Positions 1 through 64,000 of a stretch of 64,000 bases of DNA are shown one piece after another. Under the pieces are notes generated by a model that saw nothing but the letters and a program-made list of their open reading frames with translations, was not told the origin of the DNA and did no database searches. Position 1 is the stretch's first letter; each line of letters begins with the position of its first letter. The stretch is from Chlorobiaceae bacterium (lineage in GTDB: Bacteria; Bacteroidota; Chlorobiia; Chlorobiales; Chlorobiaceae), in contig JAAXXL010000004.1 in NCBI GenBank assembly GCA_013334485.1, positions 1 to 64,000 on the forward strand, written 5' to 3'. A program made the position numbers and the translations under genes.

Positions 1-60
1 TGTCATCCCGAACGACTTCTTCATTGTCATCCCGAAACGAAGTGAGGGATCTCGATTCGA
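1..60. repeat. GTCATCCCGAACG-type dispersed repeat
   Basis: tgtcatcccgaacgactt and gtcatcccgaaacgaagtgagggatct; similar at 5369-5420 and 61148. Confidence 0.75.
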
Positions 61-119
61 AGTGATGAGTAGAACAGGAAAAAATAGCAAAGAACGACAA
101 TTTTAACTTATGAAATATT

Positions 120-992
120 ATGAAACGCCAGATTATCACCATAGATGAAACAAAATGCACAGGGTGCGGCGACTGTATTCCCGGTTGTCCTGAAGGAGCA
201 CTACAGGTAATTGACGGCAAGGCGCGTCTTGTCAGCGATCTCTTCTGCGACGGACTCGGTGCATGCATCGGGCATTGCCCGACCGGAGCGATGAAAATAG
301 AGAGCCGTGAAGCTGAGCCCTACGATGAAAAACGGGTTATGCATGAGAGCATCGTAAAAGGCGGGCCGAATGTGATTGCGGCGCATCTCAAGCACCTGAT
401 TGAGCATAACGAGCAGGGATACTTGCAGCAGGCGCTTGAGTACCTCAAAGAACAGGGGATAGCCAATCCGCTCCCCTCCCCGTCAGCACCGGCGCAGCAT
501 CACCATGCAGCTCACGGTGGAGGCTGCCCCGGCAGTAAAATGATGGATTTCAGTGCCGGTAGTGGATGCCATTCTGACCCGGCAGCAACTCATTCATCCG
601 CCGCGCCCGAAAGTGCACTTCGCCAGTGGCCGATACAACTTCACCTTGTTTCACCGCAAGCCCCCTACTATCAGGGTTCCAATCTTTTGCTTGCAGCCGA
701 CTGTGCAGCATTTGCTGTTGGTGACTTTCACTCCAAGTTTATGAGCGGCAAAAGCCTTGCGATAGCCTGCCCGAAACTTGATTCAGAGATGGATATCTAT
801 GTTGACAAACTTGCCGCCATGATTGACCTGTCACACATCAACACTATCACGGTGGCGATTATGGAGGTTCCCTGCTGTGGCGGGCTGATGTCGATTGTCG
901 CTGACGCCCAGAAGAAGGCCTCACGGAAAGTCCCGGTTAAAAAAGTGGTTATCAGCCTGCGGGGAGAGATCATGAAGGAAGAGTGGGTGTGA
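120..992 (+). CDS. 4Fe-4S ferredoxin-like iron-sulfur protein
   Basis: N-terminal CTGCGDCIPGCPEGAL and CDGLGACIGHCPTGAM bis-cluster motifs; located upstream of hcp. Confidence 0.85.
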   Translation: MKRQIITIDETKCTGCGDCIPGCPEGALQVIDGKARLVSDLFCDGLGACIGHCPTGAMKIESREAEPYDEKRVMHESIVKGGPNVIAAHLKHLIEHNEQGYLQQALEYLKEQGIANPLPSPSAPAQHHHAAHGGGCPGSKMMDFSAGSGCHSDPAATHSSAAPESALRQWPIQLHLVSPQAPYYQGSNLLLAADCAAFAVGDFHSKFMSGKSLAIACPKLDSEMDIYVDKLAAMIDLSHINTITVAIMEVPCCGGLMSIVADAQKKASRKVPVKKVVISLRGEIMKEEWV

Positions 993-1162
993 ATAAATAG
1001 TGCTGAGTGACGAGTGCTGAGTGCTGAGTTTTTTCTTCGTCGTTGCTGTCTTTGAAGTCCCTGTTGTCCTTTTTCAAACCCTTTTGAGTCGATTTAAAAG
1101 ACGTCAGGAGGAAGCTCCTTTAGTGTGAAAAAAGTGTTTAAAACAATAAGCAAGAACAAACG

Positions 1163-1609
1163 ATGCTGAAAGATGCGATGGGTGGTTACCGGGGAACAGC
1201 CAAAGAGATCAGCCGTATCATCCGGGCAGAACCGGAAAATGCGGATGCATACTGCAACAGGGCCAATGCACTGAGCAGCACCGGAGATTATGTCGGAGCC
1301 ATAGGGGATTACACGAGAGCCCTGAAGATCGGATTGCGGTTCCGCGAAGCAATAACGGCCTATGGTAACAGGGGAATTGCAAGGATGAACGTTGGAGACA
1401 TCTATGGCGCTCTGGAGGACTTCACTGAAATTATCAAGAGAAAGCCCAATAACACCCGCTTGCTCTACGCCGCACTCCAAAGCAGGGCTTCGGTGAAAAA
1501 ACAGATTGGCGATAAAGAGGGTGCAGCAGCCGACTTGCAGGAGGCTTTAATGCTGTTACCGGATGTAAACATAAAGGGTATCTCTATAAATCGCGTAACA
1601 GATTTATAG
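1163..1609 (+). CDS. TPR-repeat protein
   Basis: TPR-like repeats (NADAYCNRANALSSTGDYVGAIGDYTRAL; AYGNRGIARMNVGDIYGALEDFTEII). Confidence 0.75.
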   Translation: MLKDAMGGYRGTAKEISRIIRAEPENADAYCNRANALSSTGDYVGAIGDYTRALKIGLRFREAITAYGNRGIARMNVGDIYGALEDFTEIIKRKPNNTRLLYAALQSRASVKKQIGDKEGAAADLQEALMLLPDVNIKGISINRVTDL

Positions 1610-1649
1610 AGATACCAATAATAACAACGAACAATAATGGAGAAATACT

Positions 1650-3278
1650 ATGGGAATGTATTGTGATCAGTGTCAGGAGAGCATCCATGGCAGCGGATGT
1701 ACGGTGAGAGGAGTATGCGGAAAGGATGATATGACTGCCAAGCTTCAGGATGTGCTTGTTTATGCAACCGAAGGCCTTGCCCTCGCAGCAGAAAAACAGC
1801 AGGGAAGTGTGTCGCGCAAAGTGGGTCAGCTTATCAGCGAATCCCTTTTTGTAACCGTTACAAATACCAATTTCGATGAAGAGGCCATAGTGGCGCAGAT
1901 ACGTAAAACCCTTGCCCTTCGTGATGAACTGAAGGCGACTCTCGCCGTTCAGCCTGAGCATGATGCCGCCCGCTGGACAGGTAACACCAGGGATGAGTTT
2001 TTTGCAAAAGCTGAGGCCGCAGGAATTGAAAGCCTGAGTGCCAACGAAGACCTTCAGTCACTTAAAAGCCTCGTGCTTTACGGTATCAAGGGGCTTGCAG
2101 CCTATACTGACCACGCCGCCGTGCTTGGGTACCATGATGACGACATTTACCTGTTTTACATCAAGGTTCTTGCTGCGCTGACAAAAGATCTCTCTGCGGA
2201 TGAACTGACTGCGTTGGTGCTCGAAACCGGTGGTGTTGCCGTCAAGGCGATGGCCCTGCTCGACAAGGCTAATACCGAATCCTACGGTCATCCCGAGATC
2301 ACCACAGTGAAGACTGGTGTTGGCACAAAACCCGGTATTCTTATTTCAGGCCACGACCTGCGTGATATGGAAGATTTGCTGAAGCAGACCGAAGGCACAG
2401 GCGTTGACGTCTATACCCATTGCGAAATGCTTCCGGCCCACTACTATCCGGCATTCAAAAAATATTCGCACTTTATCGGTAACTACGGCAGTGCATGGTG
2501 GGCGCAGGACCGGGAGTTCGACACCTTCAACGGCCCGATTCTCATGACCACCAACTGCATTGTGCCGGTTCGCGAATCCTACCGTAACCGGATGTTTACC
2601 ACCGGAATGGCGGGCTACCCCGGACTGAAGCATATTGCTGCACGCCCTGAGGGCGGCCAGAAAGATTTTTCAGGCCTTGTAGCGCTTGCGAAAACCTGCC
2701 AGGCGCCAAAAGAGCTTGAGAACGGCCAGATTGTCGGCGGATTTGCCCACAACCAGGTGATTGCCCTTGCCGACAAGGTAGTCGAAGCGGTCAAGAGCGG
2801 CGCTATCAAACGTTTTGTGGTGATGGCAGGCTGTGACGGACGTCAAACCTCCCGCCAGTACTATACAGACGTAGCCGGTGCTCTGCCTGACAATACGATA
2901 ATCCTGACTGCAGGGTGTGCCAAGTACCGTTACAACAAGCTTGAACTGGGTGATATCGGCGGCATTCCGCGTGTGCTTGATGCCGGCCAGTGCAACGACT
3001 CCTACTCGCTTGCAGTCATTGCACTGAAACTCAAGGAGGTATTCGGGCTTGAGGATATCAACGATCTGCCGATCTCCTTCGATATTGCATGGTACGAGCA
3101 GAAGGCCGTGACCGTGCTGCTTGCACTGCTCTATCTTGGAGTAAAAGGCATTCGGCTCGGACCAACACTTCCCGAGTTCCTCACCCCCAATGTAGCCGCA
3201 GTGCTGGTTGAAAAATTCGGTATCAAGCCGATCGGAACGGTTGCTGCTGACGTTGAAGCCATGATGGCCGGCGCATAA
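1650..3278 (+). CDS. hcp: Hybrid-cluster protein / hydroxylamine reductase
   Basis: [11 protein letters not shown]...[11 protein letters not shown]-terminal Cys motif, ~542 aa, C-terminal ITFKENxx-like Hcp architecture. Confidence 0.93.
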
Positions 3279-3297
3279 GCGACCAGCCCCCTTATAA

Positions 3298-3332
3298 ACA
3301 GAAAAGCCCCGAACCAAGCGGGGCTTTTCTGT
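3298..3332 (+). terminator. Rho-independent-type hairpin after hcp
   Basis: ACAGAAAAGCCCC-GAACCAAGC-GGGGCTTTTCTGT perfect 13-bp stem followed by TTTT. Confidence 0.85.
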
Positions 3333-3529
3333 TTTCGGCTTTAACGGAGGTCTTGAAAATATTCCCTTCATGGAACAAAGTCAGGCAGGTGAACATTTCT
3401 GTAATGTTCTGGATAATCCGTATAATTAAGAACTATACGATACATAGGTGTAAATTATCGTCGATCCCGACGCATCCGGAATATATAGATGTGCCCTGAA
3501 GTGCAGTAACCAATAAAATTCAAGTTCCC

Positions 3530-5353
3530 ATGGCATATTTTAAACATCTCTGTCTCGTCGAAGCCCCTCAGACCATCATTACCCCTTTTCCCCGTTTTAT
3601 TACCGACTGTATTGGTGTCTGCTATCTGGCTGCTGCGGTTAAAGATGATGTTGAGTCTCTTGTTATGCCCGATAACTATTACAACGACGGGATTTTCGAC
3701 AGCATGCGGGATCTCATGAAAAAGGGGGAGATCGATCTTGTTGCCATTTCATCGATGACCGGAGCATTCAACCAAGCCGAACGGCTTGCCCGTATTGCCA
3801 AAGACGCCGGGGCTTTTGTTGTTATGGGCGGCTTTCATCCGACAGCTCTGCCTGACGAAGTGCTCAAGCTCGACTGTGTTGACGCTGTTGTGATAGGGGA
3901 GGGAGAGGTGACCTTCAGGGAGCTGGTACTGCATGGCCCTTCGCGGGATGTGAAAGGCCTTGCCTACAAAGAGGGGGGCGAGATTGTTCGCACAGGGGTG
4001 CGGGAGAATATCGCCGACATCAACTCAATCAAGTTCCCGTTGCGCAGTCTCAGGCCCGAGCGTTACGGTGAAAAAGGCGATGCTTACTCCATTGACACGA
4101 TCTACACTTCGAGGGGGTGCCCCTGGTCATGCTCATTCTGCGCCAACGATCAGATGCATAAGGGGTGGAGAGGCAGAAGTGCCGAAAATGTGGTTGAGGA
4201 GATTGCCCTTCTGCACGATCCGGACAATAAAAAACTCATCAAGATCTGGGATGCCAATTTTCTTACCAACATTCCGCGTGCTGAAAAAATCTGTGATCTT
4301 CTGATTGAAAGGGGATTGACCAACTTCCGCATCATGACGGAGAGCAGGGCAAAGGATATTGTTCGTGCTGAACGCATTCTCGGCAAATTGCACAAGATAG
4401 GGTTGAGCAAAGTGGGGCTCGGCATAGAGAGTCCGAATGCGGCCACGCTTGAGCTCATGAATAAAAAGAACATCCTTGACGATGTGGCCAAAGCTATTGC
4501 TCTTTGCAAGCAGTACGGCATTGGCGCTGAAGGCTATTTTATTATCGGTCACTACACCGAAAATGAAGAGGACACAATGGTCTATCCCGAGTTTGCCAAA
4601 TCGCTTGGACTCCGCCATGCACTCTTTATGATTATGACTCCCTATCCGGGCACAGGGATTTTTACGGAGTACAAAAACGAAGGTAAAATCCGCTCCTTTG
4701 ACTGGGATCTCTACAATAACTACTGTCCGGTTATTGAAACCCGCACAATGGATCGCCAGAAGCTGGTATCCATGCTTGCCTACTGCAATGCGGCATTCAA
4801 CGGCTACCGGTCGGTTATGAAGCGAAATACCTCAAATGAGCTGCTGCTCAACTTCATGATTGATCTCTTTCAGTTCTGCTTTCTCTTGCGAGTCAACAAA
4901 AATCTCTCCCATGCAGAGATTGGAACTGTTTTGTACAATGCACTTTTGCAGTTTCTTGATCATAGCAATGGAAAGCTGGAGATGGCGGCACCCACCTCCA
5001 CAAAAAGATTGCAGAAACCCCTTACCCTCAGGCTCCGGCACTCAAAAGAGAGATGCATTGACTATAGCCTCGATGAAGAGGGTAGTAACCGCGTGCTCAC
5101 CATGACCAGCCACGAAGGTCGTCGCACTCCTTCCCCTGGAGGTCCGGAGGTGAGGCTTGACAAGCTTATAGAGTGTGCCTGCGCTATCTCGATGGATAAA
5201 CTGATGAGTGTGCTCTACCGAAATGAGTGGATGCGCAACAACCCCGGCAAAATGACCGGTCAGCTTTTCACCATCCTCGGTGATCCGGAGGTACTGCGTG
5301 TTGCCGCCAGGATTATTGCACTCTATATGGCCACAAGGTGGAAGAAGTTCTGA
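3530..5353 (+). CDS. B12-binding-domain radical SAM protein
   Basis: N-terminal cobalamin-binding-like region ([13 protein letters not shown]...GEGE) followed by [11 protein letters not shown] (CxxxCxxC). Confidence 0.85.
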
Positions 5354-5368
5354 CATCTGGCAGTCCAA

Positions 5369-5420
5369 AATGTCATCCTGAACGTTTCCAAATGTCATCC
5401 CAAACGAAGAGAGGGATCCC
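5369..5420. repeat. GTCATCCCGAACG-type dispersed repeat, second copy
   Basis: tgtcatcctgaacg...tgtcatcccaaacgaagagagggatccc. Confidence 0.75.
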
Positions 5421-5629
5421 TTTTCGAAAAATCAGATCTCTTTTTTTAAAACTAAAAGGACTAAAAGGACTTCAGGGACAGCAAGGACGAAGAAGAATAT
5501 CGCCCACGCAGGGCAACCACGAGGGATTGCCCCTACCCAATTTCGTGTAATTCGTGGACAAACTTCTTTTTTCTCTTAAATTCGTGTAATTAACGGACAA
5601 CCTCTTCCTCTTTTCAACTCTTCCCGAAA

Positions 5630-6685
5630 ATGGCCGAAACACCTCCCAAGCAGTCAAAAATCTACATTGCAGGTCATCGCGGTATGGCAGGCTCAGCCAT
5701 CCTTCGGAATCTTCTCAGCACTCAAGGTTCATCTCTCATCCCTCAGCACTTTATACTCAGAACTCATAATGAACTTGACCTGACGAACCAGTCAGACGTT
5801 CGCTCATTTTTTGAAAAAGAGCAACCCGATCAAATCTACCTTGCTGCCGCAAAAGTAGGTGGTATTCACGCAAACGACACCTATCCTGCTGAGTTTATCT
5901 ATCAGAATCTGATGATGGAGTGCAACATCATTCATGAGGCTTGGAGAGCTGGAGTCCAAAAACTGCTCTTTCTCGGTTCAAGCTGTATCTACCCGAAACT
6001 GGCCTCACAACCCATGAGCGAAAATGCATTGCTGACGGGAGTGCTGGAGTCTACCAATGAACCTTACGCTATCGCTAAAATCGCCGGAATAAAGCTTTGT
6101 GAAAGCTATAATCGCCAATATGGCACCGACTATCGCAGTGTTATGCCGACCAATCTCTACGGTACCGGCGATAATTACCATCCTGAAAACAGTCACGTCA
6201 TACCGGCTTTAATTCGCCGTATCCACGAAGCCAAACAGGCAATGGAGAAGGTCGAACCCGACTCATCATTCAGCGCTCATCACCCAGCACTGAATAACCC
6301 CTCAGCACTAAATAATCACTCAGTACTCATTTGGGGTACCGGCACTCCTCGAAGGGAATTTCTCTATATTGACGACATGGCAGCGGCCTGCGTTCATGTG
6401 ATGAATCTTGATAAAGCTGACTACGAAGCTCATACTTCGCCAATGCAAAGCCATATTAATGTTGGCAGTGGTGAGGATATCACAATTAAAGAACTTGCCG
6501 AAACCATTGCGAAAGTGGTTGGTTACAAAGGCGCAATTGAATTTGATTCCAGCAAACCTGACGGTACACCCAGAAAACTGATGGACAGCACTCGTCTGAA
6601 CACTCTCGGCTGGAAACCCACAATCGGATTGGCAGAAGGTTTGAAGCGGGCGTATCAAGATTTTTTAAAAAGACATGATGGATGA
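5630..6685 (+). CDS. fcl: GDP-L-fucose synthase (GDP-4-keto-6-deoxymannose epimerase/reductase) with repeat-derived insertions
   Basis: [50 protein letters not shown] motifs; adjacent to gmd. Confidence 0.92.
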
Positions 6686-6796
6686 GGGGCTGTATTTTTC
6701 TTCGTCCTTGCAGTCACTGAAGTCCTTTAAGTCCTTTTTTGAATTGTATTTGATAAAAAAAAAGAACAGCACAGTAACAGAATTCTGATTTATAAC

Positions 6797-7999
6797 ATGA
6801 CTGATCTCAGCACTCAGCACTCAGCACCCGGCACTTCAAAGCAACAAAGGGTTGCTTTGATAACCGGCATAACCGGCCAGGACGGTTCCTATCTTGCGGA
6901 ATTTCTTCTCAACAAGGGATATGAGGTACATGGCATAAAACGGCGGGCCAGCAGTCTCAACACCCAGAGGATAGATCATCTCTACCGCGATCGCCACGAT
7001 ATCGAAAAAGAGTCACAACTCAACACTCATCCCGCAGCACTTTATTTGCATTACGGTGACCTGACCGACAGCAGTAACCTGACTCGTATCATTGCTGAAG
7101 TGCAGCCGGATGAGGTTTACAATCTTGGCGCGCAAAGCCATGTTGCCGTAAGTTTCGAAGCCCCGGAGTACACTGCTGATGTTGATGGTATGGGGACGTT
7201 GCGCCTGCTCGAAGCAATCCGCTTTCTGGGGCTCGAAAAGAAAACCCGTTTTTACCAGGCATCTACTTCAGAGCTGTACGGACTCGTGCAGGAGATTCCC
7301 CAAAAAGAGACAACACCGTTCTATCCAAGAAGCCCTTATGCGGCGGCCAAACTTTACGCCTACTGGATCACGATAAACTATCGCGAAGCATACGGGATGT
7401 ACGCCTGCAATGGTATTCTCTTCAACCATGAATCCCCTCGGAGAGGAGAGACCTTTGTAACCCGCAAGATTACCCGGGCGCTTGCCAATATTACAGAAGG
7501 GCTGGAGAGCTGTCTTTATATGGGAAACATGGATGCCTTGCGCGACTGGGGACATGCAAAGGACTACGTACGTATGCAGTGGATGATGTTGCAGCAGGAA
7601 GAGCCCAAAGACTATGTCATTGCCACGGGTGTACAGTACACGGTCCGTGAATTCATAGAAAAAGCAGCCAAACATCTCGGAATTACAATTCGATGGGAAG
7701 GCACAGGTGTGAACGAAATCGGCACAATCAACAGTTCATCCCCAATACTCAGCACTCAGCATTCAGCCCTGACTCCCGGTCAGGTTATTGTTCGTGTTGA
7801 TCCGCACTATTTCCGACCGGCAGAGGTTGAAACCCTGCTTGGAGATCCATCAAAAGCAAAAACAGATCTTGGCTGGATTCCTGAAATAACGCTTGACGAG
7901 ATGGTCGAAGAGATGGTGGCCCATGACCTTGACCTTGCAAAACGCCATGCACTCCTCAAATCCAGAGGCTACAACGTCCCTGTATGCAAAGAGAGTTGA
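6797..7999 (+). CDS. gmd: GDP-mannose 4,6-dehydratase with repeat-derived N-terminal extension
   Basis: [54 protein letters not shown]. Confidence 0.94.
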
Positions 8000-9834
8000 G
8001 CAAACGGAATGTTCTTTCTGAAGTGACGGATGCAGTTATTTTCGATATCCTTCGCAGGGTGTTCGGGTTTCGTGAGTTCAGGCCAAATCAGGAGCGGATC
8101 GTCAGGGCGCTTCTGGAGAAGAGGGATGTTTTTGCTGTGATGCCGACCGGGGGAGGCAAATCGCTCTGCTATCAACTCCCGGCAGTGCTGCTTCCCGGTA
8201 CCTGCATGGTTATCAGCCCGCTCATTGCACTGATGAAAGACCAGGTGGATGGAGCACGGGCTAACGGTATCAGGGCGGCATTTCTCAATAGCTCGCAATC
8301 GCCAGAAGAGCGGGATAGCGTTATGCGTGAGTTGATGTCGAACTCTCTTGATCTGCTCTACGTGGCGCCGGAGCGCTTCACCCTCGATCACTTCCGGGAG
8401 CTGCTTGGCCGGGTGCAAATCAGCATGGCAGTTATTGATGAAGCCCACTGTGTCTCGGAATGGGGGCACGACTTCCGCCCAGACTATCTCTCGCTCTCCG
8501 CTCTCGTATCGCTTTTTCCCGATATTCCGGTCTCTGCTTTCACCGCTACGGCTACCCATCGGGTTCAGCAGGATATACTTGACCGTATAGCCTTGCGCGA
8601 TCCGCTCATTGTCCGGGCATCGTTTGATCGTCCGAACCTTTTCTATGACGTTCGTTTCAAGGAGAAGCCCGATACCCAGATCGTATCGCTTTTGAAGGCC
8701 AATTCGGGCAAATCAGGCATCATCTATCGAACCAGTCGCAAAAGTGTGAACGACACCGCAGCCATGCTGCAAACGAAAGGGTTTCGCGCGCTGCCCTACC
8801 ATGCAGGGCTAAGTGATGAAGAGCGAAAACGTAATCAGGAAGCGTTTATTCGCGATGAGGTTGATGTGATAGTTGCCACTATCGCCTTCGGCATGGGCAT
8901 CGACAAGTCGAATATCCGCTTTGTTATCCATGCCGATCTTCCAAAAAGCATCGAAAACTACTACCAGGAGACCGGGAGGGCTGGTCGAGACGGGGAACCG
9001 GCACACTGCATTCTTCTCTTTGCACAGGGTGATATACCCAAAGTGCGTTTCTTTATCGATTCGATGCTTGACGAAACCGAGCGCGCCCGTGCTCTCGCCG
9101 CTCTGACGAGAGTGACCTCATTTGCATCCACATCGGTCTGCCGGCGTATCACCCTGCTTAACTATTTCGGGGAAACCTACCCGCATGAGAACTGCGGCTC
9201 CTGCGATATTTGCACAGGAACCCGTGAAGTGGTTGACTGCACGAGGGAGGCGCAGATGCTGCTCTCCGCCATAGTCCGTACTGAAGAGCGTTTCGGTGCA
9301 ACGCATATTATCGATATCGTTATGGGCAGCGCCAACCAGAAAATCCGTGACATGGGTCACGACACGCTTAAAACGTACGGGGTTGGAAAAGGGCAGACCA
9401 AAAAATACTGGAGGCAGCTTGTTGACGAGCTGCTTGCTCAAAAGGTGGTGGCAAAAGCCGAAGGCCTCTACCCTACGCTCTATCTTTTGCCGAAGGCTGT
9501 GCGTATTCTGAAGAATGAAGAGCAGATGGAGATTGTCCGGGTTCTTGAAAAGAGAGCGGCAAAAGAAGCTAAAGGTGAGATTGGAGCACCATTCGACCGG
9601 GAGCTGTTCGAACTGCTCAGAACACTTCGCAAGCAAATTGCTGATGAGCAGGGAATCCCACCCTACCTGGTATTTTCCGACCGCACACTCCGTGATATGG
9701 CTGCCATTTCCCCTCGGACAGCAGAAGTTATGCTTACCGTATCAGGAGTTGGAGAGGTCAAACTCGAACGCTATGGACGCCAGTTCCTTCGCCTCATCGA
9801 CCGCTTCATCACCGACCACCCCTCCCCGGATTAG
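7984..9834 (+). CDS. recQ: ATP-dependent DNA helicase RecQ
   Basis: [45 protein letters not shown] and HRDC-like C-terminus. Confidence 0.95.
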
Positions 9835-9936
9835 TGCCAATTCGTGAAATTCGTGGACAGCATCTTCTCTTCCTTTTGCGCAATTTCGTGTTTTTTCGTG
9901 GTAAAAAAAACTTCTTCTCAGATCTGAAATTTTATT

Positions 9937-9962
9937 AAGTATCAACAATCACCTACGTCCCT
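9937..9962 (-). repeat. 26-bp element, copy 1 (reverse orientation)
   Basis: aagtatcaacaatcacctacgtccct; reverse complement agggacgtaggtgattgttgatactt. Confidence 0.8.
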
Positions 9963-10588
9963 AAAAAAGCTTTATTTTCTGAAGAGTTTTTGGAATGGGG
10001 TTATTGATTATGTATATAAGCTGGCTATATCGAAAAGGGGGGGGGCTCTGGTGGTGATATAGTTCGTTGCGGTTTAGGTTGGAGTGTGAAAAAAAATTAT
10101 TGATGATGTGAAATAAGCTGGTTTTCGTGTGAGTTCGATTAATACAATCCAACGACGCCGGCATGCTGTTTTTCTTCATTTTCAGAAGTCTGAAAAGTGA
10201 GGAATGTGATTTTTGTTTTACTGAATTTGTTATATTTGCAGCAGTTTTAGAGGTTACTCCGGTTTCTTTTGCGTTCGGTTGTTACTCTGAAAAAAAAAGA
10301 TCGTATATATAATTTATACTGAGTCAGGAAGGTTCTTTAGTTTAGTCATTCTCTATACAGGTTTGCGCCTCCCTGGTTATGGAGAACTCTGTTTTCAGGG
10401 AGTGCAGCTTTTCGGAGTATTATGCACTTTTTGCCAAAGGTTTTGGTTCTCGATTGTTTGGAAGCATACTTTTCAGATGTGACTGAAGGAGGCGAAGCTT
10501 TTCTCTTTTAAATCCATATCAATGCGCATTCAACCGTCTGCTAATGTTTTCAATTTGTATTGTTAGCACCGCGCATTGAAATTTACTT

Positions 10589-10966
10589 ATGGCTGGAATT
10601 CAGAAATTTGAAGGTTTGCTGGCTTGGCAAAAGGCTCGTGAACTGACAAAAGCGATATATCAGGTTACATCCACTGGTAGATTTTCAAAAGACTTTGGAT
10701 TGTGCGATCAAATTCGCAGAGCCTCAGTTTCTGTAATGTCAAACCTGGCGGAAGGATTTGAGCGAAACTCCAAAAATGAGTTCCATCAGTTTCTGGTTAT
10801 TGCAAAAGGCTCATGTGCAGAAGTGAAATCGCAACTTTACGTTGCCCTTGATGCAGAGTATCTGGATAAGCCAATGTTCCAGCAATTGAAAAATCAGGCT
10901 GAAGAAGTAAGTAGAATTATTGGCGGTTTACGAGCATCAGTAGATCTGAAAAGGCAGAAAAAATAA
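10589..10966 (+). CDS. Four-helix-bundle protein (S23/IVS-type family)
   Basis: [19 protein letters not shown]...[19 protein letters not shown]...[16 protein letters not shown] family signature. Confidence 0.85.
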
Positions 10967-11014
10967 GACAAACAACAAACTTGTTGATAGCGAGGTTTCA
11001 GGCACTATTTTTAT

Positions 11015-11049
11015 AGCACTCAGCACTCAGCACTCAGCACTCAGCACTC
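11015..11049. repeat. CAGCACT heptamer tandem repeat (~5 units) upstream of the Wza-like gene
   Basis: agcactcagcactcagcactcagcactcagcact. Confidence 0.93.
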
Positions 11050-11063
11050 TAATCTTTTTCCCC

Positions 11064-12932
11064 ATGCGCTTCACCTTCATAGTTCTTTTAGCTTTTTCAC
11101 TTTTTGCTCTCCCGATACGGGGAATCGCTGCTGAATCGGCAGCTCCTGCCGCGACAGCAGATTCGGGGGCATTCCCGACTCCGGTTGCCGGTACAGGAAT
11201 TCCTGCAATTACAACGCCAGCGTTGGAGGCACGTGCAGCATCAGAGCGTGAGGCAGCAGCAATTTTGGAAGCGCAGCAAAAGGCAGCAGCGCTTCCAAGC
11301 AGTTTTCAAACCTTTGTGGAAGGCTCTACCGGTAAACAGCTTGATGTATTTGGCCGCGACCTTTTCCGGAATGTGCCGACTACATTTGCGCCATTGAAAG
11401 CCGCACAGGTTAACGCCGATTATGTGATCGGGCCGGGTGATGCATTGCAGATCAGGGGCTGGGGTATGGTTGATATCGACGTTAATGTCACGGTCAGTCG
11501 CAATGGTGAGATTTATCTTCCCAAGGTCGGCACGGTTAACGTATCGGGTGTCAGGTACTACGAACTTCAGGGTTATCTCAAAAAGGCGGTAGGCCGGATA
11601 TATAAAAACTTTGAACTCACCGTAAGCATAGCCCAAACCCGTAGTGTACAGATCTATGTGGTTGGTCATGCCGTGCGTCCCGGCAGCTATACGCTTAGCG
11701 CTATGAGCTCAGTGCTCAATGCCCTTTTTGCATCCGGCGGCCCATCATCTACAGGGAGCATGCGTAACATAAAGGTGAAGCGGAGTGGTGCTCCTCTGGT
11801 AACTTTTGATCTTTATGATATTCTTCTCCATGGCGACAAATCTTCCGATATCGCACTCAGAGATGGTGATGTTGTTTATATCCCCTCTGTCGGACCGCTT
11901 GTAGCTCTTTTGGGAGACGTTAAAAAACCGGCCATTTTTGAACTTAAAGAGAGAACCTCCTTTGCGGACGTTGTCAGTTGGGCAGGAGGCTTTGAAGCTG
12001 TAGCTGGTCTTCAAAAAGTCATCGTTGAACGGAGTATTGACCATCAATACCAGACCGTTGCCGAGCTCCAGGCTGATTGGGGCTCTATCCAAAAAGGCCT
12101 CTCTCTGTTTGAGGTTCGACCAACAGATATCATTCGCGTCATTGCTCCGGGGTCAGTTCCGATCAAGGTCAAGATAGAAAGATCTTTTGTGCGGGTTGAT
12201 GGAGAGGTCAAGCAGAGCGGTGTTTTTCTCGTTGAAAAAGGTGAAACTCTCAGGGCGCTTATAGCAAGAGTTGGCGGAACTACCGACAAGGGGTATGTTT
12301 TTGGAACAAAGCTTACGAGGGCTAGTGTAAAGCGCGAACAGCAGTTGAAAATTGATGAATCGGTTGACCGTTACGAAAAGGATATCCAGACCAATGCCAA
12401 GCAGCGCCTTGCAGGCCAGAGCGATCCTACACAGGCCGCTACCATTGCAGCCGAACTCGAATCACAGCAGCGACTGTTGAGCAAGTTACGCCAGGTCAAA
12501 GCAGAGGGACGCATCATTCTGAACCTCAAGAATGCTGCTGCTCAAATCAGTGACCTGCCGGATCTGCCTCTTGAAGATGGTGATGTGGTTTACATTCCGC
12601 AAAAGTCAACAACGGTCGATGTGATCGGCGCTGTTTACCAGCAGAACACGATTATTTATTCACCCGATCGCAAAGTGAACGACTATCTCAGACTCTCGGG
12701 GGGTGTCACTGCAACCGGAGACAAATCAGAACTCTATCGGATTTGCGCTGATGGTACTGTTCGCAGCAAGCGAAACAGCGGCTTCGGTGGTGATGTCAAC
12801 CCCGGTGATGCCATTGTGGTACCAGAGAAAATCCAGAGAGGCCAGAGCTTCATGCAGAATCTTAAAGATATCACGAGCATTCTCTATCAGTTCGGTATTG
12901 GTGCCGCAGCATTCAAAACCCTTCGCAACTAA
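11064..12932 (+). CDS. Polysaccharide export (Wza-like) outer membrane protein with SLBB domains
   Basis: DYVIGPGDALQIRGWGMVDIDVNVTVSRNGEIYLPKVGTVNVSG; repeated SLBB-type segments; signal peptide. Confidence 0.87.
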   Translation: MRFTFIVLLAFSLFALPIRGIAAESAAPAATADSGAFPTPVAGTGIPAITTPALEARAASEREAAAILEAQQKAAALPSSFQTFVEGSTGKQLDVFGRDLFRNVPTTFAPLKAAQVNADYVIGPGDALQIRGWGMVDIDVNVTVSRNGEIYLPKVGTVNVSGVRYYELQGYLKKAVGRIYKNFELTVSIAQTRSVQIYVVGHAVRPGSYTLSAMSSVLNALFASGGPSSTGSMRNIKVKRSGAPLVTFDLYDILLHGDKSSDIALRDGDVVYIPSVGPLVALLGDVKKPAIFELKERTSFADVVSWAGGFEAVAGLQKVIVERSIDHQYQTVAELQADWGSIQKGLSLFEVRPTDIIRVIAPGSVPIKVKIERSFVRVDGEVKQSGVFLVEKGETLRALIARVGGTTDKGYVFGTKLTRASVKREQQLKIDESVDRYEKDIQTNAKQRLAGQSDPTQAATIAAELESQQRLLSKLRQVKAEGRIILNLKNAAAQISDLPDLPLEDGDVVYIPQKSTTVDVIGAVYQQNTIIYSPDRKVNDYLRLSGGVTATGDKSELYRICADGTVRSKRNSGFGGDVNPGDAIVVPEKIQRGQSFMQNLKDITSILYQFGIGAAAFKTLRN

Positions 12933-12980
12933 TAAATAAGTATTTACCTGTTGTTGCTTGCTGATTTGCTGTGTTTTTTT

Positions 12981-13017
12981 TGCACTCAGCACTCAGCACT
13001 CAGCACTCAGCACTCAG
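12981..13017. repeat. CAGCACT heptamer tandem repeat (~5 units) directly upstream of the WecA-like ATG
   Basis: tgcactcagcactcagcactcagcactcagcactcag. Confidence 0.93.
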
Positions 13018-13024
13018 TTAATCC

Positions 13025-14122
13025 ATGGACCACGATTTCCTTTTTTCGATAAATCTCTTCGCTCCGGGAATCACCGCCTTATTGGTGTCAATCCTGATCG
13101 TCCAGACGAAACGATGGCATGGAAAGCATACGTTCGACAACATTGATGGAGTACAAAAATTCCATTCTCTTCCGACTCCACGTATTGGCGGTGTCGCCAT
13201 ATTTATCGGTTTGATTGTTGCGTGGTTACTATCACCGCAATCAGTTGCAAAATTGCTGTTACCTATGCTGGCGGCGGGTTCGCTTGCATTTGTTGTGGGA
13301 GTTACCGAAGATCTTACCAAACGAGTCAGCGTACGGATCCGTCTTTTTGCAACAATGATCAGCGGCGCTCTGGCATGTTTGCTTACCGGGTACAGCCTCA
13401 ATCACGTGGAAATAATCGGGGTGGACACATTACTTGCCTACCTGCCGGTCTCTATCCTTTTCACGGCTTTTGCCGTGGGAGGTGTTGCTAACGCTATCAA
13501 CATCATAGATGGCTTTAACGGTTTGGCGTCGGGGATACTGATGATCTGTTTTTCAGCATTAGGGATAATTGCATGGCAGGTTGGTGATGTAGAGTTGGCA
13601 TATCTCTGCTTCCTTGTGATCGTCGTTATAGCAGGATTTTTCGTAACTAACTATCCACTCGGAAAAATATTCCTTGGTGATGGTGGTGCATATCTACTTG
13701 GATACATCCTTGCATGGATCTCCGTGCTGTTACCCATGCGCAATCCATCAGTTTCCGTATGGGCACCATGTTTGGTATGCAGCTATCCCATTATTGAAAC
13801 CATTTTCAGTATAATACGTCGTTTCTGGAACGATAACAGTGCCGGAGATGCTGACAGCTCGCACTTGCATAGTCTGATAAAAATAAAAATTATATCACAG
13901 CGATTTGCCCATTTACCGCCACATATCCGAAACAGTATGGTGGCACCATTCTGCTGGATTTTTGCATTGCTCTCTACCGGAATAGCGGTTATTTTTTACG
14001 AACAGACCACGGTGCTTGTTGCTGCATGGTTCGGCAGTTTCGCTTTGTATCTACTACTCTATTGGCGTATAGCAAGTATTGACAATACACAGGAGAAAAT
14101 CGCCAAAAGCAAAGCATCCTGA
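13025..14122 (+). CDS. WecA/MraY-type undecaprenyl-phosphate sugar-1-phosphate transferase
   Basis: HSLPTPRIGGVAIF, NAINIIDGFNGLASG, FLGDGGAYLLGY motifs; multi-TM. Confidence 0.88.
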   Translation: MDHDFLFSINLFAPGITALLVSILIVQTKRWHGKHTFDNIDGVQKFHSLPTPRIGGVAIFIGLIVAWLLSPQSVAKLLLPMLAAGSLAFVVGVTEDLTKRVSVRIRLFATMISGALACLLTGYSLNHVEIIGVDTLLAYLPVSILFTAFAVGGVANAINIIDGFNGLASGILMICFSALGIIAWQVGDVELAYLCFLVIVVIAGFFVTNYPLGKIFLGDGGAYLLGYILAWISVLLPMRNPSVSVWAPCLVCSYPIIETIFSIIRRFWNDNSAGDADSSHLHSLIKIKIISQRFAHLPPHIRNSMVAPFCWIFALLSTGIAVIFYEQTTVLVAAWFGSFALYLLLYWRIASIDNTQEKIAKSKAS

Positions 14123-14145
14123 CTCTTTCAAGGATGCGTACCATT
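14114..14145 (+). terminator. Possible terminator after the WecA-like gene
   Basis: GCATCCT-(10 nt)-AGGATGC stem followed downstream by a T7 run. Confidence 0.45.
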
Positions 14146-14239
14146 TTTTTCCTGTGCCAATTCGTGTAATTAGTGGACAACCCTCTTTATTAATTTTCCT
14201 TTGTAATTTGTGGACAACAATCTTCAATCACAAGAGCCA

Positions 14240-15373
14240 ATGGATGACGAGATAAGTCTTCTCGATCTTGCCATCACACTCGCCAAACATAAAAAAATTA
14301 TTCTTGGAGCGCCTGTAATTGGTGCTGTTATAGCTGCGGTGTTCACTCTTTTTCAGCCTGATATCTACACCGCTGATACGCAAATTATGCCTCCCCAGCA
14401 GCAGTCAAGTGCATCGGCATTACTTGGACAGCTTGGTGCACTTGGTGGCATGGCGGGTGCCGCAAGTATAAAAAATCCGAATGATATCTATGTTGCCATG
14501 CTTAGAAGCCGGACGCTTCAGGACAACATGATCAGTCGCTTCAAACTTCAGCAAATCTATAAGACTAAATCGAGCGAGGCTCTTCGCAGAACACTTTCTG
14601 CTGCGACCAAAGTGGATGTCGGCAAAGAAGGCATTATCGGGATTTCTGTCGATGACCGGAATCCGCAGCAGGCCGTAATGCTTGCCAATGGCTATGTAGA
14701 TGAACTGCAGCGATTGACCCAGGTTTTTGCGGTAACCGAGGCGTCGCAGCGACGTCTTTTTTTTGAAAAGCAACAACAGCAGGCGAAGCAAGCACTCAGT
14801 GATGCGGAGATAAATCTTAAGCAGTTGCAGGAAACAACCGGAATTATTCAACTTGATGCCCAGTCTCAACTTATTATTTCGACAGCAGCAGGCTTAAAAA
14901 GTCAGATCGCCATGAAAGAGGTTGAACTTGGTGCAATGCGCACTTTTGCAACCGGCAATAACCCTGATTATATTCGAAACCAGCAACTGCTGAGTGCCTT
15001 GCGGGCACAGCTTGCCAAGCTTGAGACTGGTACAGTAGCCTCCAGTGAGGTTCCTGAAAAAAGTCTTGAATATCTGAGAAAAGTACGTGATCTGAAGTAT
15101 GCTGAATCCATTTATGAGATGCTTGCCAAACAGTTCGAAATGGCTAAAATTGAAGAGGCCAAGGAGAGTTCAGTGATTCAGGTGCTCGACAAAGCGGTTG
15201 TCCCTGAGCAGAGGTCAAAACCTAACAGAAGCATGACCGTACTATTTGCAGCAGCAGTAACTGGATTTCTTGCTGTCCTTTGGGTATTAATTACAGAAGT
15301 ATTCCGGAATATCAAATTAGATAACGAAAGTCAGGCTCAATTACAGAAACTGCGTAACCATCTTCGCTGGTAG
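14240..15373 (+). CDS. Wzz-like chain-length determinant
   Basis: Two terminal TM segments, coiled-coil middle, AVVPEQRSKPNRSMTVLFA. The ORF-track GTG start (14210) lies inside an intergenic repeat; ATG at 14240 preferred. Confidence 0.85.
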   Translation: MDDEISLLDLAITLAKHKKIILGAPVIGAVIAAVFTLFQPDIYTADTQIMPPQQQSSASALLGQLGALGGMAGAASIKNPNDIYVAMLRSRTLQDNMISRFKLQQIYKTKSSEALRRTLSAATKVDVGKEGIIGISVDDRNPQQAVMLANGYVDELQRLTQVFAVTEASQRRLFFEKQQQQAKQALSDAEINLKQLQETTGIIQLDAQSQLIISTAAGLKSQIAMKEVELGAMRTFATGNNPDYIRNQQLLSALRAQLAKLETGTVASSEVPEKSLEYLRKVRDLKYAESIYEMLAKQFEMAKIEEAKESSVIQVLDKAVVPEQRSKPNRSMTVLFAAAVTGFLAVLWVLITEVFRNIKLDNESQAQLQKLRNHLRW

Positions 15374-15642
15374 AGATTCTGTCCCAATAATCCACTCTTC
15401 TTCTTCGGTATTCTTTTCCGTTTTTTTCAATCAATCACCTCTTTTCAGATCATCAAACTCTCAAAACGTACTCTTTGTGTATCCGTGATATTTTCATGAT
15501 TTACAATCGAGAGAATGTTGAGCTTATCACGCCCCTGATTCAGGCAATTCCGCTATCTGCTTACTGTTCGACAAAATGGTTTTATGAAATTGCCTTTCAA
15601 ACCTGTTATCATGGTGGTAGCCGGTTTTAAAGACGTTGTTGT

Positions 15643-17496
15643 TTGGTATTTCAATCAGTTAAAATTCATATAGTGCAACAAAACCAACCAATCAGCCAAA
15701 TTCTCCACCGCTTATGGAAGCAGATCAACGAACGTCGTCGTTTACAGTTCGGGATGCTATTTGTGCTGATGCTTCTTTCCTCGTTTTCAGAGATCCTGAG
15801 TATAGGCTCTCTGCTGCCGTTTCTTGGGGTATTAACTGCACCCCAGCAGGTTTTTCAGCATGATGCAGCGCAGCCCATCATTCATGCACTGGGTCTGACA
15901 ACTCCCTCTCAACTTCTGTTACCGCTTACTATTGTTTTTGGTAGTGCCTCTCTTATCGCAGGTGTTATGCGTTTGTTGCTCCTTTGGGCTAGCACCCGGC
16001 TCTCATTTGCTACTGGTGCAGACTTGAGTATCAGCATCTACCGCCGCACGCTCTATCAGCCTTATGCTGTTCATTGTTTACGCAACAGCAGTGAAGTTAT
16101 CAACGGTATTTCGGGCAAGGCCAACCTTGTTATTTACAGCATCATTATGCCGGTTTTGGTACTCATCAGCTCCACGGTCATGCTTTTGGCCATCCTTATT
16201 GCAGTGTTGGCCATAGATCCCGTTATTGCGCTTTTGACCTTTGGCGGATTTGGCCTGATCTATGCGGTTATTATCCGTTTGACTCGAAAGCAACTGTTGA
16301 TCGACAGTCAACGTATTGCCCGTGAATCCAGTAATGTTATTAAATCCCTGCAGGAAGGCCTGGGCGGGATCCGTGATGTGCTTCTGGATGGAAGCCAATC
16401 CACCTACTGTCAGATATACAGCAACGCCGACCTTCCTTTGCGCCGCGCGCAGGGAAACAACCAGTTCATTATCCATAGTCCACGTTATGCCATGGAAGCT
16501 CTGGGTATGATGTTGATAGCTGTACTGGCTTATTCGCTTGCTGAGCAGGTTAACGGAATTGCCAGAGCTATTCCCATTCTCGGTACTTTGGCTCTCGGAG
16601 CACAGCGTTTACTGCCGGTTTTGCAGCAAGCCTACGGTGCCTGGACAAGTATTCGCGGTAGCCAGGCCTCACTCCAGGACATACTGGAACTACTCGACCA
16701 GCCCCTGCCTGATCATGCTGATCAGCGAGCACCCGAACCATTACCTTTCAGTAACTCCATCAGCCTAAATCAACTCGGGTTTCGCTACAGTCCGCAAACG
16801 CCTTATGTGCTCAAAAAGCTCAATCTGACTATCGCCAAAGGCAGCCGAGTAGGTTTTATAGGAACTACTGGAAGCGGAAAAAGCACATTGCTTGATATCG
16901 TCATGGGTTTACTTGAGCCAACCAACGGGACTCTTGAGATCGATGGTCAGCCGGTTACGCCAGCAAATACCTCGGCATGGCAAGCCCACATTGCTCATGT
17001 TCCGCAATCCATCTTTTTATCCGATAGCACCATAGAGGAAAATATTGCTTTTGGGGTAACAAAAGAGAATATAGACCATGATCGTGTCAGGGAGGCAGCG
17101 CAAAAGGCTCAAATTGCCGAGAGTATTGAAAGCTGGCCCAAGCAATACCAGACATTTGTTGGTGAGAGGGGCATTCGTCTATCTGGAGGTCAACGGCAGA
17201 GGATCGGCATAGCCCGTGCATTATATAAGAAGGCCGACGTTATTATCTTTGATGAAGCAACAAGCGCTCTCGACAATGAAACTGAACAAGCGGTAATGCA
17301 AGCCATAGAAGGACTCAGCAACGAACTTACCTTGCTTATCATAGCGCATCGCATCACTACGCTCAAAAACTGCACGCAGATTGTAGCCATGGGTGAGTCC
17401 TGTATAAAGCGAATCGGTAGTTATACTGATATTTTAAATCAATCTTCAACTGTCCATGAAAATGTGTCAGATTTTCAGACAAGTGACATCCAATGA
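15643..17496 (+). CDS. PglK/MsbA-like ABC transporter (lipid-linked glycan flippase candidate)
   Basis: N-terminal TM domain, Walker A GTTGSGKST, LSGGQRQRIGIARAL signature, DEATSALDN. Confidence 0.87.
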   Translation: MVFQSVKIHIVQQNQPISQILHRLWKQINERRRLQFGMLFVLMLLSSFSEILSIGSLLPFLGVLTAPQQVFQHDAAQPIIHALGLTTPSQLLLPLTIVFGSASLIAGVMRLLLLWASTRLSFATGADLSISIYRRTLYQPYAVHCLRNSSEVINGISGKANLVIYSIIMPVLVLISSTVMLLAILIAVLAIDPVIALLTFGGFGLIYAVIIRLTRKQLLIDSQRIARESSNVIKSLQEGLGGIRDVLLDGSQSTYCQIYSNADLPLRRAQGNNQFIIHSPRYAMEALGMMLIAVLAYSLAEQVNGIARAIPILGTLALGAQRLLPVLQQAYGAWTSIRGSQASLQDILELLDQPLPDHADQRAPEPLPFSNSISLNQLGFRYSPQTPYVLKKLNLTIAKGSRVGFIGTTGSGKSTLLDIVMGLLEPTNGTLEIDGQPVTPANTSAWQAHIAHVPQSIFLSDSTIEENIAFGVTKENIDHDRVREAAQKAQIAESIESWPKQYQTFVGERGIRLSGGQRQRIGIARALYKKADVIIFDEATSALDNETEQAVMQAIEGLSNELTLLIIAHRITTLKNCTQIVAMGESCIKRIGSYTDILNQSSTVHENVSDFQTSDIQ

Positions 17497-18662
17497 ATAA
17501 CATACCTTACGGACGTCAGGATATTAATCAGGAGGACATTAATGCGGTTATTGAAGTGCTTCGCTCAGACTTTTTAACGCAAGGTCCGGTTGTTCCTGAT
17601 TTTGAAAAAGCAGTAGCCGATTACTGTGGAGCAAGGCATGCTGTTGCAGTTAACAGCGCTACCAGCGCATTGCATATCTCCTGCCTGGCGTTGGGTGTAG
17701 GTAAGGGCGATATTGTTTGGACGACTCCAATCACTTTTGTCGCCAGCGCAAACTGTGCATTGTATTGCGGCGCGATGGTAGACTTTGTAGATATTGATCC
17801 TGATACCTACAACCTCAGTGTAGAGTGCCTAAAAGATAAACTGGTTTTGGCAGACAAGGTTGGCAAACTGCCAAAAGTTGTGATTCCCGTGCATTTATGC
17901 GGCCAACCCTGTGACATGGCTGGTATTCACAGCCTTAGTCGGCAATACGGTTTTAAAATCATTGAAGATGCATCACACGCCATTGGCGGCAAGTATAAAG
18001 ACGAACCTATTGGTAATTGCCGCTACAGCGATATTACCGTGTTCAGTTTCCATCCGGTCAAAATTATCACCTCCGGAGAGGGAGGTATGGCCGTGACCAA
18101 TGATGCTCATTTGGCTAAACATTTACAACTCTTGCGCAGTCACGGTATTAGCAGCTCCATAGAAGAGATGCAACCCCGTCCAGCTCATGAGATCTGGAAT
18201 TACCAACAGATTGATCTTGGGTTTAACTATCGCATGACCGATCTGCAAGCGGCATTGGGCTTGAGCCAGATGCAGCGGCTTGACGAGTTTGTTTCCCGGC
18301 GTCACCTCATTGCCAGGCGCTATGACCAATTGTTACCCGAACTGCCATTGGTAACTCCATGGCAACATGCAGATAGCTATTCAAGCTATCATCTCTACGT
18401 TATTCGTTTGAAAGCCGGCGAAACGAAAAAGACACATAAGGAATTCTATAAAGCACTGCATGCAGCAGGAATAGGGGCTAATGTGCATTACATCCCAGTC
18501 TACCGTCAGCCTTACTATGAACAGATGGGCTTCAAGGCAGGGTATTGTCCGGAGGCGGAACAGTATTATTCAGAAGTTATCAGTATACCAATCTATCCAG
18601 GTTTAACGGTTGCCCAGCAAGACCATGTTGTACAAACCCTGCGAATGATTTTTATTGAATGA
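17493..18662 (+). CDS. pseC: PseC-like UDP-4-amino-sugar aminotransferase
   Basis: IPYGRQDINQEDINAVIEVLRSDFLTQGPVVPDFEKAVADYCG; PLP Lys in FHPVKIITSGEGG. Confidence 0.88.
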   Translation: MNNIPYGRQDINQEDINAVIEVLRSDFLTQGPVVPDFEKAVADYCGARHAVAVNSATSALHISCLALGVGKGDIVWTTPITFVASANCALYCGAMVDFVDIDPDTYNLSVECLKDKLVLADKVGKLPKVVIPVHLCGQPCDMAGIHSLSRQYGFKIIEDASHAIGGKYKDEPIGNCRYSDITVFSFHPVKIITSGEGGMAVTNDAHLAKHLQLLRSHGISSSIEEMQPRPAHEIWNYQQIDLGFNYRMTDLQAALGLSQMQRLDEFVSRRHLIARRYDQLLPELPLVTPWQHADSYSSYHLYVIRLKAGETKKTHKEFYKALHAAGIGANVHYIPVYRQPYYEQMGFKAGYCPEAEQYYSEVISIPIYPGLTVAQQDHVVQTLRMIFIE

Positions 18663-19543
18663 ACACCATCAGCAAGTTTGGGTTAGGCACAGTTCAATGG
18701 GGTCTGCACTACGGAGTTGCCAACCAGCAGGGAATAACTGCACCTGAGACCGTAACAGCGTTACTTTGCGGGGCTCGCCATTATGGAATCAAGGTTCTCG
18801 ATACGGCCTCGTTGTATGGTAAATCTGAGGAGGTGCTGGGATTAAACTCGCTTGAAGGATTTAAGGTGGTAACAAAAACGCCGGGTTTTACGACAGCTCA
18901 CATTTCAGATCTTGACGTGAATCAGCTTAATGCGACTTTCCGGAATTCGCTGAATGTGCTTGCCCAACAAAAAATTTATGCACTTTTGATTCATCATGCT
19001 GAAAATCTTCTTGTTCCGGGCGGAGAGAAGCTTCTTTCTGCAATGATGCATTTAAAAGAAAAAGGATTAGTCGAAAAAATCGGGGTTTCTGTTTATGACA
19101 GCAGTCAACTCGATGCTGTACTGAAGAAGTTTAAACCTGACCTGGTTCAACTGCCCTTAAGTGTTTTGGACCAGCGAATGCTTTCAAGCGGGCATCTGGA
19201 ATTGCTTAAAAATGACGGGATTGAAATACATGTGAGATCCGTATTTCTTCAAGGTTTATTACTTATGTCATTATGTGATATTCCCGCTTTTTTTAACCCT
19301 GTCCGTTCGTTGCTTACTCGTTTTCATGCTGCAGCTCATGCTCAAGGATTAACCGTTAGCCAGGCAGCGATTGGTTTTGTAAAAAATATTCCATTTGTTG
19401 ATACGGTTCTGATTGGCCTTGATAACATGGAGCAGTTTCGCTCATGTATTGATGATTTTGCCATAGAACAAAATTTTGATGCGGCAGGATTGGCGTGTAG
19501 CGACCCTGTTTTTATTAACCCGTCACACTGGCAGCTTAAGTGA
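18659..19543 (+). CDS. Aldo/keto reductase family protein
   Basis: GLGTVQWGLHYG, LDTASLYGKSEEVLG, GVSVYDSSQL motifs. Confidence 0.82.
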   Translation: MNTISKFGLGTVQWGLHYGVANQQGITAPETVTALLCGARHYGIKVLDTASLYGKSEEVLGLNSLEGFKVVTKTPGFTTAHISDLDVNQLNATFRNSLNVLAQQKIYALLIHHAENLLVPGGEKLLSAMMHLKEKGLVEKIGVSVYDSSQLDAVLKKFKPDLVQLPLSVLDQRMLSSGHLELLKNDGIEIHVRSVFLQGLLLMSLCDIPAFFNPVRSLLTRFHAAAHAQGLTVSQAAIGFVKNIPFVDTVLIGLDNMEQFRSCIDDFAIEQNFDAAGLACSDPVFINPSHWQLK

Positions 19544-20436
19544 ACCCATTGAAATTCGGGGTGATTGGCCTTTCTGCTGGCAACGGGCATCCCTATTCAT
19601 GGTCGGCCATTTTCAATGGCTATGATCCTGTTGCAATGGAGGGTTGCGGCTTCCCTGTCATTCCTCGTTATCTTGAGCAACATCAGTTTCCGGAAGAGGC
19701 CATAAGCGAAGGCAAGGTTACGCATGTGTGGGCACAAGATAAAAAAATTGCCGCCCATATTGCCAAGGCCGCATTAATTGACAACGTTGTTGATCACTGT
19801 TCGGAGATGATTGGGCAGGTAGACGGAGTGCTGCTGGCACGTGATGATGCAGAAACACATCTCGAATTTGCTGCGCCATTTCTCAATGCGGGTATACCAA
19901 TATATATCGATAAACCGCTGGCACTTTCTGTTGCAGAAGCAAAGCAGCTTATTGGTCTGCAACAATACTCCGGTCAGCTCTTTTCATGCTCGGCATTGAG
20001 ATATGCAGAGGAGTTCAAGTTGTCAGAAGCTGATTCAGCCAAAATTGGTCCCCTGCGTCATATTCATGCAACCGTTCCGAAAGATTGGGATAAATATGCC
20101 CCACATGTTATTGAACCGCTTCTTTTGCTTGCTAACGGGCGGGGCGCGGTAGAGCGTACTCAAGCATGGCGACACAAGAGTGCAACAACGTTGAGTGTTG
20201 AATACAGTTCAGGTTTGCAAGTGCTTGTCAGTGCGATGGGCTCGTCCAGTGCGCCACTTGCTCTACGGGTGATGGGAGAGATTGGCTGGAAAGATCTTTT
20301 TTTTCAAGACAGTTATTCTGCATTCAAAAGCGCATTGTTTGAATTTGTTCAGGGAATCATTCACAGGGATGTGCGGATTGAACCGGATTTTATGCTGGAA
20401 GTTGTTAACCTTATCGAGTCAGGGAGAGTGCAGTGA
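19540..20436 (+). CDS. Gfo/Idh/MocA family oxidoreductase
   Basis: DGVLLARDDAETHLEFAAPFLNAGIPIYIDKPLALSVAEAKQL. Confidence 0.78.
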   Translation: MNPLKFGVIGLSAGNGHPYSWSAIFNGYDPVAMEGCGFPVIPRYLEQHQFPEEAISEGKVTHVWAQDKKIAAHIAKAALIDNVVDHCSEMIGQVDGVLLARDDAETHLEFAAPFLNAGIPIYIDKPLALSVAEAKQLIGLQQYSGQLFSCSALRYAEEFKLSEADSAKIGPLRHIHATVPKDWDKYAPHVIEPLLLLANGRGAVERTQAWRHKSATTLSVEYSSGLQVLVSAMGSSSAPLALRVMGEIGWKDLFFQDSYSAFKSALFEFVQGIIHRDVRIEPDFMLEVVNLIESGRVQ

Positions 20437-21194
20437 ACCGCAGAACAATATTGATTACGGGTGGCAGCGGCAAGTTTGGTCGCGCACTTGTCAATCATTT
20501 TCTGGCTGCAGGCGACAGCATTGTAGCTACTTGTCGGACGGAAGAGTCGCTGGAGCAATTGAAAACAGAAAATTTCAGTTACAGAGAGAGATTTCTTGGC
20601 TGCAAAGTGGACCTCACTGAACATAACGCTATAGAACTGCTTCGAGAAGAGCTTGATGCGCAGGCTATTCGACCTGATTGTCTGATAAATAATGCCAGAA
20701 GCCTTGGCTTTCTGAAAATCGGCGAAGACGGATTGGTCAGCCGGGAAAATTTTACCAACGAATATTTACTTGACGTTGTAGTGCCCTATGAGTTGACTAT
20801 GGCGTTAGTAAAGCAACAAGAGAGTCAGTTGAAAAAAGTATTAAATATCGGTTCACAGTATGGATCGGTTGCCGCAAACCCGCATCTGTACACTGATCCA
20901 GCCATACAATCGCCCTTGCACTACAGTGTAGCAAAGGCCGCTCTTGCGCATTTAACCAAAGAATTGGCTGTTCGCCTTGCCGCTTCAGGTATCCAGGTTA
21001 ACTGTGTTGCTTACGGAGGGGTTGAGGGTCGTGTTGATGAAGCCTTCAAACAACGCTATGCTCAGCTTTGTCCAATGGGACGAATGCTGAGAGATGATGA
21101 AGTAGTCGGGCCGGTTGATATGCTGTTATCGGATAAATGCTCAGGTGTTACCGGTCATATTCTTGCAGTGGATGGTGGATGGGGGATTTGGTAA
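20433..21194 (+). CDS. SDR family oxidoreductase
   Basis: ILITGGSGKFGRALV, NIGSQYGS, YSVAKAALAHLTKELA, C-terminal GHILAVDGGWGIW. Confidence 0.88.
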   Translation: MNRRTILITGGSGKFGRALVNHFLAAGDSIVATCRTEESLEQLKTENFSYRERFLGCKVDLTEHNAIELLREELDAQAIRPDCLINNARSLGFLKIGEDGLVSRENFTNEYLLDVVVPYELTMALVKQQESQLKKVLNIGSQYGSVAANPHLYTDPAIQSPLHYSVAKAALAHLTKELAVRLAASGIQVNCVAYGGVEGRVDEAFKQRYAQLCPMGRMLRDDEVVGPVDMLLSDKCSGVTGHILAVDGGWGIW

Positions 21195-21889
21195 TGAAAC
21201 ATATTGCGATCATTTTGGCTCGTGGCGGATCCAAGCGTTTGCCGCATAAAAATATTCTCGATTTTCATGGCAAGCCGTTGCTCGCGTGGACAATTGAAGC
21301 TGCGCTGCAATCAGGGCAGTATAAGCATGTTCTTGTTTCTACGGATGATCCTGAAATTGCAGAAATTGCGCGTGCTTTTGGGGCTGAAGTTCCCTTTTTG
21401 CGAGATTCTGCGGCCGACGATATTACCCCGTCGAGCGAAGCAACTCTTGCCGCGCTCAGGCAGGCAGAACTATACTGGGATGAGCAGTTTGATGCAGTAT
21501 CACAATTAATGGCAAATTGTCCACTTCGTGATGCTGAAGACATAACCGCTTCTGTTCGGAATTTTATGGATCAGGGAGCGGAATCACAGATATGCTGTTT
21601 TCGTTTTGGCTGGATGAATCCCTGGTGGGCAGCCAGAGTGGATGAACAGGGGCGGCCTGACTACCTGTTTCCCGAAGCACGGATAGCCCGTTCGCAGGAT
21701 TTGCCTCCTTTATATTGTCCGAGCGGAGCAATATGGGTTGCCCGCCGCAACATTCTTACGGCAGCAAAAACCTTTTATGTCCCTACGCATATTTTTCACC
21801 CGCTAAGTTGGATTTCTGCTATGGATATTGATGATGCAGAGGACTTTGAAATGGCAAAAGCCTGTTTTCTGATCAAAAGAAATTCATAG
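21194..21889 (+). CDS. pseF: CMP-nonulosonate cytidylyltransferase (PseF/NeuA family)
   Basis: IAIILARGGSKRLPHKNILDFHGKPLLAWTIEAAL; the ORF track begins upstream, ATG at 21194 fits the family. Confidence 0.85.
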   Translation: MKHIAIILARGGSKRLPHKNILDFHGKPLLAWTIEAALQSGQYKHVLVSTDDPEIAEIARAFGAEVPFLRDSAADDITPSSEATLAALRQAELYWDEQFDAVSQLMANCPLRDAEDITASVRNFMDQGAESQICCFRFGWMNPWWAARVDEQGRPDYLFPEARIARSQDLPPLYCPSGAIWVARRNILTAAKTFYVPTHIFHPLSWISAMDIDDAEDFEMAKACFLIKRNS

Positions 21890-21909
21890 TCTTTTAAGTT
21901 CGCTATCGA

Positions 21910-23004
21910 ATGAACATTGCTTTTCGTGCTGATGCATCCCTGCAAATTGGCACAGGTCATGTCATGCGCTGCCTGACACTGGCTGATATGTTGAAGGCTG
22001 CGGGTGCTCAGTGCAGTTTTATTTGCCGAAATCATCCGGGCAATTTGATTTCACAGATTCAACAACGCGGTTTTGCTGTAAAGGCATTACCTGCGCATGC
22101 AGAGGTGTGTTTGAGGGGTGAGGTGCAGTCAAATTATGCCCCCTGGCTTGGTGCCGGATGGGATGAGGATGCCTGCCAGACCAAAGCATGTATTGGTGAT
22201 ATGGCGGTTGACTGGCTGATTGTTGATCACTATGCACTTGATGCACGCTGGGAGAAAGAAGTGTGTTCGCAGTGTCACAAACTTATGGTGATTGATGATC
22301 TGGCCGACCGGCCACACCATTGTGACGTGCTTCTGGATCAGAATTTAGGTCGTGATGTGCGTGATTACCACCAGCTTGTGCCAGAAGGATGTATTATTCT
22401 TGCCGGGCCGAACTATGCATTGCTGCGCAAGGAATTCGCAGCTTTGCGTGATGAAAGTTTGCATCGCCGTACGACTCCTCAACTCAAACATCTGTTGATT
22501 ACGATGGGAGGAGTAGATCAGGCCGATGCAACAGGCAAGGTTCTTGAAGTGCTGCACGATTGCGAGCTGCCTGCGGATCTGCACATCACCGTTGTGATGG
22601 GCATCTATGCGCTGTGGCTTGAACGCGTTCAGTCACTCGCGAGGCGCATGCCGCGCCCAACAGAGGTGAAGGTTAATGTCAATAACATGGCACAACTGAT
22701 GGCTGAAAGTGATTTGGCAATAGGTGCTGCTGGCAGCACATCGTGGGAACGGTGTTGTCTGGGTTTGCCGACATTGATTGTTGTGCTTGCAGAGAACCAG
22801 CGTAAAGGTGCAGCAGCTCTTGAAAGCAGCGGGAGTGTGAAGGTAGTTGAAAGTGTTGACGCTATTGCCAAGGTGCTGCCATCCATGTTCAGCATGCTTG
22901 CTGCATCGAATGTTTTACAACAAGTAGGCAAGAATAGTGCCTTGGTCACTGATGGTCATGGTGCAAGCCGTGTCAGGGATGTTTTAACGGATTGTCATGA
23001 TTGA
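21910..23004 (+). CDS. pseG: PseG-like UDP-sugar hydrolase
   Basis: NIAFRADASLQIGTGHVMRCLTLADMLKAAGAQCSFICR; AIGAAGSTSWERCCLGLPTLIVVLAENQ. Confidence 0.9.
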   Translation: MNIAFRADASLQIGTGHVMRCLTLADMLKAAGAQCSFICRNHPGNLISQIQQRGFAVKALPAHAEVCLRGEVQSNYAPWLGAGWDEDACQTKACIGDMAVDWLIVDHYALDARWEKEVCSQCHKLMVIDDLADRPHHCDVLLDQNLGRDVRDYHQLVPEGCIILAGPNYALLRKEFAALRDESLHRRTTPQLKHLLITMGGVDQADATGKVLEVLHDCELPADLHITVVMGIYALWLERVQSLARRMPRPTEVKVNVNNMAQLMAESDLAIGAAGSTSWERCCLGLPTLIVVLAENQRKGAAALESSGSVKVVESVDAIAKVLPSMFSMLAASNVLQQVGKNSALVTDGHGASRVRDVLTDCHD

Positions 23005-23539
23005 TGACCGGAACGCCGGAGGTTGTCTGAGATCGATGACGGCGGCCGATCTTGAAAGCGTTTTAAAATTACGCAATCATGCCGAAATTCGGCGATACAT
23101 GTTTACGCAACATGAAATTTCAAAAGAAGAGCATCGGTCGTGGTTTGATCGCGCATCGCAGAATACGGGTGTGGAGCTGCTGGTTTTTGAACTGGATAAC
23201 AACTGTTGCGGGTTTGTCCAATTCAAGGCAACACCCTTTCATGGAGTTGTTGACTGGGGCTTTTACGCAGCCCCTGATTCACCAAAAGGAACGGGTAGAA
23301 AACTTGGAGCTGCAGCATTAAAACACGCATTCGAAAAAGAGTATTTGTACAAGATTTGCGGTCAGGCACTCCATTGGAATAAGCCCTCGATTGAATTCCA
23401 TAAATCACTCGGTTTTTTTCAGGAAGGAGTTCTGCGTGATCAGTATTTTGACGGAACGGATTTTCACGATTTGATCTGCTTTGGAATGCTTAAGCGTGAT
23501 TGGGTTGCCAAAGAATCGCAGTCAGAAATAAAAAAATGA
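22997..23539 (+). CDS. pseH: PseH-like GNAT N-acetyltransferase
   Basis: GNAT fold (LRSMTAADLESVLKLRNHAEIRRYMFTQHEISKEEHRSWFDR); between pseG and pseI. Confidence 0.83.
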   Translation: MIDDRNAGGCLRSMTAADLESVLKLRNHAEIRRYMFTQHEISKEEHRSWFDRASQNTGVELLVFELDNNCCGFVQFKATPFHGVVDWGFYAAPDSPKGTGRKLGAAALKHAFEKEYLYKICGQALHWNKPSIEFHKSLGFFQEGVLRDQYFDGTDFHDLICFGMLKRDWVAKESQSEIKK

Positions 23540-24582
23540 TTACAATCGGTAACTGCAAAATTGGAGCGGGCCAGGTGCCCTTCATTATTGCTGAAATGTC
23601 CGGCAATCACAACCAGTCGTTGAAACGAGCACTGGAAATTGTTGATGCCGTCGCCAAAAGCGGTGCACATGCTTTGAAAATACAGACTTACACGCCCGAT
23701 ACCATGACGATTGATCTTGATGAGCGTGAGTTTCACATCAGCGATCCAAACAGTTTATGGGAAGGTAAATCACTTTACAACCTTTATGGTGAGGCCTATA
23801 CACCCTGGGAGTGGCACAAACCGATATTTGATCGTGCCAGTGAACTTGGTCTCATTGCGTTCAGTACACCTTTTGATGATACGTCAGTTGATTTCCTCGA
23901 AAGTCTGGATGTTCCCTGTTACAAAATCGCATCCTTTGAGAACACCGATTTTCCATTGATTCGTCGAGTTGCTGCTACAGGCAAGCCCATGATCATCTCT
24001 ACAGGTATGGCAACCGTTGCTGAACTGGATGAAAGCGTGCGCGCAGCACGCAATGCAGGCTGCAGGGATTTGATTTTACTTAAATGCACCAGCACCTATC
24101 CCGCAACAGCAGAGAATTCAAACTTGTTAACGATTCCACATCTTCGAGATCTGTTTGAGTGTGAAGTGGGGTTGTCTGATCATACACTGGGCGTTGGTGT
24201 TTCTGTCGCTGGCATAGCGCTTGGCGCTACAGTTATTGAAAAACATTTCACCCTCAATCGTGCCGATGGCGGGGTGGACAGCACCTTTTCCATGGAACCT
24301 GCCGAGATGGCTCAATTGATCTCGGAGACCGGACGTGCCGGGCAAGCCCTGGGTAAAATAAGTTATGGTGCCAGTGATGCCGAGAAAAAGTCCCTTCTCT
24401 TCAGACGCTCGCTCTATGTGGTGCAGGACCTGAAGACAGGCGATGTGTTGACTAAAGAGAATGTTCGTGCGATTCGACCTGGGCTGGGATTGCCAACAAA
24501 GTATTTAGAGGTGGTGTTGGGCAAAAGTGTGCAGTATGATGTCAGGCGTGGCACAGCGTTAAGTTGGGAACTTTTCCGGTAA
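23536..24582 (+). CDS. pseI: PseI-like pseudaminic acid synthase (NeuB family)
   Basis: FIIAEMSGNHNQSLKRALEIVDAVAKSGAHALKIQTYTPDTMTID; SAF domain at the C-terminus. Confidence 0.92.
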   Translation: MITIGNCKIGAGQVPFIIAEMSGNHNQSLKRALEIVDAVAKSGAHALKIQTYTPDTMTIDLDEREFHISDPNSLWEGKSLYNLYGEAYTPWEWHKPIFDRASELGLIAFSTPFDDTSVDFLESLDVPCYKIASFENTDFPLIRRVAATGKPMIISTGMATVAELDESVRAARNAGCRDLILLKCTSTYPATAENSNLLTIPHLRDLFECEVGLSDHTLGVGVSVAGIALGATVIEKHFTLNRADGGVDSTFSMEPAEMAQLISETGRAGQALGKISYGASDAEKKSLLFRRSLYVVQDLKTGDVLTKENVRAIRPGLGLPTKYLEVVLGKSVQYDVRRGTALSWELFR

Positions 24583-24589
24583 GGCTGTT

Positions 24590-25534
24590 ATGTATAAAGC
24601 CCTGATAATAGGATGCGGAAACATCGGTGCGATGTATGATTTTGAAGATGAGTCAATATCGACCTATGCGAAGGCTTTCAGCCTTGATCCCGAAATTGAT
24701 TTTGAGGTTTATGACCTTGAACGCAACGTTGCCCGAAAAGTTGCAGAACGTTACGGCATTCGATGGTTGAATGAGTTAAATCCCGCATTGTACAGAGAGT
24801 ATGATATAATTGCGATCTGTACACCAACATTCACTCATCATGAATATCTTTCAAAGATGTTTGAGCATGGGCCGAGGCTGGTGATTTGTGAGAAACCGGT
24901 TGACACTGATCGCACCAGGCTGGAAAAAATTCTTAGCCTTTATCAAACGTCAAACATCAGGGTGATGGTGAATTTTTTTCGACGTTTTCAGCCGGGAATT
25001 ATTCAATTAAAAAAAGAGATTGAAGGTATCCTTGTGGAGGAAAGATGTACCAATATCGTAGTCACCTACCAGAGGGGATTTCATAACAATGCCAGCCATG
25101 CAGTTGATTTGCTGGAGTACCTTTTTGGATCAGAAATTGATCTTTCCGAAGCCCTGATAAATCACAAGGCCTTTGACGAATTCGACACTGACCCTACATT
25201 GAGTCTCTGTTGTGAATGGAATGGTGCACATGTCCAATTTGTCGGGCTGACGTATGCAGAGTTTTCCCATTTCGATGTTGCCATTTATTTTACCAGCAGG
25301 GCTGTTGTGCTGGAGGATTGTGGCAATGAAATTAAAATGCTTGCAGCAACAGCCAGTAGCGGCAACTTCTATTCCAAACTCAAGCTGCAGAAAAGAGAGA
25401 CAGGGGTGACAGAAAACTACATGGAGCATGTTGTCGCCCATGCAAAGCGATTGTTAACGGGTGTGGAACTCAATGACAACTTTCAGGAAAGTGTAAGCAT
25501 TTCACATCGCATTTTACAACTTCAAGGCAATTAG
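24590..25534 (+). CDS. Gfo/Idh/MocA family oxidoreductase
   Basis: ALIIGCGNIGAMYD; CTPTFTHHEYLSKMFEHGPRLVICEKPV. Confidence 0.83.
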   Translation: MYKALIIGCGNIGAMYDFEDESISTYAKAFSLDPEIDFEVYDLERNVARKVAERYGIRWLNELNPALYREYDIIAICTPTFTHHEYLSKMFEHGPRLVICEKPVDTDRTRLEKILSLYQTSNIRVMVNFFRRFQPGIIQLKKEIEGILVEERCTNIVVTYQRGFHNNASHAVDLLEYLFGSEIDLSEALINHKAFDEFDTDPTLSLCCEWNGAHVQFVGLTYAEFSHFDVAIYFTSRAVVLEDCGNEIKMLAATASSGNFYSKLKLQKRETGVTENYMEHVVAHAKRLLTGVELNDNFQESVSISHRILQLQGN

Positions 25535-25538
25535 TTTT

Positions 25539-26903
25539 ATGAGCAAACTTGCAATCCTGGGTGGTACCCCTCTAAGAACTAACGACTTTCCTAACAGAGT
25601 CACTATGGGTGAGGAGGAGAAACGTGCTGCGTTGCGCGTATTGGACTCGGATGTTCTGTCAGGGTTTGTGGGCGCAGCAGGAAAGTTTTTCAACGGAGGC
25701 AAAGAGGTTGTTGCTTTTGAGGAGTTGTGGGCAAACACCTACGGTTTTAAAAATGCGATCAGTGTAAATTCCTGGACAACCGGACTGCAGGTGGCGGTAG
25801 GCGCCTCAGGAATTGAGCCCGGTGATGAAGTTATCTGCCCGCCTTACTCAATGTCGGCAAGTGCTTCCTCAGTATTATTTTATGGGGGAATTCCAATATT
25901 TGCCGATCTTGATCCGAATCGATATACACTGGATCCATTGTCAGTTGAACGTTGTGTTACGCCGAGAACCAGGGCTATCATGGTGGTTCACCTGTTCGGG
26001 TATCCCGCTGATATAGATGCGATCATGGCTATTGCGCAGAGACATAAACTCAGGGTGATTGAAGATGCGGCTCAGGCCCCGGGTATATTTTATAAAGGAA
26101 GACCGGTAGGCACAATCGGAGATGTTGGTGGTTTCAGTCTCAACTTTCACAAGCATATTCATACAGGTGAGGGGGGACTGATAGTTACGAACAGTGACGA
26201 AACTGCATTGCGTTGCCGACTCATCAGAAATCACGGTGAAAACGCAACGGAAGAGTACGGTGTAGAGGATATATCGAACATGATAGGAAGCAACTATCGC
26301 TTTACTGAGCTGCAGGCAGCCATTGGAACGGAGCAGTTTAAAAAACTGAAAGGTTTTCTGACCCACCGCACGCTATTGGCTCAATACCTTGACAGCAGAT
26401 TGAAATCATTGCCCGGTCTGACCATACAGCAGATTGAAAGTGGCAGTACCCACTCCTACTACATGTATCCGGTTCGTTTTGATGAAGAGGTTGTTGGTAT
26501 ATCACGAAACCTTTTTCTCCGTGCAGTTGCGGCTGAACTTCCGAAGCCCAGGTTTTGGGATACAACACCGTTTGCTGAAGGTTATGTAAAACCGCTCTAC
26601 CTCAATCCGATATACCAGAAAAAAATAGCAATAGGGAAAAAAGGGTTTCCGTTTAATTGCAATCCTGGCATTACTTATGAATATCCCAAGGGCTTGTGTC
26701 CGGTTACGGAAAAGCTATATGAAAAAGAGCTGCTGTTGTCACCACTGGTTCGTGAAGGTATGGATATCGGGGATATAAAGGATTTCGCCGATGCTATAGA
26801 AAAGGTTATGGGAAGCATAAAAGAGTTACAAAATCTTTCAGTGGAGTCAGGCAGCGAGTCAGTATACGATGCGGTTAAAGCCATTGATGATAATGTTGAT
26901 TAA
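25539..26903 (+). CDS. DegT/DnrJ/EryC1 PLP aminotransferase
   Basis: NSWTTGLQVAVGASGIEPGDEVICPPYS; FSLNFHKHIHTGEGG. Confidence 0.88.
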   Translation: MSKLAILGGTPLRTNDFPNRVTMGEEEKRAALRVLDSDVLSGFVGAAGKFFNGGKEVVAFEELWANTYGFKNAISVNSWTTGLQVAVGASGIEPGDEVICPPYSMSASASSVLFYGGIPIFADLDPNRYTLDPLSVERCVTPRTRAIMVVHLFGYPADIDAIMAIAQRHKLRVIEDAAQAPGIFYKGRPVGTIGDVGGFSLNFHKHIHTGEGGLIVTNSDETALRCRLIRNHGENATEEYGVEDISNMIGSNYRFTELQAAIGTEQFKKLKGFLTHRTLLAQYLDSRLKSLPGLTIQQIESGSTHSYYMYPVRFDEEVVGISRNLFLRAVAAELPKPRFWDTTPFAEGYVKPLYLNPIYQKKIAIGKKGFPFNCNPGITYEYPKGLCPVTEKLYEKELLLSPLVREGMDIGDIKDFADAIEKVMGSIKELQNLSVESGSESVYDAVKAIDDNVD

Positions 26904-26943
26904 CTTGCAGATAACTTTACAGGTGAATTTTGAGGGGGTATAA

Positions 26944-27486
26944 ATGATTTACAAGTGCAGTGAGGATTATTTTGTCAGACCGCTTTCAGAAAGTGATCTT
27001 GATGGACCTTGGCCAGGTTGGTTTGAAGATCAGGAGGTGTGTCGATACAACTCTCATGGTAAATTTTTTAAATCGCGGGCATTCTTTGTGGATTACCTGA
27101 ATGCATTAAATCGCGAAGATCGAGTAGTCTGGGCGATTTGCCACAGAAATGATGGACATGTTGGAAATGTAAGTCTACAGCAAATATCTCTGATCAACCG
27201 TACAGCAGAATTTGCAATTATATTGGGTGATAAACGACATTGGGGAAAAGGATTGGGATTACTGGTGGGCAGGAAATTGTTGGAGCATGGGTTCAATAAA
27301 CTGAATTTGGAACGTATATACTGCGGAACTACCGCAAGCAATGAGGGTATGAAAAATCTTGCGAGTGCTCTGGGGATGGTCCTTGAGGGTACCCGGAGGC
27401 AACATTTTTTTCTCGAGGGTATCAGGGTAGACATGCTGGAATATGGTGTTTTGCGAGATGAATTTGCAGAGACATCGGTAATATGA
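26944..27486 (+). CDS. GNAT family acetyltransferase
   Basis: FAIILGDKRHWGKGLGLLVGRKLLEHGFNKLNLERIYCGTTASNEGMKNL. Confidence 0.87.
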   Translation: MIYKCSEDYFVRPLSESDLDGPWPGWFEDQEVCRYNSHGKFFKSRAFFVDYLNALNREDRVVWAICHRNDGHVGNVSLQQISLINRTAEFAIILGDKRHWGKGLGLLVGRKLLEHGFNKLNLERIYCGTTASNEGMKNLASALGMVLEGTRRQHFFLEGIRVDMLEYGVLRDEFAETSVI

Positions 27487-28397
27487 TTGCAGTAGTTTCC
27501 CATGATGCTGGTGGTGCTGAAATTTTAAGTAGCTATGTACGAGCGCAGGATCTTGATGTTCTGTATGTGTTAGATGGACCCGCACGCACTATTTTCGAGC
27601 GTAAGTTAGGCAAAATAGAAATTATCGCTCTTGACGAAGCTATACGTAAATCAACATCAATTATTTGCAGTACAAGTTGGGCTTCAGATATTGAGTTTAA
27701 CGCCATCAAGTTAGCGCGTACTGCCAATAAACGTTCAATAGCATTTCTTGATCATTGGGTAAATTACCGGGACCGATTTGTCAGATCAGCCGAAACTGTT
27801 TTGCCTGATGAAATTTGGGTGGGTGATGTTTTTGCAAAAAACATAGCTCAGGAGGTTTTTCCGGACATCGCGGTTACCTTGGTGGATAATCCATATTTCA
27901 AGGATGTACGGAAAGAACTTCTTTCGAATCAATCGTGTCGTCCATCTTCCCAAGACGCCATTTCGATCCTTTATGTTTGTGAGCCAATCAGCAGGCATGC
28001 CTTGCTACGACATGGTGATGCGCGTTTCTGGGGTTATGTTGAGGAGGATGCGCTCCGTTATTTTTTGTCAAACACATCAGTATTAGGTAAGCCGATTGAA
28101 CGAATCCTTATTCGAGCACATCCTTCCGAGAACGCAGATAAATATAGTTGGGTTCAAAATGAGTTTAATCTGCCGATTGAATTTGGTGCAATACGTACTC
28201 TATCTGAGGAAATTGCGGGCTGTGATGTAATTGTCGGATGTGAGTCAATGGCATTGGTAGTTGGGTTACTTGCCGGTAAAAAAGTTATAAGTTGTATTCC
28301 TCCTCACGGCAGAGCCTGTGTTTTGCCTCACACTGAGATCATAAAAATAAAAGATATTATGGAAAATAAACAGTTAATATATCAAAGCAATGAGTGA
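27483..28397 (+). CDS. Uncharacterised surface-polysaccharide protein (glycosyltransferase-like)
   Basis: IAVVSHDAGGAEILSSYV N-terminus; GCDVIVGCESMALVVGLLAGKKVIS resembles GT-B C-terminal patterns. Confidence 0.5.
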   Translation: MIAVVSHDAGGAEILSSYVRAQDLDVLYVLDGPARTIFERKLGKIEIIALDEAIRKSTSIICSTSWASDIEFNAIKLARTANKRSIAFLDHWVNYRDRFVRSAETVLPDEIWVGDVFAKNIAQEVFPDIAVTLVDNPYFKDVRKELLSNQSCRPSSQDAISILYVCEPISRHALLRHGDARFWGYVEEDALRYFLSNTSVLGKPIERILIRAHPSENADKYSWVQNEFNLPIEFGAIRTLSEEIAGCDVIVGCESMALVVGLLAGKKVISCIPPHGRACVLPHTEIIKIKDIMENKQLIYQSNE

Positions 28398-29610
28398 TAC
28401 TTCATCAGAACCAATCAAAGGTATTCAATACTGCATTCGATGCTGTGTACCAGAAACTCAGGAGGGTGTTCAGTTTGATGAAATGGGTATATGTACTGCA
28501 TGCCGATCGTCTGAAGAAAAAATGCACATCGACTGGACTGTACGTGAAAAGCAGTTAAGAAAAATTTTTGAAGAAGCTAAAGCCAGTTCCGGAAATAATT
28601 ACGATTGTGTATTGCCGATCTCTGGGGGTAAAGACAGTTTTTTTCAGGCGCATGTTTTAGTAAATGTCTATGGATTGAAACCGCTTGCCGTGACGTTTAA
28701 CCAAAATTGGGTTTCAGAGACTGGGTTTTATAATCTGCAACGCTGCCTGGAAGTTTTTAATTTGGATCATCTGCAATTCACACCATCAAGAGGTTTAGTC
28801 AATCGAGTGGCGAGGAAGTCGCTAGATGCGATCGGTGATGCATGTTGGCATTGTCACGCCGGGATTGGCGCATTTCCTTTACAAGTTGCAACTCGCTTTA
28901 AAATACCCTTGTTGATATGGGGAGAGTCAACTGCTGAGAGCTCCGGTAAGGCTGCATTTAGTTGTCCACAAAAATTTGACAGGGATTATTTTACAAAGGT
29001 TTCAGCCAAGCTTACAGCACAAGAGATGATTGATGATAAGCTTAGCGCAAAAGATCTTTACCCTTTTGAACTGCCAAGCTATAAAGAAATTGAGAATACT
29101 GGTGTTTGGGGAATTCATTTAGGTGATTACATGTTCTGGGATGACGAACGCCAGACCGAATGGATTCGTGATGTATATGGCTGGAGAGAAACTGAGATGG
29201 AAGGTGCTTTTAAGGGCTATAAAAGCGCTGAATGTATCATGTCTGGTGTGCATGATTTTACTTGTTATCAAAAAAGAGGATTCGGCAGATCAACATGGCA
29301 AGCATCTGTGGATGTTCGAAATGGATTGCTTACCAGGAAAGAGGGATTTGAGTTGATTTGTAAACACGATCAAGAGCGGCCTGATGCACTGGATTACTAT
29401 TTGAAAATTACAGGAATGAGCGAAGCCGAGTTTTATGATATTATGAGAGAAAAAAAACTCAAGGTGTTAAAGGATATTGATTTGCCATACCACCCCAAAG
29501 CGAAGCCGAATGCGGAGCAATTATTTCCATTCGTAGAACAAATAATCCAAAAACATTTAAACCAGCCTGACCCAAGAATCACGAGAGATCAGAAGGAGGA
29601 TATATTATGA
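28390..29610 (+). CDS. WbpG/WbuX-type N-acetyl sugar amidotransferase (paralog 1)
   Basis: YCIRCCVPETQEGVQFDEMGICTACRS zinc-like motif; PP-loop-like LPISGGKDSFFQA. Confidence 0.85.
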   Translation: MSDTSSEPIKGIQYCIRCCVPETQEGVQFDEMGICTACRSSEEKMHIDWTVREKQLRKIFEEAKASSGNNYDCVLPISGGKDSFFQAHVLVNVYGLKPLAVTFNQNWVSETGFYNLQRCLEVFNLDHLQFTPSRGLVNRVARKSLDAIGDACWHCHAGIGAFPLQVATRFKIPLLIWGESTAESSGKAAFSCPQKFDRDYFTKVSAKLTAQEMIDDKLSAKDLYPFELPSYKEIENTGVWGIHLGDYMFWDDERQTEWIRDVYGWRETEMEGAFKGYKSAECIMSGVHDFTCYQKRGFGRSTWQASVDVRNGLLTRKEGFELICKHDQERPDALDYYLKITGMSEAEFYDIMREKKLKVLKDIDLPYHPKAKPNAEQLFPFVEQIIQKHLNQPDPRITRDQKEDIL

Positions 29611-31001
29611 GCAGTATTTTCCTGGAACAATCAATTCCGCAATTGCTTCAAAATATTGAGCAGGGCGCCCTATCCTTTAGAGATCTGGCAGATGTTACTG
29701 TGCAGAAAATAAATGAAAAGGAATCAGAGACATTGGCATGGGTTAATTTTGATTCGGATAAGCTTAGGTTTGAGTCAGAACAGTCTTGGTTAAAATACAA
29801 GGCTCGGGGGTATCTATTGGGGCTTGATGGACTTCCTTTTGGTGTAAAAGATATTTTTAATACCAAGTCATTCCCCACTCAAATGGGGTCGCCTTTATGG
29901 AAAGACTTCACTCCAGGTAACAATGCGAGGGTAGTGGATTCAGTGCTTTTGTCTGGAGGCATTGTTGTTGGAAAAACAGTGACTGCGGAGTTTGCAGTGC
30001 ATGCGCTCAATGAGACATTGAATCCTCATGATTCATCAAAAACACCGGGGACATCTTCAAGCGGGTCGGCTGCCGCTGTAGCCACGGGGATGGTCCCATT
30101 TGCTTTGGCTACACAGACTGCCGGTTCTATTGTAAGACCGGCCAGTTTTTGCGGAGTCTGGGGTATGAAGCCGTCGTTTGGACTGCTTCCTCGTACTGGG
30201 GTACTCAAAACCACTGATTCACTTGACACCATTGGTTTTGTCGCTGCACATGCCAAAAGTTTGAGACCCCTTCTTGACATCGTAAGAGTAAAGGGACCTG
30301 ATTATCCGTATGTCTATCAATATTTAGACAGACACGGATCCTTGCCAAAGAAACAAGGTCGACCATGGCGAGTCGGATTTGTTATGACTCACGTATGGGC
30401 AACAGCTGCACCTTATGCTCAACAGGCAGTCGAAGCACTCGCCAGAAGAATCGGATCTGAAACCGGATTTGAAGTGGAAGAAATTGTTTGGCCGGCTGAT
30501 TTACAGACATCGCATGATATCCACTCAATTATTTACAACAAATCGCTCTCTTATTATTTTCAGAATGAAAAGAAAATGGACTCCCATGTTACGCCAATCA
30601 TGAATAAAATGATTGATGCAGGCGATTCCATAACACCAGATCAATTTAAACGTGCACTTACCGATCAGGAAAAATATTGCGCGAGGCTGGATCAACTCTT
30701 TGCACCGTATGATATTGTCTTATCATTGGGGACATCAAGTTCGGCTCCGTCAAGAGGAGTTGAAGAGTTACCAGACCCTTCATTAATCTGGACTTTGGGA
30801 CATCTTCCGACAGTTGCAGCGCCGGTATTTCGTTCTCCCGAAGCTCTCCCTTTTGGAGTTCAGTTTGTTTCACGCAGGTGGAATGATTACTTGCTTCTTC
30901 AAGGGGTTGAGGAGTTAGTAAACAGGGGTGTTTTGCCTGAGGGTTGTACTCTTACTGCTGAATTGATGCCACAAGTGTCGACTTCTGATGGATTAGTTTA
31001 A
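29607..31001 (+). CDS. Amidase-signature family protein
   Basis: GLPFGVKDIFNTK, GTSSSGSAAAVATGMVPFALATQTAGSIVRPASFCGVWGMKPSFG. Confidence 0.9.
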   Translation: MSSIFLEQSIPQLLQNIEQGALSFRDLADVTVQKINEKESETLAWVNFDSDKLRFESEQSWLKYKARGYLLGLDGLPFGVKDIFNTKSFPTQMGSPLWKDFTPGNNARVVDSVLLSGGIVVGKTVTAEFAVHALNETLNPHDSSKTPGTSSSGSAAAVATGMVPFALATQTAGSIVRPASFCGVWGMKPSFGLLPRTGVLKTTDSLDTIGFVAAHAKSLRPLLDIVRVKGPDYPYVYQYLDRHGSLPKKQGRPWRVGFVMTHVWATAAPYAQQAVEALARRIGSETGFEVEEIVWPADLQTSHDIHSIIYNKSLSYYFQNEKKMDSHVTPIMNKMIDAGDSITPDQFKRALTDQEKYCARLDQLFAPYDIVLSLGTSSSAPSRGVEELPDPSLIWTLGHLPTVAAPVFRSPEALPFGVQFVSRRWNDYLLLQGVEELVNRGVLPEGCTLTAELMPQVSTSDGLV

Positions 31002-32840
31002 ATGAAAATTTCCAACAAGAATATCCGAGCAACTGTGTTTCAGGAATTCTGGAGCGATGAGTATAAGGACTCCTTGTATTTATGGCAGGGTTCTAAACAT
31101 CACAGTACACTTGCTGATATTGACACGAATCCAGTACCTACGTGTAAGGATTATTTCACGACTCAGAAAGAAATAGAGGCCGGTCATGAATTCTGTAAAA
31201 AATTTTACTACAAAATTCTTCCGGAATTAACCGTAAGTTTGAATAATGCACACAACCTTGACCTGCCTGTTTCTTTTTGGCAAGTTGTTTTTGGTTATTG
31301 GTTGTATCGTCATATTTCGATTGTCTATGATAAATATGTTTATCTTAGCGCATTAGATATTGATAGGACGAGTCTCAAATTATTAAGCAAGGAGGATTTC
31401 TACATCCCTCAAAATCATGTTGATTATATATTTTGTTTTGCAAGTGATTTTGGAGTGCAGCAGTTAGTTAGTCAGTATTATTACCTTTTCAAGACCAAAG
31501 AATTTACGGAGGTACACAGGACATTTACTCATGGTGATACCTCTTCGAATAACGACACGCTTTTATCACGAGTAAAGCGAAATTATTCGATGTTGAAATT
31601 TGAACCCGAAATTGCGCTTTTAGGTGCGTATTTTAGTGCAAATACCGTAAATATATTAGGAGGAAAATCTTCAGGCAGAATAAACAGCATCGTTTTGCCG
31701 ATTACAGAAAAAAAAACAATTGATGTCGATTTTGTGAAAAGGCGATGTATATCTAATAGCGTCGTCGAAAATAGCTTCGACAGCTATTTCATGCAATCTT
31801 TATATTATTGTTTGCCTAAAGATATTTTGGAAGGATTTTTTGAATATTACAGCGTTTATCAAAAGGATATCAAATCAAGAAAATTCACACATATTGTCTC
31901 TGAGGATTGGATAAGCAATATTTCAAATGCAATATATATTGCATTGGCAAAGGAAAATAAGGTGCGATTTATTTCTCACGAACATGGTGCTGGTACATGT
32001 TACTATAAGAATTTTTTGCATTTTATAGACTACGGATCTGCAGATATATATCTTTCTGTTGGATGGAAAGAAAATGGAAGAAACTTTATTCCTGGTGGGT
32101 TCACTTGTCGGGATATTATTCCATACAAGCAGGATTCTAATAAAGAGACTATTCTATTTATAACACGCACCAAATTTATTTATTGGGAGGAATTTAACGA
32201 ATACAATGCATCAAATTCTACTTTTATTAAGGAGGTAGCAGTCGTTGCGGATTTTATTAGATTATTTCCTCAAGTATTGAAAGAAAAACTATTGTTCAGA
32301 CCAAGGCCCGCAAAATTGTTTTGGGATGTAGAACATTTGCTGGAACTTGAGAAGCATAATGTGAAAGTAGACAGGGGGGATTTTACGGAAAGTATTTCCA
32401 AGTCAAGGATTGTCGTGACTGATCACATGAGTACCGGATTTGCGGAAATATTGTTGATGAAAGTTCCGTTTATTCTTGTTTATGATATCAGTTTTTTGCC
32501 GTTGACAAACGAACTGAGACAAATATTTGATGATTTGATCAGTTGTGGGGTGGTTCATCTTTCAGCATCGTCAGCAGTGTCACACTTATCATCAATTTAC
32601 GATGATGTAGAAGGATGGTGGCAAAGCGAATCTGTTTGCCGGTCTGTCGGAAAACTGATTGATGTGTCGCTTGCACCACCAAACAGAACCACAGATTACC
32701 TTCTCTCTTTGCTATCGGGAGATAGCAAAAGCCAACCTACTTTACAGTACCGCTTCCTGACGTGGTCGGAAGATTGTGCGAAGAGAGCTTACAGGTTAAT
32801 GAAGAAATCAAAATCATTAATCTCTTCAAGAGCAAAATAA
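31002..32840 (+). CDS. LIC12162-like putative surface-glycan transferase
   Basis: VSEDWISNISNAIYIALAKENKVRFISHEHGAGTCYYKN; family recalled by pattern only. Confidence 0.55.
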   Translation: MKISNKNIRATVFQEFWSDEYKDSLYLWQGSKHHSTLADIDTNPVPTCKDYFTTQKEIEAGHEFCKKFYYKILPELTVSLNNAHNLDLPVSFWQVVFGYWLYRHISIVYDKYVYLSALDIDRTSLKLLSKEDFYIPQNHVDYIFCFASDFGVQQLVSQYYYLFKTKEFTEVHRTFTHGDTSSNNDTLLSRVKRNYSMLKFEPEIALLGAYFSANTVNILGGKSSGRINSIVLPITEKKTIDVDFVKRRCISNSVVENSFDSYFMQSLYYCLPKDILEGFFEYYSVYQKDIKSRKFTHIVSEDWISNISNAIYIALAKENKVRFISHEHGAGTCYYKNFLHFIDYGSADIYLSVGWKENGRNFIPGGFTCRDIIPYKQDSNKETILFITRTKFIYWEEFNEYNASNSTFIKEVAVVADFIRLFPQVLKEKLLFRPRPAKLFWDVEHLLELEKHNVKVDRGDFTESISKSRIVVTDHMSTGFAEILLMKVPFILVYDISFLPLTNELRQIFDDLISCGVVHLSASSAVSHLSSIYDDVEGWWQSESVCRSVGKLIDVSLAPPNRTTDYLLSLLSGDSKSQPTLQYRFLTWSEDCAKRAYRLMKKSKSLISSRAK

Positions 32841-32845
32841 AAATA

Positions 32846-35224
32846 ATGATACAAAGACTATCAAAAGCTCAAACGCTCAATCAGCTTAAAACTAAGGTTA
32901 ACTTCTTCCAGGTTCCTGAACTTCAGATAATTGATGCATCATTATACACCTCTACCCCGGATGACGTTGTCAAAGAGATAATAAATACTTTTTCTGGTCG
33001 CTCTCTGGCCATAAGATCATCTGCTGCAAACGAAGATGGTGTTAAAAATGCACGAGCCGGAGAGTTCGATTCAGTGCTGAACGTTTCGTCAACGGACGCT
33101 TACGCTATAGGTGATGCAATCAATACCGTGATTGCCAGCTACGAAAATAAAGGCGTGCGTACAAGAGGGGATGAGGTTATTGTTCAGGAGATGGTACTGA
33201 ACACCAGCATGAGCGGTGTTGTCTTTACGCATGACCTGAACACCGGTGCGCCATATTATGTTATCAACTATGACGATGTATCCGGTTTGACCAATACGGT
33301 TACATCCGGTGGCGGTGAATACTCGAATCGAACACTCTATATTCATCGCGGAGCTACAGAAGCCCTTCGTTCAGAGCGTTTTCAACGATTGATACAGGCG
33401 ATTCAGGAGTTGGAGCAAGTCATGGGCAGCCAGTTTCTCGATGTTGAATTTGCTCTTGCCGGGGACTTGACTCCATATCTTCTACAGGTACGGGCTATTA
33501 CCACGCAGCCTAACTGGAATCGGGCTGTTGCCAGGCGCATCGACGCTGCACTGCAAGGTATACAGGCTTTTGTGAGCGCACGAATGAAACCTATGGCGGG
33601 CGTATACGGTAGATCCACAGTGCTTGGCCAGATGCCTGACTGGAATCCCGCAGAGATGATCGGACGCGCCCCTCGGGCACTGGCCTTTTCGCTTTACCAG
33701 ACCTTAATTACCGATCATGCATGGCGCGTGGCAAGAGAGATGATGGGGTATGCAGTTCCTGTCGGTCAGCCGTTGATGGTATCTCTCTCCGGTCAGCCAT
33801 TTATAGATACTCGGTTGAGTTTTCACTCTTTTTTGCCTGCCGATCTTTCACCTGAGATAAGTGAGAAGCTGGTTGATGCATGGGTGAACAGGCTGCAGGC
33901 CTATCCGGAACTGCATGACAAAGTGGAATTTGATGTTGCCATTACAACTTACAGTTTCGACATCGACGAAAAAATACAGTCACTGATCGGCACTTCACTT
34001 ACGCAGTCGGAGCAGTCGGTATTCAAGGAAGTTTTGCGCCAGCAGACGCGTACATTACTCGAGAACAATAATCAGGGCGGTATCAGCAATGCGTTGTCCA
34101 GGGTGAATGAGTTGAGCAGGAAGCAGGCTCAATCGCGACAATTGTCCGAAGATCAGGATATTACCTCCCTGTTTGAAATGGTTGATGATTGTATCCGTCT
34201 GGGAACCGTACCCTTTTCTGTTTTGGCTCGACATGGCTTCATTGCCCGGACGATACTCCTGTCGTTGCATAAGCGAGGTATTTTGACAATGGAAGATGTT
34301 CAGCTTATTCAGTCCGGAATTCGAACAGTTGCCAGTACACTCGTAAATGATATGCGCCGTTTACAGCTTGGCGAGATCTCTCGTTCGGAGTTTATGGCAG
34401 AGTATGGCCATTTGCGCCCCGGTACCTATGATATCCTGTCACCTCGATATGATCAGATGTCCGATCTTGGAATGAATGATACGCAAGTTCGCCCCAAGCA
34501 GGAGCATAACGAGTTTATATTGAGCTTCAGGCAGCGGCGTGAAATAGATCGGCTTCTTCAGTCGGAAGGGTTTCATGAACTCGACGCAGAAAAATTGCTC
34601 GATTATCTTAAAGCTGCAACGGTAGGTCGTGAATATGGGAAGTTTGTCTTTACCCGATCTGTCAGTGATATACTCGAACTTATTGCAGGTTTTGGCGAGA
34701 AGCATGGTTTGAGCCGGGATGAAATGTCGTATGTCTCGATTGACAATCTTCTTGATGTTGTTACGAAGAGTAGTGAAGGCTCTATCGAAGAGCGGCTTCG
34801 CAGGATTGCTGAAGATGAATGCGAGAAGCACGCATTAAGTGCGGCGATACGTTTGCCCCAGGTGTTGTTTGATGAGGCGGGTGTGCATATTGTACCTTTT
34901 CAGGTCAGTCACCCGAATTTTATTACGCACAAGAAAATTACAGCGGCTTGTGTCTGCCTGCTTGCAGGGCAAACCGCGCCGGCACTGACAGGAAAAATTG
35001 TACTGATTGAAAATGCAGATCCGGGATTTGACTGGATTTTTGCCCAGCAAATTGGCGCTCTTATTACCAAATACGGTGGCGCAAATTCACACATGGCGAT
35101 ACGTTGTGCGGAATTTGGCATTCCTGCTGCAATAGGTTGTGGTGAGCAGCGCTTTGAGGTATTCATAAACGCAAATCAGATTCTCCTGGATTGCGCTGCA
35201 GGTTTGATTAATCCCTTGCATTAA
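32846..35224 (+). CDS. PPDK/PEP-synthase-like kinase; candidate L-glutamine kinase (Cj1418-like)
   Basis: ATP-binding RSSAANEDGVKNARAGEFDSVLNV; C-terminal swivelling-His domain GGANSHMAIRCAEFGIPAAIGCG; no obvious PEP TIM barrel. ATG at 32846 preferred over ORF-track start 32762. Confidence 0.85.
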   Translation: MIQRLSKAQTLNQLKTKVNFFQVPELQIIDASLYTSTPDDVVKEIINTFSGRSLAIRSSAANEDGVKNARAGEFDSVLNVSSTDAYAIGDAINTVIASYENKGVRTRGDEVIVQEMVLNTSMSGVVFTHDLNTGAPYYVINYDDVSGLTNTVTSGGGEYSNRTLYIHRGATEALRSERFQRLIQAIQELEQVMGSQFLDVEFALAGDLTPYLLQVRAITTQPNWNRAVARRIDAALQGIQAFVSARMKPMAGVYGRSTVLGQMPDWNPAEMIGRAPRALAFSLYQTLITDHAWRVAREMMGYAVPVGQPLMVSLSGQPFIDTRLSFHSFLPADLSPEISEKLVDAWVNRLQAYPELHDKVEFDVAITTYSFDIDEKIQSLIGTSLTQSEQSVFKEVLRQQTRTLLENNNQGGISNALSRVNELSRKQAQSRQLSEDQDITSLFEMVDDCIRLGTVPFSVLARHGFIARTILLSLHKRGILTMEDVQLIQSGIRTVASTLVNDMRRLQLGEISRSEFMAEYGHLRPGTYDILSPRYDQMSDLGMNDTQVRPKQEHNEFILSFRQRREIDRLLQSEGFHELDAEKLLDYLKAATVGREYGKFVFTRSVSDILELIAGFGEKHGLSRDEMSYVSIDNLLDVVTKSSEGSIEERLRRIAEDECEKHALSAAIRLPQVLFDEAGVHIVPFQVSHPNFITHKKITAACVCLLAGQTAPALTGKIVLIENADPGFDWIFAQQIGALITKYGGANSHMAIRCAEFGIPAAIGCGEQRFEVFINANQILLDCAAGLINPLH

Positions 35225-35236
35225 AAGGAGACAGTT

Positions 35237-35764
35237 ATGGTTGTGTGGTTAATTGGTTTATCAGGTACAGGAAAAACAACTTTAGCCAATCAAGTTGTCG
35301 AGCGGATACGGCAATCGAATGGCAAAGTGGTTCTCCTTGACGGTGATTTGATACGAAACCTTTTTGGCAATGATGTTGATCATACCATCGAAGGCAGGAG
35401 GCGAAATGCGGAACGTCTTTCGGTTCTCTCAAAGTTTCTCGCTGATCAGGGAATTCATGTTGTGGCGGCTGTTCTTTCGATATTTCCGGAGTGGCGTCGC
35501 TGGAACAGGGAACATATTCCCGATTACTCCGAAGTGTATATAAAGGCATCAATGGAGACATTGTTGAGACGCGATATCAAGAATTTGTATGCCAGAGCAG
35601 CAAAAGGTGAAATTGTTAACGTTGTTGGCGTGGACATACCCTTTCCGGAGCCTGAAAATCCGGAGCTGGTAATTGAAAATGATGTTGACCGGCTTGATTA
35701 TCAGGAATTTACAGACAGAATCATGAGCCTTGCAGTAGTGCGAGAGGCGTTTGGGTGCGCATGA
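35237..35764 (+). CDS. Adenylylsulfate-kinase-like protein; candidate CDP-amidate kinase (Cj1415-like)
   Basis: P-loop WLIGLSGTGKTT, LLDGDLIRNLFGNDVDHTIEGRRRNAER. Confidence 0.85.
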   Translation: MVVWLIGLSGTGKTTLANQVVERIRQSNGKVVLLDGDLIRNLFGNDVDHTIEGRRRNAERLSVLSKFLADQGIHVVAAVLSIFPEWRRWNREHIPDYSEVYIKASMETLLRRDIKNLYARAAKGEIVNVVGVDIPFPEPENPELVIENDVDRLDYQEFTDRIMSLAVVREAFGCA

Positions 35765-36981
35765 ATGCCATTGTATTAGCTTTTCTGGTTCTGCTGCTTG
35801 TTGAAGCAGGGCTGTTTTTAATAGTCAATCTGCAGCGTCGAAGCTTTCCGTGGCTCATTACAAAGCGTGACGAGTTCCCGGTCCTTGATTCCCGGGCACT
35901 GCAAAAATTTATTGATTACAGTTTTGATCCGCAACTTGGATGGGTTCGTAAACCTGACTCCAGCGGGAGTGAAAATGGTCAAAAGGGGCCGATTACCTTT
36001 CATATTGATTCATCAGGTTCTCGAACCACTTCATTTGAAAAATTCCCATCTGTTATTGCTGCTTTTGGTGATTCCTACGCTTTTTGCCGACAGGTTGAGG
36101 ATGACGAGACCTGGGAGGCCCAACTCTCAAGGCAGAACGGTTTTGGTGTGCTGAATTACGGGGTCGGCAACTATGGTATAGACCAGGCACTGTTGCGTTA
36201 TGAAGGTATGATTTTACCGGAGACGGTAAAGGTTGTTGTGATGGGTTTTGTTCCGGAAACTATTTGCAGGGTACAGTCTTACTGGAAGCACTATCTTGAA
36301 TTCGGAAATACCTTTGCGTTTAAACCACGATTTGTACTCGATTCAACAGGAGGGCTCACCTTGTTGGAAAATCTCATTCGGAGCGCAGAAGATTTTGCGG
36401 TTTTTCGTGAAAAACTGCCTGCAATACGTGCGGCTGATGGTTTTTACAAAACAAAATTTCGTTCGCAGCAGTTTCGATTTCCCTATATCTTCAGTTTGAT
36501 GCGAAATCCATTAAAGCAAAGTATGCTGATTTCAGCTGTTGCTGTTCGCTCTGTTTGGCGGGCTTTGGGTATTTCAAACCGGAGCATAGAAAATCTGCCA
36601 TTCACGTTAGTAATGAAAAATAACTTGCGTGATGCTCATCAGCTCTACAGCGACAGCAGATCGACAGAACTATTGAGTGCGATATTGCGGCGATTCAAGA
36701 CAGAAGCATTGCGGCGAGGCCATACTCCATTAGTAGTTGTAATGCCACAATTGCTTGACATAAAGCTGAATAAAAACAGGGTATTTCCTTACCAAGGGTA
36801 CTTCCGTGAGCTTGACAAGGAGCTGCCCGTACTTGATCTTACCGAGCGATTCATCAATATCGAATTTGAAAAACTTTACATCAACGATCAATATGGCGGT
36901 CATCTGTCAGTTGATGGAAATTGTCTGGTTGCAGATGAAATTTCGACCTGGCTCAAATTAAATGTTACATCAACACCATAA
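35755..36981 (+). CDS. SGNH/GDSL-hydrolase-like protein with N-terminal membrane anchor
   Basis: N-terminal hydrophobic segment; IAAFGDSYAFCRQVEDDETW; NYGVGNYGIDQ; C-terminal GGHLSVDGN. Confidence 0.65.
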   Translation: MRMNAIVLAFLVLLLVEAGLFLIVNLQRRSFPWLITKRDEFPVLDSRALQKFIDYSFDPQLGWVRKPDSSGSENGQKGPITFHIDSSGSRTTSFEKFPSVIAAFGDSYAFCRQVEDDETWEAQLSRQNGFGVLNYGVGNYGIDQALLRYEGMILPETVKVVVMGFVPETICRVQSYWKHYLEFGNTFAFKPRFVLDSTGGLTLLENLIRSAEDFAVFREKLPAIRAADGFYKTKFRSQQFRFPYIFSLMRNPLKQSMLISAVAVRSVWRALGISNRSIENLPFTLVMKNNLRDAHQLYSDSRSTELLSAILRRFKTEALRRGHTPLVVVMPQLLDIKLNKNRVFPYQGYFRELDKELPVLDLTERFINIEFEKLYINDQYGGHLSVDGNCLVADEISTWLKLNVTSTP

Positions 36982-36998
36982 AAAAGGGATCTGGATTA

Positions 36999-37790
36999 AT
37001 GAGAATTACTTATAGAAGAGCAAACAACAAAGACTACTGGACAAAGCGCTGGGACGATATTCCAGCCGATGCTCCGATGGAAAACCTTGGTGTATATCCA
37101 CTGAAATACGCCCAGATGACGGTAAAAAACAAAGAGGGAAAGATTCTTGAAGCAGGTTGTGGCGCAGGTCGGGTTTTACGTTATTATCATGACAGGGGTT
37201 ATGATATACTCGGTTTCGATTTTATAGATGTTGCGATCAAAAAACTCAAGGAGATTGATCCAACACTACAGGCAGAGGTAGGGGATATAACCAGACTGAG
37301 ATTTGCAGACCACTCCTTCAGGTATATTCTGGCTTTTGGACTTTATCATAATCTTGAACACGGTCTGGACAAGGCTATTGGCGAAACGCATCGGGTACTG
37401 GAAAAAGGCGGTTTGGTGTGTGCCTCATTCCGTGCTGACAATGTTCAGACCAAGCTTACTGATTGGCTGACTGAAAGAAAAGCAAAGAAAAACGGAAACG
37501 AGAACAAAACTCGGGCTTTTCACAAGATGAATCTGACCCGCAGTGAATATGAGCAATTATTCATTCGTGCAGGGTTTGCCATTGAATTTATCGGTCCGGT
37601 TGAGAATATGCCCATCCTCTATAAATTTGCTGTTTTCCGCTCTTCCGAACATAAGCAATTCAATGAAAACAAGGCGCGTGCTGAAGGTTATCGTTTATCG
37701 TGGTTTGGTCAACTGCTGCAAAATATGTTAATGAGGTTCTTTCCTGATCAGTTTTGCAATATCTATGTTCTCATTGCAAAAAAATTATGA
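36999..37790 (+). CDS. SAM-dependent methyltransferase (candidate phosphoramidate O-methyltransferase, Cj1419/Cj1420-like)
   Basis: ILEAGCGAGRVLRYYHDRGYDILGFDF motif I; position in the cassette. Confidence 0.82.
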   Translation: MRITYRRANNKDYWTKRWDDIPADAPMENLGVYPLKYAQMTVKNKEGKILEAGCGAGRVLRYYHDRGYDILGFDFIDVAIKKLKEIDPTLQAEVGDITRLRFADHSFRYILAFGLYHNLEHGLDKAIGETHRVLEKGGLVCASFRADNVQTKLTDWLTERKAKKNGNENKTRAFHKMNLTRSEYEQLFIRAGFAIEFIGPVENMPILYKFAVFRSSEHKQFNENKARAEGYRLSWFGQLLQNMLMRFFPDQFCNIYVLIAKKL

Positions 37791-38425
37791 ACATTCGCTC
37801 TGAAATGATTGTAGGTATAACACAACGCATAGACTTCATTTCAGGACGAAATGAACTCAGGGATGCCCTGGATCAAAGGCTGGCTTCATGGCTCATACAA
37901 GCAGGCTACCTGCCTGTTCCCATACCAAATACCTTGTTTGATAAAGATAATGCTGCCGATTTATCCCTTGAAAACTGGTTATCAGCAGTAAAGCCCGGTG
38001 CATTACTGCTTTCCGGTGGTAATGATATCGGTGAATATCCGTCAAGAGATGATACCGAGCGCTATTTACTATCCTGGGCAGTATCCAATGGAGTTCCGGT
38101 TTTAGGTATTTGCAGGGGTTTACAGATGCTGGCTGTGTGGGCTGGGGTTACATTAGAAAAGAAAGAGGGGCATGCAGGAACCCGTCATCCCCTCAGAGCG
38201 GCTGAAAAAAATGAAGAGTGGCCAGGTGAAGTAAACAGTTACCATAACTGGATAGTATCTGTATGCCCGGATGAATTTAAGGTGACAGCACGTTCAGAAG
38301 ATGGAGCCATAGAGGCAATCAGGCACTCTGAATTATCACTTGAAGGATGGATGTGGCATCCTGAACGGGACAGACCATTTTCTCAACTTGACATCAAAAG
38401 GATAAGGTGTTTATTTGGTCAATAA
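37787..38425 (+). CDS. Class I glutamine amidotransferase / C26-peptidase-like; candidate gamma-glutamyl-CDP-amidate hydrolase (Cj1417-like)
   Basis: IVGITQRIDFISGRNE, LLSGGNDIGEY, nucleophile GICRGLQML, His/Glu in WMWHPERD. Confidence 0.85.
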   Translation: MNIRSEMIVGITQRIDFISGRNELRDALDQRLASWLIQAGYLPVPIPNTLFDKDNAADLSLENWLSAVKPGALLLSGGNDIGEYPSRDDTERYLLSWAVSNGVPVLGICRGLQMLAVWAGVTLEKKEGHAGTRHPLRAAEKNEEWPGEVNSYHNWIVSVCPDEFKVTARSEDGAIEAIRHSELSLEGWMWHPERDRPFSQLDIKRIRCLFGQ

Positions 38426-39209
38426 ACATTTGACATCTATCGCTGTTGATGCAGCCAAAAAAGCAGGTCAAGCTATTCTGACTTATTACAGGAAAGAGCT
38501 CCCTGTTGAGCAGAAAAATGACGGATCACCGTTAACCTTGGCTGATCAGGCATCCCACAGCATAATCTCAGTATTACTCGCAGAGACAGGGATACCTGTT
38601 GTCTCTGAGGAGGGTGTTGAGCTTCACATGAGCGCTGAGAGATATTGGTTAGTTGATCCTCTGGATGGTACAAAGGATTTTTTGGCGGCAAATGATGAAT
38701 TCACTGTCAATATAGCACTGATTGAAAACGAACGGGTCATTATTGGTGTGTTATACGCGCCTGCTCTTGATGAGTTGTATGTTGGCATACCAGGGGACTC
38801 TTTTTTGTCAGTAAAACTGCAGGGTATCGCGGCGGTATATCCATCAACCCCTAAAAGCACTGAACCACGGATGGCAATCAGTCGCTTTCATGACCACTCT
38901 GATGCAGCACTATTTGTCGCTGCAAATCAGGTTAAGGAGTGCATACCGGTTGGTTCGGCACTGAAATTCGGAAGACTCTCTATTGGTGCAATAGATGTGT
39001 ATCCGCGTCTTGTAGGAACTTCTGAATGGGATACGGCAGCCGGTCAGGCTATTCTTGAGGCCAGTGGCGGCCATGTTCTTGATCTGGATAAAAAGGAGCC
39101 AATGCTCTATGGCAAAGCAAACAGGCGCAACGGGCGTTTTATAGCTTTTCGTTGGCCATATAAGGCAAGTGACTTTGACTTAACAATTTTAAAAAGAGAG
39201 AACTCATGA
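38415..39209 (+). CDS. CysQ/inositol-monophosphatase family 3'-phosphatase
   Basis: GSPLTLADQASH, VVSEEG, YWLVDPLDGTKDFLAANDEFTVNIALIE, SEWDTAAGQAIL. Confidence 0.9.
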   Translation: MVNKHLTSIAVDAAKKAGQAILTYYRKELPVEQKNDGSPLTLADQASHSIISVLLAETGIPVVSEEGVELHMSAERYWLVDPLDGTKDFLAANDEFTVNIALIENERVIIGVLYAPALDELYVGIPGDSFLSVKLQGIAAVYPSTPKSTEPRMAISRFHDHSDAALFVAANQVKECIPVGSALKFGRLSIGAIDVYPRLVGTSEWDTAAGQAILEASGGHVLDLDKKEPMLYGKANRRNGRFIAFRWPYKASDFDLTILKRENS

Positions 39210-39973
39210 AGGCAATTATTCTTGCGGCCGGTGAAGGTACGCGTTTACGTCCTTATACGCTTGATCGTCCCAAGTGCCTGGTGGAAGTGGATGGACGCAG
39301 CTTGCTGGATCGCCAGTTGGATGTGCTGGCAACTGAAGCGGTTAATCCTGTCATTTTAATTGGCGGATATCGCGCGGAAATGCTGGAACGTCCCGGTGTA
39401 ACAATTCGATTAAACCCTGGTTATGCAGTCACAAACATGTTGTGGACATTGTTTTGTGCTGAGGATGATCTTGAGGGTGATGTTCTTCTTTGTTATGGTG
39501 ATATTGTTTATTCAAGTGAAATACTTCAGGCAATTCTGAAATCAAAAGCCGACATTGCTGTAACAATTGATTTGGAGTGGGAGTCATATTGGCGCGCACG
39601 AAACGAAGATCCTCTGGATGATGCCGAAACACTCAAACTTGCAGCCGATGGCAGAATTCTTGAGATTGGTCAGAAGCCCAAATCACTTGATGAAATTGAA
39701 GGCCAGTATATGGGTCTGATGAAGTTTTCCCCCAGGGGTTTGGAACTGCTGAAAAAAACCTTTCATGATGCAAAATCTTTTGGATCCCTGCGCGGCAAAC
39801 CGCTTGAAAAAGCCTATATGACCGATATGCTGCAGGCAATGATTGACCTGAATTACAGACTTGACGCAGTCTTGGTGCATGGTGGATGGGTTGAGGTCGA
39901 TACGGTGAGTGACCTGAATTCAGATGTTACAAAAAGCAGATTGGATAGTATATCAGAATCAAGGATCGCTTAA
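39206..39973 (+). CDS. NTP-transferase; candidate CTP:phosphoglutamine cytidylyltransferase (Cj1416-like)
   Basis: MKAIILAAGEGTRLRPYTLDRPKCLVEVDGRSLLDRQ. Confidence 0.87.
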   Translation: MKAIILAAGEGTRLRPYTLDRPKCLVEVDGRSLLDRQLDVLATEAVNPVILIGGYRAEMLERPGVTIRLNPGYAVTNMLWTLFCAEDDLEGDVLLCYGDIVYSSEILQAILKSKADIAVTIDLEWESYWRARNEDPLDDAETLKLAADGRILEIGQKPKSLDEIEGQYMGLMKFSPRGLELLKKTFHDAKSFGSLRGKPLEKAYMTDMLQAMIDLNYRLDAVLVHGGWVEVDTVSDLNSDVTKSRLDSISESRIA

Positions 39974-39977
39974 TATT

Positions 39978-40802
39978 ATGTACTGGATCAGCATAAAAGA
40001 TCTCAGGGCGAAATGTCAAAAAACAAATTATGGATATGATGTCTATCCGTTATTATTCAGGTTTATCAGGGTACTCTCTATTTATTCTACCTGGTTGCTT
40101 ATACAGACACGGTGTAATCCGAATACGATAACAATTCTTGGCGTATTATGTGGTGTGCTAAGTGGGATAATGTTTTTTGCGGGCTTTGTGAACAGTGCCC
40201 TGATATTGGTAATACTGGCTGTAATAGCTGATTTTTCTGATGGTGAAGTGAGCCGGTTTCATGGCACAACCTCCAAAGAGGGAACATATCTGGATACCAT
40301 TCATCATTTTGTGGTACAGCCTTTTTTTATAGCTGGAATTGTGCTGTGGAGTTTTGAAAAGAACAACAGTCACCTTTTTCTTGCTGCGGGGATGGTTAGT
40401 GTAATAAACTCAATCATTCTGTCACTTGCAGTATCGTCGGCGGTTGATAACGCTTTGTTAAAGCATTTGTTAAGGTACATAAAGAGTAACAGGGTGCGTC
40501 ACATACCTACTGAAATCGAAGAAACACCGGTGAAACCAATGCAAAAGGCAGGTTTTTACCGGGCTATTCCCGGAACAGTGGCTCGAATGCTTGATTTCCC
40601 GTATGTAATAGTAATAATGGGGGTTGGCGTGATTTTGGATAGGTACTGCAGCGTTTTATTCGGCATTAACGACAGTGTGATCTTGTACATGATATATCTT
40701 TATGCGTTGCTGAGCTCGGGCTTGGTAACTCTTTTTGTGTGGAATGTGGTTCACAGCAGACACATTGAAAAAAGATTTAATGAAACAATAAAAATGGTAT
40801 AG
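39978..40802 (+). CDS. CDP-alcohol phosphatidyltransferase family membrane protein, altered active-site motif
   Basis: RCNPNTITILGVLCGVLSGIMFF; ADFSDGEVSRFHGTTSKEGTYLDTIHH. ATG at 39978 preferred over the ORF-track start. Confidence 0.82.
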   Translation: MYWISIKDLRAKCQKTNYGYDVYPLLFRFIRVLSIYSTWLLIQTRCNPNTITILGVLCGVLSGIMFFAGFVNSALILVILAVIADFSDGEVSRFHGTTSKEGTYLDTIHHFVVQPFFIAGIVLWSFEKNNSHLFLAAGMVSVINSIILSLAVSSAVDNALLKHLLRYIKSNRVRHIPTEIEETPVKPMQKAGFYRAIPGTVARMLDFPYVIVIMGVGVILDRYCSVLFGINDSVILYMIYLYALLSSGLVTLFVWNVVHSRHIEKRFNETIKMV

Positions 40803-40879
40803 GTATAAGCGGATCGGAGAAAAGTTAATTCTGATCGGCAACCGATATCATAGCCTTAACCCCGGTAAAGAATATAATA

Positions 40880-41875
40880 ATGAAAACAGCTCAACCAAGA
40901 ATTTGTATTGTCCTTTTACATTGGAAAGATTACAATGATACAAAACAGTGTTTGTTATCGCTTGAAAATATTACGTATAAAAATTATTCTATTACAATAG
41001 TTGATAATTTTTCAAATGATAATTCAATTGAAAAACTTCAGGCTGAATTTCCTGATGTGAAATACATTTTAAACAGTGGTAATTTAGGATTCAGTTGTGG
41101 AGTGAATGCCGGTCTGCGTGATGCATATAAATCCGGATTTGATTATGTGCTTGTTTTAAATAATGACATGGTGGTAAACCCCGGTTTTCTTGAGCCTGCT
41201 ATAGCGATTGCAGAAAAAGATCAAAAAATCGGTGCTGTTACCGGAAAGATAATGTTTAAGGCAACACCAAATATATTCTGGCATGCCGGCGGGCACATCG
41301 ACCCTTTTCGTGTACAGGGTGTTGCGCGAGGTAAAGATGAGGAAGATCGGGGCCAGTATGATGAAATTTGCGAAACAGGCTGGGCTTCGGGTGCCATGTC
41401 CTTGATACCACGCAGAACATTTGAAAAGGTTGGATATTTCCCTGAAGAGCACTTTTTTGGACAGGAGGAGTGGGATTACTCTACCGCCATTCTGAGATCG
41501 GGCTTAAAAATTATCTATGTCCCTGACTTTAAAGGTCTTCATGAAGTAGGCGGCAGCTACAATGCCGGCCACCCGATTCTGAACGTTTATGGTGGATATC
41601 TGAGCAAGATGATATATGCCGAAAAATATATGTCGCCAATTGCCTGGAAAATCTGGCGTATCGCTTTTTGGGTTTATTTGAAGTTCAAATGGCCAATACT
41701 TGCTCGCGAGGGGTGCAAGTGCGAAGAGGACTATCGAGTTCGTTTTGGCGCTGGTTTGATGGCATTCAAGGATCATAAAACCATAAAGCGTGTCGATCTT
41801 GCACAACTTGAGAATGCTGCCCGACGGCTGGGGCCGGCTCCTTCATGGGGAAATGACTGGGTTTCTGAGAGTTGA
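40880..41875 (+). CDS. Family 2 glycosyltransferase
   Basis: ITIVDNFSNDNSIEKL, NSGNLGFSCGVNAGL, VLVLNNDMVV. Confidence 0.9.
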   Translation: MKTAQPRICIVLLHWKDYNDTKQCLLSLENITYKNYSITIVDNFSNDNSIEKLQAEFPDVKYILNSGNLGFSCGVNAGLRDAYKSGFDYVLVLNNDMVVNPGFLEPAIAIAEKDQKIGAVTGKIMFKATPNIFWHAGGHIDPFRVQGVARGKDEEDRGQYDEICETGWASGAMSLIPRRTFEKVGYFPEEHFFGQEEWDYSTAILRSGLKIIYVPDFKGLHEVGGSYNAGHPILNVYGGYLSKMIYAEKYMSPIAWKIWRIAFWVYLKFKWPILAREGCKCEEDYRVRFGAGLMAFKDHKTIKRVDLAQLENAARRLGPAPSWGNDWVSES

Positions 41876-42005
41876 TCATAAACCAATTTTTATTTAAAAA
41901 AAGGGTTGTTGCAGACGGTTCAGCAGTATATTGCCAGTTTTCGAACAATACTGTTGATGTGCCGCAATCTTTTTTGTATAAATATTTTTCCGGCTTATTT
42001 TTTTA

Positions 42006-43112
42006 ATGGTATACCTATCAGTACTTATTGCTGGACTGGCAATGTCATTACAAAACGGAAGGAGTAAATATTATTTCTATTCTTACCTTATTCTGCTATT
42101 TATTCTTGCCTCATTCAGGTATGGTGTAGGGCCGGATTATTTTAACTATGAATACCTTTATTCAGTGTTAAATACATCTATAACAGAGCAAATAAAGCAA
42201 CTGTCAGGGCAGGAGCTATTATTCAGACTTTTCGGAACAACCCTGCATTCTTTCAACTTTTCATATCAGCTTTATCTTGCATTTACTGCGCTTATAACTC
42301 TTTTTTATATAGGTAAACTATGTGCTAAATACAGTAAGTATCCTGTGTTTTCGCTTTACTTGTACTATTGTTTTTTTTATTTTGTATGGGTCTTTAGCGG
42401 AATAAGGCAGGGTTTGACCCTCTCTATCGGAGTTTACTATTTGCTTGAATGTATGGAAGACAGGAAACATATAAAATTCCTGGTTATTGTATTCTTCCTT
42501 ACGCTTGTCCATGCATCATCACTTTTTTTACTTGTGTTTTATGTTTTTGGTAATTTAAAAATAAATAGAAAAGCTCTTCTTATTGGTGTTTTTATCTGTT
42601 TTTGTGTATCATTTATTCCTGCTGGATATTTTCTTGGTATCATTAGTCACATTCCATTCGGTGAAAGAGTTGCGTTTTACAGTGGCGGAGATGGGACTGA
42701 AGTATCAATCAGTTATTTTGATTTTAAAAGCATATCCCGGTTTATACTGTTGCTGATAATTGGCATTGTATTCGATAAAAGCTACAAAAGAGATGATGAA
42801 AATAAAAAAATTATAATGGATCTCTATGTGATAAGTTTTGGCATTTATTATGCTTTGAGATTTGTTGAGGTTCTTGCGGCAAATGCTTCGCTCTATGGGT
42901 TTGTATTAATTGTTATTATTTTACCGGATATGTATGCCAGACTAAGAAATAAAATAAATTCGAAAATATTTTTAGTGTTTATTATTGTTTTTAGCATCAC
43001 TTATTTTTTTAAGAATGTATCCTCAATGGAGGATATGAGTGAAATGAAAAACGCGGCGGTAATAACTCCATATACAAATATATTCAACAAATCGCAGTAT
43101 TTTGATAGGTAA
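42006..43112 (+). CDS. EpsG/Wzy-like polysaccharide polymerase
   Basis: Multi-TM; SFRYGVGPDYFNYEYLY; SGIRQGLTLSIGVYYL. Confidence 0.8.
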   Translation: MVYLSVLIAGLAMSLQNGRSKYYFYSYLILLFILASFRYGVGPDYFNYEYLYSVLNTSITEQIKQLSGQELLFRLFGTTLHSFNFSYQLYLAFTALITLFYIGKLCAKYSKYPVFSLYLYYCFFYFVWVFSGIRQGLTLSIGVYYLLECMEDRKHIKFLVIVFFLTLVHASSLFLLVFYVFGNLKINRKALLIGVFICFCVSFIPAGYFLGIISHIPFGERVAFYSGGDGTEVSISYFDFKSISRFILLLIIGIVFDKSYKRDDENKKIIMDLYVISFGIYYALRFVEVLAANASLYGFVLIVIILPDMYARLRNKINSKIFLVFIIVFSITYFFKNVSSMEDMSEMKNAAVITPYTNIFNKSQYFDR

Positions 43113-43222
43113 GCACTCATTTCTTTTTCATAAATCAATCGTTCGCACTCCATCCTTGTGAAATTTAAAGTAAATCAATTTTACGGTATCAACGTTTTGT
43201 GCCCATAAATTTATGAATAACA

Positions 43223-45145
43223 ATGAAATATAGACCAGAAATAGACGGTCTGAGATCCATTGCTGTGCTTCCAGTTATTCTGTATCACGCTGGCTTCAAT
43301 ACGTTCAGTGGAGGCTTTGTAGGCGTCGATATATTTTTTGTAATAAGCGGTTATCTTATCACATCAATTATTCTCTCTGAACATAACTCTAACTCGTTTT
43401 CACTGAAGGCTTTTTATTATAGACGTGCACGAAGAATACTGCCGGCACTCTATTTTGTGCTATTTGTCTGTGCTATTATTTGTCTGTTTCTTTTATCGCC
43501 TTTTGATGGAAGGGACTTTTGGCAAAGTCTTTCAGCTACGATACTGTTTGCATCGAATATTCTTTTTTGTGCTGAAAGCTCAGATTATTTCGGGTTATCC
43601 TCTGAATATAAACCGCTGCTTCACACCTGGAGCCTCGCAGTAGAGGAGCAGTATTATATTCTATATCCTCTTGTTTTGCTTGCAGCATGGCGCTTCAGCA
43701 AGAAACAGATAATGCCTTTACTTGCAACGTTAGCAGTTGTTAGTCTTGCAGTTGCGCAATGGACAGCGTACCATTCGCCATCCCTCGGGTTTTTTTTACT
43801 GCCATCTCGTGCCTGGGAGTTGCTGATCGGAGCGTTTATAGCATTTTATTTTAATCAAAAAGAAAATGCTCCGGTAAATAATAAAAAAAACACATTTATA
43901 TATGAAACAGGTGGGGCCACCGGACTGCTAATGATTTGTTCCTCGGTATTTCTGTTTGAAAAATCAACTCCCTTTCCAAGTCTGTATACTTTAGTTCCTA
44001 CTGTTGGTGCTGCATTAATCATATTGTTTGCTAATCCACAAACTGTCGTAGGCAGGTTATTGGGTAGTAAATTATTTGTTGGTATTGGTTTGATCAGTTA
44101 CAGCGCATATTTGTGGCATCAGCCTTTATTTGCTTTCGCAAGATATTATTTGCTTACCGATCTGGGTATTTATCAGTCTATTATTGTTATAGTCTTGACA
44201 TTTGCACTGGCTGTTTTCTGTTGGCAATTCATTGAAAAGCCATTCAGAAATAAAAGTGTCATTTCGGATAAAAAATTAGTTTCAATTTTCTCAATTGCAT
44301 CTGTAGTACTGTTCTCTATTGGTTTTGCCGGCAACTCATCAAAAGGTTACCAAAATGTAAAGCTCGCCTTTATCCCTGACTACAAAGCCAAAATATGCGT
44401 TGACTTCTTTTCCGAACTTGATAAAAAAGAGAAAATATACAGAGAAATAAGTGCAAGTAATGCTCCTGATTTTAATAAGGATTTCAAAAAGAAAATTCTG
44501 ATACTCGGTGATTCGATGTCAGGTGATTTTTTAATGGCAGTTAAGCTGAATGCTAATCTGGATAAAAATAATCAATTTATTCGCAAAGATCTTGATGATC
44601 CGGAGATGGACGATTTTTTGGAGTATATGAAAATATCTAATCGAAATAAGCTTTCTGCAGGCGATAATGATAAGGAATTTGTTGAAATAAAACGGTTAAT
44701 TGATAATTGCGATATTGTTGTTCTTGCAGCAAATCTGATAGAAGAAACTGCGCCGTCAGCCATAAGGCTTGCTGAATATCTCGCTAAAAACAATAAACTG
44801 GTTTATGTTGTCGAACCTTTCAGGGTGTTTCATATGGCAGCATCTTCTTATTATTTTGCAAATAGCGATATTCGTATGAATAAGCTGAATTCATTTATGT
44901 ATAAAAGAATATCACCTGAATATTTGACTGTCAGAAATTATATGAGTAGTTATTTTTCTCGAAATAGCAATGAGAATATTAAATTAATTGATAAAGCAAG
45001 GCTGTTTTGTGATTTTAAAAATATGACATGTTCTTTGTATTCGGAAAACGGGCGCCCATTGATTTTTGATGAATTACATCTGACTCTTGAGGGTGAAAAG
45101 TATTATGGTGATGATCTGGATAAATCAGGCTATTTTATTCAATAA
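43223..45145 (+). CDS. OafA-like acyltransferase 3 with C-terminal SGNH domain
   Basis: YRPEIDGLRSIAVLPVILYHAGF; HTWSLAVEEQYYILYPL; C-terminal ILILGDSMSGDF. Confidence 0.9.
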   Translation: MKYRPEIDGLRSIAVLPVILYHAGFNTFSGGFVGVDIFFVISGYLITSIILSEHNSNSFSLKAFYYRRARRILPALYFVLFVCAIICLFLLSPFDGRDFWQSLSATILFASNILFCAESSDYFGLSSEYKPLLHTWSLAVEEQYYILYPLVLLAAWRFSKKQIMPLLATLAVVSLAVAQWTAYHSPSLGFFLLPSRAWELLIGAFIAFYFNQKENAPVNNKKNTFIYETGGATGLLMICSSVFLFEKSTPFPSLYTLVPTVGAALIILFANPQTVVGRLLGSKLFVGIGLISYSAYLWHQPLFAFARYYLLTDLGIYQSIIVIVLTFALAVFCWQFIEKPFRNKSVISDKKLVSIFSIASVVLFSIGFAGNSSKGYQNVKLAFIPDYKAKICVDFFSELDKKEKIYREISASNAPDFNKDFKKKILILGDSMSGDFLMAVKLNANLDKNNQFIRKDLDDPEMDDFLEYMKISNRNKLSAGDNDKEFVEIKRLIDNCDIVVLAANLIEETAPSAIRLAEYLAKNNKLVYVVEPFRVFHMAASSYYFANSDIRMNKLNSFMYKRISPEYLTVRNYMSSYFSRNSNENIKLIDKARLFCDFKNMTCSLYSENGRPLIFDELHLTLEGEKYYGDDLDKSGYFIQ

Positions 45146-45250
45146 ATGATTGTCAAAAATCAGGATTCACTATCTGTTTTTTGAATAGACGTTTGCCGTG
45201 TTTTAAGATGCATCTGTTTTTATAGGCTTGTTTATAAAATAAAGTATTCT

Positions 45251-46306
45251 GTGAAAATATTGTATTTGTATGCTGAGTTATCCCCGTATCTCAAGCCTGT
45301 TTTTGAAGCATACGTCAAGATATACGGCGTAAAACTGCATGTGGTGCATTGGGACCACATCAAGCTGACGCCCTATGAACCGGTGTTAATGGATGGAGTG
45401 TTTTACTATAAAAGGTCTGAATATGATCTGGGAAAATTAAAAAAGCTTACAGAAGATTTACGGCCTGATCTCATTTATGTGGTTGGTTGGATGGATAAGG
45501 ATTATTTGAAGGTGATTATCAAGTGGCGCCTTAAAGGCATTCCCGTTGTAGTTGGTTTTGATGATGTCTGGTTTGGTAACATCAGGCAGAATATAGGATC
45601 AATGCTCATGAAAAGTATAGGCAGATATTTTTTCAGTCACGCTTTTGTTTCTTTTGCAAGGCAATATGAATTTGCCAAACGAATGGGTTTTAAAGATCAT
45701 GAAATTATATCAAATCTACTTTCATGCGATACGGAGTTATTTCAGGGATCACATAAAAAGCTTTCTCTCAAGTGCATTAACTATCCACATAAATTTGTAT
45801 ACATTGGTCGCTTTTCTGGAGAAAAAGGGATTGATTTACTGGCACCGGCATTCAAGATCTATCGTGATGAATATGCGGGGTCATGGAGTTTATTATGCGT
45901 CGGGGGCGGCCCCCTTCGTTCCTTGCTTGAAGGGCAGGACCATATTGACGTTCTTGACTTTGTCAGCCAGACAGAAATGATATCTCTTCTTGATAGTTCC
46001 GGTGCTTTGATTATGCCGAGTTATAAGGATATGTGCCCCCTTGCTGTTCACGAAGCAGCATCCGCTTGTTTGCCTCTTGTCTTGTCCAGCGGGGTTGGAA
46101 ATAAATCAACTTTTTTAATTGATGGATTCAATGGCTATAGTTTTAATTCAACATCCGTTCATGGTCTTGCACTGGCTATGCATAAAATAGCTTCTTTATC
46201 AGATTCAGCATTGATGGAAATGAGTGAGCATAGTTATGTGCTTTCCAAAAGAGTAAGTCCTGATATGACCGCTGCAAGTTTGATGTCCATTCTGCTGAAT
46301 AATTGA
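45251..46306 (+). CDS. Family 1 (GT-B) glycosyltransferase
   Basis: KFVYIGRFSGEKGIDLL; MPSYKDMCPLAVHEAASACLPLVLS. Confidence 0.87.
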   Translation: MKILYLYAELSPYLKPVFEAYVKIYGVKLHVVHWDHIKLTPYEPVLMDGVFYYKRSEYDLGKLKKLTEDLRPDLIYVVGWMDKDYLKVIIKWRLKGIPVVVGFDDVWFGNIRQNIGSMLMKSIGRYFFSHAFVSFARQYEFAKRMGFKDHEIISNLLSCDTELFQGSHKKLSLKCINYPHKFVYIGRFSGEKGIDLLAPAFKIYRDEYAGSWSLLCVGGGPLRSLLEGQDHIDVLDFVSQTEMISLLDSSGALIMPSYKDMCPLAVHEAASACLPLVLSSGVGNKSTFLIDGFNGYSFNSTSVHGLALAMHKIASLSDSALMEMSEHSYVLSKRVSPDMTAASLMSILLNN

Positions 46307-46375
46307 ATTAATGACTCTTTTTATAAAATGTCTCTATATCTGCTCCTGTAGTTATTTCACCATGATCTCTATTTT

Positions 46376-48250
46376 ATGTGTGGAATAGTCGGTATTTGCA
46401 GTATTGTTCCTCAACGGGAGCGAGCTTGGCTGTCTGCAGGTCGAGATACTATGACCCATCGAGGACCGGATGATTCGGGTGAATGGTGGTCGGATGACGG
46501 GCGGGTTGGCCTGGCTCACAGACGCCTCTCGATAGTTGATCTCTCATCTGCCGGACATCAGCCCATGCGCGATGAGTCGGGTGCAATCACTATTATTTTT
46601 AATGGCGAAATCTATAATTTCACCGAGTTACGAGACACTTTGATTGCCTCTGGCCATTACTTCAGATCTCATTCAGATACTGAAGTGATAATGGCGGCCT
46701 ATCTGCAGTGGGGCATTGATTGTCTGGTTCATTTGAACGGAATGTTTGCTTTTGCACTTTTCGATGCGCGGCAGCAAACCGTATTTCTTGCGCGTGACCG
46801 CGCCGGTGAAAAACCGCTTTTTTATCACAATGCCAGCGGTGAACTTCGATTTGCCTCAGAACTCAAGGCGCTTTTGGCAGACTCTGCTTTGTCAAGGCGA
46901 GTTGACCCTGTTGCGCTTGATTGTTACCTTGCAATGGGATATGTGCCGGGTGAACACTGCATGTTAAAGGGGTTTAATAAACTTCCACCGGCTCATGCCC
47001 TGTTCTTTGATCTGAAAACAGGCCATTCCAAAGTATGGTGCTACTGGCATCTGCCTCTGTTGGCTGCAAATTCCTCAGAGCGCGTTGATGAGATAGCTCT
47101 CCTCGATAAACTTGAGGGTTTGCTGAGTGATGCTGTTCGTCGCCAGATGGTGGCCGATGTGCCGGTGGGTGTTCTTCTCAGTGGTGGAGTTGATTCAAGT
47201 CTGATTACTGCTATGGCAGTCCGGGCTTCCAGTCAGGTACAGACATTCACAATTGGCTTTCCCGGACACGGCAAGCTCGATGAAACTGAGCATGCCCGAT
47301 TGATCTCCCGCCACTTTGGTACCCGCCATACCGAGTTGATGGCTGAACCTGCTACGGCGGACCTGCTTCCACGCCTGGCGCGGCAGTTTGATGAACCAAT
47401 GGTTGATTCTTCGATGATTCCCACCTTTTTGGTAAGCCAGTTGGTACGCCGGCACTGTACTGTGGCACTGGGTGGCGATGGTGGGGATGAGTTGTTTGGC
47501 GGTTATGGACATTATAACCGTTTACTGTGGATGGAGAAAAAACTGGGAAAGGTCCCGCGCCTTTTGCGTATGGCCCCCGGTTTGTTTGCTGAGCACTTTA
47601 TGCCTGTTGGATTTGCAGGAGGCAATATTCGAACCTGGCTTATGGCTCTCGGGCAGGATTTCAGGATGGGTTTGCCTCAGATTGCTACCTGCTTTGACAG
47701 TATCAGTCGACAAAAACTCATGGGTCGGCATGCTGGCTATGGAGTTATAGCTGATGAAATCTATCAGGATCAGGTTCCACTAAACTCTGATCTTCTTCAA
47801 CGTGCTACCCGAATGGATTTTTCAAACTATCTTGCAGAAGATATCCTGGTCAAGGTGGACCGTGCCAGCATGTTGAACTCTCTGGAAGTGCGAGCCCCTT
47901 TGCTTGACTATCGATTGATTGAGTTTGCCTTTGCAAATGTACCGTCAGATTTGAAAGCCTCTTTCAATGATAAAAAGATATTGCTTAAACGACTGACGGC
48001 TCGCGTGTTACCTCCTGAATTTGATCGCCATCGCAAGCAGGGGTTTTCCATACCGCTCGACAAATGGCTCAAAGAAGGAGCTTTTCGTGTACTTTTTCAT
48101 GAGGTCTTGCGCGACCCGCAATGCTGCTTTGATTTGCGGACAGTTGACAGCCTGTTGCGAGGGCAAAATAGGGGGCGCAGCAATGGCGAAAGACTTTTTG
48201 CTCTGGTGCTGTTTGAGCTGTGGAGGAGGGAGTACAAGGTTACATTCTGA
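46376..48250 (+). CDS. asnB: Asparagine synthase (glutamine-hydrolysing) family
   Basis: MCGIVGICSI class II GATase N-terminus; GVLLSGGVDSSLITAMA. Confidence 0.92.
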   Translation: MCGIVGICSIVPQRERAWLSAGRDTMTHRGPDDSGEWWSDDGRVGLAHRRLSIVDLSSAGHQPMRDESGAITIIFNGEIYNFTELRDTLIASGHYFRSHSDTEVIMAAYLQWGIDCLVHLNGMFAFALFDARQQTVFLARDRAGEKPLFYHNASGELRFASELKALLADSALSRRVDPVALDCYLAMGYVPGEHCMLKGFNKLPPAHALFFDLKTGHSKVWCYWHLPLLAANSSERVDEIALLDKLEGLLSDAVRRQMVADVPVGVLLSGGVDSSLITAMAVRASSQVQTFTIGFPGHGKLDETEHARLISRHFGTRHTELMAEPATADLLPRLARQFDEPMVDSSMIPTFLVSQLVRRHCTVALGGDGGDELFGGYGHYNRLLWMEKKLGKVPRLLRMAPGLFAEHFMPVGFAGGNIRTWLMALGQDFRMGLPQIATCFDSISRQKLMGRHAGYGVIADEIYQDQVPLNSDLLQRATRMDFSNYLAEDILVKVDRASMLNSLEVRAPLLDYRLIEFAFANVPSDLKASFNDKKILLKRLTARVLPPEFDRHRKQGFSIPLDKWLKEGAFRVLFHEVLRDPQCCFDLRTVDSLLRGQNRGRSNGERLFALVLFELWRREYKVTF

Positions 48251-48268
48251 TTTCAATGGAGATTGGAC

Positions 48269-49255
48269 ATGAACACTGTATTACTGGAACTGTTACGCTG
48301 CCCGAAGAGTGGTCAAGGTTTGACACTGGAAAGCGAAGGAAATAATTTGCAGGATATTGACTACGGTTGGTTGGTCTCTGAAGATGGTCAGCATCGTTAT
48401 CCGGTTCTCAAGTCCATCCCTCGCTTTGTCCCAGAGTCCAACTATGCCGATAATTTTGGTATGCAATGGAACTACTTTCGCCAAACACAACTGGACAGTC
48501 ATTCTGGTTTTCCAATCTCTGCTGACCAGTTTTGGTTGGCAACCGGTTGGTCGCCCACTGATCTTAAGAACCAGTGGGTGCTGGATGTAGGTTGTGGTGC
48601 TGGACGATTTGCCGAGGTGGCCTTGAATGCTGGAGCCAAATTGGTGGCTCTGGATTATTCCAGCGCGGTGGATGCCTGTTATGCCAACTTGAAGCATCAC
48701 CCGAATCTGCACGTGGTGCAGGGTGATATATATTCGCTGCCTTTTGTGAAAGGTGCGTTTCCTTTTGTGTATTCTCTTGGTGTGCTGCAGCATACGCCGG
48801 ATGTTGCCAAAGCTTTTGCTGCATTGCCTCCCATGGTGTGTGGCGGTGGGAGGTTGAGTGTTGATTACTACTGGAAACGTATCCGAACCATGCTGCACAT
48901 AAAGTATTTGTTGAGGCCCTTTACAACAAAAATTGGTCAACCTGAATTGTTTGCTGTGTTGCAACGATGGGTACCCGGTTTGCTGAATGTCAGCCAGACT
49001 TTGGGGAGTGTTCCACTGTTCGGGCGAGTTTTGAAACGACTTGTGCCCATTGCGGACTACATAGATGATTATCCATTGACTGCTCAGCAAATGAAGGAGT
49101 GGGTCCTTTTGGATACTTTTGATATGCTTGCACCTGCGTATGATATCCCGCAGACAGCAACAACTGCTCGAAGATGGTTTGAAGATGCAAAGTTTGTAAA
49201 TATTCAGGTGGGCCACTGGGGACATTTGGGTGCCAGGGGAACAAACTTGAAATGA
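48269..49255 (+). CDS. SAM methyltransferase with Trm112-like N-terminus
   Basis: LLELLRCPKSGQGLTLE; WVLDVGCGAGRFAEVALNAGAKLVALD. Confidence 0.83.
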   Translation: MNTVLLELLRCPKSGQGLTLESEGNNLQDIDYGWLVSEDGQHRYPVLKSIPRFVPESNYADNFGMQWNYFRQTQLDSHSGFPISADQFWLATGWSPTDLKNQWVLDVGCGAGRFAEVALNAGAKLVALDYSSAVDACYANLKHHPNLHVVQGDIYSLPFVKGAFPFVYSLGVLQHTPDVAKAFAALPPMVCGGGRLSVDYYWKRIRTMLHIKYLLRPFTTKIGQPELFAVLQRWVPGLLNVSQTLGSVPLFGRVLKRLVPIADYIDDYPLTAQQMKEWVLLDTFDMLAPAYDIPQTATTARRWFEDAKFVNIQVGHWGHLGARGTNLK

Positions 49256-49359
49256 ATGTCTGTACAAGAAGTAAAGAAAATTAACCTTGTAAAAGTTAAA
49301 GTGTCTGATCTGAATCCTTTAACAAAGCTATCGGAAACCATCGGTAAGACGGGTAAAAG

Positions 49360-50514
49360 GTGAACAAAACTGATCAGTTGATTATTGGTATTGACGCTTC
49401 GCGCAATCGATCTGGAGGTGCTGTAGCTCATTTGATAGGAATTCTCTCAGAAGGGGATCCGGTAATCAGGGGCATTCATCAGGTTCACGTATGGGCTTAC
49501 AAGACCTTGCTTGATGCGGTTCCCGACAGGCCCTGGTTGATCAAGCATAATCCGGCAGAGCTTGAACAGTCGTTGATTAAACAACTTCTTTGGCAACGAT
49601 TCGACTTGCCTGTTGAGGCAAAACGTGCTTCTTGCCAGATAGTCTTGAATACGGATGCAGGTACTATTTCCACCCTTCGACCTGCCGTTACGATGAGTCG
49701 GGACATGCTCTCCTATGAACCAGGCGAGATTACGCGATACGGATTCAGCCTTGCCCGCTTACGTTTGATTCTTTTGCGTTATATGCAAAACCGGTCTCTT
49801 CGCAAGACTGACGGGGTGATATTCCTTACACGCTATGCGGCCGATATTATACAGCAATCCTGTGGTACCTTGCCTTCAATTACCTATATTCCGCATGGCG
49901 TTGGCCCTGCTTTCAAGCAGGCTCGACAGGTAAATAGATGGCCGGAGGAAGGTGAACGTCCTATTCTGTGTACCTATGTTTCAAATGCAGAAATGTACAA
50001 ACATCAATGGGTGGTAGTAAAAGCGATCTCATTGTTAAGAGAGCGGGGTTATAATTTGACACTAAGCTTGGTTGGTGGGGGCAAAGGCCGTGCGCAGCAA
50101 TTGTTACAGGATACGATTGCTGCGCTGGATCCGGATAAAGAGTTTGTAGAACAACTTGCTTTTTTACCGCAAAAAGAGTTGCCTTCCCATCTGTCGAGAG
50201 CCGACCTGTTTGTATTTGCGTCAAGTTGTGAAAATATGCCAAACACCCTGGTTGAGGCTATGGCTGTAGGGCTTCCAATTGCCTGTTCCAATCGTGGACC
50301 GATGCCGGAAGTGCTTGCAGATGGAGGCGTTTACTTTAATCCTGAAGATGCCGGATCTATTGCTGCGGCAGTAGAACAGATAATTACATCACCATCACTG
50401 CGACTGACTATCGCTCAGCGCGCACAAACTCTTTCCCAACAATATAACTGGAAGCGTTGCGCTGATGAAACGTTTACATTCCTCGCCGAAACTTACCAAA
50501 AATACTCACGATGA
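49360..50514 (+). CDS. Family 1 glycosyltransferase (GTG start)
   Basis: SLVGGGKGRAQQLLQD; SRADLFVFASSCENMPNTLVEAMAVGLPIACSNRGPMPEVL. Confidence 0.9.
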   Translation: MNKTDQLIIGIDASRNRSGGAVAHLIGILSEGDPVIRGIHQVHVWAYKTLLDAVPDRPWLIKHNPAELEQSLIKQLLWQRFDLPVEAKRASCQIVLNTDAGTISTLRPAVTMSRDMLSYEPGEITRYGFSLARLRLILLRYMQNRSLRKTDGVIFLTRYAADIIQQSCGTLPSITYIPHGVGPAFKQARQVNRWPEEGERPILCTYVSNAEMYKHQWVVVKAISLLRERGYNLTLSLVGGGKGRAQQLLQDTIAALDPDKEFVEQLAFLPQKELPSHLSRADLFVFASSCENMPNTLVEAMAVGLPIACSNRGPMPEVLADGGVYFNPEDAGSIAAAVEQIITSPSLRLTIAQRAQTLSQQYNWKRCADETFTFLAETYQKYSR

Positions 50515-51653
50515 TCGCCCGCTCGTATCAAATATGCTCCAACTGTGTTATGGACACCAGCGATCCCAACATTGTTTTCGATGAACAGGGTGTTTGTGAT
50601 TACTGCAATAACTTTAAAAACGAAATTCAGCCTAACTGGCATACCGATGCTCAGGGAGAGAAAGCACTTGCGCTTCTGTCCGGGAAAATAAAAGCAGAGG
50701 GAAAGGGAAAGGATTTTGATTGTATTATCGGTTTAAGCGGTGGATTGGACAGCTCTTATGCTGCTTTTATTGCGAAAGAAAAGATGGGCCTTAGACCTTT
50801 GCTTTTTCATGTAGATGCTGGGTGGAATACTGATCAGGCAGTAGGAAATATTGAAAAGCTGGTTGATGGCCTTGGACTTGATCTGTACACTGAAGTGATC
50901 AATTGGGAGGAGATGAAGGATTTGCAGCTTGCCTTTTTGCGGTCGCAAATTCCGGATCAGGATCTTGTGCAGGATGCAGCATTCTTTTCTTCTCTGTACA
51001 AGTTTGCACACAAGCAGCATATAAAATATATCATTACCGGTTCGAATTTTTCAACTGAGTGTTGCCGTGAACCTGAGGAGTGGGGGGGCTATCTGGGTAT
51101 TGATAAATTACTGTTCAGTGATATCCATACCCGTTTCGGAAAGCGGGCATTAAAGACGTTTCCTCTTGTTGATATTTTTGTTTACAAGGTGTTCTATCAG
51201 AAGATTCTTGGTATGCAGGTTGTTATGCCGCTGAATCTGGTGCCTTATGTCAAGAAGGATGCAGAGGCTGAACTGGAGCGTCGGTTTGGCTGGCAGAAAT
51301 TTCAGCATAAACACCATGAATCACGTTTTACGCGTTTTTATGAAGACTTTTGGCTACCTCAAAAATTTGGTTATCACAAGCGACGGGCACACTTTTCAAG
51401 CCTCATCATGACAGATCAAATGATAAGGGCTCAGGCTATGGACCGTCTTTCCCGTCCGGAAATGGATGAGCAATTTCTGACACAGGAATTTGAGTATCTG
51501 GCCAATAAGCTTGGATTGAGTGTAGCTGAACTACAGGTGATTTTTCAGGGTGAGAACAAGACCTATCGGGATTACAGGAATAAACGCTGGGCTATCGGAA
51601 TGGGTACCAATCTTTTGCGTATGCTTGGTTTAGAAAAAAGGTTTTTTCGATGA
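50511..51653 (+). CDS. WbpG/WbuX-type N-acetyl sugar amidotransferase (paralog 2)
   Basis: ICSNCVMDTSDPNIVFDEQGVCDYCNN; IIGLSGGLDSSYAAFIAKEKMGLRPL; followed by HisH2/HisF2. Confidence 0.92.
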   Translation: MIARSYQICSNCVMDTSDPNIVFDEQGVCDYCNNFKNEIQPNWHTDAQGEKALALLSGKIKAEGKGKDFDCIIGLSGGLDSSYAAFIAKEKMGLRPLLFHVDAGWNTDQAVGNIEKLVDGLGLDLYTEVINWEEMKDLQLAFLRSQIPDQDLVQDAAFFSSLYKFAHKQHIKYIITGSNFSTECCREPEEWGGYLGIDKLLFSDIHTRFGKRALKTFPLVDIFVYKVFYQKILGMQVVMPLNLVPYVKKDAEAELERRFGWQKFQHKHHESRFTRFYEDFWLPQKFGYHKRRAHFSSLIMTDQMIRAQAMDRLSRPEMDEQFLTQEFEYLANKLGLSVAELQVIFQGENKTYRDYRNKRWAIGMGTNLLRMLGLEKRFFR

Positions 51654-52264
51654 TTCATATCGTTGATTATGGTTTAGGTAACATTCAGGCGTTTTTGAAT
51701 GTGTATAAGCGTTTAGGCGTTGAGGTAGTTCGTGCACGATCTAAAGAAGACTTTCATGGGGTAACCAAGCTTATTCTTCCTGGTGTTGGTGCATTTGATC
51801 ATGCAATGGATTTACTTAATGCATCAGGAATGCGCCAGTCGCTTGAAGATTTTGTCAAGCGTGACCGGGTGCCTGTACTTGGTATTTGTGTCGGTATGCA
51901 GATTTTAGCTGAATCGAGTGAAGAGGGTTCCATGTCTGGGCTTGGGTGGGTCAAGGGATGCGTAAGAAGTTTTGCGGGCAATTCGGCCTCTTCTCTATTG
52001 CCAATGCCGCATATGGGTTGGAATGATGTTGTTGTTGGTGTTGAGTCACCTTTGTTTAAGGGACTCGAAAATGATGCCCGATTCTATTTTCTTCACTCCT
52101 ATTATTTTGATTGTGATGAAGCTTCCCAGGCGATAGCTCATGCTGATTATGGTTTTCAGTTCGATTGTGCGGTTCAGGCTGATAACATTTATGGTGTTCA
52201 GTTTCATCCTGAAAAGAGTCACCACTGGGGGACAATTTTGCTAAAGAATTTTGCGGAAATTTAA
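51650..52264 (+). CDS. HisH2-type glutaminase (WbuY-like)
   Basis: IVDYGLGNIQAF; VLGICVGMQILAESSEEGS; GVQFHPEKSHHWG. Confidence 0.9.
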   Translation: MIHIVDYGLGNIQAFLNVYKRLGVEVVRARSKEDFHGVTKLILPGVGAFDHAMDLLNASGMRQSLEDFVKRDRVPVLGICVGMQILAESSEEGSMSGLGWVKGCVRSFAGNSASSLLPMPHMGWNDVVVGVESPLFKGLENDARFYFLHSYYFDCDEASQAIAHADYGFQFDCAVQADNIYGVQFHPEKSHHWGTILLKNFAEI

Positions 52265-53065
52265 TTGATGTTGCGTCCTCGAATTACTCCTTGCCTGCTT
52301 ATTCATCAGGGCGGTCTGGTCAAGACAGTTGCGTTTGGCAATCCGAAATATGTCGGAGATCCGATCAATGCAGTCAAGATTTTTAATGAGAAAGAGGCCG
52401 ATGAGCTCATAGTGCTTGATATTGATGCTACAGCTAACGGCGTAGAGCCGGATTATCGGATGATTGCACATATGGCAGCCGAGTGTCGTATGCCATTATG
52501 TTATGGTGGTGGTGTGCGTAGCTCCGAACAAGTCAAGAAAATCATTGGACTTGGCGTGGAAAAAGTAGCTATAAGCGATGCGGCTATTACTGATCCGGCT
52601 CTGGTAACCCGTGCGGCTGAAGCTGTAGGCCGGCAAAGTATTGTTGTGGTGATTGATGTAAGAAAAAAACCCGGAATGTTTGCAAGGGGCTATGAGGTTT
52701 TTACCCAAAATGGCAAGCGGGAGCACAAGGTCGATCCTTTTGAACTTGCATTTCAGATGCAGGAAGCGGGGGCCGGTGAAATTGTCATTAATTCAATAGA
52801 CTGTGATGGACAGATGAAGGGATATGATCTTTCTCTTGCGGATCGAATGCGCCAGAATATAAAAATTCCGCTGACTTTACTGGGTGGAGCAGGATCACAT
52901 CAGGATATAGTTGAATTGCTGGGTTTGTGCGGAGTGGTTGGTGCTTCGGCAGGCAGTCTGTTTGTTTTCAAGGGGTCGTATCGTGCTGTTCTGATAAACT
53001 ATCCAAATCCCGATCAAAAAGACGGGATTTGCAAAGCGGGTTTGGAATTATTCTCAAAAAAGTGA
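52265..53065 (+). CDS. HisF2-type cyclase (WbuZ-like)
   Basis: MLRPRITPCLLIHQGGLVKTVAF; ELIVLDIDATANG; CYGGGVRS. Confidence 0.9.
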   Translation: MMLRPRITPCLLIHQGGLVKTVAFGNPKYVGDPINAVKIFNEKEADELIVLDIDATANGVEPDYRMIAHMAAECRMPLCYGGGVRSSEQVKKIIGLGVEKVAISDAAITDPALVTRAAEAVGRQSIVVVIDVRKKPGMFARGYEVFTQNGKREHKVDPFELAFQMQEAGAGEIVINSIDCDGQMKGYDLSLADRMRQNIKIPLTLLGGAGSHQDIVELLGLCGVVGASAGSLFVFKGSYRAVLINYPNPDQKDGICKAGLELFSKK

Positions 53066-53071
53066 CAATTC

Positions 53072-54100
53072 ATGTTTAAAGAAAAGATACTTCTTTTAAC
53101 CGGAGGAACAGGTTCTTTCGGTAATGCTGTGCTTCGTCGTTTTCTGGATTCAAATCTGAGCGAAATCCGCATTTTTAGTCGTGATGAGAAAAAGCAGGAT
53201 GACATGCGAAAGCGGTACAATAATCCGAAATTGAAGTTTTACATCGGGGATGTACGTGATTACCAGTCAGTTTTAAATGTTGTGCGCGGGGTTGATTTTA
53301 TATACCATGCAGCAGCATTGAAGCAGGTTCCTTCCTGCGAATTTCACCCCCTCGAAGCGGTGAAGACAAATGTGCTGGGTACAGAGAATGTGCTTGAAGC
53401 GGCTATTGTTTGCGGTGTTAAGAGAGTTGTTTGTTTAAGTACAGACAAGGCTGTTTATCCAATCAATGCTATGGGAATTTCCAAAGCGATGATGGAGAAG
53501 GTCATTGTAGCGAAGTCACGGACAAGCGCATCAACCGTAATTTCTGCTACCAGATATGGCAACGTGATGGCATCCCGGGGTTCGGTTATTCCTCTTTTTG
53601 TTGATCAGATTCGTGCGAACAGGCCATTGAGCATTACTGATCCGCATATGACCCGGTTTATGATGACACTTGATGATGCCGTTGACTTGGTGCTTTATGC
53701 TTTCGAGCATGGCAACCCTGGTGAGATATTTGTTCAAAAGGCTCCTGCTGCTACGATAGATACCCTTGTAAAGTCGCTGTGCGAATTGATGGCCGTTCCA
53801 AATCATGAAGTCAAAGTTATTGGGACACGTCATGGCGAAAAGTTATATGAATCTTTGCTCACTCGTGAAGAGATGGTTTGTGCCAGGGATTTGGGTGGGT
53901 ATTACTGTGTTCCTCCTGATCTTCGTGATTTGAATTATGACAAGTTTGTTGAGCAGGGAGAAATAAGGATTTCTGATGCAGTGGACTACAACTCTCACAA
54001 TACGACTCGATTGGATATTCCGGGGATGAAAGCGTTATTATTAAAACTCTCTTTTATGCAGGCTATCACACGGGGCGAATATGTCCAGCCTGATGCGTGA
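53072..54100 (+). CDS. fnlA: UDP-GlcNAc 4,6-dehydratase (5-inverting), FnlA/WbjB/CapE-like
   Basis: LLLTGGTGSFGNAVLRRFL; AALKQVPSCEFHPLEAVKTNVLGTENV; STDKAVYPINAMGISK. Confidence 0.9.
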   Translation: MFKEKILLLTGGTGSFGNAVLRRFLDSNLSEIRIFSRDEKKQDDMRKRYNNPKLKFYIGDVRDYQSVLNVVRGVDFIYHAAALKQVPSCEFHPLEAVKTNVLGTENVLEAAIVCGVKRVVCLSTDKAVYPINAMGISKAMMEKVIVAKSRTSASTVISATRYGNVMASRGSVIPLFVDQIRANRPLSITDPHMTRFMMTLDDAVDLVLYAFEHGNPGEIFVQKAPAATIDTLVKSLCELMAVPNHEVKVIGTRHGEKLYESLLTREEMVCARDLGGYYCVPPDLRDLNYDKFVEQGEIRISDAVDYNSHNTTRLDIPGMKALLLKLSFMQAITRGEYVQPDA

Positions 54101-55214
54101 TATGCGCATACTGGTAACCGGATCAAAAGGTTTTATCGGAAAGAATCTGGTGTTGAGGTTTAAGGAGCTGAAATGCTTTGAGGTCATTGAATTCGTTCGG
54201 GCTGACTCTCTTGATCGGTTGCCTGAGTTGGTCTCACAAGCAGATGCAATTATTCATCTGGCGGGTGAAAATCGGCCAAAAAATGTGGATGATTTCGCGT
54301 TGGTGAATACTGAATTGACCAGAACCATTTGCAATGTTATCAGCTCTTTTGGCAGGGATGTTCCTTTGATTTATCTCTCCTCAACGCAAGCGGAGCTTGA
54401 TAATCTGTATGGCAAAAGTAAACGTGCTGGTGAAGTTGCTGTAGAACAGTATGTCGCAGAGACGGGCAATACGGCAGTGATCTACCGCTTGCCCGGAGTG
54501 TTTGGCAAGTGGTGCCGTCCCAATTACAACTCCGTCGTTGCGACCTTTTGTTACAACCTTGCCAATGACCTTCCTATCCAGATTAATGATCCCGGTGCCA
54601 AAATACGCTTGGTCTATGTAGATGATGTGATCAGTGAATTCATTAGTGCGTTGAGTAATATGGGTGGCGGCGTTTACTTTGGTGAAGTTCTCCCTGAGTA
54701 TTTTATCACGTTGGGTGATTTGGCTGAACAGATTAATGCGTTCAAGAATTGCCGAACTTCGCTCTTGTCCGAACGCGTCGGTACTGGATTGACGAGGGCA
54801 CTGTATGCCACGTATGTGAGCTACCTGCCAACAGGGAAGTTTGCTTACGACTTGACACGACATGGCGATGAGCGAGGTGTATTCGTTGAGATGCTCAAAA
54901 CAGCGGATTCAGGTCAATTTTCATATTTTACCGCACATCCGGGTGTTACCCGTGGAGGTCATTATCACCATACAAAGAGCGAGAAGTTTCTTGTCATCAA
55001 GGGCGATGCTCGTTTTTGTTTTCGTCATCTATCAACCAATGAGTCATATGAGATTTTCACCTCGGGCGACAAGCCTCAGGTTGTAGAAACAGTTCCAGGG
55101 TGGGCTCATGATATTACGAATGTTGGTAGTGAGGAAATGGTTGTGATGCTTTGGGCTAATGAAATATTTGATCGAGATCGACCTGATACTATTGCAAGCA
55201 AGGTTTTGATATGA
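54081..55214 (+). CDS. fnlB: FnlB/WbjC/CapF-like reductase with C-terminal cupin
   Basis: [31 protein letters not shown]; cupin segment [31 protein letters not shown]. Confidence 0.9.
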
Positions 55215-56341
55215 AAAAATTAAAGGTATTGACCGTGGTGGGAACCCGGCCTGAAATTATTCGACTTTCTCGCGTATTGGCCAGGCTTGACGAGCATTGT
55301 GAGCATGTTCTGGTGCACACCGGCCAGAACTATGATTACGAACTTAACCAGATTTTTTTTGAGGATCTTGGTATTCGCAAACCAGATCATTTTTTGAATG
55401 CGGCTGGAGCAAGTGGCGCAGAGACAATCGGCAAGGTTATTATTGCTGTTGATGGCGTGCTGGCAGCAGAAAAGCCGGATGCGATGCTGGTACTCGGAGA
55501 CACGAATAGCTGTATGTCGGTTTTGCCTGCCAAGCGGCGCAAGATTCCGACTTTTCATATGGAAGCAGGAAATCGCTGCTTCGATATGCGTGTTCCGGAG
55601 GAGATTAACCGGCGCGTTGTTGATCATACGGCTGATATCAATTTGACCTATAGTTCAATTGCTCGGGAATACCTGCTGCGTGAGGGCTTATCGCCAGATA
55701 TGGTGATCAAAACCGGCAGCCCGATGAATGAGGTACTGTGTCACTATCGCACAAGAATTGATGCTTCTGATGTGTTGATGCGTCTTGGTCTGGAAACGGA
55801 GCAATTCTTTGTTGTCAGTGCCCACAGAGAAGAAAACATCGACTCGGAAAATAACTTTGAGAAGTTGGTGAATGTTCTGAATGGTATCGCTGAGAGCTAT
55901 AATCTGCCTGTTATCGTTTCAACACACCCAAGAACCCGGAATCGAGTTGATGCGGCAGGTGTCAAGTTCGATAAAAACGTACGGCTTCTCAAGCCTTTGG
56001 GGTTTACCGACTACAACAAACTCCAGCTCACATCCAGGGCGGTACTCTCCGATAGCGGCACAATCAATGAAGAGTCATCCATTCTCAATTTTCCTGCACT
56101 GAATCTTCGGGAAGCCCATGAGCGTCCGGAAGGCATGGAGGAGGCTGCTGTGATGATGGTAGGCCTTGAGGCTGAGCGAGTTATGCAGGCCCTGGCTATA
56201 CTCGAAAGTCAACCCAGAGGGGAGAATCGTATGTTACGTCAAGTGGGTGACTACAGCATGCCGAATGTTTCGGACAAGGTGGTTCGTCTTATTCACAGCT
56301 ATACCGATTACGTTAATCGGGTTGTGTGGAAGAAGTACTGA
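55211..56341 (+). CDS. fnlC: UDP-N-acetylglucosamine 2-epimerase family (FnlC/WbjD/CapG-like)
   Basis: [72 protein letters not shown]. Confidence 0.9.
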
Positions 56342-56342
56342 G

Positions 56343-57533
56343 ATGCGTATTGCTTTGATCGCGGATGTGTATCCTCCTCTCCGGTCGTCCGGCGCGGTTC
56401 AGTTAAGGGATTTATCATTTGAATTCGTAAGGCAGGGACATAGCGTTACGGTGATGGTATCTTCACCGGAATTGACTGTGCCCTGGCAAATTGACGATTG
56501 GGACGGAGTGAAGATTGTGCGCATGAAAACTCCCAGGACAAAAGATATCGACTACGTTCGCCGGACGATTGGCGAGTTTTTGATGCCGTTTTCGATGCTG
56601 CGCAACTTGCGAAAGAGCCCGTTAGGGAATGAGAAATGGGATGGTATTGTCTGGTACGCGCCTACAATTTTTTTGGGTCCCATTGCAAAATCACTGAAGC
56701 AGTCAAGCAGTTGCCGGAGCTATCTTATTATTCGTGACATTTTTCCGGAGTGGGCAGTTGATATGGGGCTCATGAGTAAAGGGTTGCCTTATCGTTTTTT
56801 CAAAACAATTGCAAACTATCAATACTCTGTAGCTGACGTTATCGGAGTTCAAAGCTTTGGGAATCTGGCATACTTCAAGGAGTGGGAAGCCAAGCATGAA
56901 CGTCGTTCAGAAGTTCTGCAAAATTGGCTCGCTGACGCTCCCGATGAAGGTTGCAGTATTACCGTTCGGAATACTTCTTTGTCCGGAAGGCATATTTTTG
57001 TCTATGCCGGCAATATGGGTGTTGCTCAAGGTATGGGTATTTTGCTTGATTTGGCAGAGAAATTAAAGGGCAGAAAAGATATCGGCTTTTTGTTTGTAGG
57101 CAGAGGGCGCGACGCACAACTTTTGCTTGATGATGCCAAAGCTCGAAAGCTGGATAATGTTTTATTTCATGAGGAGATTGATCCATCAGAAATTCCCGGA
57201 TTGTACGCTCAATGCCATATAGGTTTGGTTGCATTGGATCCCCGTCACAAAACACACAACATTCCAGGGAAATTTCTTACTTACATGCAGAGTGGTTTAC
57301 CTGTGCTGGCAGCTATCAATCCCGGAAATGATCTCGAAAACCTTATTAACAGTGAACGGGTCGGGCGGGTTTGCTCGGACTCATCCGTAGATACATTTTT
57401 GCATTTAGCCGAGCAATTGGTGAATGCTCTCGCAACAGATATTGAAATGTCTGCTCGGTGTAAAGCCCTTTCCTCAAAACTGTTTTCACCGGCGGTTGCT
57501 GTCAAGCAGATTATTGCCGCACTGAGAGGGTGA
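56343..57533 (+). CDS. WbuB-like family 1 glycosyltransferase
   Basis: MRIALIADVYPPLRSSGAVQLRDLSFEFVRQGHSVTVM; follows fnlC. ATG at 56343 preferred over ORF-track 56166. Confidence 0.87.
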   Translation: MRIALIADVYPPLRSSGAVQLRDLSFEFVRQGHSVTVMVSSPELTVPWQIDDWDGVKIVRMKTPRTKDIDYVRRTIGEFLMPFSMLRNLRKSPLGNEKWDGIVWYAPTIFLGPIAKSLKQSSSCRSYLIIRDIFPEWAVDMGLMSKGLPYRFFKTIANYQYSVADVIGVQSFGNLAYFKEWEAKHERRSEVLQNWLADAPDEGCSITVRNTSLSGRHIFVYAGNMGVAQGMGILLDLAEKLKGRKDIGFLFVGRGRDAQLLLDDAKARKLDNVLFHEEIDPSEIPGLYAQCHIGLVALDPRHKTHNIPGKFLTYMQSGLPVLAAINPGNDLENLINSERVGRVCSDSSVDTFLHLAEQLVNALATDIEMSARCKALSSKLFSPAVAVKQIIAALRG

Positions 57534-57687
57534 GGAAAGTGCTGAGCGATGAGTAGATGAAGACAGTTATCCACGAATTACACGAATTTACGCTAAGATA
57601 AAAGATTTCGTGTTGAGCTCCGTAGGATCGGGCGTATTGCTCATACCTTTGTCTTGTGGATAAAACCTTATACCTTTTGCTACTGTA

Positions 57688-58968
57688 ATGATACCTCTCA
57701 GAATTGCCGTTATCGGCCTTGGTTATGTAGGCTTGCCTCTCGCTGTTGAATTTTCGAAAAAGTATCCTGTTGTCGGTTTTGACATCAAACAGGATCGAGT
57801 TGATGAACTGCGTTCAGGTAATGATGCAACGCTTGAGATAACGAGCGATCACCTCAAGAGTGTCCTCTGTACAAACAATGGTGTTGGACTTATTATTACG
57901 TCATGCCCGAATGATCTTGCAGCGGCGAACATCTATATTGTTACTGTTCCGACTCCAACGGATAAAAATAATCGTCCAGTTTTGACACCTCTGGTTAAAG
58001 CAAGCGAGACTATTGGCAGAGTGCTTAAGAAGGGTGATATCGTTATCTATGAATCCACCGTGTATCCCGGAGCTACGGAAGAGGATTGTGTTCCTGTTCT
58101 TGAACGGGTTTCCGGCCTCGCCTTTAACCGCGACTTTTTTGCCGGTTACTCTCCAGAGCGGATCAATCCCGGTGACAAGGAGCATACGGTTACGAAAATC
58201 AAAAAAGTAACATCCGGTTCTACTCCCGAAACCGCTCAAAAAGTGGATGATCTTTACCGCTCAATCATCACTGCCGGTACCCATTGTGCTTCATCCATCA
58301 AAGTTGCTGAAGCAGCCAAAGTGATTGAAAACTCACAGCGCGATATCAATATTGCCTTTGTCAATGAACTCGCCATGATTTTCAACCGCATGGGCATTGA
58401 TACACTGGAGGTGCTTGCTGCAGCGGGTACGAAATGGAACTTTCTGCCCTTTCGACCGGGTCTTGTTGGTGGTCACTGCATTGGTGTTGACCCTTACTAC
58501 CTTGCGCAGAAGGCTCAGGAGTATGGTTATCATCCCGAAATCATTCTTGCAGGAAGAAGGCTTAATGACAATATGGGCAAATATGTTGCATCTGAAGTTG
58601 TAAAGCTTATGATTGCAAGGGATCATAAGATAAAGGGTGCAAAAGTCCTTGTTCTCGGTATAACCTTCAAAGAGAATTGTCCTGACATCCGAAACACCAA
58701 GGTGGTGAATATTGTCCATGAACTCCAGCAGTACGGCATAGAAGTCGATATCTATGACCCCTGGGCTAACCCTGAAGAGGTTGTGCATGAGTACCAGCTT
58801 GAGTCTCTCAACGGATTAAACGGCAAACGCTATGAGGCTGTTATTCTCGCTGTAGCCCACGATCAATTCAAATCATTGGATATTGCTGCTCTTGCTTCCA
58901 ATGAGAGTTGTGTGGTTTATGATATTAAGGGGGTGTTGCCACGGGAAGCGGTTGACGGCAGGCTGTGA
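57688..58968 (+). CDS. UDP-glucose/GalNAc-type nucleotide-sugar dehydrogenase (WbpO/TviB-like)
   Basis: [47 protein letters not shown]. Confidence 0.92.
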
Positions 58969-58975
58969 AGAAGAA

Positions 58976-59066
58976 AAGTGCTGAGTGGGGAGTTCTGAGT
59001 TCTGAGTAGAAGATTTTTAACCACGAAACACACGAAATTGCACGAAAAGAAGAGATATTGGATGTA
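58976..59066. repeat. Composite intergenic repeat: AGTGCTGAG / AGAAGATTTTT / CCACGAAACACACGAAATTGCACGAAA
   Basis: Same module order as at 59276, 60363, 62229 and 63927. Confidence 0.8.
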
Positions 59067-59124
59067 GGGGCGTATTGCACCCGCCCTTTTTGGTATCCAC
59101 GAATTACACGAAATAACACTAAGT

Positions 59125-59257
59125 ATGAAGGGAATCATTCTTGCAGGGGGTTCGGGTACGAGATTGTATCCGGTAACAAAAGGGTTATCCAAGCAGCTTT
59201 TGCCGATTTATGACAAGCCGATGATCTATTTTGCGCTGACTAGCAAGGGACGTAGGT
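59125..59257 (+). pseudogene. Truncated 5' fragment of rfbA (glucose-1-phosphate thymidylyltransferase)
   Basis: [39 protein letters not shown] then SKGRR stop; matches the N-terminus of the intact copy at 62359. Confidence 0.9.
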
Positions 59258-59271
59258 GATTAATAATACTT
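59246..59271 (+). repeat. 26-bp element, copy 2 (forward orientation)
   Basis: agggacgtaggtgattaataatactt; 23/26 identical to copy 1. Confidence 0.8.
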
Positions 59272-59275
59272 GTAA

Positions 59276-59352
59276 AGAAAAGTGCTGAGTGCGGAGAAGA
59301 TTGTTGGGCCACGAAATGCACGAAATAGCACGAATTGTACGAATGTGAACGA
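59276..59352. repeat. Composite intergenic repeat copy
   Basis: aagtgctgagtgcggagaagattgttgggccacgaaatgcacgaaatagcacgaa. Confidence 0.8.
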
Positions 59353-59389
59353 AGAAAAAAAGTGTTGGGTGAATGTTAATGGATTTGTG

Positions 59390-60367
59390 ATGCCGAGAGG
59401 AGCGAGACTGGATGCGCCGGGGGCGCTGCATCATGTTATGGTGCGGGGGATTGAACGGGATCTTCTGTTTTTAGATGATGAGGATCGTGAGGATTTTGTA
59501 GAGAGAATGGGGCGTTTAGCGGTTGATACCGGTACTGCACTCTTTGCATGGTCACTCATGAGCAATCATGTTCATCTTCTACTGCGCAGCGGTGAGCCGG
59601 GGATGGCGGTGTTTATGCGCAGGCTGCTTACCGGCTATGCTACACGCTTCAATCGCCGTCACAAACGGTATGGCCATCTGTTTCAGAATAGATACAAATC
59701 GATTCTCTGTGAGGAAGAGCCATATTTCCTCCGGCTGGTCAGCTATATTCACCTCAACCCATTACGTGCCGGGCTTGTGCACTCGCTTGAAGATCTCGAT
59801 GGTTATCGGTGGAGTGGACACGGGATGCTGATGCAGCAGTGCTGTAATAGGTGGCAGGATTGTGATACTGTTTTGAAGTTGTTCAGCCGAAAAGTGCGAG
59901 AGGGAGTGGGAGCATACAGGCTATTTATTGAGACTGAAAGCTGCAAGGGACGACAGCCTGAACTCACGGGCGGTGGGCTTGTTCGTTCGGCAGGTGGGTG
60001 GTCGGAGGTGAAGTCTCTGAGAAAGAGGGGCGAGCAGCAGTTCAGTGATGAGCGGATTCTTGGCAGCGGTGAGTTTGTCAAGGAGGTGCTGAGTCAGGTC
60101 GAAGAGTCGGTTAAATGCCTTGTGCCATCTGTTGCGACCCTGCCGAATGCCATTGAAGAGCTTCTTCAATGTTGTGAAGCTTCGGGTGTAGCTGTTAGTG
60201 AGCTTCAGCGTGGCAGCAGGCAGCGAGAGATATCGAAAATTCGTCGTGATCTTGCGGTGCGGTTTGTGCAGTATTACCGGATGTCGCATGCCGAGTGTGC
60301 CCGTCAGCTCGGGGTTTCGACTTCGGCGGTTAGCAGGATTTTGGCTCGAAGAGGAAGAAAGAGTTGA
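59390..60367 (+). mobile_element. REP-associated tyrosine transposase (RAYT)-like Y1 transposase
   Basis: GALHHVMVRGIERDLLF; HUH motif NHVHLLL; GHLFQNRYKS; YIHLNPLRAGLV; C-terminal HTH AECARQLGVSTSAVSRILARRG. ATG at 59390 preferred, the upstream part of the ORF is repeat DNA. Confidence 0.87.
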
Positions 60368-60426
60368 GTGCTGAGGGGAAGAGGAAGATTATTGGCAACG
60401 AAAGGCATGAAATTGCACGAAAGGTG
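60363..60426. repeat. Composite intergenic repeat copy
   Basis: gagtgctgaggggaagaggaagattattggcaacgaaaggcatgaaattgcacgaaa. Confidence 0.78.
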
Positions 60427-60433
60427 AGGGCGG

Positions 60434-60715
60434 CTACTTGTCGCCGTAATGACCTTTTATGGAGATTACATAGACCAGAACTACAGAGTTGTCGATGCGA
60501 TATATAATCCGATCTTTTTTGTTCAGCCTTCTGGACCAATACCCCGATTGATCACCGCTCAGGCGCTCTGGTTTGCCAGTTCCGGTGGTTGGGTGCTCAG
60601 ACAACTCAAGGAATAACTTGTCTACTTTCCTTATAAGTGCCGTATCGTTAAGCTTTTGAAGGGCCAGCAACTCCTTTTTGGATAAAGGCGAAAGCGCTAC
60701 TGTATACTTTCCCAT
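60434..60715 (-). CDS. YoeB/RelE-family toxin
   Basis: KYTVALSPLSKKELLALQK...ERLSGDQSGYWSRRLNKKDRIIYRIDNSVVLVYVISIKGHY. Confidence 0.85.
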   Translation of the reverse strand: MGKYTVALSPLSKKELLALQKLNDTALIRKVDKLFLELSEHPTTGTGKPERLSGDQSGYWSRRLNKKDRIIYRIDNSVVLVYVISIKGHYGDK

Positions 60716-60981
60716 ATGTTCGCCGGGTTCTTGATCACCGTATGTCTACCTTCAGAAAAATCACCTTCGGCCTCTTTGATGATTTGCTGCAGTTCCTGCT
60801 GCTCAAAAGAGTTGTCACTTGTGTCGGTTCTCTTGGGACGATGACCATTTGTTTGCTTGGGGGTTAACATAAAAACCCCCTTGTTCCTGTGGCGTACGAG
60901 TACCTGTTCCTTTTTCTGCATTGCGATATCAAGGTACTTGCCAATGTTTTTACGCAGTTCTGTGCTGGTAATCTCTATCAT
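60697..60981 (-). CDS. Phd/YefM-family antitoxin
   Basis: MIEITSTELRKNIGKYLDIAMQKKEQVLVRHRNKGVFML; overlaps the toxin gene. Confidence 0.82.
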   Translation of the reverse strand: MIEITSTELRKNIGKYLDIAMQKKEQVLVRHRNKGVFMLTPKQTNGHRPKRTDTSDNSFEQQELQQIIKEAEGDFSEGRHTVIKNPANIWESIQ

Positions 60982-61058
60982 GGTTCAACAGTTCATGGTT
61001 ATTTTCCAAGTTACTAAATGAACAGGGATTTTTTAGAAATAGTTCGGAGGAGAAAGAA

Positions 61059-61130
61059 AGTGCTGAGTAATGAGTGCTGAGTAATGAGTGCTGAGTAATG
61101 AGTGCTGAGTGCTGAGTGCTGAGTGGTGAG
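61059..61130. repeat. Longest heptamer array: (AGTGCTG AGTAATG)x3 then AGTGCTG units
   Basis: agtgctgagtaatg x3 followed by agtgctgagtgctgagtgctgagtggtgag. Confidence 0.93.
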
Positions 61131-61147
61131 GGATGTGCTAAAAAGTT

Positions 61148-61212
61148 GTCATCCCGAACTGAAAGGGATCTGAGTAAAGGATAAAGAGATCTCTCTCTGC
61201 GTTCGAGATGAC
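61148..61212. repeat. GTCATCCCGAAC ... GTTCGAGATGAC imperfect inverted repeat
   Basis: gtcatcccgaac at 61148-61159; gttcgagatgac at 61201-61212. Confidence 0.7.
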
Positions 61213-61537
61213 AGATGGCAAGGTAAGTGCGGGGGCTGAGCAAAGAGAAGATGAAGAGAGTGGACTGAGTGGACGAGGGATGAGGGGAAGATTGGCTCAG
61301 ATCCTTTATACTTGCTGTTTTACGCTTTGTTGTGTATTCTTGATCGATTGTTTCCTCTCTTTCTGATTATCGATTTGACCATATAAACTTTTGCATTTTA
61401 CTGAACTTCAAAAAGTGGTCGTCCACGAAATTACACGAAAAGAAGAGATTTTGGATTACGTAAAGGGAGAAATATTTGGTGAAAAATAGTTATTATGGTA
61501 AGATATTCTTACTCCATTACTATTCGAAAGGAATGCC

Positions 61538-61765
61538 ATGTTAGCTAAAATCACCAGCAAGAATCAGTTGACTTTGCCAAAATCTATTGTAACCGCTATT
61601 CCTAAAACAGATTACTTTGAAGTTGAGGTTGAGAATGGCCGCATTATGCTTACGCCTGTGCGTATTCAGCAGGCAGATGCAGTGCGAGCCAAATTGGAGG
61701 CTTTGGGCATTGATGACCAGGACGTTCTGGATGCGGTAGAGTGGGGAAGAAAAAGTCAGGCTTGA
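61538..61765 (+). CDS. AbrB/MazE-like antitoxin
   Basis: MLAKITSKNQLTLPKSIVTAI...FEVEVENGRIMLTPV swapped-hairpin motif. Confidence 0.82.
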   Translation: MLAKITSKNQLTLPKSIVTAIPKTDYFEVEVENGRIMLTPVRIQQADAVRAKLEALGIDDQDVLDAVEWGRKSQA

Positions 61766-61795
61766 CCATTAAACCGCTCACGATAATTTATAACG

Positions 61796-62206
61796 ATGCC
61801 CTATCGCGTAGTGCTTGATACGAATTGTATTATTTCCGGGTTGATATTTTCACACCGGAAGATGGCATGGTTGCGTCATAGTTGGCAGTCGGGGTCTATT
61901 ATTCCGTTAGTTTGCAAGGAAACGGCCAGTGAACTGTTGCGGGTGTTGGCCTATCCTAAATTCAAGCTAACGAATAGTGAGCGATTGTTATTGCTGGCAG
62001 ATTTTCTGCCTTACGCTGAAACTATCACTGTGCTTGATGTTCCCCTTGACTTGCCTGTAATTAGAGATAAAGCCGATCAAATATTTATAACGTTGGCCGT
62101 AGTTGGCCAGGCTGATGCTTTAGTTACTGGCGATAACGACCTGCTTGTTATCAAGGATAGCTTTAAAACTCTGCCAATTATGTCGCTCAGCGAATTTGAG
62201 GAATAG
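61796..62206 (+). CDS. PIN-domain toxin
   Basis: RVVLDTNCIISGLIF...CKETASELLRVLAYPKF...DALVTGDNDLLVI acidic motif set. Confidence 0.85.
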   Translation: MPYRVVLDTNCIISGLIFSHRKMAWLRHSWQSGSIIPLVCKETASELLRVLAYPKFKLTNSERLLLLADFLPYAETITVLDVPLDLPVIRDKADQIFITLAVVGQADALVTGDNDLLVIKDSFKTLPIMSLSEFEE

Positions 62207-62228
62207 CTAAAAAGATGAGGGGAAAGAA

Positions 62229-62335
62229 AGTGCTGAGTAAAGAGTGCTGAGCGGAAGAGAAGATTTTTGGGCCACGAAAGGTGCGAAATAGCACGAAAAG
62301 AAGAGAAGAGGGTTGTCCACGAATTATACGAATTA
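62229..62335. repeat. Composite intergenic repeat copy
   Basis: aagtgctgagtaaagagtgctgagcggaagagaagatttttgggccacgaaaggtgcgaaatagcacgaaaagaagag. Confidence 0.8.
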
Positions 62336-62358
62336 TCATGAAGAAGCAAATACGAAGT

Positions 62359-63243
62359 ATGAAGGGAATAATACTTGCTGGTGGGTCGGGAACGAGGCTT
62401 TATCCTGTAACTAAAGGCTTATCGAAGCAGCTTTTGCCGGTTTATGACAAGCCGATGATCTATTATCCGCTGACGACCTTGATGCTTGCAGGGATAAGGG
62501 AGATACTCATCATCACGACTCCTGAAGACCAGCCGATGTTTCAGAAGCTGCTGGGTGATGGCAGTGATTGGGGTATTTCGCTCTCCTATGTTGTGCAGCC
62601 CTCTCCGGATGGCCTCGCTCAGGCGTTCATTCTTGGCGAATCATTTATCGGCAGTGATGATGTGGCGCTGATTCTGGGTGATAATATCTTTTTCGGTTAT
62701 GCGTTTACGCAGATGCTTATGGCCGCAGTCAGAACGGCAGAAAAAGAGCGAAAGGCCAATATCTTCGGCTACTATGTCAGTGACCCTGAGCGGTATGGTG
62801 TTGCGGAGTTCGATGCTGAAGGTAATGTGCTCTCCATTGAGGAAAAACCGGCGAAGCCGAAATCAAATTTTGCAGTTGTGGGTCTTTACTTTTACCCTAA
62901 TGACGTGGTGGAGATAGCTAAACAGATTTGTCCCTCTGCGAGGGGAGAGCTTGAAATTACCTCGGTGAATGAGGAGTACCTGAATCGTAGATCCTTGAAA
63001 TGCTCAATGCTTGGCCGTGGTTTTGCCTGGCTTGATACCGGAACGCATGAGTCTTTTCAGGAAGCGGGAAACTTTATTCAGACGGTTGAAAAACGGCAGG
63101 GGTTGAAAGTAGCATGCCCTGAGGAGATTGCCTGGCGTTCCGGTTGGATCAGTGAGGCGGATCTTTTGCGTTTGGCCGAACCGCTTATGAAAAATCAGTA
63201 TGGAGAGTATCTCAAGAAGCTTCCTTCTCAAAGGTTTGAATGA
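62359..63243 (+). CDS. rfbA: Glucose-1-phosphate thymidylyltransferase
   Basis: [60 protein letters not shown] at 62359 is in frame with ORF-track start 62281. Confidence 0.95.
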
Positions 63244-63357
63244 ATTTTTCGATTCATACTTTTGTTCTCGGGCGTCTCACGACAATTATTAATAGAGATG
63301 CGTTTCTTTAGTAAAATGAGCCCATTGTTTTGATTCACATTTTTGTTAAAAGATGAT

Positions 63358-63933
63358 ATGAAAGTTATTGTTTCATCAATTCCTGATGTGCTGTTTTTCG
63401 AACCGGAAGTGTTTGGTGATGACAGGGGATATTTTTTCGAATCGTTCCGTCAGGATTTGATTGAAAAGCATATAGGACATGTTTTGTTTGTGCAGGACAA
63501 TGAGTCTAAATCCTGCTATGGCGTGTTGCGCGGTCTGCATTTCCAGAAGCCTCCCTATACGCAGTCAAAGCTTGTGCGTGCGGTTCAGGGCAGGGTGCTT
63601 GATGTGGCGGTGGATATCCGTCAGGGATCACCCTGGTATGGCAGGCATGTAACTCGCGTGCTTGATGGTGATCGCAAGAATATGATGTGGGTTCCGAAAG
63701 GGTTTGCGCACGGTTTTGTGGTGCTCTCTGAAGAGGCTGTTTTTGCCTATAAGTGCGACAACTATTATACCCCTTCGCACGATGCCGGCATTTTGTGGAA
63801 CGATTCGGCTCTTGGTATTGACTGGCAGCTTCCTGATGAGGATATTTTGTTGTCAGGCAAAGATAAAATACTGCCGGTTTTAGGGGAAATTGATCTGTTT
63901 CCTTACGAAGAGTATTGCGGAACAAAGTGCTGA
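63358..63933 (+). CDS. rfbC: dTDP-4-dehydrorhamnose 3,5-epimerase
   Basis: FFEPEVFGDDRGYFFESFRQ; GVLRGLHFQKPPYTQSKLVRAVQGRVLDVAVDIR. Confidence 0.94.
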   Translation: MKVIVSSIPDVLFFEPEVFGDDRGYFFESFRQDLIEKHIGHVLFVQDNESKSCYGVLRGLHFQKPPYTQSKLVRAVQGRVLDVAVDIRQGSPWYGRHVTRVLDGDRKNMMWVPKGFAHGFVVLSEEAVFAYKCDNYYTPSHDAGILWNDSALGIDWQLPDEDILLSGKDKILPVLGEIDLFPYEEYCGTKC

Positions 63934-64000
63934 GGGACGAGTGCTGAGTGCTGAGTGCTGAGGGGAAGAGAAGATTTATGGGCCACGAAACAGACGAAAT
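63927..64000. repeat. Composite intergenic repeat copy, runs to window end
   Basis: agtgctgagggacgagtgctgagtgctgagtgctgaggggaagagaagatttatgggccacgaaacagacgaaat. Confidence 0.8.

Follow-up and report, generated by a model that had tools for sequence, protein, structure and literature searches.

A probable CDP-phosphoramidate cassette of horizontal origin in a surface-polysaccharide locus of a green sulfur bacterium

The window analysed here, a stretch of 64,000 nucleotides from a green sulfur bacterium, carries within its surface-polysaccharide locus what is most likely a complete and horizontally acquired cassette for the formation of CDP-linked phosphoramidate, a reading to which we assign a probability of about 0.8. 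The gene set very probably makes an activated phosphorus–nitrogen group that is used for the decoration of surface sugars. To our knowledge, the biochemistry of such sugar phosphoramidates is known only from Campylobacter. A first-pass annotation of the window had already proposed a cassette of this type, and the proposal is supported by the family to which the kinase belongs, by the family and clade of the hydrolase, and by the joint inheritance of the genes across many phyla, in which the gene order is often that of Campylobacter. The likeness to Cj1415–Cj1418 was judged from NCBIfam models, gene order and co-occurrence rather than from direct alignment.

The five genes on which the earlier proposal was built (those for the kinase, the APS-kinase-like protein, the methyltransferase, the hydrolase and the NTP transferase) are all present on one strand (Table 1). 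They had been described as consecutive, which holds for their presence and shared direction but not for strict adjacency, since an SGNH-like and a CysQ-like gene are interposed. The operon thus reads kinase, APS-kinase-like protein, SGNH-fold protein, methyltransferase, hydrolase, CysQ-like protein, cytidylyltransferase and, closing the cassette, CDP-alcohol phosphotransferase, with a LIC12162-family gene that stops 5 bp upstream of the kinase start. The gene junctions overlap or almost do, in an operon-like manner; the hydrolase start is joined to the preceding stop by a 4-base ATGA overlap. The placement in a surface-glycan locus is also confirmed, with pseudaminic acid genes, N-acetyl sugar amidotransferases and a family 2 glycosyltransferase flanking the cassette on its two sides. 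Because PseC, PseG and PseI are encoded in the same stretch, the acceptor may be a glycan that contains pseudaminic acid.

Table 1 Features of the predicted phosphoramidate cassette (positions in the window)
Predicted product	Position	Strand	Basis and remarks
LIC12162-family (TIGR04331) protein, GT-B fold; candidate transferase	31002..32840	+	TIGR04331, 251 bits (cut-off 225)
Predicted L-glutamine kinase (Cj1418-type)	32846..35224	+	NF004508, PF01326, PF00391
Predicted CDP-amidate 3'-kinase (Cj1415-type), APS-kinase fold	35237..35764	+	NF004041
Membrane-anchored SGNH-fold protein; accessory enzyme	35755..36981	+	AlphaFold fold comparison
SAM-dependent methyltransferase	36999..37790	+	PF13649/PF08241
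Predicted gamma-glutamyl-CDP-amidate hydrolase (Cj1417-type)	37787..38425	+	Best family NF045546; start 37787 or 37805
CysQ-like 3'(2'),5'-bisphosphate nucleotidase	38415..39209	+	TIGR01331, 212 bits
Predicted CTP:phosphoglutamine cytidylyltransferase (Cj1416-type)	39206..39973	+	PF12804/PF00483
CDP-alcohol phosphotransferase family membrane protein; candidate phosphoramidate transferase	39978..40802	+	PF01066

In the kinase tree the nearest relatives are betaproteobacterial, and it was considered whether the contig could be a betaproteobacterial contaminant. This was rejected because its UDP-sugar dehydrogenase-type gene and its long terminal gene are 89% and 95% identical, respectively, to genes of same-genus genomes, in which the two are also found close together. 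A virus-borne system was rejected as well, the kinase being found only twice in viral sequences, once in IMG/VR as a distant relative and once in a phage record of 9.5 kb.

An important source of evidence is the distribution of the cassette. Relatives of the kinase number more than 570 in public genomes of many phyla, with Methyloversatilis, Denitromonas, Roseivirga and Alteromonas as examples of cultivated carriers, and gene content was counted in the 51 loci, taken from the best 80 of these relatives, that have at least 5 kb of flanking sequence on both sides. The hydrolase was found in 48 of these loci, the cytidylyltransferase in 49 and the APS-kinase-like gene in 45, while all three accompany the kinase in 44, which excludes a chance grouping. 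The commonest order among the relatives, kept in 28 loci, is kinase, hydrolase, cytidylyltransferase and APS-kinase-like gene, and in Campylobacter transcription likewise runs from Cj1418 to Cj1415, with cj1415 downstream of cj1416 (PMC3907429). It had also been predicted that each gene by itself would be misnamed, and for the relatives RefSeq indeed uses the names 'PEP-utilizing enzyme', 'gamma-glutamyl-gamma-aminobutyrate hydrolase family protein', 'phosphocholine cytidylyltransferase family protein' and 'adenylyl-sulfate kinase'.

The hydrolase has its top NCBIfam match with the gamma-glutamyl-CDP-amidate hydrolase model NF045546, at 94.5 bits against 51 for the next family, a score below the curated cut-off of 250, as is every match to this model among the 395 genomes of the phylum that were searched. 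Each of the 48 cassette homologues likewise has a match to NF045546, and in a tree they form a single clade separate from PuuD-like proteins (support 100/99). A puuD-type affiliation, raised earlier as a point to be checked, and with it an identity as PuuD gamma-glutamyl-GABA hydrolase, is rejected on the basis of this separation and of a score of 41 bits with NF008471, for which the cut-off is 266. For the cytidylyltransferase the assignment is less specific. Its closest solved structure is the CTP:phosphocholine cytidylyltransferase LicC (1jyk, E 4e-14), and its NCBIfam matches include no Cj1416-specific model. The proposed likeness to Cj1416 therefore stands as far as the gene context goes, which points to phosphoglutamine as the substrate, whereas a separation from LicC-type enzymes by sequence was not obtained.

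Several alternative explanations for these genes should be weighed. The kinase combines a PPDK_N nucleotide-binding domain with a C-terminal swivelling phosphohistidine domain, and since these domains (PF01326 and PF00391) are common to PEP synthases and dikinase-type enzymes, it might be a PEP synthase, a dikinase or an antibiotic phosphotransferase in an accidental gene grouping. We regard this as practically negligible. Over the whole family length the protein scores 850 bits with NF004508 (cut-off 501), the family to which Cj1418 presumably belongs, as compared to 51.9 bits with the PEP synthase model TIGR01418 (cut-off 739.75) and 42.5 bits with the rifamycin phosphotransferase (Rph) model NF041857 (cut-off 999), and it thus groups with neither of the two families against which the original proposal was to be checked. 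Co-occurrence with the hydrolase is moreover invariant: the six kinase-positive genomes among the 395 are exactly the six highest NF045546 scorers (84–115 bits, followed by 62), and each of them carries the two genes side by side. Family scores and co-occurrence together refute an identity as PEP synthase or Rph. The sequence motifs quoted in the first-pass annotation were found, and the swivelling-domain histidine of GGANSHMAIR shows no variation among six aligned kinases. The side-by-side occurrence of CysC and CysQ relatives suggests another possibility, namely that these two proteins supply PAPS and recycle PAP for a glycan sulfotransferase, the remaining genes being a separate decoration system of the CDP-choline or CDP-amino-acid type. 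The LicC-like nature of the cytidylyltransferase, the sulfotransferase-family genes beside several cassettes (8 of 107 flanking genes) and the sulfate-activation genes elsewhere in the host would fit such an arrangement. It is nevertheless very improbable, since no sulfotransferase was recognised by Pfam and NCBIfam in ten scanned genes of the cassette and its immediate surroundings, the APS-kinase-like gene is co-inherited with kinase and hydrolase in 45 of the 51 loci, and a member of the glutamine kinase family would be left with no role. The APS-kinase-like protein itself scores 173.7 bits with NF004041 (cut-off 127) and 127.8 bits with the true APS kinase model TIGR00455, below its cut-off of 138.7, and the APS-binding motif of CysC (S109-P110-H111-R112, SPHR) reads S-I-F-P, so that an identity as adenylyl-sulfate kinase CysC is rejected. 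The earlier argument that the sulfur metabolism of the host speaks against an assimilatory role of the CysC- and CysQ-like genes was correct in that the host is a green sulfur bacterium, but as stated it does not hold, as genes of the CysNC and PAPS reductase families are present elsewhere in the genome; the lost APS-binding motif is the better argument.

It is also conceivable that CDP-linked phosphoramidate is made for a secreted small molecule, a lipid or some other non-glycan use, and that the position in a glycan locus is due to chance. An Agrobacterium vitis plasmid carries the order kinase, hydrolase, cytidylyltransferase, LysE and CDP-alcohol phosphotransferase with glycan genes absent nearby, and a CDP-alcohol phosphotransferase also ends the cassette described here. 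However, the present cassette sits amid glycan genes, and many related cassettes have genes for sugar nucleotides, glycosyltransferases or polysaccharides next to them, which makes a non-glycan product unlikely.

The route proposed here, an inference from gene content, protein families, conservation and co-inheritance, would start with phosphorylation of L-glutamine by the predicted kinase, after which the NTP transferase would couple the phosphoglutamine to CMP, giving CDP-glutamine. The hydrolase would strip glutamate from this intermediate to leave CDP-amidate (H2N-P), and the APS-kinase-like enzyme would add a 3'-phosphate, yielding 3'-phospho-CDP-amidate as the donor. A transferase would then place H2N-P on a hydroxyl group of a sugar with release of 3'-phospho-CMP (pCp), a by-product that the CysQ-like nucleotidase probably recycles to CMP. 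This protein scores 212 bits with TIGR01331 (cut-off 228.8) and is 40% identical to E. coli CysQ. CysQ is present with only a few cassettes, one of which, from a distant member of the Bacteroidota, has it at the matching place (hydrolase, CysQ, one further gene, cytidylyltransferase); the two CysQ proteins are 55% identical, as compared to only 37% for the kinases. As to the methyltransferase, possible O-methylation of the transferred phosphoramidate or of a sugar can be envisaged. The gene is present as described before, but the analogy that was drawn with Cj1419/Cj1420 is weak, because these proteins have no assigned function (PMC11800397), and relatives of the methyltransferase occur in only 11 of the 51 loci.

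Candidates for the transfer step in the operon are the CDP-alcohol phosphotransferase, the GT-B protein and the SGNH-fold protein, which together with the CysQ-like nucleotidase are new as compared to the first-pass annotation. The CDP-alcohol phosphotransferase matches PF01066 with 35.8 bits (cut-off 22). Genes of this kind were found in only 3 of 297 genomes of the phylum, and they lie at or near other cassettes (loci L008/L130, L010, L011, L012 and L036, and the Agrobacterium plasmid). The fourth motif aspartate is a histidine in this copy. The protein does not cluster with those of the other cassettes, and we therefore regard it as no more than a candidate. The AlphaFold model of the LIC12162-family protein resembles GT-B glycosyltransferases, MurG among them (best E 5e-6), and in view of its modest confidence (mean pLDDT 64.8) our claim is limited to the fold. 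The SGNH-fold protein gave no match in Pfam and NCBIfam scans; its AlphaFold model (mean pLDDT 87.6) has SGNH hydrolases, for instance TesA, among its top fold matches, and the GDS serine (Ser107) and His383 are invariant in nine cassette copies. It is possibly a transferase or a finishing enzyme. In the cassettes its gene never co-occurs with an alternative module consisting of a 'P2' protein and a formyltransferase-like enzyme. No family model for transferases of the Cj1421/Cj1422 type was found.

The closest known system is that of Campylobacter jejuni, where Cj1415–Cj1418 form 3'-phospho-CDP-phosphoramidate for modification of the capsule with O-methyl phosphoramidate; the four enzyme families predicted here correspond to these, and they too lie in one operon of a surface-polysaccharide locus. 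The differences are the gene order, the additional SGNH, CysQ and CDP-alcohol phosphotransferase genes, the lack of a recognised Cj1421/Cj1422 equivalent, and a host outside the Campylobacterota. Unmethylated phosphoramidate occurs in the lipopolysaccharide of Xanthomonas campestris and Shewanella sp. MR-4 (PMC3907429, PMC8042644), structures for which these papers name no genes, and this would be the expected group here if the methyltransferase leaves it alone. Earlier, a pathway of this kind was proposed for a non-Campylobacter system, the Borg extrachromosomal elements, where a cluster that includes a CTP:phosphoglutamine cytidylyltransferase was assigned from predicted structures to O-methyl phosphoramidate synthesis (PMC12660748, 2025); Borgs are archaeal mobile elements, and the portion of that account available to us mentions neither a glutamine kinase nor a bacteria-wide survey. 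The CD0240–CD0244 genes for the Type A glycan of Clostridioides difficile may work in a similar way, in that an amino-acid phosphate is proposed to be activated with CDP by a LicC-like cytidylyltransferase and then moved onto a sugar by a phosphotransferase that depends on CDP (PMC10714395), but the proposed donor is CDP-threonine and there is no glutamine kinase, hydrolase or P–N bond.

The glutamine kinase was termed 'C. jejuni-specific' in a 2022 review (PMC9561416), whereas the kinase family is found in more than 570 places, with the partner genes almost always alongside in the best 80 loci. We tentatively suggest, at somewhat less than even odds, that surface-glycan phosphoramidate is a widespread bacterial trait, shared by organisms as different as Pelagibacter, Prochlorococcus, Desulfovibrio and green sulfur bacteria. 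A donor pathway of four enzymes would be conserved and combined with interchangeable end modules (SGNH-type, or a P2 protein, in some cases fused to the CDP-amidate kinase, together with the formyltransferase-like enzyme), with transferases drawn from families dependent on CDP or on 3'-phosphonucleotides (CDP-alcohol phosphotransferase, TagF-like or sulfotransferase-like), and with a CysQ-type nucleotidase for recycling of pCp, in which case 3'-phospho-CDP-amidate would be a P–N analogue of PAPS. The CysQ-like, SGNH, P2, formyltransferase-like and CDP-dependent transferase genes are candidates for explaining the transfer step and the reason for the 3'-phosphate on the donor. If this is true, P–N bonds on the cell surface would be common in biology rather than peculiar to a single genus. 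In Campylobacter the modification serves as a receptor for phages and has an influence on serum resistance, and a wider distribution would therefore bear on the relations between phages and their hosts in marine and soil environments.

The genes of the proposed phosphoramidate operon (see table) are tightly spaced, with start and stop codons overlapping or almost touching at the junctions, including ATGA-type overlaps at methyltransferase/hydrolase and CysQ/NTP transferase. The first-pass annotation had described five consecutive genes for phosphoramidate decoration of a surface glycan; its coordinates and motifs are correct, but the five genes are not consecutive, as SGNH-like and CysQ-like genes intervene. 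The presence of the cassette itself is confirmed, and family scores and co-inheritance support the phosphoramidate interpretation as to pathway family.

As that annotation had proposed, the kinase is distinct from PEP synthases and rifampicin phosphotransferases: it matches model NF004508 over its full length with 850 bits (cut-off 501), and identification as a PEP synthase (52 bits vs cut-off 740) or a rifamycin phosphotransferase (42 bits vs 999) is ruled out. The hydrolase best fits the Cj1417-type family rather than the PuuD type, its top NCBIfam model being gamma-glutamyl-CDP-amidate hydrolase (NF045546) with 94.5 bits, under the curated cut-off of 250 (runner-up family, 51). This model was matched by all 48 cassette hydrolases tested, more than any other family matches, and in a tree that includes E. 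coli PuuD and, from kinase-negative genomes, four PuuD-like proteins, a branch supported at 100/99 separates the cassette hydrolases from these five. For the NTP transferase, the closest PDB relative is LicC, and sequence alone cannot tell whether its substrate is phosphoglutamine or phosphocholine, both of which are known for this group (COG1213; PMC12275187). The APS-kinase-like protein passes the broad subfamily model (173.7 vs cut-off 127) and stays under the APS kinase equivalog cut-off (127.8 vs 138.7). Alignment with E. coli CysC shows that P-loop, DGD and catalytic segments are retained; S109-P110-H111-R112 of CysC is replaced by S-I-F-P in the window protein, and the CysC motif is not retained across the cassette family. 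Elsewhere in the same genome, a CysN-CysC fusion (L095, contig C21) has a degenerate-looking CysC part, which keeps the P-loop and lacks recognisable DGD and SPxR motifs.

The order of the pathway steps and the histidine intermediate are reportedly given in the Raushel papers. In the proposed pathway, the kinase would convert L-glutamine and ATP to glutamine N-phosphate, from which the cytidylyltransferase would form CDP-glutamine with CTP; removal of glutamate by the hydrolase would give CDP-amidate, to be phosphorylated with ATP by the APS-kinase-like enzyme to 3'-phospho-CDP-amidate. These four steps are established for Cj1415-Cj1418 (PMC11800397; Cj1418: PMC10971088), and from family membership and gene context we infer that they occur in the window organism. 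A transferase would then move H2N-P onto a glycan hydroxyl, the candidates in the window being the CDP-alcohol phosphotransferase, the GT-B LIC12162 protein and the SGNH protein. Further transferase candidates among the genes flanking cassettes (n = 107) belong to the families CDP-glycerol glycerophosphotransferase (10), sulfotransferase (8) and CDP-alcohol phosphotransferase (5). With a 3'-phosphonucleotide as donor, transfer would release 3'-phospho-CMP (pCp), the cytidine analogue of the CysQ substrate PAP, and we therefore propose that the CysQ-like protein recycles it to CMP. This protein is 40% identical to E. coli CysQ and 55% identical to the product of the gene at the matching position in a distant Bacteroidota cassette (hydrolase-CysQ-X-cytidylyltransferase), of which the kinase is merely 37% identical to that of the window. 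O-methylation would be optional at best, since methyltransferase relatives occur in just 11 of 51 cassette loci.

Coordinates of the operon, of other window features and of related loci
Feature	Location	Positions	Strand
Nine-gene operon: LIC12162-family protein, kinase, APS-kinase-like, SGNH-like, SAM methyltransferase, class I amidotransferase-like hydrolase, CysQ-like, NTP transferase, CDP-alcohol phosphotransferase	window	31002-40802	+
PseC	window	17493-18662	
PseG	window	21910-23004	
PseI	window	23500-24582	
WbuX-type N-acetyl sugar amidotransferases (two)	window	28390-29610, 50511-51653	
B12-binding radical SAM protein, BchE/HpnJ-like	window	3530-5353	
P2 family	L014	12881-13612	
P2 family	L015	3093-3842	
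P2 family, fused to APS-kinase-like enzyme	L022	6702-7784	
P2 family, fused to APS-kinase-like enzyme	L036	15223-16323	
P2 family	about 20 further loci		
Kinase, hydrolase, cytidylyltransferase, LysE-type exporter, CDP-alcohol phosphotransferase	L115, Agrobacterium vitis plasmid pRvVAT039a	6902-11991	

The SGNH-like protein has no Pfam match; its AlphaFold model (pLDDT 87.6) has the SGNH-fold neighbours TesA, PatB and CgnD, weak by E-value, and Ser107 and His383 are invariant in the cassette copies. A second, unnamed family of about 200-250 residues (provisionally P2), without match in Pfam or NCBIfam, occurs after the APS-kinase-like gene or as a fusion with it; a formyltransferase-like protein usually comes next, with a catalytic motif that, in the copies read, has His where Asn is usual. 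Strong SGNH copies occur in 8 and P2 in 24 of 51 loci, never together (p = 0.0035, merely a guide because the loci share ancestry), so that SGNH and P2 plus formyltransferase-like protein look like alternative end modules.

The window covers bases 1-64000 of a 70-kb contig in a 2.6-Mb assembly that encodes the green-sulfur-bacterial FMO protein (PF02327, 749 bits). The far end of the contig is 89-95% identical to same-genus genomes, with matching arrangement, and the contig is a genuine member of the host genus. The kinase was found in 1 of 65 genomes of this genus and is sister to those of Propionivibrio and a Nitrosomonadales bacterium (99% SH-aLRT; about 80% identity); apart from lacking CysQ, the Propionivibrio locus has the window order from kinase to CDP-alcohol phosphotransferase. 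The simplest interpretation is that the operon was acquired horizontally. The host glycan probably contains pseudaminic acid, as judged from PseC, PseG and PseI (556, 333 and 498 bits). The B12-binding radical SAM protein, with relatives in about eight cassette loci, may modify the same glycans.

Some plasmid-borne relatives are arranged differently. The tightly packed L115 genes lie between transposases, away from glycan genes and near an asparaginase, a TauD-type dioxygenase and a tRNA-ligase-like gene, and look like a phosphoramidate small-molecule cluster. Kinase relatives on the Cupriavidus taiwanensis symbiotic plasmid (L118) and a Microvirga lotononidis plasmid (L120) have neighbourhoods without hydrolase or cytidylyltransferase; the former is accompanied by an annotated thiamine-diphosphate enzyme and histidinol-phosphate-type aminotransferase, apparently as in the latter, perhaps reflecting another N-phosphorylation pathway. 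In five loci (L128, L129, L130, L114, L119), the kinase has an N-terminal extension of about 220-280 residues resembling the NTP transferase of the same cassette, as a fused second copy that is probably degenerate. One of these, L114 on Vibrio alfacsensis plasmid pYa108, has a CDP-glycerol glycerophosphotransferase-family gene after its kinase, hydrolase and cytidylyltransferase genes, and cysD and cysN lie adjacent in divergent orientation.

One scan of GTDB genomes gave at least 577 kinase relatives, of which the best 80 were extracted with up to 10 kb on either side. Of these loci, 51 had 5 kb or more of sequence on each flank, and by profile searches 48 of them carry the hydrolase, 49 the cytidylyltransferase, 45 the APS-kinase-like gene and 44 the complete trio. 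The hosts belong to Pseudomonadota, Bacteroidota, Omnitrophota, Acidobacteriota, Planctomycetota, Cyanobacteriota (Prochlorococcus), Desulfovibrio and others. The same-strand order kinase-hydrolase-cytidylyltransferase-APS-kinase-like, present in 28 loci, is also the order of transcription in Campylobacter, where cj1416 precedes cj1415 (PMC3907429). A search of 395 genomes from the phylum of the window, run with each model, served as an independent control: six carried the kinase, and the six top NF045546 scores (84-115 bits; next score 62) came from the same six genomes, with the hydrolase adjoining the kinase; the probability of picking the identical six by chance is about 2e-13.

MeOPN genes have been surveyed within Campylobacter (PMC3907429), and a 2022 review termed the glutamine kinase C. 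jejuni-specific (PMC9561416). Xanthomonas and Shewanella LPS are known to carry unmethylated phosphoramidate (PMC3907429, PMC8042644), and a 2025 study attributes O-methyl phosphoramidate synthesis to a Borg gene cluster on the basis of predicted structures (PMC12660748). No survey of the cassette genes across bacteria was found in a literature search that covered few subscription papers. The distribution of the cassette is much wider than the available literature states.
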